Below the pieces are notes generated by a model that was given only the letters and a program-made list of their open reading frames with translations, searched no databases and was not told the origin of the DNA. From contig JAYGXS010000005.1 of the NCBI GenBank assembly GCA_036362985.1, positions 28,798,314-28,862,313 of the forward strand: a stretch of DNA of 64,000 nt, read 5' to 3'. The translations under genes were made by a program, and so were the position numbers. This document shows, piece after piece, positions 1-64,000 of this stretch. Positions within the stretch are counted from its first letter, which is position 1. Each line of letters opens with the position of its first letter. Source of the DNA: Ligula intestinalis. Lineage: Eukaryota > Platyhelminthes > Cestoda > Diphyllobothriidea > Diphyllobothriidae.

Positions 1-12
1 ATGATGATGATG

Positions 13-69
<57 letters not shown>

Positions 70-75
70 ATGATG
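1..75 (+). repeat. (ATG)n trinucleotide microsatellite
   Basis: Nearly perfect ATG/GAT repeats run from the first base, so the array probably continues left of the window. It passes into a purine-rich GAGGA/GAAAAT stretch to about position 370. The methionine-rich open frame across it is a product of the repeat. Confidence 0.95.
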
Positions 76-1310
76 GTAATGACTGTGACTGTGATGATGA
101 GGAGGAGGAAGATGAGGAAAATGAGGATGAGGAAAATGAGGAGGAAGAATTTAAGCAGACTCAAGAGAGGCAAATCGAAAATGAGGAGCAGTAGATTTGT
201 GATGCGTAAGACGAAAAGGCCGAGGCGAATGGGTTGGAAGGAACGCATTAGCATTTAAAGGATTAGTTAAATGCGAAGAAGGAGGAGGAAGAGGATTATA
301 AGAGGAGTGAGCGAAGGGACAGAATTTCGAGTGGAGAGGGAAGGCGAAGGAGAGGCTAAGATGTAGACGTACTCCGTGGTATCTCGCTGGACGCAGCCGT
401 TGAAGAAGAACGCACGACATCGGATAGACAACTACAATCATCAGGCAAAATTCCAATTTGGAGGTAAAAGGCAAGAGGTCAGCAGAGTGGGGGTTAATTG
501 TGCGCAGAGCCCTGAGTTGCCGTCGCTGGCAGCAATGGCTACTGGCAAAGTCAGGTCTGGTGTTGACTGTGTCCAGTCACGCCTGAGGGCATGTCTCTCA
601 GAGAGAGAGAAAGATGACAGATGCTTTTACATGATCGTGGATCGAGTTCAAGCGCTGTGTGATTGGTGTGTTGCATTGACCACGGCAGTGTGGCGTATAG
701 ACGACTCTGCTGCGTTGGCCGAGAGGTGGAGTGTTCAAGCAGGCCTGAGGCAGCCGCAGCTATCTGCGCACGCACGCACACGCATGCGTGTAAGTGGAAG
801 TCGGTCAAGGGTCTTCAGGTCAACGGATCACCAAAAGTTGTCCGTGATCATAACTGATGTTGGGGCAGCGGGCACTGAGCAACGAGAGAGATCACAATCT
901 TGGCTGAATAACCAACTCTGCGCTCTCCACTGGTCCTCCACTGATCACCTCAGAATGAGCATAGTGATGGCATGAGAACGGCCAGACGCTCCGAGCACCT
1001 CAGTTTTTACTCTTATGGCGGCTGTCAGCATGCCCTCCTCCTCTGACGTCTCGATGCCCGCGGTTTACCGACAGGCGCTCAATTAAGTCACGCCGGTGCC
1101 CGCAGGCTTAGTCATGGTCGCGCGTCCACCTTGGGCCACCCGTGTCGATCAGCCTATTTGGCGTACTGGTGAACTTGGCTTCAGAAGCCCCAGCCTCGGC
1201 CTTTGACGAAAACAATCACGCGCGCTACAGACAGACAGTCACGACTCCACGAACCAACCCAAGGGCGTAAATAATACATCGCTGCGAGCACGCTACTGAA
1301 CGGTTGTACT
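76..1310. other. Non-coding; purine-rich start, otherwise unrecognised
   Basis: The first 300 bases are strongly purine-biased. The 199-codon open frame at 376-975 has no recognisable domain and is overlapped by other frames of similar quality. Nothing else stands out. Confidence 0.5.
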
Positions 1311-1474
1311 GTGCTCCGAAGTCCAACTTCTCTCCACTTATTCTTCGTTCCATAGTGTACACAATAAATTATTACTTCTATTCTGGCCTTCCCAAAACTT
1401 CTGCCATCTCCTAAGGAATCGGTCCTGGAAGATTGTAGCTGTTAGGGTTAGCCGTGTTAGCCTTAAGTCCTATA
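1311..1474 (+). mobile_element. LTR 3' part (copy A), Ty3/Gypsy-like
   Basis: This 164-bp block matches 2357-2520 at roughly 85% identity, and both copies stop at the same point (CTCCTATA in B, GTCCTATA in A). It carries an AATAAA polyadenylation signal inside ACAATAAATTATT. A primer-binding-like site follows two bases after the end, so this is read as the R-U5 part of a long terminal repeat. Upstream sequence is not shared with copy B, so the full LTR length is unknown. Confidence 0.65.
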
Positions 1475-1476
1475 AC

Positions 1477-1486
1477 TGGTGACCCC
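1477..1486 (+). promoter_or_regulatory. Primer-binding site, tRNA-Trp type
   Basis: TGGTGACCCC is complementary to the 3' end of eukaryotic tRNA-Trp (ending GGGGTCACCA). The next bases resemble the rest of the tRNA with changes. tRNA-Trp priming is known for CsRn1-clade Gypsy elements of flukes. No gag or pol frame was found downstream, so the site is a relic. Confidence 0.6.
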
Positions 1487-2356
1487 AATCGTCATATGAA
1501 CTGTCAACTAAACTTCTGATGTGGCCTGTTGTCACTGCATTGTTATCCCTGTGTATTTTTCGGACTTTCCGACGTATCGCTGTTTATTTGTTGACCTGCA
1601 GTCGTTATTTCTGGTGTGGTTGATCTCATTCATTTTGGAAACCTTCCTCGCCTTTAATTGAGTCTTTCCTGTGTCAGCTGATGTGACCGCGATATGGAGG
1701 CTTACTGCATCGACAGCTTGTCGTGAAGCGAGGTCGAGATCCTAACCACTCAACGCCCATTCAGTCCGGGTCATGGTTACTTCCCAATCCAACAGAAATG
1801 TCCCTTTATGAGTGCCAGCACCCAGATCTCCTTCCCAACCTCTGACCTACCTTTTACTGCAAACGGTTCCTCTTGGTTCAACTCATACTGATATGACATA
1901 CTCATTTGCTGTTGACGTTTTACCGAACCATCGGTTTTTTCAGCCGCTCCTGCAACCTGGCCCATTTATGCCAACCACAGCCGCCCACGCTGTCTGCAAC
2001 TCTACTTCGGTGCGTTACTCCTTTACTAAGTTTAACTAGCCTTCCTCCGTTTGGATTCTTTCAGTATCCTTACTGCGGTCTAGAGGGGGAGCATTAGTAG
2101 CAGTCTCTGCCATCCCACGCTCTCTATTGCTTTGTCCGGCGTCATTGTTCAATGCCAGCTGTCTCAAGGTCATCCAATACCTCAGTCAGCTCTTCAAGTC
2201 CTACTGCCCTGCAGAGACTTGACCTACTTCCACTCGGACACACATACGTGCGTCTAGGTTCTCGCGGCTACCTAAAAACCAGTCGAACAAGTCCCTTTTT
2301 CACCCACTCGGCCACTAGACATCACTTAGGACCACGGCGCTCCAGCAGAATGACGT
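1487..2356. other. Remnant internal region between LTR ends; no coding sequence recognised
   Basis: The stretch lies between the two LTR-like blocks and could be decayed internal sequence. Its short open frames show no protease, reverse transcriptase or integrase motif. Confidence 0.4.
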
Positions 2357-2520
2357 GTGCTCCGAAGTCCAACTTCTCTCCACCTGTTTTTCGTCCCTTT
2401 GTGTGCACAATAAATTATTCCTTCTACTCTGGCCTTCCCAAGACTTCTCCCATCTCCTAAGGAACCGGGCTTAGAAGATTTTCGCTGTTAAGGTTAACCG
2501 TCTTAGCCTTACCTCCTATA
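2357..2520 (+). mobile_element. LTR 3' part (copy B)
   Basis: Second copy of the block at 1311-1474, with the same polyadenylation signal and the same 3' boundary. It lacks the primer-binding site after its end, as expected of a 3' LTR. Divergence upstream argues against a simple intact pair. Confidence 0.6.
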
Positions 2521-4560
2521 GTACTTTCCAGACTGCTCTGCTGACAAGCTCCCAGACGGACACATTTATCACACGCAAGCAAACAATCCATTCACGGCAA
2601 CTTGCCTTGTGTACCAGTAAAGTGCCCCTAACATGTGACTGCCTTCTTCCATCAGACGGAACATTCTTAAGGTTGTGGTTATGGTAGCTCGAACACCCTT
2701 GGCAACTTCACTCTACAGGCATCAACAGCGCAATCTGCGGTGAGGAAATTCGTGCTGTTCCTTCGAAGAAAGCTGAATTTTTTTGCATGGAAATGGGCAA
2801 TATCAACAGCGACCATTACATGCCTACCCACAACATGGAAATTATCTCTTTCGTTTTGTCAGTAACTGAAGGCAAAATTATTTCCTGAATTTCTTTTTTA
2901 CCTAAGCTTAAAAAACAAATTTGTTTGTAAAAAGGTTGGAATTTTGAAAGTATTTAAGACATGCGCACAATTCCTCATGCAAGGTGCTATTCTTTGTTTA
3001 CAAATGCTATTTTCTCCAACCACGTCTGCTGCATTATTCTGTTAGTACTAAGTCAACTTTGGGAGGATTCGCCGACTTATAGAGGTATGCCTTAAGGGGA
3101 ATCAAGGTCGCGCAGTTCGGATATTATGAAAACGAGAGGAAAGCTGAGTACTCTTTCGAATTACGAGAGTATGAACAAATTAAAAGTAAACTTTATTTTT
3201 TTATTCATGAAGCAAAGCATCAGTGTCTGTGACTGTTTGCTACAAAAGACTTGCGGAACAATGTATGATGGAAATCGGTGATGTTGTTCCGCTAAAAAAC
3301 GGGAGACAAAAACTCTTTGTATATAACGATGGAGGTTAAAGAGGTTTCGTGTCCGTTATGCATACGAAAATGGCCGAGAGCTGCTTTCCGAAAGCAAAAA
3401 TGAAAAAATTACATTCATTTTACTAGCCTGCTTAAATTGATCAGTAGAAAGTAAAAACGTGGACACACAATTTCAACTAAAGTAAATCTGGGGCTGTAAA
3501 CCAACGGAAAGAATGAAAACCAAGAGCGTTGGTCAGATATTCCAGACAAATTGTTTCCAGCCCCTGATGGATGTATTGGGAAATCCGGATCTCCTGATAG
3601 TCACGAACGTGGGTATAATTCAGTTTGATAATCTTTTAAATTTCAGCTTTAGCTCCCAATCCTAAACCTATGTCTAAAGCCTAACTTTACTGTTAGCCGC
3701 AGCCTTAACCGCTAACCCTAATGGTAGCACTTGAGGACGGCGTAACGGGGGATGAGAGAAAGGGCATATTTTAAAGGTAACTCTACCTAAATGACCTAAG
3801 CAGTTATTGCATGGACGTAGAGTTCAGGTGGGGCCATGGTCCCGACCAGCGTCCTAACTTTTTCCGGTCCGTGGCCTAAGATAACGGTGTAGGTTCCTTC
3901 GTTCCTTCCAAGAAGTAAACTCTTCAAGAGGGGACATAATCGTAGACGGTTCAGTTAACTCGTCTGACGCGAATAGAGTGAGCAAAGTTACCGAAGAACC
4001 AGGAAAGCATCTTCGAATAGAGAAGTTTTGTGAATGCTGGTGATTTTTAAGCATTTTACAAAGGTTTAGGAATGTTACAGTTCCTGGCATTTATGAGTGG
4101 GTTGCAGGAAGTACTTGCGTAGAAAACCTCGAACCTCGTTGGAGAGCGTTGAAAGAGGACGTGTTTGCTTATATACAAGCATGATCTAGTCGTATTTTTT
4201 TCAATTTGACGTTACCGCTGAATGAGGTTTCTTATTTGTCCAATAAATACTCTTCTATGGGATTAAATCTTCGCTGTCTGTTGGCCCAAAACTGCTGCAT
4301 TTTTCATACTGATAAATTACGCTGCCAACTGAACAAAAAGCCGCCATAAGCATGCTGAGTTGGTCTGCAATCCGCACGCAGTCATTATCAGTCCTGACCC
4401 ATTATATTTAAATTGCTGACCACATCTTAACTGCGACCATGCCAGGTGATCACGCAAGTTAGTTTGAATAGACACGTGTGCGGTAGTATCGATCAGCCAC
4501 CGGGGCACTCCTCAGGCGTCGTCGCAGTATAGTGCAGTTCTGTCGGGGGCTAGCGTACAC
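2521..4560. other. Upstream of tektin; nothing recognised
   Basis: There is no convincing coding sequence. Positions 3650-3725 hold a degenerate CCTAA/CTAACC-like tract that recurs elsewhere in the window. The tektin promoter must lie here or just before 4561, but no TATA box or other clear element could be assigned. Confidence 0.4.
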
Positions 4561-5082
4561 ATGTATTGTTCAGATACACAGACCCTGGTCCAGCGGACGG
4601 CACCCAAGGAGGCTGTGCCCTGCTTTCCCGAACAGGTCTATGCCACCAACGATGGCGTCGAGACGGGCCTCTCCACCATTGGCTTCCGCTCGGGCCGCTA
4701 TGCACCCTCGGAGGCCCAGGAATCCATTGACCGACGCTACATGCAGAGTCACCTGGATAATGAAATCAGTAAACAGACACGAGAGGACAGCAAAGACCTG
4801 ATGCGCGACACGCAGGCTCTGACAGAGGCTGACTTCAAAACTACCACGGATCGCCTCAAGGAGAGACTTACCGACCTCCACTTCTGGAAATCCGAGTTGG
4901 AACGCGAGATTCTCGACATGATAACCACCATTGATCAGTTGGTTAAGTGTAAGAATCGCGTGGAGAAATGTCTACTGGCGATAGATGAGGCTATTCTAAT
5001 CTGCACGGATAATTTGAATGCTCGACAACGTCGATTCGGCGAGGACTTACAACAGGATGCCGTGGAACTGGCCCTGATTAAG
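4561..5082 (+). CDS. Tektin, exon 1 of 5 (residues 1-174)
   Basis: Tektins are coiled-coil filament proteins that line the inside of axonemal doublet microtubules in cilia and flagella, including sperm tails. Joining five exons (4561-5082, 12611-12681, 13579-13951, 19884-20038, 22965-23178) gives 444 residues, the usual family length. Exon 1 carries the N-terminal tail and the first helical segment, with RLKERLTDLHFWKSELERE around residues 98-116, a pattern shared across the family. It ends at ALIK before a GTATGT donor, phase 0. The ATG at 4561 is the first in frame after an open stretch and precedes the poorly conserved tail, so an upstream extension cannot be fully excluded. Tektin-3/4/5-type members look closest by eye, but the paralogue was not resolved. 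An AATAAA at 23666-23671 is a possible polyadenylation signal. Confidence 0.96.
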
Positions 5083-5317
5083 GTATGTTTAAAAAAATCG
5101 ATTTCTGTTAGATATGAAACGATAGAAATTAGAAACTCTCTCGCAAGTAGCGTAGGTTGAGCACCCGTGCGCTTTCCATCATTCCTTAAACGATAGAAGT
5201 CATCTTCACGGAAAGAGGATCGCACATAAGACAATTTTTTGCTAGCCCTCGGCCCTTTTTTGATGATATTCTTTCGCGCAGTAAAGTCTTCAAGATATCT
5301 ATATATTCGGAAGAACA

Positions 5318-5362
5318 GCTGGCGAGCATACGTAAACGTTCGACAAATTCTCATAAGGCCAT
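5318..5362 (-). ncRNA. Hammerhead-like motif, Penelope alpha type
   Basis: The reverse strand reads CTTATGA, a short stem, GAAC, then a segment resembling CGTATGTTCGCC, followed by GCC that can pair with GGC before the first box. It matches the motifs flanking the Penelope fragment at 28815-29665. It lies about 700 bases downstream, on the same strand, of the Penelope fragment at 6030-6480. It is diverged and probably inactive. Confidence 0.4.
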
Positions 5363-5544
5363 TCCATTTATATGGGAAGTGGGTCACCGGTAAGCATTCA
5401 GTCAATTACGTTCGTTATTACATGCAAATAGTCATGAGAATAGGGGAAGGAACGTTGGGGTCGATAATAGATGGCTGGTTCGTGGCATTGAGGACTTCCT
5501 GAAGCCGGACCAGGGGGAAGAGAAAGCGCGGAAAATGCAGGCAT

Positions 5545-5670
5545 TAATGGAACTCATCTGTCCCGCTATGCCTTGGGTCTCGACAGAGGCCTTAGCAGCC
5601 GTAACAGCTCGAAGTAGGCAGATAAGATTGCCCTAACCATTGAGCCAGGAGTCCGTTGTCTCACTGGTTA
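5545..5670 (-). repeat. Hammerhead short repeat, fragment
   Basis: The block has the reverse-oriented GGGTCTC/AGGCAGATA tail of the retrozyme-like family, then the reverse complement of the tRNA-like A-box (CCTAACCATTGAGCC). It faces the forward copy at 5737, forming a broken head-to-head pair. Confidence 0.55.
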
Positions 5671-5736
5671 AGTTCAGTGGATGTTGATACTCATAGATGA
5701 CAGGTCACCTGCCCACAGACAGAACTCATCTGTCCT

Positions 5737-5895
5737 TCTCGTGGCTCAATGGTTAGGGCGCTTGACTCTGATCTAAACAGTCACAAGTTCGAGGCTCGAA
5801 TTAAACACCATTTCAGTCTGCGTAGGACTGGCTGACGACGACTAATGAGCCAGAAATGGTCATTCCAGTCTCCCTTTCATTTTCCAACAATACTA
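5737..5895 (+). mobile_element. tRNA-headed hammerhead repeat (retrozyme-like), copy 1
   Basis: The tRNA-like head (GTGGCTCAATGGTTAGGGCG and a GTTCGAGGCTCG B-box) is followed by a type I hammerhead. Stem I strands are GGACTGG (5825-5831) and CCAGTCT (5865-5871), a perfect 7-bp pair including one G-U. Core boxes are CTGACGA (5832-5838) and GAAA (5853-5856). Stem II has a mismatch. Stem III is TGGTCATT, one change from the family palindrome. Confidence 0.7.
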
Positions 5896-6029
5896 TTTTC
5901 TTACTTCCAGCCAGGTGACCATTGGCCATGCCAAGCTCAGAGCTTGCAGGAGATCCTTTTGCATGCATAAGTTCACCTTCCTCAATCGGATAGCGGTTGC
6001 TTCTGCTGTTGCTAACAAACGTTGACCCA

Positions 6030-6480
6030 GGGATTTGTAGCAGTTTAGTCGGGCCTTTTCAAGCGGAAGGCTTCGTTGGGGTCCACACGGTGTCCGGAAC
6101 CAACCAATTGCTCCAGAATGGCGCTGCTTATGCTCCTAAACTCGCCTTTTCTCAGCCATGCTGGTAGGTGCTCCTTTATTCTTTTGGATAGGAATCGACT
6201 CATGCGACTAGTGTACCCTGTTCTACAGGATGAAGTAAAAAAGTAGATACACATTGAGGTGGTCTGAGCTGATAACCTTTTCTTACCTTCCCATGTAAGA
6301 CCGGGCTGGTTGAGAATAACATCCGAAATCTTTCTGCTGGGAAGGTTCGTGACACAGCTTGGTCAAGGTTTATTTTCAGGAGTTCGCTTGCTCCATCCCC
6401 TCGAACTGAGACTTTGGAAAATAGTGTCTTCTTTTCCCCAGTAAGTATGGTGGGTTTTATTTGTTTCGCAGCCATATGCC
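6030..6480 (-). pseudogene. Penelope-like element fragment (C-terminal GIY-YIG part), family alpha
   Basis: Two overlapping reverse frames joined by a frameshift near 6250 match the end of a Penelope polyprotein. First comes a segment with GDGASELL and an F-ST-PVL pattern, then CIYFFTSSCRTGYTSRMSR, a degraded GIY-YIG endonuclease. SGHRVDPNEAF, typical of the end of these proteins, follows. Penelope elements encode a reverse transcriptase fused to a GIY-YIG nuclease; only the last quarter remains here. The copy at 28913-29400 is the closest relative in the window. Confidence 0.85.
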
Positions 6481-7342
6481 TTGTAATAAATCTCTCAGGA
6501 TACTCGTTCTTCCATATATCCCAATGTCAAAATAAGACTCACTCCTAAGGTTTTCCCTGTGACCCTAGTCTAGCAGTCGGTTATCAGCTGATTCGGAAAG
6601 AATGGATTTCCTACTTGGAGGATGTTGATAGCAACACGCATAAATTGGTGTAGCATTTAGGTCTCTTTCGTCTCTCGTCCAACCGAGTGTATCCGTTACT
6701 ACCAATTGCGGCCAACAATATGGACATGCGGATATTCATGTCCGACCTGCAGTGACATAGAATGCCAGGTTCAAATAAGTGCCTTCAAACTAGCTGGTAG
6801 GCCCAGTATGTGCCAGCTGTGCTGTGTAAACACGTACGTCTGCGGTCCTAAAAGCAGATGACGCTGAAGATCGTGAGTAGCGTCAAGGTGGCAGCATAAG
6901 CCCTAAAAAGAGTGCTCTAGAAGTACACCCGTAACAGTCGACCGTCCTCCCTCTCAGCATGACCTGGCTAAGAAAAGCCATGATTGTCAGCTGAAAAAAG
7001 AACTGTGCCACACAACTCCGCGCTCTTCCTTGTCGTCTAAGAGGCGCAACGTATTTTGTGCCTGGATAACCATCTGTTAACGGTCAGCGCGAACTTCCAC
7101 CACCATATCTGCCAGTTTAATTACATAATTATAACTATACTACTGTTTTATTTCAAGTAAACCGTTTGTTTTGAAGTGACTTTGGTGTAAATTTCGTGAA
7201 TGTGTTGTACGCTGTTGTTTTGTAAATGCCACACTTTTTAACACCTCGGCTTCATGATACGTTTCGCGTATGCGGCGTACAAAACGCCATGCAAAATATT
7301 TTATTGCTTATCAGTACATAGGAAACAGCCGACCATACTCAG
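6481..7342. other. Intronic stretch, nothing recognised
   Basis: No open frame with a recognisable domain, no clear repeat and no RNA gene were seen here. Confidence 0.5.
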
Positions 7343-7468
7343 GCAGGCAAATATCTTTGTCGGCAAAGACAAGGGAGGTTTGAATGGTCCATTCTAGCTC
7401 ATTAGCCATTATCAGCCGATCATATCCAACTCCACGATGTGCTCCACCAGTGGCTCCAACACGTGATG
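7343..7468 (-). mobile_element. Hammerhead repeat, copy 2 (tail and ribozyme)
   Basis: On the reverse strand the hammerhead boxes appear as CTGATAA and a shifted GAAT, with a stem II of TGGCTAATGAGCTA. The family tail (CCCTTGTCTTTGCCG-like) follows. Both boxes are mutated, so this copy should be inactive. Confidence 0.6.
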
Positions 7469-7479
7469 GCTAAAAATTT

Positions 7480-7695
7480 ATCAAAGAGTATCAATATCTC
7501 CATATCTAGACAAGCAAGATAACGAACCCGTGGCTTAACGGTTAGAGCGTTAGACTGTTGACCAAATGGTCATGAGTTTGGGCATCGAGTGATGCACCAC
7601 TTGGGGTTTGGGAGGACCGGCTGCCGACGGCTAGTGAGCTAGAAATGGCCATTTTAATCTTCCTCGTGCTTGCCGGTAATTCTATCTGAAGGATA
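7480..7695 (+). mobile_element. tRNA-headed hammerhead repeat, copy 3
   Basis: The copy begins with the family linker (CAAAGAGTATCAATATCTCC), then the tRNA-like head (GGCTTAACGGTTAGAGCG), then the ribozyme region with CTGCCGA (7621-7627), GAAA and a conserved TGGCCATT stem III. The A-to-C change in the first box and the lost stem I should abolish cleavage. It is head-to-head with the copy at 7343. Confidence 0.65.
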
Positions 7696-8335
7696 TGCTA
7701 TCGACCGGTGCCCAGCAGTCACCACACCCGGACAGACATTCCACTGATAATGATTTTTGACTGAACTAACCTTGAAATGGGTTAGCAATTGTGTTCGTGT
7801 TCACGAGGATGAGCTGCCACGGTATCCCTAGTTGAGGACGAAGATAATGTTGATCGACACTTATTGAGAGAGTTGGCCAGATGCCAATAACATGAATAAC
7901 TAAATGAAGCGGAATGTGAACAGGGAATCCGTTTCATGCGGTAGGGAATATGGTGACATCTGAGTGTATAGTGTTTGGAACAAGTTAGCGATGTGGAAGG
8001 ATGATTTGGCTGGAATCACAGTGGAAGTTGAGCAGAAATAGGTATGGTTACAGCATTGGCGATTGCGTTGGAACCGTTAACACGCACCCTGCGAACGGCT
8101 ACCTTGTCTTTCTTGTCATTGCGAAGGACCCGGAAGGTCTTCGTATTGTATGGGACCGTCCAGAATGGTTCGTCAAGGGCGAGTACCGTCGACTGACTTT
8201 AGAGCTATATATGCCACTGAAATCGTCATGCGACTGCCTTCAGTTATGCACAAAATGTACTTGATGTAGAAAGACCATGAAGACGTACTTCTGATTGTGC
8301 AATACATGCATTTGCCTGGATTTGCAGTGTTTTCT
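7696..8335. other. Intronic stretch, nothing recognised
   Basis: An 87-codon frame at 8001-8264 has no recognised domain and is probably chance. Confidence 0.45.
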
Positions 8336-8918
8336 AGTATCAGCTGCTCACTCCTCCCTTCCGTGCACAGAAGCATGATTGGTTGGTAGCCGATGTTGGA
8401 TCAGGGGTTCCCGCCGGAGGCCAAACTTGGTGCAGTTGAGAGACGGAGAAAAGCCGCGACCTCGGCCGGCTTGAGCCAAAGGTCCTCGGGGGTGAGTTGG
8501 GTGCCTGGCTGGGAACTGCAGGCGAAGAGGTGATGGTAGTCATGCGGCGAGACGCCGCAGTCGGGACAGCAGTCGGGTCCAGCCGGTGTTAGTACTGGCG
8601 AAGGAACATTCAGTAGCCACTGCGAAGCTGCGCCAGGGTACAGCGAGTCACCCGTGGCAGATGACGTTCCAAGCTGGCAATCGGAGGTGGATAGCCACCA
8701 AGAAGGACCGAGGGATGGTAGCTGGATTTCGCGTCCACAACGGCTCTCTGGTGAAGGCGCTGGTAGCCTGTCTTGATGGCGGAGCCATCAACGGGTAGAT
8801 CCGAGAGAGACGAGGCGACAGCTGCCTTGTTGAGACCTCGGATAGACGTCCGAACGTTACGGCTAGGCCTGAGAGTGTTGCAACGATGGTGGTTCCGATG
8901 GCCAGGTTGTGTACAAAT

Positions 8919-10380
8919 CTACCAAAACTGCTGGCTGAGGAGTTTATTGTGTGCGGCGACTGGCGGGACAGAAACCTCCGCATGAAAGTGATCGATGGGA
9001 GGCATTTTATAGCAGCCCGTGATCGTGCGGAGGGCACCATTCTGTGCTAACTGAAGGCGGCGGAGGCTGGAGGAGCTGATTGTAGGAGACCAGATTGATG
9101 CCACATAGGTGACATGCAGCTTGGCCATTGCATTGAATGTGGTCGTCAGCAACTCTTTCCAAAAGCCCCAGGAAGTGCCCGTGAGAGCCTTGAGGACCTT
9201 GGTGCACTTGCTCACTTTGCTTGCAACATCCCTTGAGTGGTCTGCGAACGTGAAGAGTGGATTTAAACGGACGCCGAGGAGCTTGGGTTCTCGGACCAGC
9301 GGTAAGGCCTCACAGTTGACAATGATATCTGGGTGGCGATTGAACTCCTTCGGATCCAGCGTGAAAACAGTGACGGACGACTTGGCTGCCGAGATCGACA
9401 TCCCGCGCTGAGTGAAGTAGTCCACCATATAAGCATGAATTCTGAGAGGGCCTGTGCAGCCTGATCAATGTTGTGGTGCTGGCAGAAGAAGGTGACATCA
9501 TCCGCGTATGATACCATTTTGGCGGGTGCCGGCGGGAGTGGGTGTTCCCGCATGTAAATGTTGAACAGCGTCGGGCTGAGCACAGAGCCTTAGGAACACT
9601 GCAGGTCTGCTTACGGGGCTTGGAGAGAGTGCCGCGGAAAAGGACACGATCGTGGCGGCCACGGATGTAAGCCGCCAACCATCGGACCAGGCCAGTCGGG
9701 ACGTTTAAGGAGACCAAATCCTGCAGGAGCTGATCGTGGCAGACGCAGTCAAAGGCTCATGGCAGGTCAATTGAGACAGCCACGGTCCGCGGATCGGATT
9801 CTGTTGAATGAAGCCCTCGAGGATGGCGTCGCTGAGCTCAAAAAGAGCCGCTGTTGTGCCACGACCCGATCTGAAACCATGTTAGTGGTTGGACAGATCC
9901 ACTGCAGACGTCAGAGTTGGTAGGAGAAGTCATTCCAAAATATTCGTCAGTAGACTGAGGAGGGCGATTAGGCGATAGGAGGTCGCTTGACTGGGGTCCT
10001 TGCCAGCTTTGACCAGTGGAATGATGGTGGACTGGTGCCAGCAATCGGGGATGATTGAACTAGCCAGCGAAAGATTGAAAACGGATGCCAGGTAGGCAGC
10101 TACCTTGGGGCTGATATGGCGCAAATGGATAGAAGTCTGGCTATCCGGTCTTAAGGCTTTCGAGACTTTCGTTTTGCTGACGACGGTGAGGATAGTATCG
10201 GCCGAGGAGGAAATGTTCGGAAGCGGGGCCTTATGGAGGAGACGAAGAAGGGAGCGCTGGCTATTGAGACTGGGTGCCGAGCGGGGCGAGAGCAGCTTGT
10301 TCATCTTCGCGGCGATCGTACCGTTATTGGAGATGAATTTGCCGTCCCCGAGGCTAATAGACTGGTTAGGTGTGTCAGCC
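8919..10380 (-). pseudogene. LINE reverse transcriptase, frameshifted
   Basis: Pieces in different frames line up in family order. IPDCWHQSTIIPLVKAGKDP and SYRLIALLSLLTNILE (10304-9930) are the fingers region. A fragment near 9850 reads HGFRSGRGTTAALF. MVSLNVPTGLVRWLAAYIRG comes next, then LSPTLFNIYM and SYADDVTFF (9583-9480) as the catalytic YADD box. The thumb and connection, with KLLGVRLNPLFTF and QLAQNGALRTITG, close it (9428-8919). At least three frame changes separate them, so the copy is dead although YADD is intact. Confidence 0.85.
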
Positions 10381-10409
10381 TGGGGCTTGGTCAGATTGCG
10401 TAGAAGTTT

Positions 10410-11402
10410 CTAGGTGGCAGCTGATTTGCCGCGGAAATTACAATCTGCAACTCTTTCATGCCAACGTTCCCGTTTGTCTTCATTAACGGTCTTGGTTATC
10501 AAGCCGTTATGTTCGCCAACAGGTGGGTCAGTTGCATCTCGCGCTCGGATCTCGTCTCGCTCTCGATCCAATCGGGAGGCTTCGCGTGGGTAGTTAGGGC
10601 GGAGTATGGGAATGCGACCGTTCGGTATATGGTGGCCTGCTGCTGCCATAAGCAGGTGACGAACGGCCCGCTCCGCCGTGTGGACACAGGTAGGGGGCGG
10701 TAGCTGATCGGTTCCAGCTTCACATTCGGCGGTTAACGTTGCCCATTCAGCTCTCTTGAAGTTGATGAATTGCCTGTTTGGAGCCTTGATACGGTCGGCA
10801 GAGGTGGCCAATTCGATAACTTTAGGGAGGTGATTGCTCCCTAGGTTGATTTCCTTGCTCCATGTGGTGGAGGCTACCAGGCTGAGATTAGCAAGGGAGA
10901 CATCGAGAGAGCTGAGGGCACCATTGGGTGGGAGCCGCGTTGGGCTGTCCTCGTTGAGGACAGCGAAGGGAGCTTGTTCTAGTTCATCGGCCAGGACTTC
11001 CCCCCGGGAATCAGCCGCCAAGTTGGAGCACCATAGGTCGTGGTGGGCGTTGAAGTCACCTAGCACCAAACTGTCACCAGAAGGTAAGTAGGGAGCGATA
11101 GAGGCGGTGAAACCGGGAGGGCAACTGAAAGTCGGAGGTATGTACACGTTTACTACGGTTAGCGGCACCGGGCCATTGTTAAGGGAAATCGCCAGTACTT
11201 CCGTGGGATCGGCAACAAGCAGAGGTATCTGGTGATGGCCAATGGATTTGTCCACCAGGAAGGCCAAGCCTTCACCTTTGTTGCGGCCGCGGTCACGACT
11301 GACGATCGTGTAATCGGCACAGGATGGGACCTTAGTGGAGTTCGACCATTTTGTCTCTTGGATAGCCGCCACAGCTATGCTGTGCGAACGCATGAAGGCC
11401 AA
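10410..11402 (-). pseudogene. LINE endonuclease domain (AP type), catalytic site altered
   Basis: This is a 330-codon open frame. AAIQETKW near its start is the QE catalytic region, VVNVYIPP and LVLGDFNAHHDLWCSN are the central Y and DFN motifs, and LGSNHLP is where active enzymes have SDH. The Asp-to-Asn change at this last site should remove activity. The enzyme family nicks the target DNA to prime reverse transcription. The first codon used by the open frame is TTG and an in-frame TAG lies just upstream, so the true N-terminus is missing. Confidence 0.85.
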
Positions 11403-11639
11403 AAGCTGGTCACGCTAGCCAAGTAGGCACAGAAGCATTAAGCTCACTGGCGGAGTTCAGGTCGAAAACCCTTTGTTGTGTCATAACTCGTTCGCATATT
11501 TTTGGGCACAAACGTCCCCACGATGAGCATTACTCCTATGCGTCATCTGGGCGCTTCCCAAAAGGTCAAGGATAGGGTAAAATTGTCAATAGAAGTGAAT
11601 ATGCGAGTTTCAAGAAGCAGTTCAGAGGAAGAAAATTCG

Positions 11640-12090
11640 ATCACTGGATCAAGAGTTTTATTTCCCTGACGTTTCGGATTCTATCGAGAATCCTTAATCA
11701 TCGGTAATGGTAGGATAATCGGAGCCATGCGCAGATAAATGTGAAACATGCACAGATTGCACGGTATTTATAGTCCGTAGCGGTTATCTGCATGCGCACT
11801 ATAATTATCAGCTCTTGTAGCCACCGCTTGAGGGTCAGTGTTGTTACTGGGCCCGACCTCCCCACTTGACTGATTTTCTTGCTCGGGCAATGTCTCAGTA
11901 CGCAATATGCAAATGTCAAATCGTTGCACTTATTCATGGACTGAAGGCCTGAGACCCATGACTCGAGCAGCTCGCGGCTCACGCGGTTGTAACTTTTTGC
12001 GAGGATTTTGGCCTCGTTAAACTCGAAAATATGGCCGGGTCCCGTCGTGTGAGCTGCAGTCCGGGAGTTAGCGTCTTTTTTTCCTCATAA
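11640..12090 (-). pseudogene. Penelope-like element 3' tail, family beta
   Basis: The reverse strand encodes SRELLESWVSGLQSMNKCNDL, then QVGRSG, matching the C-terminus and 3' tail of the Penelope copy at 46890-47480 over about 430 bp. The 3' end carries the hammerhead-like motif at 11666-11704. Upstream reverse transcriptase and nuclease parts are absent. Confidence 0.8.
11666..11704 (-). ncRNA. Hammerhead-like motif, Penelope beta type
   Basis: The reverse strand reads GATGATTAA, a stem of GGATTCTC/GATAGAATCC, then GAAACGTCAG. GAAAC and GUC are the canonical second box and cleavage triplet, and stem III is the two-base palindrome ACGU. The first box is offset from the stem by four bases, so activity is uncertain. 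Confidence 0.45.
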
Positions 12091-12610
12091 AATAGTGAGT
12101 TTACTATGACACCCCGTTGAAGCAGGGAGCTGGGGGACTAAGTAGTGACGGACTTCTCAAAGGAGACCGTAGAAAATTCAGATAGTAAATGGTCAGCATA
12201 CCTGCGTCGTGGATCGAATTTGAATAACTGGCATTCTAACCTCACAAACATGTAAGCCGAACACCACAGTCAGAAGCAAATATATGCCCCGTTTACAGGC
12301 TCGGTGAAGACCTGAAGTAAATTTACCTCACTAAAACACACTTAACTGCTCTGATTCTCCATCTCTAGCATCCGGTTTATGCGTGCAAAGTTCAATGCTC
12401 GTCAGTAGTGCATATTTTTATCCGAATTCCCGATCTGGTCCCTTGCGTTTGATGAGAGGATTTTATGGTGACATCTCTCTGCTGTTTGGAGATCTAAAAT
12501 AAATGGATTACCATTTCCCCACATTTCCCATTTCAGAAAGTAACATTAGTATGGCCTTAGAAGTAGACATCTGACTCCATGAAATGGGGTTCTTATTTTG
12601 TTTTTCACAG
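12091..12610. other. End of tektin intron 1, nothing recognised
   Basis: No repeat or coding relic was recognised before the polypyrimidine-rich acceptor of exon 2. Confidence 0.5.
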
Positions 12611-12681
12611 GAACTCGACGTCCTCAACAAGTCAGCTGCGTTGTACAAGCGAACGATCGAACAACTCAATAACCAGATCAA
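12611..12681 (+). CDS. Tektin, exon 2 of 5 (residues 175-198)
   Basis: This 71-bp exon encodes ELDVLNKSAALYKRTIEQLN and NQI plus two bases of the next lysine codon. It sits between a TTTTTCACAG acceptor and a GTAAGC donor. It continues the first coiled coil, and the length (3n+2) fits the one-base start of exon 3. No open frame of its own would reveal it; the frame and the tektin heptad pattern do. Confidence 0.93.
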
Positions 12682-13578
12682 GTAAGCCCTAGTTGGTCCT
12701 TTGTTTGTTCTCCTTTACCGATTGTTTAGCATCTTGCTGGATTGCTGCTTGCTGTTTCAATTTACGTCCTAGCAGCGAAATATTAAATGTCCGTTTTCTT
12801 TCAAGAGCAGAATGTGGCATCCTGATTTTGTCGGACAACAATTTTGCCCTTCGATTTGACCGTGATGTTTGTATCGTGATAATATCAGTACATGTCAGTT
12901 GCCTATAGCACCTGATTTAATATATCCGGTTGTAGTTTTAATCACACTGATTGGTTATTGATAGAGAGACATATTTTATTCTGAAAATATCATTCCAAAA
13001 CTTTCAGCAAAAAATATCCTCCAAAATGTACAAAGTAAGGCACACAAATCCACAACAGCGAGGAATCAAAAGTAATCCATAAACGACAATAACTGCAATT
13101 TTCGACATCGTTAATAAATATGATTGGAATATGCGTCAAATATTGCCAAATTGAGCTGCCTTCAAAACGGCGCTAGTGTCGTGACTCTATACACCTGACC
13201 TCATTGTAGTTCAAATAAAGAATGAGGGGTGGGCGACGTATATATAAGAACATTTACATGCGAATGGAGGGAGGAAAAAAGTCGCGGCTCAATTTGAAAA
13301 GCTCTCCAAAGCTAGTTTTGGATTGCGTTTCTATTTATGTAATCCGCAAAAGTACGACTTCGTAACCGACCCTGGAGCCGGAGAGTCAAGCAAACTTTAA
13401 GTACTACGGCTGCCTTGTTATTTGAAGTGAAGAGTTTATTAAGCTAAGTTCAGGATCAGCCTAGAAAGGTTTGCATTTTTTCTAGTATACCTCTCTTACT
13501 ACTGAAGACTCGCCTGATTACTTGGCTTTGTAGTGATTGGTGCTTGATTATGCTTATTTATCCTCACTCAAATTGCAG
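12682..13578 (+). other. Tektin intron 2 (0.9 kb)
   Basis: GTAAGC donor and AATTGCAG acceptor. The intron is partly made of the dispersed repeat at 12963-13310. Confidence 0.9.
12963..13310 (+). repeat. Dispersed repeat R1, copy A
   Basis: The block starting GAGAGACATATTTTATT and ending CTCAATTTGAAAAGCTCTCC matches 24715-25050 in the same orientation, with scattered small gaps. No coding potential was recognised. It could be the antisense 3' end of an unidentified retroelement, since the start resembles a reversed polyadenylation region. Confidence 0.75.
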
Positions 13579-13951
13579 ACGCGATCGTGATGTAAAGCAG
13601 GACCTCGAGATGGCCTGGAGCGACAAGCACGAGGCAGACATGCTGGATACCGAGGGTGGTCACCTAAAACCCACCTCCACCAATAAACAGCACTATCCTG
13701 GCGAGGCACGCGCCTACCCACAGGCCGCACAGTCTACGGTTGAGTCCTGGACTCAGCATCCACATGACATTATTCTGCGAGCGGAGCACGAGCGTATGGC
13801 CAGTGAGCAGTTGCTGCATCTCGCCTGCAACATCATTAACGATGTCACGCGTGATGTTATTCATCAGAAGGATATTGTCAATGCGGCCTTTCAGAAGAGG
13901 CTTGATGAATATGAGGCTGACAAGTTCAGACTCACAGGCCAGCTCAAAGCG
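13579..13951 (+). CDS. Tektin, exon 3 of 5 (residues 198-322)
   Basis: The exon completes the split lysine codon and encodes the central part of the protein. RDRDVKQDLEMAWSDK (residues 199-214) is the conserved EMDWSDK-like motif between the two helical halves. WTQHPHDIILRAEHERMASE begins the second half. It ends at QLKA before a GTGAGT donor, phase 0. The open frame runs on into the intron for a few codons, which are not part of the protein. Confidence 0.96.
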
Positions 13952-14069
13952 GTGAGTAGAATTTTGGGCAACAGTAGTTTCTGTAGCGCACCTCATTAAT
14001 CCTTAGTTCCTAGCATTTTGTCCTACGAACAAGGTGGTTATAGGGTTTTCTGGGTGGCGAATTGGATAG

Positions 14070-14540
14070 GCAATGGAATATACCTTAATAACTGCTGTAT
14101 GCATTTTTATTCTATTGTTTTTAGATATATTGTTGATTTTTATCTGTATATTTTCGTAATCTGTATTATCTTTTAACGTATTGTGGGAAAACCCGATTAC
14201 CAAAACCCAAGTTTCTTGATATTCCTGAAAAATAGAAATGGTGCTTTGGAGGTCGTCTGCTTCAATTTACCTGAGGACCAACTTACCGTTCTGGAATTAG
14301 ATTAGTATAGTCCGCGGCGCCAAGCGCTGCGCACACTTTCCATTTACATGCGGAACAACTTACTCCTAGCGGCCGCGGGAAACAAATTCGACCATATTTT
14401 TTCACTTTCAATTTAATTATAAAATTTCCTTCCCTTTATTTTTTTATTTCCCCACCCCAAAACCCTATAATTACCTTTTGTAGGACAAAATGCTGATACT
14501 AGGGCTATATCAGGTGCACTAAATGAACTACTTTTGCAGA
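14070..14540 (+). repeat. Dispersed repeat R2, copy A
   Basis: From AATGGAATATACCTT to GAACTACTTTTGCAG the block is similar to 21423-21840, including ACGTATTGTG, ATTACCAAA, CCCACCC-AAAACCCTATAATTACC and GACAAAATGCTG. It is not coding. Copy B lacks an internal GC-rich segment at about 14330-14400. Confidence 0.75.
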
Positions 14541-14799
14541 ATTTTGTTTTAATAGATGTGACTGTTTGAACTGCCCAGTTTAAATCCATTAAAAATTACT
14601 GACGAGTGTTTCTGCAGCCCACTGAGTTGTTATTTTATATAAAGTTGTCGTCAGTTTGTTGGGTTTTTTGAGAGTTAAGAATCAAAAATTTTGTAAGTAG
14701 GGTATGGGTTTAGGTTTGGGGGGTGTTCGGTTATGAATTGAGAACAGGGTATTTAAGCCAAGTTCAAAGCTAAGGAAAAGATAACGGACCGTAATTGCT

Positions 14800-15540
14800 A
14801 ATTTTAACTTCTAAGTCTAACCATTATGCCTAACTACGAAGTCCAACTGCTAGTCCTAACTACTAAACCTATTCACTGCCCGTAACTCCTAGGCCTAACA
14901 AATAACCTAAATTACTAGTCCTAGCTATTAACCACAACACAAACTCCCCTAACTCCACCCGGAAACCAACTGCCAAATTTTCCAATTAAAACCCTTAACC
15001 TAAACGTCAATCCCTAGCCCACCGCACCTTAACCTAACTCCACAACCTTTTTGGCAAAATTTCCTAATTTTAAATCCCCTAAAAAAATTCCTGTCCATAA
15101 TTGTCCATGAATGGAAGACAGTTTCGGCAGGACACTCAAATCGTTTAAGTAACCATACCATACGGTAAGCATCAAGTGCGGCTCCAGGACCATTCCTCAA
15201 CTCCGACTACTAACTTTATCATCTAACCCTACTTTCTATTACTAACTATCGAGTGTAACTACTTATACTAATAGCTTAACCTTATTGCTCATAGCAACCA
15301 CTAACCTAAGCATCGACCCATATAAACTAATCCCAACAGCTAATCCTATCTGCTACTCCTGTAGGACCTGTCTCGACTCAAAACACCCTAGCTCAGACGG
15401 GAAGCCAAATGCTAAGTTTCTTAATCACGGTCCTAAACGTAAAGCGCCAATCTCTAGCTTACCAAGCCAAAATCTAACTCCATACACCTATGGACAAAGT
15501 AATCTAATTGTAGCCATACCAATCAAACCTTAAAACCCTG
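14800..15540 (+). repeat. Degenerate CTAAC/CCTAA-rich tract
   Basis: Short CTAACTACT, CCTAACTCC and TAACCTAA units recur without strict period across this stretch. Similar shorter tracts occur at 3650-3725, 38190-38320, 42690-42790 (reverse), 45690-45790 (reverse) and 56330-56420. The units resemble the CCCTAA telomere repeat but are too irregular to call interstitial telomere. Confidence 0.6.
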
Positions 15541-18500
15541 TCCATAAACGCCTAAGAGAATGCGAGCCAGCGTAATCGTGGCTACTCAAATCATTTCAGC
15601 AAACCATGAGGTATTCACCAAATCCCCTGTAGGACCATTCGTCTGCAACCTTGTTCGAAACGTCCGAAACTACTTCATGCTTCTTACGCCGACCACGCGA
15701 TGACTAGAGGAAAAGAGCATGGCCAGTGGCGGCAAGCATAAAAACAATGGCGGCTAATGCCCACAAGTCTGTTTACACGTTTCACACATGTGCTGGTTAT
15801 CCATTCCATTTATGTCAGTTATTACCGAAGGAGTCATAGATTCACCGCAGAGGCTTAAGTTAATAGGTAAAATCCTAGTCGCTGCTATCTTCAAGCCCGG
15901 TTCCGGAGGGGAGAAGAAGTGAGACGCTAGACAGGAGGATTCGTGTAATCTGTACAGACGTAGTGGAGAAAAAAGCAGGAGAGGGTTGATCGTCAGACGA
16001 GTGCACAACTACCCGCGAGAGGACCGATGTCCGAAGTGTGTGAGCGTAACAGTCGTCACAGTGAGTTTCTGTGTGGGTCAGCCACAGGCAGATGATTGGT
16101 CAAACTCATTTGGGGTAGACAGGCTGGCGCACGCGCACTTGCTAGCAGCCATATGAAGTTGAGTGTGGGCAGAGTTTATGCAATGTGCAGCACCTGCCAT
16201 TGGCTGTCCCAAAGGCGGGCCGAAAACTGCAATTACGTGACCAAATGCGTGGAATGGCGCTCGAGGTTTAAGGTTCTACAGGGTCACTACAGCCTGTCCG
16301 GGCCTGTCGGTTGACCGGTGGAGAGATTGCGTACAGTTATTGATGTGATGTGTGCCTCTGTTTCACGCGTCCCGCGTAGGTATAGCAATGGTTAAAGATT
16401 GAAGCAAGCTCAGAGTAGTCCAAGGCAGCGGCGCTACAGCCCATTTGCAGACAAAAAGATGGAATGACAAAAAATGTCACTTTTGCATTTAAATCACTAA
16501 AAATATTTTCGCTTGCTGATTTCTCAGATTGATGTTGAAACTTCACTAGTACGTGCGCATTGCTCAGCCGACATTTTCACAATTAAATGCTGGTTGGTCA
16601 TATGTTTAAGCCTACCCTGTGCAAGCAGGATAGCTGATCCATATATTTTTTTGACTGCCAGAGCTGCAGTACAGTCGAGATGTTTTACAAAGTTTTCGTA
16701 ATGTCACCTTAGTCTCTGTGTGAATAAAAATTTGCTCGGTTTCGTGGAACAAGTTAGTGGAAAATGGCGCCACGCCTCAAACACGTATATGCCCCTTGTT
16801 CCGGACAGACCATCATGGTCTAGGTGCAGTAGTTGGCGTCCATACAGGCCGGAGGACAACCAGTCACAGGCTTCTTCCTCACCAATCGACACTTCGACCG
16901 TCAATTTCAAGTAGTTTCACCATGTGACAGGCGGGAAGCAGGTACGGTAAATTGCTCCCGAACTACAATGTATGAATAGATTTTTGATGCATCTACCATA
17001 CTAGCTCTTTCTTCTATCACGCGCCCGTGCCCGGTATCATGGCAGAGTCAACAAGACTGGAGGTATGAACGGACTCAGGTGGCTGGCAGGGCAAAAATTA
17101 ACACCTAAGCCTAGCCCCGTGCTGCGGAGGTCCAGGAAAAACACTTGAACAGAATTTGAGCAAGACACCAGCAACAAGATGGGAGGGAGAGCAGCGGCCC
17201 GGATCCGCCGCCGTCATGGTGTGGGTCTACATGTCACTACATCTTTATGTCATCAAAAACAACTCAGTTAGTTTACTGATTCCCATATGACAGGCCTTCA
17301 CACCGATGTCGCACTTCCAGAGAGACCACAGGCCACGTTTTATGATCATTCGTGCTGATGTGAGCTTACTATGCTGTGTCTGGTCCTTTATAAAAAAGGA
17401 AGCTAATATTTTGGAGTTGGGACTACGAGGGAGCGTTCAACGAGTAGGGTTGAAACCAGCCGAGAAAAAAACCATTTGCTGTCGGAGCTCGAACTGTAAC
17501 AGGACAGCTTGAGATCACTGCTGTTACGGCCTAAATAATACCGCCAAGGGGAAGCAGCACACAGCAAAAGCACATGATGACCTGTTGAGGGACTTCGCTT
17601 GCGTAGTGTTGTAACCCTGTCGGCTGGATTTCATTTATGTGCAGCTTGCACTGTCCAGTAACAAAAGTTTACCCGATGTGAGCTCGTTAAACGAAGACAT
17701 GCATAAATCGGGAACAGCTGCCCTGTAAGTCTGTCTGTCGCTGCTAGTGGTCGGTTCTGGTATCTGGTACACTCTCCTTGGCAAGGAGCACTTATATACC
17801 CCCACCCCAAACAGAAGCTTTGAAGATGAATCACTCGCCGTATGTGCGGCTCTGCGCCAAAACCAGAAAAAAAAGGGTTAGATTTCAGGTGCGAGTTACT
17901 GTTAGCTATAGGGGCCGTGTTTAAGGTAAGGCTTGGGTCTAGATAACAGCTATTGTTTAAGTCGGTGTTCGAATTTGTGTTAGGATTAGGACACAGGGCT
18001 ACGATTATCTGTCTTGTAATTATGCGCGGGGCCGTTTTTATTACGTGAGCGATGCATGCCTATTGCCATCTTCTGTCCTTATTTTCTTCCGTCCCGTTCT
18101 TCTGCGATCGGAGCTTGTTTGTGCCGGGAGTGTGCGCCTACCAATCCTGGTAGGTGCTACAACCTTCTCTTCGAGACTGACTGGCAAACTGACTGCAACG
18201 CTGAGAAACTTTAATTTGGTGTGACGGATGACTCCCACTCCGTCGTCCGCTTGTGCAGTGCGTGTATAAAGTTACCTGCTTGTCGTCGTAGGTGTTAGTT
18301 GCGGGGTTGGGGAGGGGAGGCGGTTGAATAGAACATAAAGAGTGGAATGTACATAAGGACCAAATTTATTGATGCACGTTGGACGCCGCTCCCTCCCCCA
18401 ACAAGGACTGCGCCTAGGGCAGCGGCAGCATGTGTAGAACAAACAGCGGGATGATGGATTCACTGCAGGCCCGGGTGGACGCTGAGGCGTGTCCGGACTG

Positions 18501-19195
18501 TGTTAATTCCCGTCGGCAATGAAAGAGTCTGTGCTATTGCTGGATCTTGTAGGTGAGTGTAAGCAGGGCCTGGGGTATTGTGTTCAGGATAGTTATGGGT
18601 GCTCAGATGAATGCGTGCTCACGTTCAACCCGGTAAAAACAGTCCGACCGGCCGTACGGCCTGCGGCACTGAGCCCCCTCCCCCTGCAATCCGGGTGAAT
18701 AAACTTTGCGTGACAGGATGAGGCCCAACGGCGGTGGGCGGTGTAGATACGGCGGTCAACTACATGTGCTCTATTGTAGGAACCATTATGTTCCACTCTT
18801 TTCGGTGCCGGTTAAATTGAAGTATTCGAATAGATGCGGCTGTTCGTGTTCCGGGTGTTCGCGTGAGTAAAAGAGAAAACTGGTCAAGCAATGGAACAGT
18901 TCCTTTTTTGAGCTGTGAAACTCGTGCAGGAGTTCAGCGTTGGAGATAGCAGAAACTGCAACAAAAGGCGACAACTATAGGAGCTGCAAGCCAATTGATT
19001 ATCTGGAGGTGATTGTGCTGGGCTATGTACGTCTACACCAAATCGATACATCGATTGATTGAGGTCCCATTCGTGGACCAAGCTTCAATCAAGTTTCGGT
19101 TCATTTCGTTTCCGGTGTGGGCGATTATCTTGACGGCTGCGAATTTGAACTCATGACCCGTTTCGTCGCTCCGTCCTACAGCCAACACGACAACA
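15541..19195. other. Intronic stretch of 3.6 kb, nothing recognised
   Basis: There are many short open frames below 85 codons but none with a recognisable domain. Small C-rich runs occur near 18390. No RNA gene was found. Confidence 0.45.
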
Positions 19196-19380
19196 CGGCG
19201 GACCCGGGGCTCAATGGTTAGAGCGTTCGCCTCTGACCGGAGAGACGCGAGTTCGAAACTCGGGGTTAGCGGCAATTTCCACTGCTACTTTGGAGTTGAG
19301 GTAGCACCACCTGATGACGCCTAATGAGGCAGAAGAGGCATTTGTGGATGTCCCTTGTGTTTTTCGGTAATAAATTAGTG
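19196..19380 (+). mobile_element. tRNA-headed hammerhead repeat, copy 4 (variant)
   Basis: The head reads GGGGCTCAATGGTTAGAGCG with a GAGTTCGAAACTCGG B-box. The ribozyme part has CTGATGA (19311-19317) and stem II CGCCTAATGAGGCA. That stem carries a C-G pair where other copies have G-C, a compensatory change. GAAG replaces GAAA, and stem III is altered. CACCAC before the first box can pair with GTGG downstream. Confidence 0.6.
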
Positions 19381-19433
19381 ACTTATATTATTTTATGCGC
19401 GATGCAAGCCCGCGTTTGATTTGACCGTTGCAG

Positions 19434-19661
19434 TTACCAGAACAGGTTAGGCCTGAGATGCGGTACAATACCCAAAATTACTCCCTGGTATTTGGGCGGT
19501 CTTTGGCTTTCATCACCCTTTCGTGCATGGTTGCTTTGAACTGGTGTACAATTCCGGAACCTGGTCCCGCTACAATACATTTCACCACTTCTGCGACGTC
19601 CCTGATGTACGGCAGAGCCTACCATACCCTCGGTGGCGTTTTTCTGTTTGGTTATGGGCAT
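19434..19661 (-). pseudogene. Penelope-like element fragment (linker before GIY-YIG)
   Basis: The reverse strand encodes ALPYIRDVAEVVKCI, then GIVHQFKATMHERVMKAKDR and VLYRISGLTCSG. These align with RALPYVKNIAEAVSRL, HRPEATIRRRVMRPKD and VVYRIWCSCG of the copy at 47398-47994. The piece covers the region between the reverse transcriptase and the GIY-YIG nuclease and stops at the first nuclease residues. Confidence 0.75.
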
Positions 19662-19883
19662 CGTTGGATGTTAATCTGTGTATGTTACCGTTTTTCTCTC
19701 TCCGTCAACTTACAACTGCATATGTGAAAATGAATATATAACTGGATATTTTGCTCACTGAGCGGGAAAAAATAAGTCATTCCGGGATTCACAAATCGTA
19801 CTTTTATATTTCGAAAGGCTGAGTGCACTACTTTCGAACTGATGCCGATCCACGTAATTTCAATGGTTTAACCTCGATTTCAG

Positions 19884-20038
19884 ACCTGCGATGAGATCGC
19901 GGCAATGGAGAAAAATATCAAGGAACTGGAGCTTGCCATTGCAGCCAAGGACGCCTACGTTCAGACTGTTCAAACTCGTCTGCATCTGCACAATAAGAGG
20001 CCAAACGTGGAAAATTGTCGGGACCCACCACAAAAGGC
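19884..20038 (+). CDS. Tektin, exon 4 of 5 (residues 323-374), nonapeptide exon
   Basis: The exon encodes the second half's coiled coil, then RPNVENCRD at residues 361-369. This nonapeptide is the hallmark of tektins, usually RPNVELCRD; Asn replaces the Leu here. The donor GTAAGT splits an alanine codon (phase 2). The acceptor is CGATTTCAG. Confidence 0.96.
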
Positions 20039-21422
20039 GTAAGTTGACTTGATCAAGTCCAAGGTCTAAGTATGTTCTTAACTAGGTGTTCTCGTAGGCG
20101 TTGGGTGGGCATACCTGTCTAACTCTATCCTTGGAAAATAAAAAAGTCTGTTATGAAATTACCAAAAGCCTAGATGTTCGCCCAACCAACTACACTTAAC
20201 TGGAAATCAATAGTAAGAGCAGAAAAATAAAGAAGTATTGGCATACTTAGTGCAACGGATTTGAGGCCTTAAAGGAGCATACACGTATTTACAAGGCCGG
20301 ATTACAATCGGACCGATCTGATAGTCTTCTTGAAGGGGTTAGCATGCTGAGTGGTTTTCTGGATCATCCGAAAGGTTGAGTAAAGCATTAATCATGTCGG
20401 CAGTTTGCGTGTTATCTCCACGCGCAAAGACTATGGGTAGATCAATAAAGTGGTGTGAGAACGAATAGTCAGAACGGCGTACAAGCGAGTTGGCAAGGGT
20501 GGTTTCTAACATGGTGTAGACGCCAATGCGAACATCATCGAGAAAGTGCAGCATACAGGCTAAAATGTCTGTAGATCTGACCATTCCGCGAACATGCATC
20601 TACATTTGGTGTAAAAACAGGAGCACGCGAGGCTAAAGATAATTATTTTATTTTTGTATTGTTTTTGAGCACTCATTCGGGAGAACGCAAATACTAAGTT
20701 AGCGAATTTTTTATGCAAAATGACTGTTAAGTTGTTATGCTTTTTTATCTTCCACCTACTACAACCTTTATGCGTGTACATATCTACTAACTGGTGTCCA
20801 AGTACACCGCATGCAGTATGTTCGAAAATTTTCAAACTTTAGTCAATAAACAAGGGGACTAAGAGACAAGCAATGAGATTGCCTCATCTATCATGACAGC
20901 CCTTAACAGCAATCTTTCAAGACTGAAGATGAAATCGCTGCCCATACTCTTTATCATATCTAACGTGTACACACGCTAATTACCGTTGTACAGAAAACGA
21001 AAACTTGTCGGATCGTCGGGAGAGAAAGATTGTATTTTTCCTACATTTAAGGTTTGCATCAGATCCGATTTCCCGAGACAAGGGAAATAACATAAAATAG
21101 ACGGGTTTTTTTCCAGCCCCCCCCCCCCCCGACAATTTAGTGACCGGTATGTATTGGCCATCTGAAAATGAGATCGGTAAGGTAGGCTGATGGTGATATG
21201 GTAAGTTACCGAGTCCTGGTTAGATTTACAAGCCTCCATCGTCTTCCAACCTGCCTTCATAACGGTTCAGCCCCGTTGAGTCTACGAGATCAATAACTGG
21301 TGGTGGTGGTGATGGTGATGGTGTGGATAGCCAGAAAAATAATCAATCTGCACAACCGAAGTGCACTTGAACCCGTACCAGAGGCCAGCTCCAAAGCGTC
21401 ACTTGATCGACATGGTTATCAG

Positions 21423-21476
21423 GTGGAATATACTTTGACAGTGGAATAAACTTTGACAGTGGAATTTACTTTGACT
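21423..21476 (+). repeat. Three tandem 18-bp units
   Basis: GTGGAATATACTTTGACA, GTGGAATAAACTTTGACA and GTGGAATTTACTTTGACT follow each other without gaps. The array sits at the left edge of repeat R2 copy B; copy A has a single diverged unit there. Confidence 0.9.
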
Positions 21477-21840
21477 ACTGCTATACGCATTTTATTTTAA
21501 TGTATTTACAAATACTGTTGATTTAAATCTGTATATTTTTCTTATCTATATTGCCGTTTAACGTATTGTGAAAAACCCCGATTACCAAATCACGGGTTTC
21601 TTAAAATTCTTGAAAAATACAAATGGTGGTTAGAAGGTCGTCTACTTAAATTTACCTGCGGTCCAACTTACGGTTCTGGGGTTAGCCTAGTAAAGTCCGC
21701 AGCGCTTTACACTTACTTCTAAAAAATTCCTTTCCTGCCTATCCTATGCCCCCACCCTCAAAACCCTATAATTACCGTTTTCGTGAGGCAAAATGCTGGG
21801 ACTAGGGGTATATGAGGTGTTCTATATAAACTACTTTTGC
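21423..21840 (+). repeat. Dispersed repeat R2, copy B
   Basis: Matches 14070-14540 in the same orientation. It lacks the GC-rich insert of copy A and carries the tandem units at its left end. It is not coding and its origin is unknown. Confidence 0.75.
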
Positions 21841-22469
21841 CGACAAGTCTACCCTTTTTCTGGATTAGCGCCCGAAACGGCAGAAAAAAGTGGTTCACCA
21901 GGCAACTTAAAACCAGAAATAACTGCCGTAAAAATCGTAGTGTATGATTTTGTTAAGAGAGCCTGAGGCAGACTGCCACTTTCGCTCTTCCCCAATAAAA
22001 TTCACAGTGGCAAGACAAGTGAATTCGTTTCACGAAGCATTGCCATATTATGCGAGGTTACGCATATGGCAGTGAGCATATGAGTACCTCCATTAAGTAA
22101 CATAAAATATTTAGATGCCCAACATGAGGAAGTACAAACATCACTCCAATATCAAACAACCTACTTCGGAATGACTATTCTTAACTTGGAATGCTCATCA
22201 AACGTTATTCAACAGCATTTACATGAGACATTACGGTGTTTCAGTTTTCAGCCGAAAGTAAGCATAATACTTATTACGGCAAAAATCTGGTACATAAAAT
22301 CTACACGAAGCACATATTTGACTGACCGTTGTCCTAAACGCCAACACGAGGGAGAGAAAGAGAACACAAGAAAGTGGATTCAAAAACTTGCATGGCATTG
22401 GCTCCCGGAAAAGCTGCGTATGTTTATGGTATCCCGTTTGGGCTGGCTGTAATCGTCCCAAACGTACAC
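21841..22469. other. Intronic stretch, nothing recognised
   Basis: AT-rich sequence with no recognisable coding relic or repeat. Confidence 0.45.
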
Positions 22470-22548
22470 TACCGACAACGACAAGGAAGACTGGACTGCT
22501 CACTTCTGGCTTATTGGCCCTCATCAGCCAACCCTAACCAACCCCAGG
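22470..22548 (-). mobile_element. Hammerhead repeat, copy 5 (ribozyme part only)
   Basis: The reverse strand shows CTGATGA, a stem II GGGCC...GCCA, GAAG, and the variant stem III GTGAGCAGT, then CCAGTC. The GAAGTG variant is shared with copies near 34485 and 44350, so it may define a subfamily. Confidence 0.6.
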
Positions 22549-22964
22549 AGTGGCGATCCTAAGGTCCTTGCAATCCGCTTCAGGAGCAAATTACAGAAGA
22601 GTTGAATAACTTCTTGCGGACGTGGATGGAAACCTCTGGCCACAGCCAATGCGGGAGATTAACGAGCGCGCGTTCATGGTAGGCAGCGTGAGAAAGGTGC
22701 ACACGTTCTTTCCGTGAGATGAATCATCGTGGAAGTGTGAATATTCCTGACAATAATAATTCAGTAGATTAGTTTTTTTATTATGAAACACACTGCAGCC
22801 GAGCTAACGCAAATTGGACTTGCAGTCCTCTTCCTGTGTGGATCTTTGTAAGGTTAATGCTCGTGCCTCTATTTCCCGCCCACTACACTGAAAATTGTCT
22901 GATGTACTAACCATAATTTGGATGCTTTCCAAATGCCTAACAGTTCTTACTTCTATTCTTTTAG

Positions 22965-23178
22965 AATGCTCGATGAACTGACTGATATCCAGAATTCTAT
23001 TGATCGTCTTCGTGACAAGCTGAACCTGTCTGAGAACAATTTGAAGCATCTCCAGGATACACAACTTATGTTGGAAAAGGAAATACACATGAAGAATAAT
23101 TCAATTCAAGTAGACAAGGATCATTGTGTGCGTCACCGCATGGCCTTTCCGGATGCTGTGAGACTTGAAGGCCATTAA
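22965..23178 (+). CDS. Tektin, exon 5 of 5 (residues 374-444)
   Basis: The last exon encodes MLDELTDIQNSIDRLRDKLN, then a second heptad stretch with LQDTQLMLEKEIHMKNNSI. It ends CVRHRMAFPD AVRLEGH and TAA. The IDRLRDKL and the cysteine near the end follow the usual tektin C-terminal pattern. Phase fits the two bases left by exon 4. Confidence 0.95.
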
Positions 23179-24714
23179 AAACGAACTGCTTCGGGTACAA
23201 GAACGTGGACCGTATTTCAAGCGTGTACAAATACCGTTCATAAGATGTGGACGATTGGCTGTTACTATTTATGTAGAGTTACTTAAACAGTTTAAGTAGC
23301 GTTAATATCTATATCGTAAAAGTTTGCCAACACTGTTTGTATGACAAACGAGATGGGCTTGACAAGGGTTGTTTTCATGCTATTTTTAATAACCAAAAGA
23401 GTAAACTGGGACAGCGAACTTCGCACCGGATGATGTAGGCCCAAACAGACAAGCTAACCTCAAAACATGGTCTTAGCACTGAAGTTAAAACCTTGCGAAT
23501 ACTGTGTAATAGCATAATTTGTAATTGGAATTTTGTATGAACTGAATTTATCGCAGGGGGTTAAGTGAGTCAAACCCAGCAACTGCGATCTTCAGACCAT
23601 GGTAACTTAGTGCAGATGAAGTCGGTGAAGGCCAGAGTAGAGGGAAGAGTATATTGTGTGCACAAAATAAAGGAGAATAGATTAGAGAAGATTGATTTGG
23701 GAGAGCCCGAACACCAAAGCGATCTACCGGGTCCCACGTTAGGTCTTAGCAGCAATCAGGCAAGAAAACACAGAGAGCGCATCCATTGGCTGGGTTGGCC
23801 CGGAGATTTTGGGCAAAGAAGCAGCTTGCGTCGGGAACACGTGCAAACTTGCTATTCATCGCTTGGCCCAAACCGCGTAGATGCGGGAACTGTGATTGGT
23901 TGGACGGCGTGTTGGGTAGTCCACGTCATGCGCGCTAGTAAGTCTGCTGAGCGCAACGACCTTGAGCTCCAGACAGATTGAGGCCACGATGGGAAAGCCA
24001 GACATCGGATAGGCGGCAACCGCTAAAAATTCTCCAAGACAGACTGCCATCTATTAGAATCACAGGTCAATTTCTGGGACATGTTTACGAAACCCCTTGT
24101 GATCTTGAGTCTGGAACACGTAAAGCTCGATAGCTGACTTTCCCAATCGAAATTCCTGGTGAACTGAACGAAAATGCTCTGAAATATGGCATTATCAGTT
24201 AGGTGGGGCCTCCGCATTATCGTTCTTCCTTCTATAAGTTTGGGGGTTTCACCTGTAGCAAGGAGGTACTGTTGGAAAAATGCTTAGAAGATATTTTCAA
24301 GGGGATGAAAAAAACTGCAGCTTTTTCGTTCACTGTGGATTAATAAAATGCTAAAATGGCCACATTTATCTAGCACAAGTTTCGGAGGTCGCACGTTATA
24401 CGGTATCATTCAGCTGGTTGAAGTAAAACAGTCTACAAATTAGACACAGCATAACTACTTTCGGTTGGCGTCTAGACAGAACTTAACATCGTTGGCGTTA
24501 ATAACTGACTTTGATCAGAGTGCTAACGGTGGTCCTACAAATATCACGTCCGGATGCATGCGCATCTCCCGCCTGTGACGTAGGTCACATGACGGCATGG
24601 GGCTGGAACCGGGAATCTGGAAATTCGCAAAGGCCTGATTTCAGGGGGAGGAATTGTAGCTACGACTTGACATTACCGAATACGAATTCCTCACTACAGT
24701 TTCCTTTATAGTAC
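23179..24714. other. Downstream of tektin; nothing firm
   Basis: It includes the probable 3' untranslated region with a possible AATAAA at 23666-23671. A 138-codon frame at 23565-23981 has no recognised domain. Confidence 0.45.
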
Positions 24715-25050
24715 TCAGAGAGAGACACAGTTTATTTTGAAAATATAATTCCCAAAATGGTCACCAAAACGTCCTGCAGTCACAATGAATAAAATTAGGC
24801 AAACAAACTCACAACACCGGCAAATCAAAAGCAATCCACGATCACCAATGACTGTAAGTGACGAAATCGTGGATAAATGTTCTTGGAGAATTCCTCAAAT
24901 AAAAGCCTGCTTTTCATTGTCGTTCAAACAAACAAAAAGGGGTAAAATCGGTTTATAATGGTCGAAGTAGGTCAACCGACGTAGACATACGAAAATTTAC
25001 ATGCGAAAAGAGGAAAGAAAAAATTGCGGCTCAAGTTGAAAAGCCCGCTT
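24715..25050 (+). repeat. Dispersed repeat R1, copy B
   Basis: Second copy of the block at 12963-13310, starting GAGAGACACAGTTTATTTT and ending CTCAAGTTGAAAAGCC. Both copies keep the same ends, which suggests a defined element with these boundaries. Confidence 0.75.
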
Positions 25051-26409
25051 GTCTTCTGCTGATGATCCGAGCTGTGCCAGGCATATGACTGAAACCAGGG
25101 ATACAGCTCTTGCCGATTTTCCCTCTAATGGGTGAGGTTAGCGTTTGTCCGGTGTGATTTACCGTTTTTATGGCTTAGGCAGCACGTGCCGGTAGCGGCC
25201 CGGGATAGAAACAGCTTGGCAATGGCGGCTGCTCAATCTTATGTCCAGTGACGTTAAAGTCGTTTAGTATTCATCCCCCCCCCCCCCCCCTTCTACCCTC
25301 CTTTCTGACGTCAGACTTAAGAGTCAGTTGAGTAGCCCTTGACCGTCCTCAAGCTGCTACTGATCTCCCTTCGGTACCAAAATTCTTCCTGAATTATTGT
25401 GCGCACATACCGGGAATAAGTACGTTCTTCCCTGCTCTCGAGTTCGCTCAGTCGATTAGGGGTGGGAGCGAGGGTGTATGGGGCATGGACATAAATTAAG
25501 CAGTGTTCTGGGCCAGATGCCGGCTTGATTAGTCTGTCGATCGTTCTACGTGCTTGCCGGCGGCTCATCTCGCGTATCTTCATTGTTTTCACCCTGCTGT
25601 GGTAATTTGGGGATGTGACTTTGCACACCCCAAACATCGCGCCAGGTCTTGCCTCCTCCCCCCTTCCCCCCCCCCCCCCTTTCCGCTGTACATTGGCGCC
25701 TGAGGAGGATGTCCATTTGCGGTTAGGTTTGCCGCCGGGGGGGGGGGGGACGGGACGGGGGCTAGTGTGGTAAACAAAATCTCGCGCTCCCTTTTTTATT
25801 GCGGTTCGGTTGCCTCGTCGTCGTCCTGCTCCCCACCCCTCCCTCCCCCTTAATGATTCTTTCATCAACAGCGAAGCTATTGTTTATATCAACGTCTGGA
25901 ATTGTGTTCCAGTCTGGCCCTCACTCCCACGGTTCTCCAGCTGTCAGCAGTAGTACAACTCGTGTGGTTGGCGGTGCGGTGGTGGGGCCCGATGATGGGG
26001 AGATCCTTCGTGGACGCCCACATCCTCTAGGTAGTGGGTGGGGTGGGGTATTGGTGAGTATCGGTTAGGACAGTTGGCCCGGGGTATTCGGCGAGGCACA
26101 CGGGACAGCGGTGACGGCCTTATGCACAGCATAGCTTTCGCTTTGTGTACGCATCTTCCTCTTTTTTCACAATGGCGGGATTAGGTCAAGACAATCACCC
26201 ATCCTCTTGGTCTCAGTGACAGTTCAGGCATTCATCCTTCGTCTCCCTCCCCGTGCACTCAGGGGACGATAAACAGACTTTCCTTTCAAGTATGTCCTGG
26301 TTTAAAGACCGCACTACTGAACGAGCGTGAGCTGCCTTCGTCGACAGACAGGTTCAAAAACACTCGCGTTCACCGATTGTTAACTGAATTCCCTCGTCTT
26401 ACTCTGCCT
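25051..26409. repeat. C/G homopolymer-rich intergenic stretch
   Basis: Runs of C at 25274-25290 and 25666-25679 and of G at 25737-25749 occur in GC-rich surroundings. The 183-codon reverse frame at 25317-25868 spans them and is a product of base composition. No repeat family or gene was recognised. Confidence 0.55.
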
Positions 26410-26575
26410 TGGGGCTCATTCTCCAGCCTCACCAACAGCTACACAGCGGCTAGCAGGCTGGGCAGATATCATTGCCGGCAAAGATTAGATAGACGGTAAT
26501 GATCATTTTTTGTTCAATAGCCGTCATCAGCTACTCATACCAAATACCAAGTGGTGCCCCACTCGAGGCCGGCGG
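26410..26575 (-). mobile_element. Hammerhead repeat, copy 6
   Basis: Reverse-oriented tail (GGGCTCATTCTC, TAGCAGGCTGGGCAGATA, TTGCCGGCAAAG), then a ribozyme part with CTGATGA, CGGCT and a degraded second box. CACCACTTGG and CCTCGAGTGGGG are the end of the tRNA-like head. GATCATT replaces the stem III palindrome by another palindrome-like form. Confidence 0.6.
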
Positions 26576-26589
26576 GGCAATGTTATTTG

Positions 26590-26830
26590 TCTAGACTACT
26601 AGCGGCTGCTGGCGGAGCACGAGAATAAGGCTCAAAACAGATCAAAACGAGTGAATTCTGTTAATGATCGATGAATTTAATCCACGAGTGTCAATGTGTC
26701 TCGATCTAAACCGGCAAGACAACGAACTTGTGTCTCAATGGTTAGAATGTTAGAATTCTAATCAAGGGGTCTTTAGTTCGAGTCTCGGATGGGGCACCCG
26801 AGTGGGAAGCAGAGCAGATTTTATTGGACG
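26590..26830 (+). mobile_element. Hammerhead repeat, copy 7 (5' part: tail motif, linker, tRNA head)
   Basis: The order TAGACTACTAGCGGCTGCTG, linker CACGAGTGTCAATGTGTC, ACCGGCAAGACAACGAACTT, then the tRNA-like head shows that the tail motif lies upstream of the head within one unit. The ribozyme part is missing. It is head-to-head with the copy at 26410. Confidence 0.6.
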
Positions 26831-28053
26831 CTTGCCAATAGGATAAGGTCGGATATTATTTTAGGATCCACGTAGCAACATCACCTATAGTGGAGCCGTG
26901 AGGGGCATTGCAGTCACTGATAGCCATCCTTTTCTGGTAGTATTTACAATTATTAAAAAAGGCGGAAAGATTTGCTTGTGGCCCGATAATAGCGGAGGCT
27001 ATAAAGCACCATCTCATATATTTAATCATAACAGTTAGTAGGGATAACGTCAGCCTGTTAGCAGCCACGGCGACGGAGGCTTAACGAAAAGAGCGTGCAG
27101 ACCCAATGGAGTGCTGAGTTGCGTATCCGAAATGTACTCAAAGGACGCTCCTCCCAGGGAGGAACCGATAGGTACTATCGCAGCATGCTACTTTGGCCCA
27201 CTTAAAGAGGTTAGTTTGTTGTTCTTCAAGTAAAATATTAATGCTCATTCTGTCAAACTTTTAAAGGAGCCCGCTCCTCATACTGAGGACGGATTTATTG
27301 ATGCTATGTTTTTCCAGATCCAAACACTAGTCGCAAAAGATTGGCATGACTGCAGTCTGTAGCCAAGGCGTTCCTATGGGGTAGTAAATCTTGGCCTAGG
27401 TCCGACACGACACACAAAAATGTGACCACCGCATGCTCCGCAGCCTGATGGTGCAGAGACGGTGAATTGCGTGTGAATTAATTTAAGTAGTATCTGACTT
27501 ATACTGCGTCTACCGCCCACTCTCTTCTCTCACCCAAAGGTGTCCGAGGTCAAGCTACAGTCGAAAAAACCGGAGTTGCGATTGGGCGCGTGTAGATGGC
27601 AAAGCGGGAGCCTGAAATAACGCGTCCCGCCACATCCCCTTTCCATATACGGCATTTTTGTTGATGCACATCCCGAATAACCGCTGCCACACCCTGATCT
27701 ACACTCCAGTGCTCCCGTAGCTCCCGTGCTGGTCCAGCGCATCTACCACGCAGCCTGTCTAGGAGGCACGATCGTGTGTTCACATATGAGGTCGCAGTGT
27801 TGAGAACAATCCCGGGCAAGAACTACCCCTACTATTCATACTTTTACTATTATCGGTAATACTACTACTATTGCTAATATTAATACTACTGATGCTAATG
27901 TTGTTGCTGCCACTGCCACGTATACTTTTTCCAGTCAATTCAGCAACCCCAGACATTCTAAACATAAGGTTTAGACACGCTGTCACTCCGAACGGGAACT
28001 GAGTTATTATTGGTTAGAGAGGATTGATAAAAGATCGATAACCGTTGATGAAA
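26831..28053. other. Intergenic, nothing recognised
   Basis: Short open frames only. Positions 27830-27920 hold an imperfect TAC/TAA/TACTACT trinucleotide-like stretch. Confidence 0.45.
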
Positions 28054-28206
28054 AGTCACCGACCGCTAAAGGAACTCACTTCTCCGCTCTGCCTTGGGTC
28101 TCATTTCTCGGGTTTAACAGTACAAGCTGCTACGGCCGTTGTCAGGTCGCGAGAATGAGACACTTGACAGAGCGGAGAAGAGAGTTCAATGAGCAGTCGG
28201 TGACCT
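28054..28206. repeat. Foldback: inverted repeat from the hammerhead-repeat body
   Basis: The arm at 28054-28109 (GTCACCGACCGCT...TCTCCGCTCTG...GTCTCATTTCTCG) is matched in reverse by 28148-28206 (GAGAATGAGAC...CAGAGCGGAGAAG...GTCGGTGACC). The arms are about 57 bp, with a spacer of about 40 bp. Both are the linker/tail part of the retrozyme-like family, here joined head to head. Confidence 0.75.
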
Positions 28207-28430
28207 TGCGTCAACGAGTTTCAATATCTCCTGATCAAATCCGGCAAGACAACGAGCTTGGAACTCAATGTCTGGAGCGTTCGATTCTGATCGAAAGGCC
28301 AAGATTTCGATCCTCGAGTGGTACATAACTTGGGCCTGGGTGTGACGGGCTGACGACGGCTTATAAGCTAGAAATGCTCATTCCAGTTTCCCTTGTCTTT
28401 GCCGGCAATAATATCTGCAGATAGACAGTG
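28207..28430 (+). mobile_element. tRNA-headed hammerhead repeat, copy 8
   Basis: Linker (CAACGAGTTTCAATATCTCC), CCGGCAAGACAACGAGCTTG, tRNA-like head with TTCTGATCGAAAGG anticodon-arm relic, then CTGACGA (28350-28356), stem II CGGCTTATAAGCTA, GAAA, and CCAGTTTCCC closing stem I against GACGGG with one mismatch. The tail GTCTTTGCCGGCAAT closes it. Among the most complete copies. Confidence 0.7.
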
Positions 28431-28814
28431 GTCAACTTCTACCTTCCACTGACAATAAGTCTCGAATACCGATGGTTCATCGTCATCAGCGGTACTTTTG
28501 ACTGGAGGGCCAAGGCAAAACGGAACGCCTGCGGCAAACCTGTCAGACTTCTCATGCAGTCTTTGTCAAATTGAAGAAACTGCAGATGCACCGGCACAAA
28601 TTTTACTAATAGTTTCATGACAAAAGGGAACTCGGACAATGAGGGCAGAGATCGGCTTCCCGAATGACTAGTTTAAGCTCATCGCGAAACATCTGCAGAT
28701 ACTATAAGAACAAATAGTTGTTGCTAAATAAACAATGTCATGCATCAATGTCCACTTTGGTGTCGGTATTTTGTACGACAAAAATATCTTAAATTTGCGA
28801 AAATTTCCATTGAA
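28431..28814. other. Intergenic, nothing recognised
   Basis: No repeat or coding relic was recognised between the short repeat and the Penelope inverted repeat. Confidence 0.4.
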
Positions 28815-28912
28815 AAATTCAGAAGATGAATTGGCGAACATACGTTTGTGTTCGATAATCTTCATCATCATTAAGTAAAACGACTATGCGGGTTGGTAGA
28901 AAAAATAAAACT
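28815..28912 (-). repeat. Left inverted repeat of Penelope alpha copy, with hammerhead-like motif
   Basis: The reverse strand reads ATGATGAAGATTATC, GAACACAAACGTATGTTC, GCCAATT. The same sequence lies forward at 29610-29665. Inward from it, GACTATGCGGGTTGGT is also mirrored. Penelope elements are known to have LTR-like ends in either direct or inverted orientation with hammerhead motifs in them. Confidence 0.7.
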
Positions 28913-29400
28913 CAATGTTAACAGCACAGAAGAAGCGAATATTCATCAGGGTCTCATTTCAAGGGGACGGACCAAGCGAACTCCTAAGGAGGCGCCTGAG
29001 TCAAGCTGTAGCAACTACCTTCGAAGCAGCCAACGCCCATTTACTTTTTTCGACCACTCCTATCCTATGCGAAGAGATCAAGGACAAACTTCCAGCCCAG
29101 ACCACCTCTATGTGCATATATTCATTTACCTGCTCATGTGGGGCGGGATATACTGGTCACACGAGCCGGCGTTTGTCCAAAAGAGTCCGAGAACACATTC
29201 CATAATGGTTAGGAAAGGACTAACTAAAGGATGTAAACAGTTCCATTCTAGTGCATCTGGTAGACTCTGATCATCGCGTGGAGGCCAAAGAGGCCTTCCG
29301 AGTGATCTACAAGCTACCTTCAAGCTACTCAAAATTTATTGGACAGCGTCTGTTGGCTAGGACAGAAGCGCCCGCCATCAGGCTATGCTGACCGGTCCTT
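28913..29400 (+). pseudogene. Penelope-like element fragment with GIY-YIG nuclease, family alpha
   Basis: A 96-codon frame reads FQGDGPSELLRRRLSQAV, then FSTTPILCEEIKDKLP, then CIYSFTCSCGAGYTGHTSRR and SKRVREHIP. The CIYSFTCSCG-GYTGHTSRRL segment is the GIY-YIG core, with the Tyr, Gly and Arg of the fold. A TAA follows HIP. Beyond it HRVEAKEAFRVIYKLPSSYS belongs to the same C-terminus. The reverse transcriptase is absent, so this is a 3'-end insertion between inverted repeats. Confidence 0.88.
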
Positions 29401-29559
29401 TGTGCCCAAAAAAATTTCATCGCGGCGCCGCAGTTACCATGGTCAAAAGCTGCTAATGCAACAGCCAGCAGCTTAGCACCTCAACCGACTACCAGTTCCC
29501 CCCTAACACTGATCAAATGTTGACCCTGTTCCGCCCCTGCCCAGACAATCGTTCTATTT

Positions 29560-29665
29560 TTCGACCAACCCGCATAGTCTATGTACTTAATTACCATATA
29601 AATTTAAAAGCCTGATGAGAATTATCGAAAACAAACGTATGTTCGCCAATTGATCTTTTGGACAA
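29560..29665 (+). repeat. Right inverted repeat of Penelope alpha copy, with hammerhead motif
   Basis: CTGATGA (29613-29619), a short stem GAATTATC, GAAA, then ACAAACGTATGTTC and GCC. Stem II is G-A/T-C with an ATTA loop. Stem III is AACA/TGTT with a six-base loop, and the cleavage triplet would be UUC. The core boxes are canonical, the best preserved of this type in the window. Stem I is short. Confidence 0.55.
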
Positions 29666-30369
29666 AAATATCCTATGATTTGCTACTGTTTTGTAGACAT
29701 GGGCGAGTTGCAAATGCGAGCTGGGCTATGGCAGCAGTTGTGAGCAACTATCAGATAGATGCTCATGTGACTGCTCATCCATTTTGTGCAAAGTACGTGT
29801 GTGTTTTTGTTTGGGGAGCCAGGTCATGTACGTGGCACGCGCAGACGAGCTCATTAACTATGTCAGCCACTACGCCCGTTTCCTGCACCAGCCAACTGAC
29901 CACCTCGGGAACCTGGGGCCTGGGAAAGGAGATGCACACTGAGATCGAGCGCTCAGCGCACCCTCCTCCCATGGCCTGGAAAGTCGCCAACTGGGCCACG
30001 CCGCACGGTCAGCCCAGTGTATGATTGTGCGGAGTGACCAACTGAGAGTCGGGTGCAGCCTCTATGCCATTCTCACTTTCTATTCAGGTTTAGTGGCGCG
30101 TTTAGGCGCGGCTCGGATTGTACCAACCGCCTGCCTCTGCTTGGTTTCAGTCATTCATGACACCAGATACAGTTGAGAGGAGGAAGTAGTGCGGTAGATT
30201 CCCGCAATTTTATTACCACTATAATATTATTCAGATACAATGCTCCGCTTCTATGTCGCTGTGACGTGGGACACACGGTGGATTTCGTCAAAACTGCCGT
30301 TTGAAATATATATGTCTGTGCTCGTGACAGTCTTAGATAGAGGCTGAATACCACGCTTCTGCTACTGTT
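29666..30369. other. Intergenic, nothing recognised
   Basis: A 124-codon frame at 29650-30024 has no recognised domain. Nothing else was seen. Confidence 0.4.
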
Positions 30370-30475
30370 TTCTGTTGATGTCGCTGCTGAAGAATCCTCG
30401 ACGGATGTCGAAACGTCAGGTGAATGAAAGTGTTGTCCCAGCGATCGAATCCGTCTGCTTATTTGGTTTTCCATA
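30370..30475 (+). mobile_element. Penelope 3' end with hammerhead-like motif
   Basis: CTGAAGA (30387-30393), ATCC/GGAT stem II, GAAACGTC (30410-30417), AGGTGAATGAAAG and GTTGTCCCAGCGATCGAAT. This is the forward version of the end sequence at 44944-45167. The first box is mutated. Confidence 0.5.
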
Positions 30476-31052
30476 AGTGCACCAGTAGGCAGCTAAATGC
30501 ATTTTTTGCGAGCCACAATAGGCGAACTTGTGTCACATCCGATTCTTAGCTCACTTCTTCTTTATCCCTCTGACTTCCCACTGCAACACTGTGGAGTTGT
30601 ACTTGCTTGTACATGATACAGCTATAATAATGCCTGATCTAACTGTTTTCATTGACGTCCCAGAAAATGCCTCTCCAGGCGTGATGGTGAGCGGCAGCGG
30701 ATCTAGAGAGCTCCACCCAGTCTCTTCTCCGGTGACGGAGACAGAAGGTCTAAGAACCGCTTCCATGTCTTGATAACTGGTGTCGAGTCAAGTTTGGAGT
30801 TGTCCTCCTCTTCGACGCCTCCAAGTGGGCTGCGGCTCCGAATCGAGGGCAGTATAACAATTATCATGTGCCAAACCAACTTAATAATTAAGTCAGCCTA
30901 GTAGTCATTCTGGTGGATTCGAGATGATTGCTTAGGAAATCCTGCTTGGGCAGTCAACTTGCTGTCCCGTATTGGTGGATTCCATATGGGCAGCAAAGTT
31001 TGGTGGGTAATATCGATCCAAGTGTGATTAAACTCACGGTGTGAAACGCGAC
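30476..31052. other. Intergenic, little recognised
   Basis: CCAAACCAACTTAATAATTAAGTCAG at about 30871-30896 matches part of the Penelope gamma tail near 46670-46695, so a small fragment of that tail lies here. The rest is unrecognised. Confidence 0.4.
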
Positions 31053-31170
31053 ATTCGTAGCTCAAGTAGGTAGAGCGTTGGCTTGTGTAAAAGGCCTCCC
31101 TCCTATGCGTGTTCGAATCCCGCCAAATGCCGCGAATTTTTTTCACAATTGGGTCAACTAAAATATCAGG
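31053..31170 (+). repeat. tRNA-derived SINE, second family, copy 1
   Basis: GTAGCTCAAGTAGGTAGAGCG forms a tRNA D-arm with a good A-box, and GTGTTCGAATCCC is a B-box in a T-arm with four of five pairs. The acceptor arms pair at five of seven positions. There is no sensible anticodon stem, so it is not a functional tRNA gene. The tail TTTTTCACAATTGGGTCAAC recurs with related heads at 53500-53605, 53780-53900 and 62540-62640. Confidence 0.6.
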
Positions 31171-31735
31171 TGGTAGACAACGGAGAACGTTCCAAACCAC
31201 CTAAGTCGTCTTTCTTGGATGACCTGAGTTATCCTCGCGATAGAGTCGCAGTGGGTGCGGATGGCCTCATTTAAGACGACGTCAGTATAATTTTCTCGAA
31301 GGATGGCGCTCAGGCGGCAGTGGTAAAATATCTCACGTCTTTGCTCATCTTCAGCGCGCAAAGATCAGCATTCACATCCGTAGAGAAGGACTGGACGGAC
31401 GGATAAACGATACATACGGATCTTCATCGAGATGGATTTGCCGCATCGGATCCATAGGTGCTTCCTGAGAGTTGAGAAAACCCTGCGAGTGATATCGATT
31501 CGGAGGTTAATTTTGTCCTTACTCTGTATATTCGGTAGCAGCCTCGCCCCGCAGTCTTTAAAGCTGTCTTCTCCTTCAAGCTGACGGCCATTCATCCCCA
31601 TGTGTGCCTTCTCCTGGTCAGCGATGCAACTCGAGAATAATTTAGTCTTCCTGGTATTTATGGACAAGCCAACCGACATGGTGATTTCATCGTAGATATA
31701 TGCAAGGTCGGTCGGCTGGCGTCTAGGTGCGATTA
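31171..31735 (-). pseudogene. RTE-type LINE reverse transcriptase C-terminus
   Basis: The reverse strand reads VGLSINTRKTKLFSSCIAD, then GEDSFKDCGARLLPNIQSKD, RVFSTLRKHLW, RPVLLYGCEC, a stop (TGA where TGG for Trp is expected), RAEDEQRREIF, and RRLRWFG followed by a shifted NVLRCLPPD. This is the thumb and C-terminal region of RTE-clade enzymes; YGCECW and RRLRWFGHVLRR are typical. The catalytic palm is absent. The second SINE family abuts its 3' end in the opposite orientation. Confidence 0.88.
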
Positions 31736-32490
31736 TGGCTTTTACAAGAGAATAGAAAGCCGTCCTGCGTTAATGGCCGTCACTTTAAACAAAGAAACAC
31801 TTAAGTGGTCTTTAGTTGAAGAGACAGCGCCAGGCCCTTCCTATAATGCCAATCGATTCCTTAGCTCTCGTTTCAGTGAGCCTTGGTTAACCCTCCATCA
31901 GCATGAGGCTTCCATCCCCTCGTCTAGCGTGCAAACTTGACAGAGACCATCTTTTCGGTTTTTTATCATAAAAAAGAGGTGCAAAGGACCCACAGACCTG
32001 TCCGTTGTGGGTGGATGACTTTGACTGATGTGTCGACTCTGGTGCGTATTACGGCAGTCTATCGATACGCCCCAATAACGCATGACCCACGACGTTTAGT
32101 TGCTGTCTACCAGCTGACCCAGCGTTCACACCGTTGCATAATTTTATCTTCCAGGTAGTCCTTTTATTTTTGTAAAATTCAGCTCCCGATGCCACAGTTC
32201 TACTAAAAGTGCTCACCTTTTGAGTTTAATTGCATTAAATATGCAAAGATCAGGTGTGATTCATATTGGCTCATCTGGCTTGACCGCAAGGTAGCCCGAT
32301 GATATGCTGTTGGTAAAGGTCTTGCTTCCCTCACTTCCATTAAATTAAAACAACTGCTAGTTGACTGCCCTCTGCTATACTAGTTTGTTCTCATTAAACC
32401 CACAAATTTAGGCGAGATTTCCGAAATAATGAAAGACTGGTTCTTCCATTAAAATCGGATCTCCGAGATAAATATTTGTGAATAGTCTTT
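31736..32490. other. Intergenic, nothing recognised
   Basis: Short overlapping open frames without domains. Confidence 0.4.
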
Positions 32491-32539
32491 ACCACCACCA
32501 CCACTACCACCACCACCACCACCACAACCACCACCACCA
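32491..32539 (+). repeat. (ACC)n trinucleotide microsatellite
   Basis: About sixteen ACC/CCA units with two substitutions. The glycine-rich reverse frame over it is not a gene. Confidence 0.95.
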
Positions 32540-33055
32540 GATGAAAGGATCAGCTGAAAGTGTGTGTTAACAAAAACACAGCTCAGACTAGCCACGTTGA
32601 ACTCGTACACGTCTTTAAAAGTAAAAAGTACCAAGTTATAAGGATTTCTATTAATTTAATCAGTGCCTAGAACAAACTGGTTTTAATACCTGTAAATAAC
32701 CTGGCTATAATCACCCAACGCATAAACGAACATTTACACATATACGGGCGAAGACTACTATTAATCAAGGACATTTGGTTAACATTCAAAATAATATGGA
32801 GCAGCTTTACTCATCCAGATTATAAGAGAAAGGCCTTTAATAGGTAAATAAATACATTCATAAATCACGTGCTAATGCCGTTCTAACTTTCACCTACCCC
32901 TTGGACACAGAAAAGAGGACTTTATAATCTCAGCGGTTCTCATATATTGAACATAAATATGTATATACATAGGGTCAAATCAAGTTCTGGCCTGGAGTGT
33001 TCCGTTAAAAGAAAAACACAAATCGGGTTTAATTTTTACGCATAAATTAACTACC
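32540..33055. other. Downstream of foxD
   Basis: Because foxD is on the - strand this is its 3' side. A reverse ATTAAA (TTTAAT at 33028-33033) lies about 25 bases past the stop and could serve in polyadenylation. Otherwise AT-rich and unrecognised. Confidence 0.4.
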
Positions 33056-34054
33056 CTACGGCTCATCCCATTTACCGATTATGCACTCAATCGAAAAGGC
33101 CGATGGACGAGATACCGGAGGTTGCCGGGAAGCATGGAGTTCCACATGTTCGTCTTCATGCAACCGATGGTGGGGCAAGCTATTGGGAGAAGAGGTCATA
33201 ACCAAATCCAAAGGCAAAACATCGTCACTGGGTGAATTTGATGGCTCCAATGGTTCCTGCGTTTCCATTGAACCGGGAAGCATTATTTCTGGAACCGGAG
33301 TTTGCATTGAAAACATACTTGCAGGCGGGGCTTTACAAGAGCTGGTCTGAGTGCGCTTATACCGTTTACGCCGTCGAAGAAAACTGCCATTTGTGAACAT
33401 GCCTTTGGAATTGGGGTCCAACGTCCAGTAATTTCCCTTCCCCGTGCTGCCGGCTTCACGAGGCACTTTAACGAAACAGTCATTGAGGGAGAGGTTGTGT
33501 CGAATGGAGTTCTGCCAGGAGGGGAAGCGTTCACGGTAGTAGGGAAAACGTGAGGAGATGAAGTCACAGATGCCAGACAACGTGAGTCGGCTGTTCGGAG
33601 CATTGAGTATGGCCATCGTAATCAGGGCAATGTAGGAGTACGGTGGCTTAACGGAATGCACAAAAAACTCCTTTTGGTCACGCGAGCTCCCGGTAGAATC
33701 ACAGGTTTGCTCGAAGGGCTCCTGAAGTCTCCCGAATTGTTCCGCCGGAGGACTGTGTGTGGAATCACTGAGACTGTATCCTCTCCCACAGGGGGTGGGT
33801 GAGGTGTTCTCGGCCGCAGTGGACCCACTGCTGCTGAGAGCATCTAGGGCAGCTTTGTAGAATAGACTGTCGTGCAGGAAACTCGGACTGGTCGGCTCCT
33901 GTGCCGGCGGATGACTTCGAAACACGTCCTGTGTCATCACAGCACTGAAAATTTGCATCTGCAGTCGAAACAGATCGTCCCCGGCTCTCTGCCACAGCGC
34001 TTCCGGTGCTTGCATCTGCGATTGTGTGATGAGCGGCAACCAAACCCCCTGCAT
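33056..34054 (-). CDS. foxD: FoxD-like forkhead transcription factor, single exon
   Basis: The gene encodes 332 residues in one uninterrupted exon. The forkhead DNA-binding domain spans residues 135-234, from [15 protein letters not shown] through [19 protein letters not shown] (recognition helix) to [12 protein letters not shown] (wing 2 and basic tail). [20 protein letters not shown] and NGSFLRRRK are characteristic of FoxD; FoxQ2 is the main alternative. FSIECIIG at residues 320-327 fits the eh1-like Groucho co-repressor motif FSIxxI(I/L), found near the C-terminus of many FoxD proteins, so repression of target genes is likely. Flanks are low-complexity and Ser/Pro-rich. FoxD genes are commonly intronless. 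It sits alone between repeats with no conserved neighbour. The ATG at 34054 is the first of the frame, and no better start was seen. Confidence 0.94.
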
Positions 34055-34474
34055 TGTGAGAATGATGACAACTAGTGTGACTCCTTTCTGCCAGGTGCTG
34101 TGTGTTAGGTCACTCTACCAGTTATTGGTCGGCATGTGCATCCGCGACACTGCTCGTCTTTCGATTGGGCAAAACTGGCCAATCACGCTGCCAATACAGC
34201 CGCACCCCACCAGTAGCGCCCATCGACTGCCTGCCAGACTGTCCAATAAACACTTCGCGCGAACACCTGAGACACCTGATTTCAGACCATAGGCGTGGAG
34301 GTACGCCGATAATAGGTTTGACAATTTACGTCCAGCAATTTTTGAGATAAAGAATGCACCAGACAAATTTGGCTAGCATGAATCGTCTGCAAATGGTGCC
34401 ACCAAATAATGAGGGAGTGAGATCCACAGGCGCTAAGTGGGTGAACGTTGAGAGAAATTACCGAAGAATCTAGA
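34055..34474. other. Upstream of foxD
   Basis: Presumed promoter side of foxD. No TATA box could be assigned and no repeat was recognised. Confidence 0.4.
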
Positions 34475-34540
34475 GAAACTGAGCACTTCTGGCTTATGGG
34501 CCTTCGCCAGTCAGTCGGTCTTACTTAATCTCTGGTTTCT
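34475..34540 (-). repeat. Hammerhead repeat, fragment (copy 9)
   Basis: The reverse strand reads GACTGACTGGCGAAGGCCCATAAGCCAGAAGTG split across the stem I, stem II and GAAG parts of the family. The first box is degraded to CTGGCGA. It belongs to the GAAGTG variant. Confidence 0.5.
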
Positions 34541-35264
34541 GAGAACAACTGAGGTTTGAACAGTGGAACAGGCTCGCTATCCTGTCGGCTACGATCAGCT
34601 ATATGGCAGAAGAACTGGCCGATCGCGTTACGGAACTTATTGTTCCCTTCGCGCTTTATAGCTCGATCTAGAGCCAGGTAAACAGTAGCATACATCGCCT
34701 ATCGACAAAGTATTTGTGGAGGATGTGTCACTAGACCAGTAGGCGTAAGGCATAAGTAATTCCAAAGTCGATGCACAATGGCTCCGCCAGTTCCCGTCCA
34801 TGTGTGCTAAGATGAAATTTATCGCCTGTGCAAATGCCAAACATAAAAGTAAGTTTCATATAAACTGCAAGGCAGGCAGGTAAGTCCAGGGCATGGCGAA
34901 TTCAAATGTTTCGGAGAAGTTGCAGAGTTTGGATATTATAAGTTGTCGAGTTTATGCTTTCTTATAGAGAAGCGCACTCGTTACTATACACGTTATTCGT
35001 CCTTTGCTTCATTTGAGCAATAATCTCACCAGCTTTCAACTACATACAATGGGGCTGATAGCAGTAGCAACATAGTCACCAAGTGCTACCAGCATCATGG
35101 TGGATGGATTTTTATACGAAAAGTAAGCACACTTGATTGACGGCGATTAAAGTTGAAGGACGAGCACCTCCGAGGTCGCCGTAGAATACACTACGGCAGA
35201 TTTCGATAGGAGTTATGTACACATTCATGTGCGCTCCGAGACCCATCCGACAAAAAATGTACTC
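34541..35264. other. Intergenic, nothing recognised
   Basis: No repeat, RNA or coding relic was recognised. Confidence 0.4.
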
Positions 35265-35345
35265 TTGTCTAGGACATTGCCGACGATTGACTCGAGCGGG
35301 GGTCCAAAACGTCAGACGAATAAAACTACTGTTGCAGTGACCATG
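35265..35345 (+). mobile_element. Penelope end with hammerhead-like motif
   Basis: CCGACGA (35280-35286 region), GACTC/GGGTC stem II, then CAAAACGTCAGACG, AATAAAACT and GTTGCAGTGACC. It is the end sequence of the beta-type Penelope elements. Both boxes carry a change, so activity is unlikely. Confidence 0.5.
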
Positions 35346-35699
35346 CTCCTTCTGATCGGTAGGCTGAGTTGTTCGCCTGAATTATTTTCTCCAGTTCTAA
35401 GTTATCACCACGTCTGAATTCCAACTGACTTTCATAAGCTACCACAGAAAAATTCGATGACTTTTCCGTCATCAGAATCTAAAGCATTGATACTCATAAT
35501 TCTTGTAAAACCTCTAGAAGCAGAAAAGCCAAATTAATTGCACAATATATTTGGAATATTTGCAAATGATTTGGAGAAGGCTTCGAATGGTTCCTATGCA
35601 TTGTTTCAGCCCATAGTGTAACTTAGTCAAACGGAAATTCCAATACTGCAAGATTCATCGAACGTTGTTCCTTATTATCAATTAAATGTTCGTCACTTA

Positions 35700-36020
35700 T
35701 GGGAGCGACGCAAAAAGTGACGACCTGGCTATATGTCCAACCCTTAAGTCGACCCAGGTTAAGTTCAGTGATCTAAAAATTCTTCAGCCAAATGGTTTCT
35801 CGGCTTCCGAGTCAAATCAGGCTCTACAAGAGTCATCGTTTTTCTGAAAGCAGCCATTTTCTCACACTTTCCGGAAACTAACAATGCAAGATCAAGTACA
35901 TAGACAGAGTTAAATATTTAGGTAAATTAAACTTTCATATAAATTATTCATCTCCGGTGGATAAACTCCACAGGACACTTGAGAAACTCTACGACAAAAC
36001 CCAGAGTTCGTTGAAAATTT
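35700..36020 (+). pseudogene. Possible non-LTR reverse transcriptase fragment
   Basis: One frame reads IKYIDRVKYLGKLNFHINY, then DKLHRTLEKLYDKTQSSLK, which resembles the thumb region (VKYLG motif) of LINE enzymes. The match is short and flanking frames are broken. It directly precedes the Penelope fragment. Confidence 0.4.
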
Positions 36021-36029
36021 AACGCCTTA

Positions 36030-37060
36030 TGGGGCTGTTCGAATTTTGTCAAAAGTTCTACTTAGTCGCTGCAGGAGAAACTTGCAAATAGATCAAGGGA
36101 ACCCCGATCGGCTCCCCAATTTCTGGTTGAGTATCAGAATTGTTCTTATAGGAGCTGGAAAATATTGTTTTCACCCAACAGCCCTCGATCACTTGGTGCC
36201 ATAACGTTAGCGGCACGTTTGTTATCGTCAAAAGGAACACTTTGCAGAATTTCCATGATCATTTGAACTCTAGCCTCCCAGATTTACAATTCACGAGGGA
36301 AGAAAAAAGGATCATCAGCTGCCCTCCCTTAATGTACACCGAAATAGAAATGACTGTTTACAGGAAGATGACAAACACTACACAGCTTTTCCATTTTACT
36401 GACAACCACCCGGTGGCTCACAAACGAAGCTGCATGAGAACACTGTTCAAAGGAATCCAGACTCCCTGTGGTAACCCAGAAGAAAAAGCCCGTTAGGCCC
36501 GATAGCTCCGCGATAACTTTACGCGGAATGCTTATCCGAAGGCCTTCAAAAGCCCATGTCTTCACGTTCGCCTTCCAAAGGACTCAACCGGAACCAGCTC
36601 GTACGATATGACATGCGCTGGCATATATCAAGGACTTGTCAGAAGTGACCGAGCGCACTGCTGCGGAACTAGACGTTGGAATTGCACACCGGCCCAAGGC
36701 TACCATGTGCAGTCGAGTTACGAAAATCAGGGACTGATTAAAACATAGTGAGCGGTCAGGTGTAGTGTGCCATATACTGTGCCTCAGCTGGCCTTGAAGT
36801 TACACAGGAAAAACAGGACGCATACCCACTTCGCCCATACACGAATGTAAGCTTGCTGTAAGACGGGATGATGCATTATTGCAGGTGGCTGCATACACTT
36901 ACGAAATAGGTCACGTAGCTATGAAGATAATCATCCACACCGGCAACAAGATAGGCCGAGAATTGCTTAAAGTCTGGGCCTCCTCTGAGGAGTCACCAGT
37001 TGCTTTCTCGACCTGACACCTGCACACAGAGCCCTGCGCAGTCACCTCCTGACGGATGTC
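36030..37060 (+). pseudogene. Penelope-like reverse transcriptase and C-terminus, catalytic site lost
   Basis: Pieces in shifting frames follow Penelope order. FEFCQKFY and GETCKQIKGTPIGSPIS (with a stop) are reverse transcriptase motif 4-like. WCHNVSGTFVIVKRN is the catalytic box, where YVDDTFVI is expected, so both aspartates are gone. NQLPFLDVHRN follows in shifted frame, then FTDNHPVAHKRSCMRTLFKGI. Near 36920, IIHTGNKIGRELLKVWASSEE corresponds to the C-terminal SRELLESW region. The 3' end joins the hammerhead-like motif at 37105-37190, so the copy reaches its natural end. The GIY-YIG core itself is badly eroded. Confidence 0.8.
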
Positions 37061-37104
37061 ATTGGTAGTTGATTGGTCCCTGTGCCCCATAACTGTAGCT
37101 TGTG

Positions 37105-37190
37105 TTCTCGTTGAGGCTTCTATCTCTTACGATGACCTCCAGCAAGAGTTCGAAAGCTCAAACGAATAAAACTATGATTCCGGTGATCAA
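37105..37190 (+). ncRNA. Hammerhead-like motif at Penelope 3' end
   Basis: CTTACGATGA, GACCTC/GAGTTC stem II, CGAAAGCTCAAACGAATAAAACTATG. The spacing and the following AATAAAACTATG-TCC-GTGATC match the other beta-type ends. GTC of the cleavage site is changed to CTC. Confidence 0.45.
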
Positions 37191-40100
37191 AATTCTTCTT
37201 CTTCAGGTACACACACACCTGGCATGCAAACATTCGTCTCAATTCGTGAGTTTCAGAATTGCTGTTGGTGTTCTCTTCGGTAAACTGACTCTATCCAATT
37301 CGCATGTAGCAGTTCACCTTATCTGCGGCCCAAGATTAAACCTGACACAGTCCAGTGAAAAGACAACAAAACCCTAGCAGGAGTTATTTTCTCTGTCCTA
37401 GTCCTCGGTGCTTACACTTCAGTAGGAAGCAGCTCACGACAAAAGCCACAGAGGTACACGCAGCCCCCGGTAAATCGTGGCTCCAAAATCTGGAGCATCT
37501 GATATGTCTGCGCGTTAATCTGTCCTAGTGGTCATGCTCAGTGTCGTCAAATAACAACTCGACTGGGATGTTTGTTTTGGTGCATAGCGGGGGGGGGGAG
37601 AAGGGGGGAGGGGGGTGGAACCAGGGCCTTGTAATCAACAGAAGACGCCCTACCTCCCTGCCCCTTCCACGCCTTCCGGGCCTCAGCAGACTTAAGTTTC
37701 GTCTCCAATCCACTCACGGATGTTCCCGTTTTTGGAAGAGAGTGAAAGGTCTCGACAGCTGTAACGGGGGGAGGGGAGACGGGACAAGCTAACCTCTTCT
37801 GCCTACTCTTTGTTAACTCACTGTCAAAAACAAGACCGTGTGAGGAGGGCTTTTGTCTGCACACGAAACCACGTCTGGTCCGCTGATCAGGGCCCCGGGT
37901 TCTCAACGTTCACTACCTGAAGTGTTTGTACTCGGAAGACGACGAGGTCTCACTGGCGGACAGTATATAAAACACCTACAGAAGGGAGCATGACTAAGCT
38001 GTCCTGTGATTGGTGATCATATGACGGATGACTGTAGGCTTTCTTTGGAGGATGTAATTGCCTCATTTTCAGCCTAAGCATCGGTATGGATTATTTTTTA
38101 TGGCTACCTAAGTAGAACATGGGAACCTCCCGGCCACTTAAAGTAGGCGACCTTGTGATACATTTCAGGAAAGGTTGATATACCCGTGTGCTAACTCCAA
38201 CACAAAGTTAAACGAGAACCTTAATCTTAACCTTAGCCCCACGATAAACCTAAACCCTACCGTTCACAAAAACCCACACTTCTAACCCTAAACCTAACAC
38301 GAAGTTTAACTCTGACCCTCGCTATCATTCAAAATTTAGTTTTCCTGATGTTGACAGAAAGCTGCATATCTCGCAAGCGATTTCCGAACTCGTGTTCTCT
38401 TTAGGTTACCACACAAATCATTTTTAACAAAACATCATTCATTGTGGTCAAGATACAAAAAAGAAAAGCTGGCTTGCCATGAAACTGTGCAACTACTATG
38501 AGGACAGTTGAAGTCATAGTTGCTGTGTTCCGGTCACCTTCAAAATGATATTTAGCAAGCGATGCAATGGACGCCACAGCGCATTGGATGGAATTCTTCG
38601 GCGCGGTTAATATACGGTGGAGTAGACAACATCCGATAGTAAATGACTTTACCGCCGCAAAACATTGTTTTATTATATTAATCAAAAATTCATCAAAGAT
38701 ATCAACAACAGAGGAGGGGCTCCAAAATACGCGTGTTAAAAATGAATGCACCGTCTAGAATGAAAGCAAGAAAATATAGCAAGGTAAGTATAAGATTAGA
38801 GAAAGAATGTAAGTATCTGCATGTCTTCAGATTAGATGCTGAGGTATGTGATCGGAAAGTAACCAGAAAATGTTCTAAAGGAGTCAAATAATTAGAGTAA
38901 AAAGGATTTTAATGTGTAGAACGATTGACCGATTTTAGGACAGAGTAGCCGTACGTAACTTAGAAAAAGGCCAGAGGAGGCAGGGTTTGGAGTGGGTCAC
39001 AGTCAGAATAAACATTAAAGGGATTTCTGCTCATTAAGTGGAAGACCATTTTTCGAGGACAATGCACACATATTATCCAAGCCATCCTTTAGAAAACACA
39101 GTTCAGTTTCATCATTATTTGGGTAACCAACAACCCTTTCATCGGCATACTTTATGTGTGGGCAGGAAACCTCACTTCATCGGTGTAAAGCGAGGAGAAT
39201 AGATACTTATAGAGAACGCCATGAGTATGTTGTTGCATACAGACTAGACGTACGGATATCGCCATTCTATCCTGCTGCCGAATCTGAGTAGGCATAGATC
39301 GCAGACTTAGATTATGGTTCACATAGTAATTGTCGATTAAATGAAAAGTTTAACGCAAAATCTCAGACGTCTCTTCATTCTTTAACTACAAAAACATAGA
39401 TTTTATGCGAAACCACGTATTTACCGTAGAGAACGCCAACGACAATTCTGAAACCAAGTTATAAGTTGCATAGTAGGTCACAGTAGAGTGCCTAAATACA
39501 TACTCCACTGTGGTTTATATCTACTCTGGGCATGGGCGATCGATGAATAGATGCGTAATACTGGAAAAAAATCATGGCATATCAATTAGATTTACCTGAA
39601 TTGTGGCCTCTCTCTCATTTTTCTCGATCTTTCGTAACTCGCTCCTCAGAAACTAGGAAAAATAGCTGTTGGTAGAACAGAATTTGACTTGACTGAGAAG
39701 CCGATGGGCCATATGGCTGAAGAATCGTCCATGGCTGCACCTAGTCTGGCGTGATCTGAGTGTTAGATACAATTAAGTCCTCTCTATTGATATCGTTCCT
39801 ACAGATGAAGAAAGCTGGGCCTTCGATAACGAACAACGCTCGAGCATGTGTTTGCTTTCCATAAATTCTCTCCAGGCCTGTACATTTAAATCGTAATCAG
39901 CCAGAGAAAAGACGAAGGTTTTTAGAAAGAAAATAGTGCGGTTTTCGGGGCCGTGGGGGGGGAAGGTTGGAGTCAACAATCTGACCAGTGTCAGAGGAGA
40001 CGAACGGCCGAGAAAGGTGATAAGCTGCAGGCTGCTGCCATGGCAACTGTATAGGGACCACTCGAAGGATTAGACGATAAATACAACTGTCTGGCAAACT

Positions 40101-41944
40101 ACCAGTAGAAACCGTTTAAATCCGCTAGGCAATCAGTCCGGACTTTCTGTCACTAAAGGTTACGCAGGAAGTGTGAGCATGAGCACTTTATATTTTGGAA
40201 ATGGACATATCTTTGAATAACAACTATATCGAGGACAGCCATCGAGTGATGTTGTTATTACTAATTCTCATGCAATAAAAAATAGCAGAAGCGGTGCTAC
40301 TGGTCCGTCCTGACCTACATCTGGACTCAAAGTGGAATTTGTATTCACTCCTCAGGCACACAGTGCCGAGGTATGGTGGAGCAGGCCCCTAGTTCAGCTC
40401 TTCTCATTGTAACCAGGCCTAACGGAACAGCGGTATTACCTACAGATGAGAATAGAAATGAATGGAATGGCCACCCATAAGATTTGACTATGTCAAACAT
40501 ACTGTTTGCGGATTAGATGGGCAAATTGTCAGTGCACAAATTCAGTCTCCTTGCCAACGATGAGGCAATCTGGAGGGATGAGGTCGCTGGACAAGACCAG
40601 AAGTAATTGCAAAGAGTGCTTAGATTGCGCGTGACTTAAAACCCCTGAAAGATGGCCGAAGTTATCCACGACCAAATGCGGTGAATCTGCCGTACAGACG
40701 AGAGAGATCAGATACGGTCTAAGATTTCAACTGCAGTCCAATTCGACTCCATTATTTTTGTGAGGGGTCTTTGACGGTTAGTTTGCGTTCAGACTCGATG
40801 ATATCCCCAGATGAAAACATCTTATTCAGACTTGCCAATCAGAAGAAGGAAAAGATCGCTCGAAAGAAAGTTTTATCCGCCCAACGTTTTAAATTTTCCA
40901 TCGAGTCCACGACCAGAAACTTCAACAAGTGCATGTAAAAGTTGCATTAACTGGAAACTATCCCATCATCTGCACAGTTCCCATCGAAATCTACCATCAA
41001 ATTTTCCACTGAAACCTTGATGTAACAGCCCTGTGTAGAAAAAATATTTTGAAACTCTAAACTTACTCATGGTGGGTTTAGCGAGCAGTTGACAAGTAGG
41101 TTGGGGGAAGGGGGGAAGCGTCCATCAGTATTCGAAGCTGATCGACCTTCAGGCACGTGAAGAGTGCCAATCGTGCGCCCAGTTTCTGTAGAAAAAGCCC
41201 TCGACTAAGAGAATTGTATCAATCGCTGCCTTTTCTGCTACTGCTCCTAGCACTTTCGTGTACATCCATAAAAAAAAACTTGTATGACCGCCTAAACTGG
41301 ACACAGGAGCAGGAGCCGCCCAGAATACATGCAAATTTGTGCCAATTTCCGGAGGCTACCTGTATTGCCGGAAATGGGCCATTCCCATTTTCGTGGCTCG
41401 CCCTGTGCAAGTTTTAAAGGCAGCAAAATGTGTGGATAGGGAACAGGGGAAACACCGCTAACCCCCCTCCCCGCCAGTCTACGTTCCTTTCACGCACAGG
41501 CGGATCCCTAAAGACACGCAAAGCAGTCTTTTTTTGAATTGGATCTTATGTTGAGGCCACATTGAGAAGAAATCAGTACAGCTCGGCCCTGAGCTCACTG
41601 AGGCCCAGAGTCATTGCATCAGGTGGTCGATTTGCACGTCACGACTTTTAGCTTGCCATGGCCACTTTCCCTGTTTATTCATCAACCTTAAAGGTAAACC
41701 TCCCATCAAACACAAGGCAATAAGTCCAAGCCAGTGCAACGAGATATAAGAGAGGGCGCAGAGGGGGGATGCGTGAAGCATGCAACTAAATCACACAACT
41801 CACCAGTTTAGTTCGCATTTAGGTCTGACCGTACCCTCGATGAAGCAATACGGATCATATTTCAAGCCCTTGTATACTATGCTTGGTAGAACAAGACGCA
41901 TGGAAGCAGAGTTAAGCGTATACCAAGGGAGACCGTAAAAAGAA
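37191..41944. other. Intergenic, 4.7 kb, no gene recognised
   Basis: It contains the G-rich tract at 37589-37617 and a CTAACCCTAAACC-rich tract at 38190-38320. The 119-codon and 116-codon reverse frames at 37547 and 38401 have no recognised domains. Nothing else was seen. Confidence 0.45.
37589..37617 (+). repeat. G-run cluster (potential G-quadruplex)
   Basis: Three runs of six or more G separated by one to four bases, with a fourth short run nearby, fit a four-tract G-quadruplex pattern. Similar G clusters lie at 50977-50991, 51211-51232 and 56873-56894. Confidence 0.7.
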
Positions 41945-42040
41945 AAGAAGATGAGGCAATCGCCGGAACATGGCGTTTATTGGCCTATCGTTTCGGATTC
42001 TCACTCGAGCACATCATCAGAGACCGTCGCAGATAAGGGT
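41945..42040 (-). mobile_element. Penelope end with hammerhead motif
   Basis: The reverse strand reads GGTCT, CTGATGA, a long stem II region, GAAAC, and AGGCC. GGTCT/AGGCC gives five stem I pairs (one G-U). CTGATGA and GAAAC are both canonical, but the cleavage triplet GUC is altered (GAT before AGG). Confidence 0.5.
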
Positions 42041-43056
42041 GATGAGAACAGCAGGGATGCTATGCAGCCGCGTGGCTAATCCAATCGGAAGATTCAGCAT
42101 TTGTCGTCGGTGGCACAACCCGGTCAGGGGATGCTGGCTGGAGTGTTTCTGCTCCCTGCCATTTTTTGGAACGCAGAAACACTGGAGTGGACGAAAAGCG
42201 TTTCCGCACTATAGTTTTCATCAAACTTTTTGTTTGAGATTCGTTTATCAGCAGTTTGAAAGGTAAGGAAAATGCTCCTTCGGAGAAATGAAAACCATAG
42301 AGCGAAGTTTTACCAGAAAACGCCTCCTACTAAGAAGGTACTCACAGAGCTCTATAGCGTATAATATTGCTATCACGGAATAGTGCTCATGGTCCACGTT
42401 ATATGCCTCTATATTCCAAGGGTCTTTTCGACTAGTCTGATTAACGAAGTTATGGCTTTACAAGTTATGTAAAGCTGTGTCGTAAATGTAGCATTTCATT
42501 GCAGATAGAAACACGCATAGGTAAGCATAAAATAACTCAGAAATCAGGTTTCTTGTACACACGTCTAGATAGGCCCGAGGGGGGGAAATAAAAGAGTACG
42601 CATGACTTCTATGGTCGCCTCAACGGGAAGCGGGAACAGGGAACCGCCAGAACTACACATGGTTTTGCCCTAAATTCTGGGGCAACTAGATTCACGATTA
42701 AGGTGGAGGTAGGGGTAAGGTTGGGGCTAAGGTCTGAGTTAGGATTAGAGTCCGGCTTACGTTTAGATTTTATTGTTATGTTAGCCTTAAAACACGCGGA
42801 GATGTACCTTTGTCGAAATTTACCACAAGGCTATATATTTTAACCGGATATGACATTTATTTGCGCATGCAATCGCTAAGCTCGCTGGTGGTGCCACGAC
42901 CAGGGTGCAGCCAAATAACAGCCATAAATCCATCATTAACATATCATAATATGAATGTATGTGTTTTGCCGATCTAGTAGAGAAGCAATTAAGTTCCGCT
43001 ATGCCCAGGAGCTCGCACCCCAAACCCTGCAGACCGTCACATAGTGACTAAGACGA
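42041..43056. other. Intergenic, nothing recognised
   Basis: A G-rich, GGTTAGG/GGGTAAGG tract lies at 42690-42790, the reverse form of the CCTAA-like tracts. No gene was recognised. Confidence 0.4.
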
Positions 43057-43180
43057 TATGATGAGGTGGGTGCGACAAAGCAAAGGGAGACCGGAATGGC
43101 CATTTCTGGCTGATGACGGCTAATAAGCCAGAACTAGCCATTCCGGTTTCCCTTTGTTTTGTCGGATCCACTTCATCACA
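43057..43180. repeat. 55-bp-arm foldback built from the hammerhead tail
   Basis: The arms at 43057-43111 and 43126-43180 are reverse complements with about 8 mismatches in 55, around a 14-base loop. Each arm holds CAAAGGGAGACCGGAATGG-like sequence, the reversed ribozyme stem III and tail. The loop end still reads CTGATGA and CGGCTAATAAGCCA. Confidence 0.85.
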
Positions 43181-44254
43181 TCATAATATTTTCTGATATT
43201 CAGGTCAAGTGTCCCTAAGCCCTTACTAAGCTTAGGATGGCGAACCCGAGTTCGTCTCCCGTGCTACACGGTCGCAATTGTGACCAGTCCTAGTCCTGCG
43301 TCACCATGCAGCTAAGGGAACTCCCCTATACAGACGATCTTGATTAATTTCGCAAGTAAACAAGCCGATTCACACACAAAGACGGATACGCATGCACGCG
43401 TGCGGACGGATGGCGGGGATATCTTTTTACTTCAACCAAACGATCTGCACAACAGTCGCCCGTCGCGGTTTTTTTAAATTTTCCATATTTGAGACTGCAC
43501 GAAGCCGGGGGGGGGGCGTGAAGCGTGGTCCCAAAGTGTTAAACAATTTCACTATGCATTCGCTGGGTGACGCGCGACCTCTTTGTGGGGGGAGGGGATG
43601 GGGCGACCCACACTAATGGCTAGCCGTTTGTCAAACTTCCCCACCCAGACAAACCTTGCGATCGAGGTGGGGTGCTTGTCATTAGGCGGATTAACAACAA
43701 CGGCAGCCTGGTCGAATGCCCATTGGTCAGAGCGGGAATAGGTATGGGGGGAGGGGGAGAGAACGCCAAGGTGATCGGTCTGTCCGCTGTGGTTGGACCG
43801 CAATGTGGCAAACACAAAGGCGAAAGGGAACAGCTTACTCTTGCCACTTTAGTGCGAATGGAAACTTCTGTTAGAATGTGCACAACCACAGACCAACGGG
43901 GTTCTTGTCCCACAGTCTATGCACGAAATACGTGTGGCCGAAGGCTGAACGTTATCCTGGTCACTCGAGTTTTCCTGCGCTAGTACTTGCCTCGTCGGTT
44001 TTTTTTTTCCAATATGGTGGTATTATTATTGTTTGATTTAAAATAGAATGTGATCAGGGTTCGCGAGCTGGTTCAAACTGGTCCCCAGAGGCTGCATCAG
44101 GTGCCTTGGTTCCCAAACGTGTTTTATCTGGGTCGTACCTTCGATGTGAAAAAATGATTGTTACGCCACAGAATGTGTGAATTGCGAATAGAAGTGTTCA
44201 CATTGGTGCATAAGCATCCACCAATCGGTTACGAGACTCACTTGTACCCTTCTG
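43181..44254. other. Intergenic, nothing recognised
   Basis: Overlapping open frames at 43552-43983 on both strands reflect GC-rich composition with G runs at 43507-43515. No domain was recognised. Confidence 0.4.
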
Positions 44255-44420
44255 CCTTGGAGTTCACCCTCAAGCCCCACCAGCAGCTGCAGAGTGGGCG
44301 GTAGTATAGACAGGCAATATTGCCAACAAAGACAAGGGAAATTGGACTGATCACTTCTGGCTTATCAGCCGTCGCCAACCAGCCATAGCCAACTCCACGT
44401 ATTGCGCCACTCGAACGTTA
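44255..44420 (-). mobile_element. Hammerhead repeat, copy 10
   Basis: The reverse strand has the end of the tRNA-like head, GGCTGG, TTGGCGA (mutated first box), a perfect stem II CGGCTGATAAGCC, GAAG, a TGATCA palindrome in place of TGGCCA, and the tail GTCTTTGTTGGCAAT. Body sequence continues to about 44255. Confidence 0.6.
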
Positions 44421-44943
44421 ATTCATAATTATACGAGATAGAAGGCTGCAGATGAGGACGAGAGGGGAGATCTACAGGCGCAGTGTACCAAAATTGCAGG
44501 ATGTGATCTCTCAAATCTAGAGCAGTTACATTTTACTTACCCTGCAATTTACGGAGTTACCTTCCTAGACCCCTGCGAACTTCGGACGCACAATTATCAA
44601 GGACTTATAAATACCTCTCTGCATCGGGTAAATCTTAGAATGTCCTCAAAACACTTCCAGCTTATTACAAAAAAAGGTGCTTAAATTTACATCGTCCCTT
44701 TAAGTCGTATTGGTAAACCTCAAAATATATTGTACCGTATTATAAAGTGTATGCAGTAAGATGCCATACTCTACGCATATGTACCACCTTATGCCGGCCT
44801 ACGTCTCCTTTGAGACGCTGTGCCCTCGTCAGCGTATAGTTTATGCGACGCCGAATGCAGGTGTGATGATGCAGGTTACTGGACAGCAAACGAGATGATC
44901 TGAATGCCAATGCAAGCGAACATGCGAGTCCCAGGAAGCAATT

Positions 44944-45167
44944 GAGAAGAAGATGACTCGATCGCTGGGAAAATACGTTTATTCACCTGACGTTTCGACA
45001 TCCGTCGCGAATTCATCATCAGAGACATGAGTAGGAAACAGTGGCAGAAACGGGTAATGCATGCACTGCTACTATTTCCTACTCATTTCTCTGATGATGA
45101 ATCAACGCCGCATGTCGAAACGTCAGGCGAATAAATGTATTGTCCCAGTGATCAAGTCATCTTCTTC
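44944..45167. repeat. Palindrome of two Penelope ends, each with a hammerhead motif
   Basis: Arms at 44944-45047 and 45066-45167 are inverted copies of about 100 bp with an 18-base spacer. Each includes TCTCTGATGATGA, ATCC or GCC in stem II, TGTCGAAACGTCAGG, then AATAAATG or a similar end. Both have a canonical CTGATGA, GAAAC and GUC, so each could in principle cleave. Confidence 0.8.
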
Positions 45168-45243
45168 ATCTTCTTCTTCTTCTTCTTCTTCTTCACCTTC
45201 TTCTTCTTCTTCTTCTTCTTCTTCTTCTTCTTCTTCTTCTTCT
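45160..45243 (+). repeat. (CTT)n trinucleotide microsatellite
   Basis: About 26 CTT/TTC units with one ATC and one ACC interruption, directly after the right arm of the palindrome. Retroelement 3' ends often seed such arrays. The lysine-rich reverse frame over it is an artefact. Confidence 0.95.
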
Positions 45244-46589
45244 CATGATCTGAATGTTCGATTTTGTCCAGCGTATGCTGTACAACGGGGTTATGGACGA
45301 ACGATGGCCTGCGTATTAACTTAATTTCAAGTGACTTCATTGTTTTTGGCAGCTGCTGTTGTTCTCTCGTCAGCGTGTCTAGGATATCTCTATACGCGTG
45401 GATTGGCCTACTGAAGACATTGTTACTTCTTAATGCACGAATAATATAAGGATAACATGGGTCAAACGTAGTTTCCCAACTACTTGGTGCCGTCAAGAGG
45501 TTGACCAAATGCTTCGTTTCTTAACGAACACATGTGCACCTTTACGATAAATTTTACTGAATTTGATAAAGAATTACACCTGTAACATAATGCACAAATT
45601 CATTAACCCGTACTGTTTCTCACATGGCGTCATAAATGGGACAGGAACCGACAGCAATACACGTGCCTTGAAGTCAATTTCCAGATAAGTTGAGCTTTAG
45701 GTCTAAGGCCAGGGTTTGTTGAAGAGTTTGGGTTAGGGGGGGTGGTAATTAGAGTTAAAACTAGGACTAGGGCTTAGTTTTGGATACGGGACTATTTACC
45801 CATCCTGGAAGTTCCGCACAGGGTCATCCTGTGCGGGGTGTTCCTGTTCTCGTGTCCAGTTAAGGGAGCATTCGTACACTTCCGTTCAAAAATCCGCATC
45901 TCTGCGTATCCCCCGTTCACGCCTCGTACTTGATCCACACGTCAAACGTTGACAACCACAGTTTTGTCGAGGATGCACACGTGCCCAGTCGGCTGGGGTT
46001 GTTTTTTCGAAGGAGGGGTGGGGGAGGCGGGTATGGGGTGCTGTGCTTGTCTGGCCAACGGGCGGATATGAACGGTGAAAGTAATCAAATGCACAACCAC
46101 AAAGTACCCTAAATGGCGGACACGTTTGAGAGGATGGGGGTCCAGGGGGGAGATTTCGGCACAGACAGTCCCGTGGCTCAGGAGGAGTGGGAAGCTATAA
46201 CGTGAGGGAAGAAGCCGCAGTCGGGGGTTCATTGTGCGCGTGTATATCTGACACCCTTCCCCCCCCCCCCGCCTTCCATCCGCGAACTGCGCAGACAGCA
46301 ACAGTGCTAATGGATTTTCACCCGGTTCCCCACAATGTATAAACCCACTCTCTGTGAAGGACTGAGGTACATGCGCACGCAAGCATGCGCACTCGGTACG
46401 GTACGTAGCTTAACAATGGACAGATGTGAGAATAATCTTGCTTCTAAAGTTCCCCTTGCCGCTGCGTAGGAATGAGTACTCAGGGAGGATTGGTCGAAAA
46501 TAACACAACAATTAGTATAAGGGTGACACAGTTTAAGGTACTGAGGTTTCACTCGAGTCAATCTGAAAAAAAGGCAGTCATAAAAGAAG
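45244..46589. other. Intergenic, nothing recognised
   Basis: A 146-codon reverse frame at 45942-46382 crosses a 12-base C run (46259-46270) and has no domain. A GGTTAGGGGGGGTGG tract lies near 45730. Confidence 0.4.
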
Positions 46590-46870
46590 CGGAAAGTTCG
46601 AATAGCCAGGAAATTTCGTCGAACGCGTCGAGTTTTTCACCATTGGGTCAACTCAAACCAAGCAAAGCTGCCAAACCTCTTAATAATTAAGTCAGATTTG
46701 CCGATGTTTCGGACAGCTGGACGTACTGTCCTTTGTCAAAGCGAATGCTGACTGTTATCGTTCAGCAGTTTAAAGTTGTATTGATCGATTTTTCTCCGTT
46801 CGCTATCTGCCCTTGCGCGTGGATGTTGGCTTGGTGGTCTGTTCTGTTCCCACGGTAGAGGATGCTGGCA
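46590..46870 (-). mobile_element. Penelope gamma 3' tail (left inverted repeat)
   Basis: The block is a reverse complement of 48985-49185 and extends further left. It carries a reverse-strand hammerhead-like motif (46718-46745 region): TTGACAAAGGACAG, CTGTCCGAAAC, AUC, GGCAAAT. GGACAG/CTGTCC gives a six-base stem II. The far end includes the TTTTTCACCATTGGGTCAAC tail shared with the second SINE family. Confidence 0.65.
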
Positions 46871-46889
46871 ATAGTAGCGAATATTGGAG

Positions 46890-47994
46890 TCCCAGGAAGC
46901 AGTTCAGAAGACGAAAGTGCGGTCACTGGAACAACAGTTTTATTTGCCTGACGTTTCGGATTCCCTCGGGAATCCTTAATCATAGGTAATGAAAACATAT
47001 GTATGGTCATGTGCAGATGAGGTGGACACATGCACAGTCCGCACGGTATTAATAATTAACAGTGGTCATCCACGTGTGTGTGATAATTATTCACTTCTGT
47101 AGCCACCGCTTGGGTCTTAATTAATGCGGTACTGGCTTGACACTTCGCGTCCGACTCACTAATTGCCATAATTACCATGTCAGCGTCAGCGTCAGATGCG
47201 GGCCTGATAATGGCCTGACAATTATGCCCACTGTCGTCAGAGTTATTGTTGCATCCAGCCCTTCCCACGTGACTGATTGTTCTTGTTCAGGAAACTTCTC
47301 AGTACACCGTATGGGAAAGCCAAATCGTTGCGTTTGTTGATGGACTGGGAGCCTGAGAACCATGACTCCAGCAGCTCGCGGCTCACGTGGTTGTCAACTA
47401 TTGCAAGAATTTTGGCCTCGTCAAACTTGAAAATATGGCCGGGTCCCGTCGAGTGAGCTGCAACCTTAGAGTTAGCATCTTTCTCACCACCGCTGCATGC
47501 TCGGCCATTTGCGTCCCGAGTAATCTTCCGGTTTCTCCGACATAGTTACTTTGTCCACAACTGCACCAAATCCGGTAAACGACTCCAGCCATTTCCTGCC
47601 GTGGCAGTGGGTCTTTTGGTCTCATGACCCGGCGCCTGATGGTTGCTTCTGGTCTGTGCGCAACTCCAACTCCAAGTGGGGTGAGTAGGCGGCTGACTGC
47701 TTCCGCTATATTCTTCACGTACGGAAGAGCCCGCCAAACTTTTGGGCCAGTTGAAAGTGGCTTATTCTCTCGTTTGCGTATGCATTGGTTGACAAAATTG
47801 TACGGGTAACCATTGGCTCTCAGTACCCGTCGAAGTTGTTGTGTTGTTGACGCTGGCAATCCTGCTCCCCCTTCCGGTGGTTTCGTCACAGGGCCGTCTT
47901 CGTCTGCAAATCGTGACTCAGGTTTGACCGCGCCCTGTCTTTTACTTACGTAATGGCGCATGACTTTACAGGCCTGACACTTGGTCTTCATCAA
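46890..47994 (-). pseudogene. Penelope-like element, GIY-YIG part and 3' end, family beta
   Basis: A 198-codon reverse frame carries the end of the reverse transcriptase region (RRVLRANGYPYNFVNQC), the linker (KVWRALPYVKNIAEAVSRLL), RRRVMRPKDPLPRQE, and VVYRIWCSCGQSNYVGETGR, an intact-looking GIY-YIG core with its Tyr, Gly and Arg. A frameshift near 47480 leads to HSTGPGHIF, then SRELLESWFSG. The first 50 residues match the gamma 3' tail (RHYVS-QG and ADEDGP), so the copy is chimeric. The hammerhead-like motif (46945-46990) closes it. This is the best-preserved Penelope nuclease in the window. Confidence 0.87.
46945..46990 (-). ncRNA. Hammerhead-like motif, Penelope beta type
   Basis: The reverse strand reads CTATGATTAA, then GGATTCCC/GGGAATCC, a perfect 8-bp stem II with a GA loop, then GAAACGTCAGGC. 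The cleavage triplet GUC and GAAAC are canonical. The first box is one change from CTGATGA but offset by TTAA, so activity is uncertain. Confidence 0.5.
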
Positions 47995-48990
47995 GTATCA
48001 ACCGAAGTTTTGGGCTCGTTATGTCGATGGCACTTTCGTCATTGTCAAAAAATACGACATTGAGCACCTCAAAGAGTTACTAAACTCGGTTGACTCAAAT
48101 ATCCAATTCACGATGGAAGCGGAAAGAAAGAACCAATTTCCCTTCCTCGATGTCCTGGTGCACCGTTGTTCCTCTGGACTACTGTAAACCATAGTATTCA
48201 GAAAATTTACGAGCACGAAACAGATACTCCACTTCAACAACAATCAACCTCTGTCTCACAAACGTAGCTGTGTTCGTACTCTTTTCCAAAGAGTTGGAAC
48301 ACATTGCAGCACAAAATCTGACAAAAGAGTGGAACAACGATACCTACGTGACCTCTTTCGATCTAATGGGTACCCGAATTCTTTTATCAACCAAAGCAAG
48401 CGCCGAGTGAACAAACGGCGGGCAGCAACTTCGCAATCCGAAGTCTGGAGGGCCATTCCCTAAATAAAAGTAGTCTCCGAAGCAGTCTCCTGACTGTTAC
48501 AACCCATTGGAGTAGGCAAAGCCCATTGACCTCAGGCGACAATAAGCCACCAAAAGGTGCTACCTAAAGACAGACTGCACTCTACTGAAACCCCCGCAGT
48601 TGTCTACAAAGTACGTTGTAAAGATGGAGACTGTAATTACTTTGGAGAAACAGGACGCAAATTGCAGACCCGCCTACAACAAGACAAAGGGACGGCCCGG
48701 AGACTGGGCCCTAACTCGCAGCTTGCCACACATATTGGAGAGACCATGCCACGACTTCGATAATCAAGAGACGACCATCGTAGGCTGAGGAGACTCAAAA
48801 GCTGAAAGATTGACGCTTGAGGCATGGTATTTAGACACCAATTCTGTTAGCAAGCAGCTGGACCTCCGTGCGGCCTAAAAAGTCCTGCGCCATTACGTGA
48901 GTGAAGGACAGGGCACAGCCAAACCAAAGTCAGGAGTTGCAGATGAAGACGGTCCTGGGACGAAATTATTAGGAAGATAGGGCAGGATTG
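47981..48990 (+). pseudogene. Penelope-like reverse transcriptase and GIY-YIG, family gamma
   Basis: Opens with FWARYVDGTFVIVKKYDIEH, the catalytic box with the second Asp changed to Gly. KNQFPFLDVLVHR follows, then LSHKRSCVRTLFQRV, YLRDLFRSNGYP and SEVWRAIP with stops. Then VVYKVRCKDGDCNYFGETGR is the GIY-YIG core, with CC spacing different from the beta copy. The 3' region (48865-48990) reads RHYVSEGQGTAKP and ADEDGPGTK. It runs divergently from the beta copy, sharing a boundary at about 47985. Confidence 0.87.
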
Positions 48991-49185
48991 CCAGCATCCT
49001 CTACCATGGGAACAGAACAGACCACCAATTGCCATCACGCCAAGCCAAAATCTACACACAATGCCAGACAGCGAACTTACAGCCGCAAATTTAACCTGCT
49101 GAACGGTAACAGTCAGTATTCGCTTTGACAAAGGACAGCAGGCCCAGCTGTCCTTAATGTCGGCAAATCTCCAAATTTATTTCGG
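48985..49185 (+). mobile_element. Penelope gamma 3' tail (right inverted repeat)
   Basis: Continues the gamma element to a hammerhead-like end. GATTGCCAGCATCCTCTACC, CAGTCAGTATTCGCTTTGAC, GGACAG/CTGTCC and GTCGGCAAAT are mirrored at 46690-46870. The GAAAC box is lost (TTAAT), so this end should be dead. Confidence 0.65.
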
Positions 49186-50119
49186 TGAGCACGAGATAAA
49201 TTATAATTTATCAGTTATGTTATACCGAACGGTATCCAGAGTTTTCATGGTGCTGGACTCACTCATTCTCGCCTCCTTCCTAAACCAGTCAGCCCCTGAA
49301 CTTGTCAGTCAGCTAGTGAATGGACAAGGTGGGATATCGACTGAAAAGTACAGTGGGACTTTGGGCGCATTATTTTTTGTCTGTTCAGCTATTCCAATCG
49401 CGAAGTATTGACGGAGAGGGAAGAGATAGAGAGAGGGATGTCGATGCTCTGCACGCGCTCATAATTTCAAACAGTCTGACGCGCTCAAATTTACCACGAT
49501 ATGCAAAAGCCGTGTCCCATGAGGTCGCTACCTAGCGGCCGACTGGCAGACTGAGAGTCCGACTGGAACGACTCCTTCTTAGCGGGGCTTCTATTAGACT
49601 CTCACGCATGTGCGGTCCGAGGCATAGAGCCCCTCGAATGAAATCTTGCGGAGTGCGTATGGAATGCGTAGGTGGACGGTCTAGTCCTGTCAACCACCAC
49701 GCCCTCTATCAACATTAGTTTATAAATCGGTTCAACCAGTCTTGGGGAGAAAGAATGAGGAGTAAGGTCGACTCCTAGTGCACATTTCCCTTTTTTTAAC
49801 ATTCTGGCGCGTTTGAATCTATCGAAGTACGCTAAAAGCCGTGCATTGGAAGGCTGCCAGCCGACGGATTAACACGAAAGTCATTACAAAACGCAGTCAG
49901 ATTACAGTGTTAACTTAATGGCACTTCCGCTAGGCTACACCCTTCCTTGTTTGTGGGAAATACTGACAGCTTGTGCAAGGACGAGCGCATGTGGTTGCCT
50001 GCCTAGACATGGGTTCATGCCATGCCACCCACATGCGTCCAATCCCGCTTCTGGTCTTGTTAATTCTTTCATGCTATTGGGCCCAGTCGTGTAAGGGAGG
50101 AGGCAGTGTGGTAAAACAT
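49186..50119. other. Intergenic, nothing recognised
   Basis: Short open frames only. Confidence 0.4.
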
Positions 50120-50430
50120 TGCCGGCAAAGACAAGCGAGACTGGAATGGCCATTTCTGACTTATAACTCGTCGTCAGCCAGTCGTTACAAACCCCAAGTG
50201 GTGCCCCACCCGAGGCTCGAACCCTCGACCTTTTGATCAGAAGTCTAACGCTCCAACGAGATTATTGTTTTGCCGGTTTAAATCTGGAGATATTGACACT
50301 CCTTGATTAATGCTCACCGATCGCTACCGGGATACGCCCGTCTGTCCTGCCTTGGGTCTCATTTGCGAAGCCCGCCAGCAGTCGTAGAGCGGCTAGTAAT
50401 CTAGGCAGATAGCAATAAACCGGCGTCAAA
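50120..50430 (-). mobile_element. tRNA-headed hammerhead repeat, near-complete unit (copy 11)
   Basis: This reverse-strand unit shows the whole layout in about 310 bp. It starts with a TATTGCTATCTGCCTAG-like end, then a body (GCTGGCGGGC, ATGAGACCCAAGGCAG), the linker (AAGGAGTGTCAATATCTCC), a tRNA-like head (GAGCGTTAGACTTCTGATC and GAGGGTTCGAGCCTCGG), and the ribozyme. GACTGG and CCAGTC form a perfect stem I, CTGACGA and GAAA are canonical, and stem III is TGGCCA. The unit ends GTCTTTGCCGGCAATG. The anticodon-arm relic TTAGACTTCTGAT points to tRNA-Arg(UCU). Confidence 0.75.
50128..50183 (-). ncRNA. Predicted type I hammerhead ribozyme
   Basis: Stem I GACTGG (rc of 50178-50183) pairs with CCAGTC (rc of 50139-50144), six of six. 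CTGACGA is the rc of 50171-50177. Stem II CGAGTTATAAGTCA has an A-U where other copies have G-C, a compensatory change, plus one G-G mismatch and a C-A at its base. GAAA is followed by AUGGCCAU, with predicted cleavage after AUU. The four-base stem III has no loop, so two copies would have to pair. Confidence 0.65.
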
Positions 50431-51934
50431 GTGCGATATAGGCGGGATAAAACAATCATGTCCAAGTCACCGTCTCTACATCATTGAGGCACACGGTCAA
50501 CTTCGCCAGAATCGCCTGTTGAACTTTCGTATATTGGTGCATGTACATACTTTTGAACGGTGCAAATGCTCACCTCACAAAAAATTCGAATCCATCCAAT
50601 TTCGCCCTTTTACTTTAAGCTCCACTTTACCAACTGTACAGGGAAGCGCAACCCCCACATTAGTTGTACCTTCTGCCCGACTGAGTCCGACCGGGATCTT
50701 AAAGGAGGAAACGCTCATATAGAGCTTCCTCTCGTCGATGACCTTTGTACATCTTCTTCAAAACGGTGGTAGCTTAGTGCTCGCTCTTTCTCTCACTCGC
50801 CATTTAACGCTCACCCTGCGTGACTTGCAGTGGCGGCGAGCCGTACTCCACTGCCTATTGGTCCACAGAACAGAGGTTTGCACAAAGGTGCGACAAATGT
50901 GCATGAGGGCAATTGTTTAAAAGCACAGTCAACCGGCCTCTCCATCATCGGTATGATCATGCCTCAGGAGATGGTCGAGGGGGGGGGAGGGAGAGGCAAC
51001 GAAGGGAGGCCTGTTGTGAATACCAGAATTAGTGATAAGGGACTGCAAGGTGGGGCCACAGGGTGATGACGTCCGAAGACGATCATTTTGTTCCTGATTC
51101 GTAGGTCCTCTGTCTACTGAAAGCTGAATATGGCGGCGGGACTAGTCATTGCAGGCGAGAGAGCGAATGCGTGCGCACACATACAAGTGAAAGTTACTTT
51201 AGGGGTCTCGTCGGGGGAGGGGGGGAAGGGGGGCAAGGACCTCCTGGTGGGCTGCCGACATGTTTTCAAAACTGACACCACACTGGGGGCGCGCACACGG
51301 CATCATGTGTCTAACAGCACCTGCCGGGCATATTGTATATATTCGCGGGCGCGCACACACACAGAGATGGAGAGGGAAGGCGAGACGCGATGCGGTGAGG
51401 AGGCGACAACTGGGCCAGCTGCTGCTGAACCCCTCTGCCTAACAGATTATATACCAATACAGCTACTGTTCCCGTACGCCCCCCCCCCCCCAGCTCCGGC
51501 TCGTGGTAATCTTAAGGCAGCTCAGGGCGAAAACATGATAACGAGGTGGCGTAGCAGGAGCCGCAATAGGAGATGCAGCGAAAAGATAAACTGTGTCTAA
51601 ATGATAGGAGTCTCTCTACTGCACTGTGTGATGGACAGCGTGGAGAACCGGAGTGTCCACCCACCGCCTGCAGTTTCCCGTCTGGTGGTGTCTGTTAACT
51701 GGCGTCGGGGTGAATGTTACGATACTTATTGACCGTACTATAATTGATGATTGAGGGTAGAGAAAACAGAGGGAGAAATACATGGGAGAGAAAGTGCAAG
51801 AAGGAAGGGAGAAACCAAGTGAGAGTGAGCGAAAAAACATAAATGAGGCGGTGATAGACGCAGAGAGAGGACATGGAATATGAACGATTGGTCCGAAGAA
51901 GTGTTAAAATTGGAAAAGAAGGGGTAGGACTGCC
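50431..51934. other. Intergenic, G-rich tracts, no gene recognised
   Basis: G runs at 50977-50991 and 51211-51232 and a C run at 51479-51491 lie in GC-rich sequence. The 156-codon frame at 51130-51600 spans these and a CACACA stretch; no domain was recognised. Confidence 0.45.
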
Positions 51935-52130
51935 TCGGGTGAGGCAATATTTGTGGTTGGGTATGACTAACTGATGACGACTAGTGAACCAGAAATGGCC
52001 ACTCCAGTCTCCTTTGTCGTTACCGGCATTGCTGTCTGGCTAGACTACTAGCTGCTGGCGGACCTCGAGAATGAGCCCTAAGGCACAGAGTGAGTTCCGC
52101 TAGCGATCAGTGAACGGTAATCAACGAAGG
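51935..52130 (+). mobile_element. Hammerhead repeat, copy 12
   Basis: CTGATGA (51971-51977), stem II CGACTAGTGAACCA, GAAA, TGGCCACT, CCAGTCTCC. Stem I keeps GACT/AGTC but the two pairs next to the core are lost. The tail TACCGGCATTGCTGTCTGG and body TAGACTACTAGCTGCTGGCG, GAATGAGCC continue to about 52130, showing the tail leading straight into the body. Confidence 0.65.
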
Positions 52131-52889
52131 TTGCCTATGTTGCCTCCCCCACCTCCATTCACAGAACAGAGCATGTAAGAGCTCCGTAGTACAGGTTGTT
52201 TCGCTTTAAATTTCAAGGAAGTTGGGGTTAAGAGAATGGTTAAGATTGGTGTTAAGGTTATAGTTCGTGATCTGCTTAAGTTTGCGGCAGAGATTTGACT
52301 TAAAGTCAGGACAGACGAATAGGTAACCCTACTGTAGGTTAGAGCAGTGTCACCTGTGCTAAAGGCGTGTGTTTGCTTACTTCCTCGTCCTGTCGAGTGG
52401 GCGATGAAGTTTGGGAAACATAAGCGATTCCTACCGAAAATTAAATTGATGCAAGAAAGTAAACTGTCTATGGGATATAAAAAGAAGATGATTTGCGCAT
52501 CAGACGCCAGTAAATAAGCCCTACTCCAGCATGCGTGAAATTTGACTCGCGTTTATCCAACGTGGTTTTAGCACCTGATGTCCACCACGCTTAATGGAAT
52601 ACGATATTTCGGCTGATAGGAGTCAGCGTGTGGAACACTTACTTGTCTTTCTTTGTCTTAATTCGATAGATTGCTGTTCCTTCGAATTTCGTCGGTGCTT
52701 TTGCTTGGATTCATGGCCAGGTTAGAAGAAGGAAGGAAAGCCGGCGATTGGGGCCGAAAAGGAATAACAATAGGATTAAGCGTTTCGTCAATTCTATCTG
52801 ATTCGAATAATGCCTTCAAAGTCAATATTTCACACATGGGTTGGCGTTCACCAATCCCAAACAGAACTCAATCGTCCCACGCTGTCACG
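52131..52889. other. Intergenic, nothing recognised
   Basis: No repeat or coding relic beyond a short GGTTAAG/GGGGTTAAG tract near 52215-52260. Confidence 0.4.
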
Positions 52890-53085
52890 CAGCTCATTCT
52901 CGAGTCCCACCAGCAACCACAGAGCGACTAGGCGTCTAAGCAGATAGCAATGCTAGCAAAGGCAAAGAAGACTTGAATGACCATTTCTGGCTCATAAGCA
53001 ATCATCAGTCTGTCATACCCAACCCCAAGGGATACGCCATCCGAGGCTCAAGCTCACAACCTTTTGATGAGAAATCTAAATATTT
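52890..53085 (-). mobile_element. Hammerhead repeat, copy 13
   Basis: The reverse strand has the tRNA-like head relic (TCATCAAAAGGTTGTGAGC), CTGATGA, TTGCTTATGAGCCA, GAAA, TGGTCATT and CAAGTCTTC, then the body. Stem I is half lost. Core boxes are canonical. Confidence 0.6.
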
Positions 53086-53499
53086 CCGAAGTCACGATCA
53101 ACTTTTAATCAAATACTTTCTCTCGTCATCATCGTTTACTGATGAAGTCGAAATCAGTGGCAACACAATTTATTTGCAGGATCTACGCAGACGATGCCCA
53201 ATCCGTTGAAAATGCTGGGTAATTGTACACCGTCTGCCACCTTGAAGGAAGACCAAAGGCGCACGGCTATTACACTATGGCCAACCTTGCATATGCGGGT
53301 ATCACATCTTATATGGCAATGTCACGTCGGGTCAGCTATTCGACCCAGTCTTGGTTCTGATTGGCTTACCTTGAACAAATCACTGACCGGATCGTAACGT
53401 TGATTGAACCTAAACCAAATACTTTTATTCCCACCATAAACCTCAAACTCTCTATGAAGCCACAAAGGGGTAATGACATATCTAAAAGATTCATCTGAT
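53086..53499. other. Intergenic, little recognised
   Basis: CACTGATGAAGTCGAAATCAGTGG at about 53138-53162 has a faint likeness to Penelope ends but is too weak to call. Confidence 0.35.
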
Positions 53500-53605
53500 C
53501 CAGTTGTGGAAATCTCTGCGGTCTCGGTGGGATTCGAACCCACGAGAGCAATGAGCAGACCTTAGTGCAGCCAATGCTCTAACCACCTGAGCGATGAGGC
53601 TCCAC
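53500..53605 (-). repeat. tRNA-derived SINE, second family, copy 2
   Basis: The reverse strand reads GCTCAGGTGGTTAGAGC (D-arm) and GTGGGTTCGAATCCCAC (a perfect T-arm). No anticodon stem can be drawn, and the acceptor arms pair poorly. GGCTGCACTAAGGTC and a TTTCCACAACTGG tail are shared with the other copies. A real but diverged tRNA gene is the alternative, considered unlikely. Confidence 0.6.
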
Positions 53606-53779
53606 CGAGAGCCAGTCGAGTTCACCGGGTAGCTTAAGAAAACATATGGAATACACTAATTCTAACAGAGTAAACTCCCTGCCCAAGCATGATTTCTTAA
53701 GCAGTCGTTCTAGAAGCAACTAGCCGGCCACAAGACACATTTGGTTAATCATAGAATTAAATTCACGGCTCCCGTCGGG

Positions 53780-53900
53780 GCTTTGTAGCTCAAAATTTTC
53801 GAGCTTTGGTTGTACTAAGGTCTTCCGCTGTCTGCTGTGGGTTGGAACCCCTCCAAGGCTGCTGCATTTTTCGCACTTGTGTCAAACGACACAAATATTT
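53780..53900 (+). repeat. tRNA-derived SINE, second family, copy 3
   Basis: TTTGTAGCTCAAAATTTTCG, TTGTACTAAGGTCTTCCGCT and GGGTTGGAACCCC are decayed A-box, middle and B-box parts. The tail TTTTTCGCACTTGTGTCAAA resembles the family tail. Confidence 0.45.
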
Positions 53901-55109
53901 TTCATTTTAGTGGAAACTCTGTTCTGTGAGAAAGTCAGAGATAATGATTTGCACCAAACGCCATCTATGTATGCGGCAGCCTAACATGTGTGCCACCCTA
54001 GATCCTCTAAATACAATCTTGCACACTTTGGGGTTCGATGACATCCAATGGGTTGCCAGAACCCAGTCCGATTGGCTCGGACTAAAACGGTACCAAGTCC
54101 TTTGTTATCAGAAAAAAAAATCACAGAGGGTGTGATGCGTCACCAACAGGAAAAAACTTCTTGGCTGACGAAGACAGGGAGAAATAGAGTGTGTGTAACT
54201 TCAGCTATCGTCATGTTTCCCCCCAGAATCCAAGTAATGCATATGTTATCAGAAACTTCCTATGTCGTAAGGATACTTTCCGCACTAGATGAACTAAAAA
54301 TTGGTGATCAGGCTGCATACAGAAGAGACTATTAGCTCCGATAATTTGTCAGTGATCCTTAGTGTAAGGTTGTTGATAGGGCAGCTTAAAGGACAGAAAT
54401 AAACAGAAATATACACAGCCACCGGCATCATTCAAGTGAGCTGGTTTTCTTTGCACTGCATAAGACCTGTATAAGTACGACTACTTGCACACACAACTAA
54501 CCCTACCCAAAATACCAACCTTATCCCTGTGTTAGGTTAAGACCACGGTGTTCGGTAGGAGTAGCATACGTTGCCGAGGTTAGTAGGGTCACACATCCAC
54601 ATACATTCGTTGTCCCAGTATGCTATAAATGGCAAACAAACCGTGAGCAGTATGATTCGCAGTCAAAAGCAGACCACGAATCATCCCATACGAGCGCGAA
54701 AACGATAGCCCCTTGGCAGACCTCCATAGTCCACCGATTATTAAAGAATTCTCGCTCGGTCAAGAAGCCTTGTGACATTATCTTTGGATATAATAATCTT
54801 TTTCATCGGAGTATATATGCGGAAATAATGTTCACATACGATAATCAGAAGCTCAGAAGCGACAGCTCAAAGTTTATGCTAACGATTGATTACAAACCAG
54901 TCTTAAAAAAACAAAAACACAGTGTTGTTGCCATTGAGATTTGTCTTGCAGTGCACATACACTGAGCCACATAGGTCTTGGCGTCATCCCTTTCAGACAC
55001 AAAGGGTGTCCTGACCTTTCTTTTCAACTGTCAGTATGGAATGCATTTCCTTGCATCCTTAACTCGAAGTAGCAATAAGGGCTTCTTGGCGCAACCTCGA
55101 AGACGTCGA
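53901..55109. other. Intergenic, nothing recognised
   Basis: No coding or repeat relic was recognised. Confidence 0.4.
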
Positions 55110-55200
55110 AGCTTGAATGAGTCACAGTTTAGAACGGATATGTCTGGCTGATGATGACTTATAAGCTAGAAATGGCCATTTCGGTCTCCATCGTCCATTC
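55110..55200 (+). mobile_element. Hammerhead repeat, copy 14 (ribozyme only)
   Basis: CTGATGA (55148-55154), stem II TGACTTATAAGCTA closed by a U-A pair, GAAA, TGGCCATT, then TCGGTCTCC. Stem I pairs through G-U wobbles with GTCTGG. All core residues are canonical. Confidence 0.65.
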
Positions 55201-56911
55201 TAAAGTAAGTTACAAGATTCTCCCATGTACGCTGCTCACAACAGCAGTAAAGATGTCGCCAGGAGGCATGAATGAATTTTGTTTGAAGCAAAGAATTTTC
55301 ATGCGGATTTTCCATGTTATATCCAAAAAACGTGAAGATGGAGTTCATACCCAAGAAACTTTAACTGAATTAATAGGCATGGTGCCAACCGCTGTGTAAT
55401 TAAAACAACGGGGATTTACTATCTCGAAGGGTAAATGCTACCGTGCTTAGATCTTTTCCTGCGTTTTTTGACAGTGACACAGCAACTAAAGTGGTTTCTC
55501 TTAATATAGCAGAAAACAGTACTTATTCGCTGGTTGTCTGTTTCCGTGACTCCGCTCGCAAGACAGAAAGCCATCAGAAAGGTCCGCTTTAGAAAGCGCT
55601 CCTCTTCCCACGCTTGAAAGTGCTGCTGAAATTGAAATTCCCTCCTTCAGCTATAATTTCAATATTGATAGATACGGAATAGTTGAAAAAGTTACCAGTT
55701 ATACGATGGAGAATTTCATAGACACTTGTGAAAATCGTACCTCAGAGCCAGTCAGCTAACAGTGAGCAAGCACTTTACCTGCAGTCAACTACTTACAGCA
55801 ATTTCCTTCCTATAATTGCCCCATTAAAGTGCATGCCATATTTGAATGTGAAATTTTGAACATGGCTTAAGTCGAAGTCGTTATTCTGCTTCTGTTGAAC
55901 CGTAATACACGTTCGGCTGAATAGGTAGGCGTTTCTCTAGGCAGTATATGTGACAGACCACTTTTTGAAACCATCGGCTGCGAATCGAGTGTCGCCACAG
56001 ATTTCCTGACATAAGAGGAAGGCAGATGGTATGTATTTTCTTAGACAGCACACGTAGGCTCAATCTCTCTAGAATATATCAAATCTGTGGTCAAGCTTTC
56101 AGGATCAGTTTCTGTGGTTTTCGAAAAATAAAATTCCATAGCTTAACTGCAGCTGGGAGATTTCAGGTTTCACCAGAAGAACATATAAAGATGACTTATA
56201 TGGCCCATTAACCAGGACGCGGGAATTAGACCATGTAGCCCAAGTAATGAGATTGGCCGTGTGAACAATTGTAGGAAGGGTAAATACTCCCATACTCTAA
56301 ATTTTACATCAATCCTAATATGAGCCTAGAAGATAATCATAATCGTAACCCCAATCCCAACAGCGCATTCTAAATGCTAGCCCTAGCTATGACTTTTACC
56401 CTTATCCGAATTACCTAGGGTTCGGTGCAAAGCCACATATGTATCGAGAGCTGTTTATTAGGCCACGTACTTAATCCTTATGGACAACGAGCTAGGATAA
56501 CTCCTTGTTTCGTCAAAAGATGCCTGGAAAGTTAACGGAAAACATAAACTTTAATGACTTCTGACGGGAGCACTTAAAACCCCTTATAATGACAGAACCA
56601 AATTTGCTTCATTGAATAGGATCGGAGGGTCGTTTTCACAGGTAAGGCGTGATAATGCTGATCGGTGAATGTGGTCAGTCACACTATTTTCGCAACGTGT
56701 GTCATCCAGAGGCCTCAGTCTCCGCGACGCCGAAGTTATGGAGGCTGGTTTCACTGAAAAGCTGACAAGTTTTCCAACGGCAAGACAGTTCCACACGAGA
56801 TGGCCTTAGTTACCCGTGCAACACTGAGGGGTCGTAATTACGACTTGAACTTGTGGTTGGGATGGCGTGCGAGGGGGGGGGGTGGAAGGGGGGAGGTTTC
56901 GGTTGGTCAGT
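55201..56911. other. Intergenic, nothing recognised
   Basis: A short CTAACCC/CCTAAT-like tract lies at 56330-56420, and a G cluster at 56873-56894. No gene was recognised. Confidence 0.4.
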
Positions 56912-57140
56912 TTAACTTCCTGAAACGATAATAAACCCCGGGAACCTGTTGCCCTGACGAGCGCCGACACACAGTCCCCCAGACTGAGCCCTGTTCACAC
57001 CATCCACCGGTGGCGTCTGGCTCGATGAGGGGGGAGGAAGACCAAGATGATGATGCTGCTGTTGAAGCGGCTGAGGCGGGAATGAGACAGCGGCGAGGTG
57101 ATTCGACGTGGTTAGCATGTTGTCAACACTATCCAAACAG
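56912..57140 (-). other. Possible coding exon, Gln/His/Pro/Ser-rich
   Basis: The reverse frame reads SVDNMLTTSNHLAAVSFPP, then PLQQQHHHLGLPPPSSSQTP. Such composition occurs in transcription factor linkers. A CAG at about 57163 on the reverse strand could serve as an acceptor after a T-rich stretch, but no matching donor or domain was found. An isolated frame in GC-rich sequence is equally possible. Confidence 0.2.
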
Positions 57141-57382
57141 GCTCGGCAACGCAACAACCACTGTTACCAACGCACTGCAGCAATAAAACGCTAAAAACCG
57201 GCCATAAAGAGGAGGGATAAAGACAGCAGCAACAGGGACCCGGACTGTCATATAATCTTTACGCGGAGGCTGGGGGAAACCAGACAGCCTAATTTGTTGC
57301 AGTCGGAAACTGAAACATGTTGAAACGATAAATTGTGGGCTTTATCGGCCAGGAACTAACTCCACCTGTGCCTGTCAATGAT

Positions 57383-57712
57383 TCACTTGGCTGGGCTCGT
57401 CCACGTGCGCGCACGCCAGCATATGGCGTTTGTCTCCAGAGTCATACTGAGGATCAGAAAAACTGACAGAATATAAAGAGGTTGAAATCGGGCGAATGAT
57501 TCGTTGATTTGAGTATGCTCGACATTCCAGAACGAAGAGTTACCTTCACTTGAGATGCGTTGATCGCACAGGAACCATCTAGAGTCAGTGTGATGACAAG
57601 TAGCTTTCAGATTGCTGGCGCGGATCGCATTTAATTTCGAATGACCTGATTCCGAGAGAAGGGCAGAAAGTGACATTTCCATTTTGTCTGCAGCTGTGAG
57701 TTCAAAATCCAT
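57383..57712 (-). other. Unrecognised 109-codon open frame
   Basis: It starts with ATG, reads MDFELTAADKMEMSLSALLS, and has a hydrophobic stretch LYILSVFLILSMTL late on. ADKMEMSL recalls the N-terminal motif of ALYREF-type mRNA export adaptors, but the rest does not match and no RNA-binding domain follows. Probably chance. Confidence 0.15.
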
Positions 57713-58519
57713 CTAGGGTATCACTCTCTGACCCATCGGACCGGGCTTCAAACCTCGGGGCTTTTCATGAGTTCAGTGCTATTTATACGTCAGAACTGGT
57801 CACCATATTATTCCTGGTCATTTAGAGGTTCATTTATTAATGCATTAATTTGTGTTATTTATTTAGCTACTTTTTGAAAAGGTCATCAAGTTTGCGCACA
57901 CATGTCACGAGAGTACGGACATGTAGTTCTCCTCGCCTGAAGATTTTTCTGGCTACTTCTAGAACATGCTCTCTGCCAGAGCCCAGGTATATTTGCTGCC
58001 TCCCAGCAATAAGCTGGTAATGCAGCTGGAGGGTTACTCGAACTTTGCTGATTCAGTTAAACAACTGTATACAACCGGGTAGCAGCATGGCAACTGTGCT
58101 GGGACTTTATTAGTGGACAAATACCTTCTTCATTATCATTTAATTTTTTAGTTTATTTAGCGGCATTCTGTAGGCCTGAGGCCACGAATATCTGCCACTA
58201 ACATCTAAACGTAGAATGCGTATGGTGAATTTATCGCTTGCATTGGTTTGTCCCATTAGTACATGTGGTGTTCAAATATGTAAATTTTTTTCATGATTAT
58301 TACATAATCGTAGAATGAATCGGTTATGCATTCTCCTTTAGAGCTGAGCTGCATCCTAGCTCTCTGGTCAGTTGTTGAATTTTTTGATAGGGATTGACTT
58401 TGATTAAAGCATCGAGGCGATCATCCTCGAAGTTAGACTTCCATCCAGAGCGTCCACCGTACCGAAATCATTTTCTTTGAAATAATCAAGCCATTTTCGA
58501 GCTTTTCTTTCAGCAACCG
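57713..58519. other. Intergenic, nothing recognised
   Basis: AT-rich, no recognised repeat or gene. Confidence 0.4.
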
Positions 58520-58705
58520 GTTAACATTGATCAAGGAGTGTCAATATCGTCCAGTGGTTAGAGCGTTAGACTTCTGATCAAAAGGTCGCGGGCTCGAGTC
58601 TCGGGTGGGCACCACTTGGGATTGGCTATGACTTGCGATTTGTAACTAACGAGTCAGAAATGGCTATCCCGCTTTCCTTTGCCGGCAATGCTATCCGAAT
58701 AGAAT
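58520..58705 (+). mobile_element. tRNA-headed hammerhead repeat, copy 15
   Basis: Linker (GATCAAGGAGTGTCAATATC), tRNA-Arg-like head (CAGTGGTTAGAGCGTTAGAC, TTCTGATCAAAAGGTC, GGGCTCGAGTCTCGG), CACCACTTGGG, then a degraded ribozyme (CTTGCGA, GAAA, TGGCTATCC) and the tail TTTGCCGGCAATGCTATCC. The head is among the best kept; the ribozyme is not. Confidence 0.7.
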
Positions 58706-59333
58706 CTTCCCATAAGCAACACACGTTTTCTGATGGTCTCCAGTGCTCTGAATCCTCGGTAAAACGCGAACAAAGGAAGATATCCGAAAGATTCGTTTTT
58801 GCTTGTCAGATATTCTGTTTTATTTCTTTCCCTGTACACAAGTGACTACCTTATTCTCAGTGTCAATGCAAATACCTGAGGATAACTGACCGAAATTAGT
58901 TTTTTGCAAATTTACTTTCCAACGGTAACATGGGACTTCTTGCAGACCTAAGACAACCGCATGTTAACCAAAGCGAAAAATTCAAAAATTTACGAGAACG
59001 CTTGGTTGGAGGAACAAAATATTATATAGCATGAACACCTGGACCAAAATATATAACGAGCAAATGTGCAATGATTACAAACCTAATTAACTGATGGGAC
59101 AATCCGAAAAATTTCGAAGGTAACAGTTTTAAATTTATCTAAAATGGATGATAATATCAGCAAGCTCATGAATACGTCTCATGACCATGCAATTGACATA
59201 TTCTTACTACCTGTCCGGACGTGGAATGAAATCACTCTGGAGGCCACCTCGCCTCCTACAGCGTATTCTAAGCTCAGATTTATTGCTATATTTCAGATAT
59301 CTTTGCATAAAAGTGAGCGTTGAATCCTAATTC
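58706..59333. other. Intergenic, nothing recognised
   Basis: No element was recognised; terminal inverted repeats of the mariner that follows were not found. Confidence 0.4.
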
Positions 59334-59790
59334 GTGACTCCTGGAAACGAAGATTTCCGAAGAAGGGTGCCACAGGGGACATCTGTGACGTCAAAAGCAA
59401 AGGCGCCGTCCAAGTCGCGAATGCTTTTCCCTTGTTACGAACGCTTTAACGTTGGCGATATCAGTTTGGAAGACCAACCTTGTTCCAGTAGACCTTCCGA
59501 AATGGGTAATGCGAACTTAATTTCCACTCTTGAACACGAGATGACATCAAGCAGTCGTGATTTGGGAGCAGCACTCGGAGTCGATCATAAAACGGTCTCG
59601 AGATACTTGCATCAACTGGACTGTGTGAAAAAGAAGCTAGACTAAGCCTCGCAAGAAAAGGATGAGACTGAGGTTCTTTCAGATCTAATCTACAGCCCTG
59701 ATACCACACCATCGGACAATAGCCTAAGGAACGTTAGTTCAACCAGATCGGTGGTAAAAATTTTTTGGAATGACTAACTTTATTTCAAAG
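59334..59790 (+). pseudogene. Mariner-type transposase, internally deleted
   Basis: FPCYERFNVGDISLEDQPCS, RPSEMG and LGVDHKTVSRYLHQLDCVKK are the end of the first helix-turn-helix, the linker (SLED-P-S-RPSE) and the second helix-turn-helix of mariner/SETMAR-like transposases. A TAG follows KKLD. Shortly after, LIYSPDTTPSDN matches the YSPDLAPSDYHLF motif that holds the third catalytic Asp. The roughly 130 residues with the first two catalytic aspartates are missing, so this is an internally deleted, inactive copy. Confidence 0.85.
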
Positions 59791-62455
59791 AAAAGTGGCT
59801 ATTTTTTTTCCCTTTCAAAAGTATTTTATGGATTTGTTCAGCTCAATTGTTCACCAGTTTCTATATTCGGTGAATGTTTGTCACAAGGAAAATAGGAAAC
59901 GAACGATGTATGATTCACAAGCGTTGGTATGGGTTTATCAATGTGTCTCTCAACCTTCATGATGTACCTAAGGCTTTATATTCAATTATAAAATGTTGAA
60001 TTTTTTGAAAGTTCCTCAAAAATTAATGTCCTGTGAATAGTCTTCATGGCAAGCTCTTTCGGGCTTGGTCGGATGGCAGAACGTAGGGGCGTCCGGGATT
60101 TCAGGTGGTGGAGGCATTTTACTTGAAAGTTGAACATCCGATACACCATTAGCAGACGGCAAAAAAGCCAGATGGGGTTACCCAGTCTTCGGTGCATTTA
60201 GCAGTAAAGTTAGTTTAAATTTAGGGATTGTACGTATTATTAGACTTCACTCTTTGCATCACACGATTGGTCACAATAGCGAACTGCTGAAAGCTCTTAC
60301 ATGTTTTACGGCAGGACTACGATTGTTACGCCCGACCCGTAATATTCAGATATCATCTACTTAGGTGTGCAGAATAGCGATTGTAAAGCTGGGATAGCCT
60401 CTGTCGCTCGTTCAGCCTTTGTCTTGCTCAAAAACAAAATACTAATTAGACGCAAATAACACCACTGATTAGACAGCACTTCTTTGTAAACCCCTTCCTT
60501 TTAAAATGACGCACATGTGTGTGGTGAGTAGGGCTACCAGCTCCACCCTGACATACCAAGGAAGGATTTTAGAAGCAGAGGGATGGAGGTTGACTAAAAG
60601 ATGATTAGACATTCGCAGGGACAGCAGCGGTCGTAGCAAAGTCATTAGTTGCTTCGTTCTTATGACGCGAAATACTAATCCCGCACACGGGGACCGTCTT
60701 CTTTATAACGGCTCTGAGTGCGCACGGATCATCCTGAATATCTGCCTTACCCATGTCAAGAGGTAGCAACAAAGTAGCCGCCGGCGGGTGATGCGCCCAT
60801 CACCGCGTCTGCTCCCTTGAGTAGACCACTTACTGAGGTTTGAGGGGGTCTCCAAATCACGACCCCCTTCAGTCCACCTCAGCAACTGGACGGGGGCGCA
60901 TTAACACCTCTGGATGGGTGGGGAGGGGGGCGGGGAGGTGGAAAGAGCAGCAGGTGAGGTTGGCCATAATCGTAGTCTACGAGTCAGATGAGAGGGCAGA
61001 TGGGTGGACAGACCAATTTAACGCTCCTATGCCTTCCACATCCCCTACCACTTTGCCCATAAGTGGCGGTCAGAGTAGAAGGCCGGATTCCGCAATTATT
61101 ATTGCCTCTTAACGAACTAAGTCCAGCAACAGCTTGGATAGCTCACCAGAATAGGTCGACTGGAGGTTGAGCTTAACAAGAAGAAGGGGTGGACATGAGG
61201 AGGAAGGGCAGAGGAACTTAAATGGACTATAGGAGTGAAGGGGTAATTTTAGCGCATAATTCGCCCTCACTTGAGAATCCGATTTTCGAACAACTTCCTT
61301 AGTTAGCGCAAACAAAAATAGACAATAGCAGAGGAATGAAATTTCTAACCACTGCTGTCGCATACTAAGGTGTTTTTAGAAGTCGCCAGACATCGTCTAT
61401 AGTTGATCGGATTGCTGGGAAATCTGAGGCGACTAACTAAGCCTGGAGACGCTCTGTCATGGCGCGATGCGTCAAGATTCCTTGCCAGTATCCTAGAGAA
61501 CTACTCGAACAAACATGATATTAGGACATAATGCTGTCAGCTCGGAAGCTATGGATTACTGGGAACAACTAGAACACAGACAGAAAACTGAATGCGACTA
61601 AAGTACACACAATAGGTACCGACCGCGTCGTTTTGGAAGTACTAGAACCTCCCGCCAAAAATTAAGCAATAGGCGGAAACGGCTCTCACCAGACTACTAT
61701 ACGGGATTACGAAAGTTAGATGGGATAATCGAGCGTAAGAACCACTATTAACCTAAATGAGTAAGGTAATAATGCTAAATGACGGTTTCGATTGTGAATC
61801 AGGCAAAGATTGCCGATGCAACAGCTCAAACTTATTCGTACTGCTCGACTTCATCACCAAAGCTGACCAAATCAGCCCTAGATAGACAGAGTCGTATAGA
61901 GTGCCAAAGCATTTTTAGGTTATTTAAATTTAGTTACCCGAACTCGTCCCTTTTGATTTAAGCGAAAGAACTTGCCCTAACTTCCAAGTCGTTAGCTGTG
62001 CCTCGGAATTGTATATAGCACCTCCTTAGGCCTGCTAATAACTTATCGAGAGAAGATTGTGCTCAATAACGGGCCTTATAAAGCTTACCATAGAAATGCT
62101 GGCAACTCTGAAACGCTCCTTGCGGCGGTTGCACCCATTAAGTTCATGTGGAAAAGTGAAATTGAAATTGACGAAATTGTAGTTACTTATATTATCAAAG
62201 TAGGTATAATAGACTAACATTTTATTTGGTCGCTTTGGTCGAAAATTCATAAGCATTCCTCCCGGGAGTTCCATTATCTGGACTACGATGAAGTGTCGCA
62301 CGGTAGACTATGCAAACTAATCTACGGATGTGCTTTGAATTTCATCAAGTATAAAGGTTAAAATGTTGGTTTCCCAAAAACGCGCAAGGTAAATTGGTAC
62401 TTTCGCTTGGCAGGTTTATTGCTATCGTTTCTACTGCCGTCTCTAAAGGTAGGTT
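59791..62455. other. Intergenic, 2.7 kb, nothing recognised
   Basis: A G-rich patch lies at 60907-60945. Open frames are short and lack domains. Confidence 0.4.
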
Positions 62456-62510
62456 CACGAGGGAATCCGAAACGCCGGGCGAATAAAGTGATTGTCCCTG
62501 TGATCGCATC
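62456..62510 (+). mobile_element. Penelope end relic
   Basis: TTCACGAGGGAATCCGAAAC, GCCGGGCGAATAAAGTG, TTGTCCCTGTGATCGCATC match the beta-type end after stem II. The first hammerhead box is missing. Confidence 0.45.
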
Positions 62511-62539
62511 AACGTCTCTGAATTGGAATCAGCTGTGAA

Positions 62540-62640
62540 AACTGGGCAGCCTCGGTGGGATTAGAATCCATGGCAGCAGGTGTAAAGGTTGTGTGCAGCC
62601 ATTGCCCCAACCACCTGAGCAAGGAGGCCCCGACTGTCCG
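62540..62640 (-). repeat. tRNA-derived SINE, second family, copy 4
   Basis: The reverse strand reads GCTCAGGTGGTTGGGGCAAT, GGCTGCACACAACCTTTACA, GGATTCTAATCCCACCGAGG and a TTTTCACAGCTGATTCC tail. It parallels the copy at 53500-53605, with a damaged B-box. Confidence 0.55.
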
Positions 62641-62754
62641 CTGTTAGTTTACTCACATCGAATGCCCAGCGCAACCTGTACACAAGCCTTGCACTTGCTG
62701 TCGTGGGTTCGAAATGCACCGAGCACTCATTGAGATAAATAGTACTTTTTAGGC

Positions 62755-62935
62755 AGATAGTACCACCCGGCAAAGACAAAGGAGACTGGAATGGCCATTT
62801 CTGGCTTATTAGCCATCATCAGCCATTCATACCCAGACTCAAGTGTTGCACCACCCGAGCCTCGAACTCGCGATCCTTCGCTAAGAGTCTAACGCCCTAC
62901 CCATTAAGCCAAGAACTTGCTGTCTTGCTGGTTTA
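62755..62935 (-). mobile_element. tRNA-headed hammerhead repeat, copy 16
   Basis: On the reverse strand: CCGGCAAAG end, tail, ribozyme, CACTTGAG, tRNA-like head (TTAATGGGTAGGGCGTTAGA and GCGAGTTCGAGGCTCGG) and the AGCAAGACAGCAAG linker. CTGATGA (rc of 62816-62822), a fully paired stem II TGGCTAATAAGCCA (rc of 62802-62815), GAAA (rc of 62798-62801) and TGGCCATTCCAGTCTCC are all in family form. Stem I pairs five of six. This copy has the best core. Confidence 0.75.
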
Positions 62936-64000
62936 GTGTTTTATGTTAAGGCTAATTTCAAGCAACCAGAAGAAAACAGCATTTAAAAAGGTGCAAGCAA
63001 AATATAGTCTTATTATTTTGGAGTCACTCTATGAATTCTTCGAAGGTCAGTAATCGAATTTAATCACATGTATCGATGTTTTAAAAGCCTATTTTGCAAG
63101 CCGAGGTAGTGACTAGACCAGAGGTCGGGAAAGTATGCCTCGCAAGCCAGATGTGGCTCTTTTGATGATTGCACCTAGCTTTCTCAGATAAAATTAGAGT
63201 CAGGAAACTTCAGAGTCTGTGATTTATTATTATTATTATAAAAAAAATTAATCCAGAGGCTTATAATACTCACATTTAATTGAATTCAATCTTAAAATAT
63301 ATTATATGGCTCTCACTGAAATCTTTTTCCAAATGGTTGCTTCCTTGGCTGTCTGAGTCAAAAAGTTTCCGAAACTGTGGCCTAGATGGTTAGGGAATCT
63401 AGTAATGTACTGTTTGAAGACATAAATACACACCTTTGGCCGAGGCTAACGAGGCGATCGCATGCCGCTCCATCCCTAATGACAGTTGTTCACTCCTTGC
63501 ACGTGAGAGTGCACTTATTCGACCCATGAACATTATTCACAGCCTACCCTATAGCCTCACCCAGTCCATTGACCTCTACTCGCCGCGCGGGTGGTGCGAT
63601 AAGGGTGAACTTTACCTATGAGACTTTTATAAATCCTACCAAACTCTCCTATTTTCATTATCAGCAAAATTACACAAGCCCGATTATAAATTGCCGAAAA
63701 CATATGCTTATACTTTTCAAGTGAAACATGGGAATATTTGCAGAACTTGCTGGAGTTTGCCAAGTTTTACTGGCAGGCACATACGCTCTGCGTAGTTGAG
63801 AATTCTAATTCATCTAATTGATCCTGAGGGCCTCTGGAGTGATACGAAACAAATTAACTCTCCAGCGGCAAATACAACAGATTTTGCGAAGGTTTAAAAG
63901 GAAAAAGGCCTCCACACGTATCGCAGGGTAAAATGGATGAGCTCAGTGTCCTTCGGCTACCTGCTAAGCATAAAAAAGGAGACCCCCGGCGCTGACCTAC
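62936..64000. other. Intergenic to window end, nothing recognised
   Basis: AT-rich, with a short TTATTATTATTATAAAAAA stretch near 63225. No gene or repeat family was recognised. Confidence 0.4.

Follow-up and report, generated by a model that had tools for sequence, protein, structure and literature searches.

A short repeat family of the tapeworm Ligula intestinalis with a tRNA-like head and a hammerhead-like motif

The closest described counterparts of the repeat family treated here are SM-alpha and Sj-alpha of Schistosoma, flatworm SINE-like repeats that carry a type I hammerhead; in S. mansoni, SINEs similar to SM-alpha derive from tRNA-Gln-TTG, and blastn gave about 38,500 candidates with the Rfam hammerhead (PMC2770079; this and the other sources given by PMC number are drawn on for particular passages). 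A 335-bp satellite member in Schistosoma is likewise similar to SM-alpha. Metazoan non-LTR retrozymes hold a type I hammerhead in units of 170-400 nt, with duplications of more than 4 bp and platyhelminths named among the hosts, and Penelope elements are regarded as a strong candidate for moving them (PMC7229834). Penelope-like elements have a tandem tendency, start reverse transcription internally and carry minimal hammerheads in their pLTRs (PMC11167929, PMC6155905). Repeat-borne hammerheads with a proposed dimeric fold are described from Dolichopoda pDo500 and newt satellite 2, the hammerhead region of pDo500 being more conserved than its remainder (PMC2837043, PMC6155905, PMC3088659). Helenus, a short non-autonomous element of the TRIM type, also carries tRNA-like sequence, in an LTR, and has a primer-binding site and a polypurine tract (PMC10886601).

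The tapeworm family was analysed in a window of 64,000 nucleotides (the whole stretch of DNA studied) and in a sample of the host genome. It resembles SM-alpha, to which we liken it by description, in being a SINE-like flatworm repeat with a type I hammerhead motif, but its head is like tRNA-Arg-UCU and none of the motifs scanned with Rfam scores above the threshold. It shares with the retrozymes the hammerhead type, the unit size and a multimer or circle logic, whereas its copies span about 1-1.6 units rather than arrays, and frequent head-to-head pairs, the tRNA-like head and atypical positions 10.1/11.1 set it apart. Penelope differs in encoding a reverse transcriptase and GIY-YIG, pDo500 and newt satellite 2 in being satellite DNA, for which the cited passages speak of no tRNA-like head, and Helenus in its LTR layout, which was not apparent in the tapeworm copies as mapped. 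Among the matches listed from the open-access literature, no title or abstract opening named a hammerhead repeat in cestodes, and a search for exact 20-mers in viral and prokaryote contigs gave 0 matches. An earlier interpretation from the letters alone (the sequence-only reading) did not recognise a family with this head and core; that holds for the family as far as we searched, although the plan itself is described (SM-alpha, PMC2770079; retrozymes, PMC7229834). The explanation we prefer, and judge reasonably probable, is a non-autonomous retroelement of the retrozyme or SM-alpha kind, with multimeric or circular RNA as its template and Penelope machinery as the probable copying agent. tRNA-hammerhead SINEs, known from flukes, would then occur in tapeworms as well, built on another tRNA.

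BLAST of the window with the copy at 50120 and a hand-made consensus gave 22 matched stretches in about 15 loci. All 15/15 positions listed in the sequence-only reading carry the family, the one near 34475 weakly, and the list is extended by 5545-5740(-), 26576-26798(+), 28034-28110(-) and a palindrome at 43055-43182. The sequence GTCTTTGCCGGCAAT matched six times in the window with at most two mismatches, where 0.09 matches were expected. The unit is about 308 bp long, with a body at 1-150, the tRNA-like head starting at 151 and reaching about 225, the hammerhead at 242-286 with predicted cleavage after 280, and GTCTTTGCCGGCAATG at 293-308. The host genome (644,354,889 bases, 2377 contigs), in which the window spans 28798314-28862313 of contig JAYGXS010000005.1, yielded 11,093 first-look candidates in a single search, from which 40 were scored and the best 30 of the 40 used; because of this selection the 30 loci are biased to long, well-kept copies. 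Their majority, the consensus of genome copies that had been called for, differs from the hand consensus at 4/293 positions.

The reference copy, 50117..50431(-), is slightly longer than one 308-bp unit and aligns to unit positions 295-616, which bears out the statement that the unit begins with what it ends with. Its hammerhead motif, 50139..50183(-), scores 63.4 bits with our own covariance model, of which it is a training member, and the predicted cleavage falls between U and C of ATT/CCAGTC. The tRNA-Arg(UCU)-like head occupies 50196..50268(-), limits approximate; its A-box region lacks 11 bases, and its B box, GTTCGAGCC, is intact. TAAAACA flanks the copy at 50112 and 50448, a weak sign, repeats of at least 7 bases being present in 60/500 controls. 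Copies running from head through hammerhead to body lie at 44197..44414(-), 51932..52127(+) and 52825..53079(-), and a head-hammerhead copy at 62740..62936(-) has an intact core and U-A at 10.1/11.1. Truncated copies occur at 22467..22553(-), where the hammerhead end is kept, and at 55106..55195(+). The copy at 58499..58703(+) is internally deleted with a damaged hammerhead (12.6 bits with our model). The weak fragment at 34472..34516(-), found by BLAST at E 0.042, retains a hammerhead of 32 bits (E 3.1e-8) in the same model without being a training member.

The sequence-only reading had set out a fixed order of body, linker, head, hammerhead and end. The order is instead circular: the supposed end, GCCGGCAATG, passes directly into the body in several copies (e.g. 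26569-26367, 51932-52127 and 53079-52825), and 14/14 tested unit points are each spanned by at least five of the 22 matched stretches in the window. The main copies at the best 30 genome loci measure 255-495 nt, and 21/30 are longer than 308 nt. As to head-to-tail tandem copies, the largest of these reaches 1.6 units; none of these 30 loci holds a full dimer or a longer array, and Tandem Repeats Finder reported neither dimer nor array in the window.

The 3′ ends are clustered. In the window, 17/18 fall inside two 36-nt arcs, near unit positions 295-22 and 89-124, against a random expectation with mean 9.4/18 and maximum 14 in 400, the 18 ends having been hand-picked from 22 (ends 74, 130, 175 and 274 were excluded for internal breaks or weak alignments) and one, first placed at 8, having been set at 14 after a longer alignment. 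For the 5′ starts the figure is 9/18. The best 30 genome copies favour the second cluster only, with 24/30 of the 3′ ends within unit 100-136, and their 5′ starts are scattered. All mapped 3′ ends and 5′ starts, in the window and at the best 30 genome loci, are more than 5 nt away from the predicted cleavage site, so linear cleaved monomers are not the usual template. The clustering of 3′ ends at two places, the scatter of 5′ ends and the copies of more than one unit argue for an internal start and copying over more than one turn, and the multimer or circle logic proposed earlier agrees with the circular map; we consider a multimeric or circular RNA template very likely. Three short motifs, TCGGTGAACG, CCGGCAAGAC and CCGGCAATGC, at unit positions of about 94, 138 and 300, look alike by eye. 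Two of them adjoin 3′ end clusters, and they are possibly start signals.

Some of this would also be expected of an ordinary tRNA-derived SINE moved by a LINE, with the hammerhead-like segment an inert relic: the tRNA-like head, the preferred 3′ ends and the truncated 5′ ends fit, a LINE endonuclease frame is present in the window at 10410-11414(-), and copies of more than one unit would come from tandem duplication or nested insertion. We think this unlikely, given that most of the best 30 copies exceed one unit and that their scattered 5′ starts show no pile-up at the head.

The head itself is tRNA-like in part. At one genome locus (L005) the Rfam tRNA model scores 26.3 bits, aligned over the D arm and the anticodon loop CUUCUGA, from which the anticodon UCU is read, and at another (L015) 19.1 bits with the D arm aligned. 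The earlier reading of the head as tRNA-derived is supported by the D arm and loop of L005, at a score under the threshold of 29. At E 10, Rfam gave no tRNA match to the heads of the window copies, ARAGORN found no tRNA in the consensus with its defaults and, once relaxed, none that convinced, and the T arm and acceptor form no cloverleaf, leaving the 3′ half without a tRNA fold. Letters that we take to be A- and B-box-like are 87% and 88% conserved in the best 30 genome copies versus 86% elsewhere, no clear excess. The unit has no TTTT stop, so transcripts could run through joined units. Other tRNA-like repeats in the window lie at 53501-53603, 62530-62631 and 31050-31133; the Rfam tRNA model gives 23-24 bits, below threshold, at 31051 and 53519, and ARAGORN calls one of these repeats tRNA-Tyr.

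The hammerhead elements follow each other in type I order as GACTGG-CTGATGA-C-GGCT AATA AGCC-A-GAA-AT GGCC AT-T/CCAGTC (slash, predicted cleavage). The nine core bases are 94.5% conserved in 17 window rows versus 78.6% for non-CpG columns (p 0.0002), and 94.4% versus 86.3% in the best 30 genome copies (p 0.0013). The prediction that CUGANGA and GAAA stand out above the rest of the repeat is borne out for CUGANGA and for GAA, but A15.1 in the GAAA box reaches no more than 71% conservation among the window copies.

Covariation in the helices was compared with shuffles that leave the relatedness among motifs in place. Fourteen window motifs (34484 and 58552 were dropped as gapped, 43060 as partial) have 6 pairs changed on both sides versus 2.9 +/- 1.3 when shuffled (9/500); their paired cells, 78.0% versus 75.9%, were equalled in 58/500 shuffles. 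Across 57 motifs, with 5/48 genome motifs dropped (L003:1650, L016:2441, L022:1637, L024:2003 and L026:231), 23 cells are changed on both sides versus 12.9 +/- 3.1 (0/500) and the covariation score is 0.205 versus 0.176 (1/500), while the number of pairs with a change on both sides, 10, was reached by 88/500 shuffles. A second family keeps the helices in new letters. Its window copy at 19176..19371(+) is divergent, with all three stems changed and pairing mostly retained (CCAC/GTGG and GCCT/AGGC at 19305; stem I of 4 pairs, stem III one wobble), and two copies at genome locus L001, 2615 and 2826, have a stem I of ATCCAG/CTGGAT and a stem II that is partly broken in both. These re-lettered helices are, as sequence comparison goes, the strongest single item for the predicted hammerhead fold, and a core and helices maintained across two families argue against an inert relic in a LINE-moved SINE.

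A rival hairpin, CTGGCT/AGCCAG, was chosen by RNAalifold on 14 rows, yet showed no covariation excess with either 14 or 57 motifs. Folded alone, 4/5 motifs prefer structures other than the hammerhead, and the consensus reaches -12.7 kcal/mol in another structure versus -7.2 kcal/mol in the hammerhead. The core is intact in 35/57 motifs, and core and fold are both kept in only 11/57. Folded as circles, the hand consensus gives -125.5 versus -98.8 +/- 5.1 kcal/mol for 100 shuffles and one real copy -101.3 versus -91.9 +/- 5.3 kcal/mol for 60 shuffles.

The outcome of the proposed Infernal search with the Rfam hammerhead models formally counts against the sequence-only reading. No match was found in the window, or in three single regions, at the curated threshold or at E 10, and six of the best 30 genome loci gave a single match, to Hammerhead_HH9 (RF02275) exactly on the motif of L015, with 19.0 bits versus a threshold of 52. 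This match proves little because the stretch also gives 20.7 bits with the model of an unrelated frameshift element. The type I hammerhead claimed for the repeat accordingly finds its support in core conservation and helix covariation, and not in Rfam scores. Those sub-threshold scores, and positions 10.1/11.1 that are not G-C, are what one would expect if the likeness to a hammerhead had arisen by chance, as is an unrelated weak match of our loose descriptor at 39649(-). The descriptor was passed with local partners by the consensus (stems of 6 and 4) and by copy 19311 (4 and 4), and only through distant stem I partners by copies 28350 and 62822; it matched 4 times in 150 simulated 64-kb strands, but none of these combined a stem I of at least 5 with a stem II of at least 4 pairs. 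With the covariation across 57 motifs added, chance seems very improbable, and from sequence comparison we hold with high confidence that the motif is a hammerhead-derived fold.

Whether it still cleaves is a separate matter. At 10.1/11.1 the 57 motifs have C/A in 37, U/A in 11, A/A in 3, G/A in 2 and others in 4, including one G-C, so that C or U usually stands opposite A in place of G-C. After A15.1-U16.1, the 10.1/11.1 pair is described as the one best conserved among hammerheads (PMC3088659). Its being so rarely G-C here means that activity may be low or absent, and the non-canonical letters would suit the relic of a LINE-moved SINE; an active ribozyme is, from its letters, a real possibility that we somewhat doubt. 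The family would offer a natural hammerhead without the usual G10.1-C11.1 pair. Stem III has 2 bp and lies within the palindrome AUGGCCAU; in the stem III palindrome ATGGCCAT the centre pair is changed from GC to AT in 2/14 window motifs and unpaired in 3. Palindromes of such a kind appear for dimeric hammerheads in the Figure S8 legend of PMC3088659, and the palindromic stem III would fit dimeric cleavage.

Head-to-head inverted pairs were found at 5/14 scored window loci, namely 5545-5912 (by BLAST, minus arm 5545-5746 and plus arm 5738-5912), 7345-7688 (with unit positions 10 and 7 as the outer 3′ ends), 26367-26798, 28034-28426 (plus arm about one full unit) and 43055-43182. The last is a palindrome of the hammerhead end, either a snap-back or an inverted pair; its identity is 81%, its centre lies near stem II in resemblance to snap-back cDNA, and its arms extend about 20 bp past the family sequence. 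At 9/30 of the best genome loci the main copy has a second copy on the opposite strand starting within 60 bp. Inverted pairs might be read as the terminal inverted repeats of a DNA fold-back element or MITE, which we find hardly credible since the unit position of the arm junction varies from locus to locus, single copies are in the majority and the ends differ between arms. In most arms of the pairs the two outer ends coincide with preferred 3′ sites. Twin priming would not predict this, and it counts further against a LINE-moved SINE.

Direct end repeats of 8-12 bp were found at 4/30 of the best genome loci versus 1.8% of 600 controls (threshold, at least 8 bp), and in one locus (L024) an 8-bp repeat encloses the entire inverted pair. 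In the window, end repeats of at least 6 bp were in no excess (7/14 loci versus 200/500 controls), the best case being a flush 8-bp repeat, AATATTTC, at 52825-53079.

Two Penelope loci in the window have the same inverted-pair layout as the repeat family. The first is a head-to-head pair of Penelope-like fragments at 46694..49170, in which 46694-46872 matches 48987-49170 and 47849-47974 matches 48872-48998 in inverted orientation, and whose left arm contains a further Penelope fragment at about 46876-47849; a GIY-YIG frame at 47398-47997(-) has named relatives in Sparganum, Spirometra, Schistocephalus and Dibothriocephalus. The second is a palindromic, head-to-head 3′ piece at about 44905..45167. 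Four Penelope 3′ pieces, on either strand (11570-11840, 30330-30470, 44890-45180 and 46860-47120), have GAAACGTCAGG in common, which we take to be probably the minimal Penelope hammerhead, whereas the repeat family has GAAATGGCCATT. The family thereby offers a countable genomic signature in common with Penelope copies of the same window. Penelope makes up about 10% of two related tapeworm genomes, and RTE-BovB and CR1 LINEs equal it in abundance there (PMC8166898). That abundance, together with the 8-12 bp end repeats, would allow a hammerhead retrozyme moved by an RTE or CR1 LINE instead. We rate this as quite unlikely, in view of the internal start sites and of a head-to-head signature matched at the two window Penelope loci. 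A mobiliser of the Penelope type is slightly favoured.

In the mechanism we propose, the A- and B-box-like letters suggest that pol III would start at the tRNA-Arg-like head. Self-cleavage of the multimeric RNA would take place at the hammerhead, probably in a dimeric ribozyme formed by way of the palindromic stem III, and the cut monomers would close into circles. A Penelope-type reverse transcriptase would then start inside the RNA at one of the two preferred sites and copy one or more turns until falling off. Priming from both target strands would give head-to-head pairs, and single copies would result otherwise. For the purified Penelope protein of Anolis, cutting and extension of both strands and an internal start on the RNA are described, and insertion in vitro was unaffected by hammerhead mutants (PMC11167929). 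We tentatively suggest, as a possible though less than probable step further, that Penelope proteins copy circular RNA made by the hammerhead, priming simultaneously from the two nicked strands of the target and each beginning at one of the two preferred sites of the circle, with head-to-head pairs of circularly permuted units as the footprint. If so, the mobiliser of animal retrozymes would be identified, and the hammerhead would act as a dimer and either tolerate or need A11.1.

Other features of the window include a repeated element at 13956-14540 and 21457-21852 with inverted ends about 390 bp apart. Stretches at 4468-5160 and 13448-13999 (+) match successive parts of the Pfam tektin model and are probably one gene. 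Two frames mark the host as a diphyllobothriidean tapeworm: the tektin frame at 4468-5160(+) has its nearest match in Sparganum proliferum (92%, covering 79% of the query), and the FoxD-like frame at 33056-34114(-) has its nearest in Schistocephalus solidus (76%) and Spirometra sp. Aus1 (75%).
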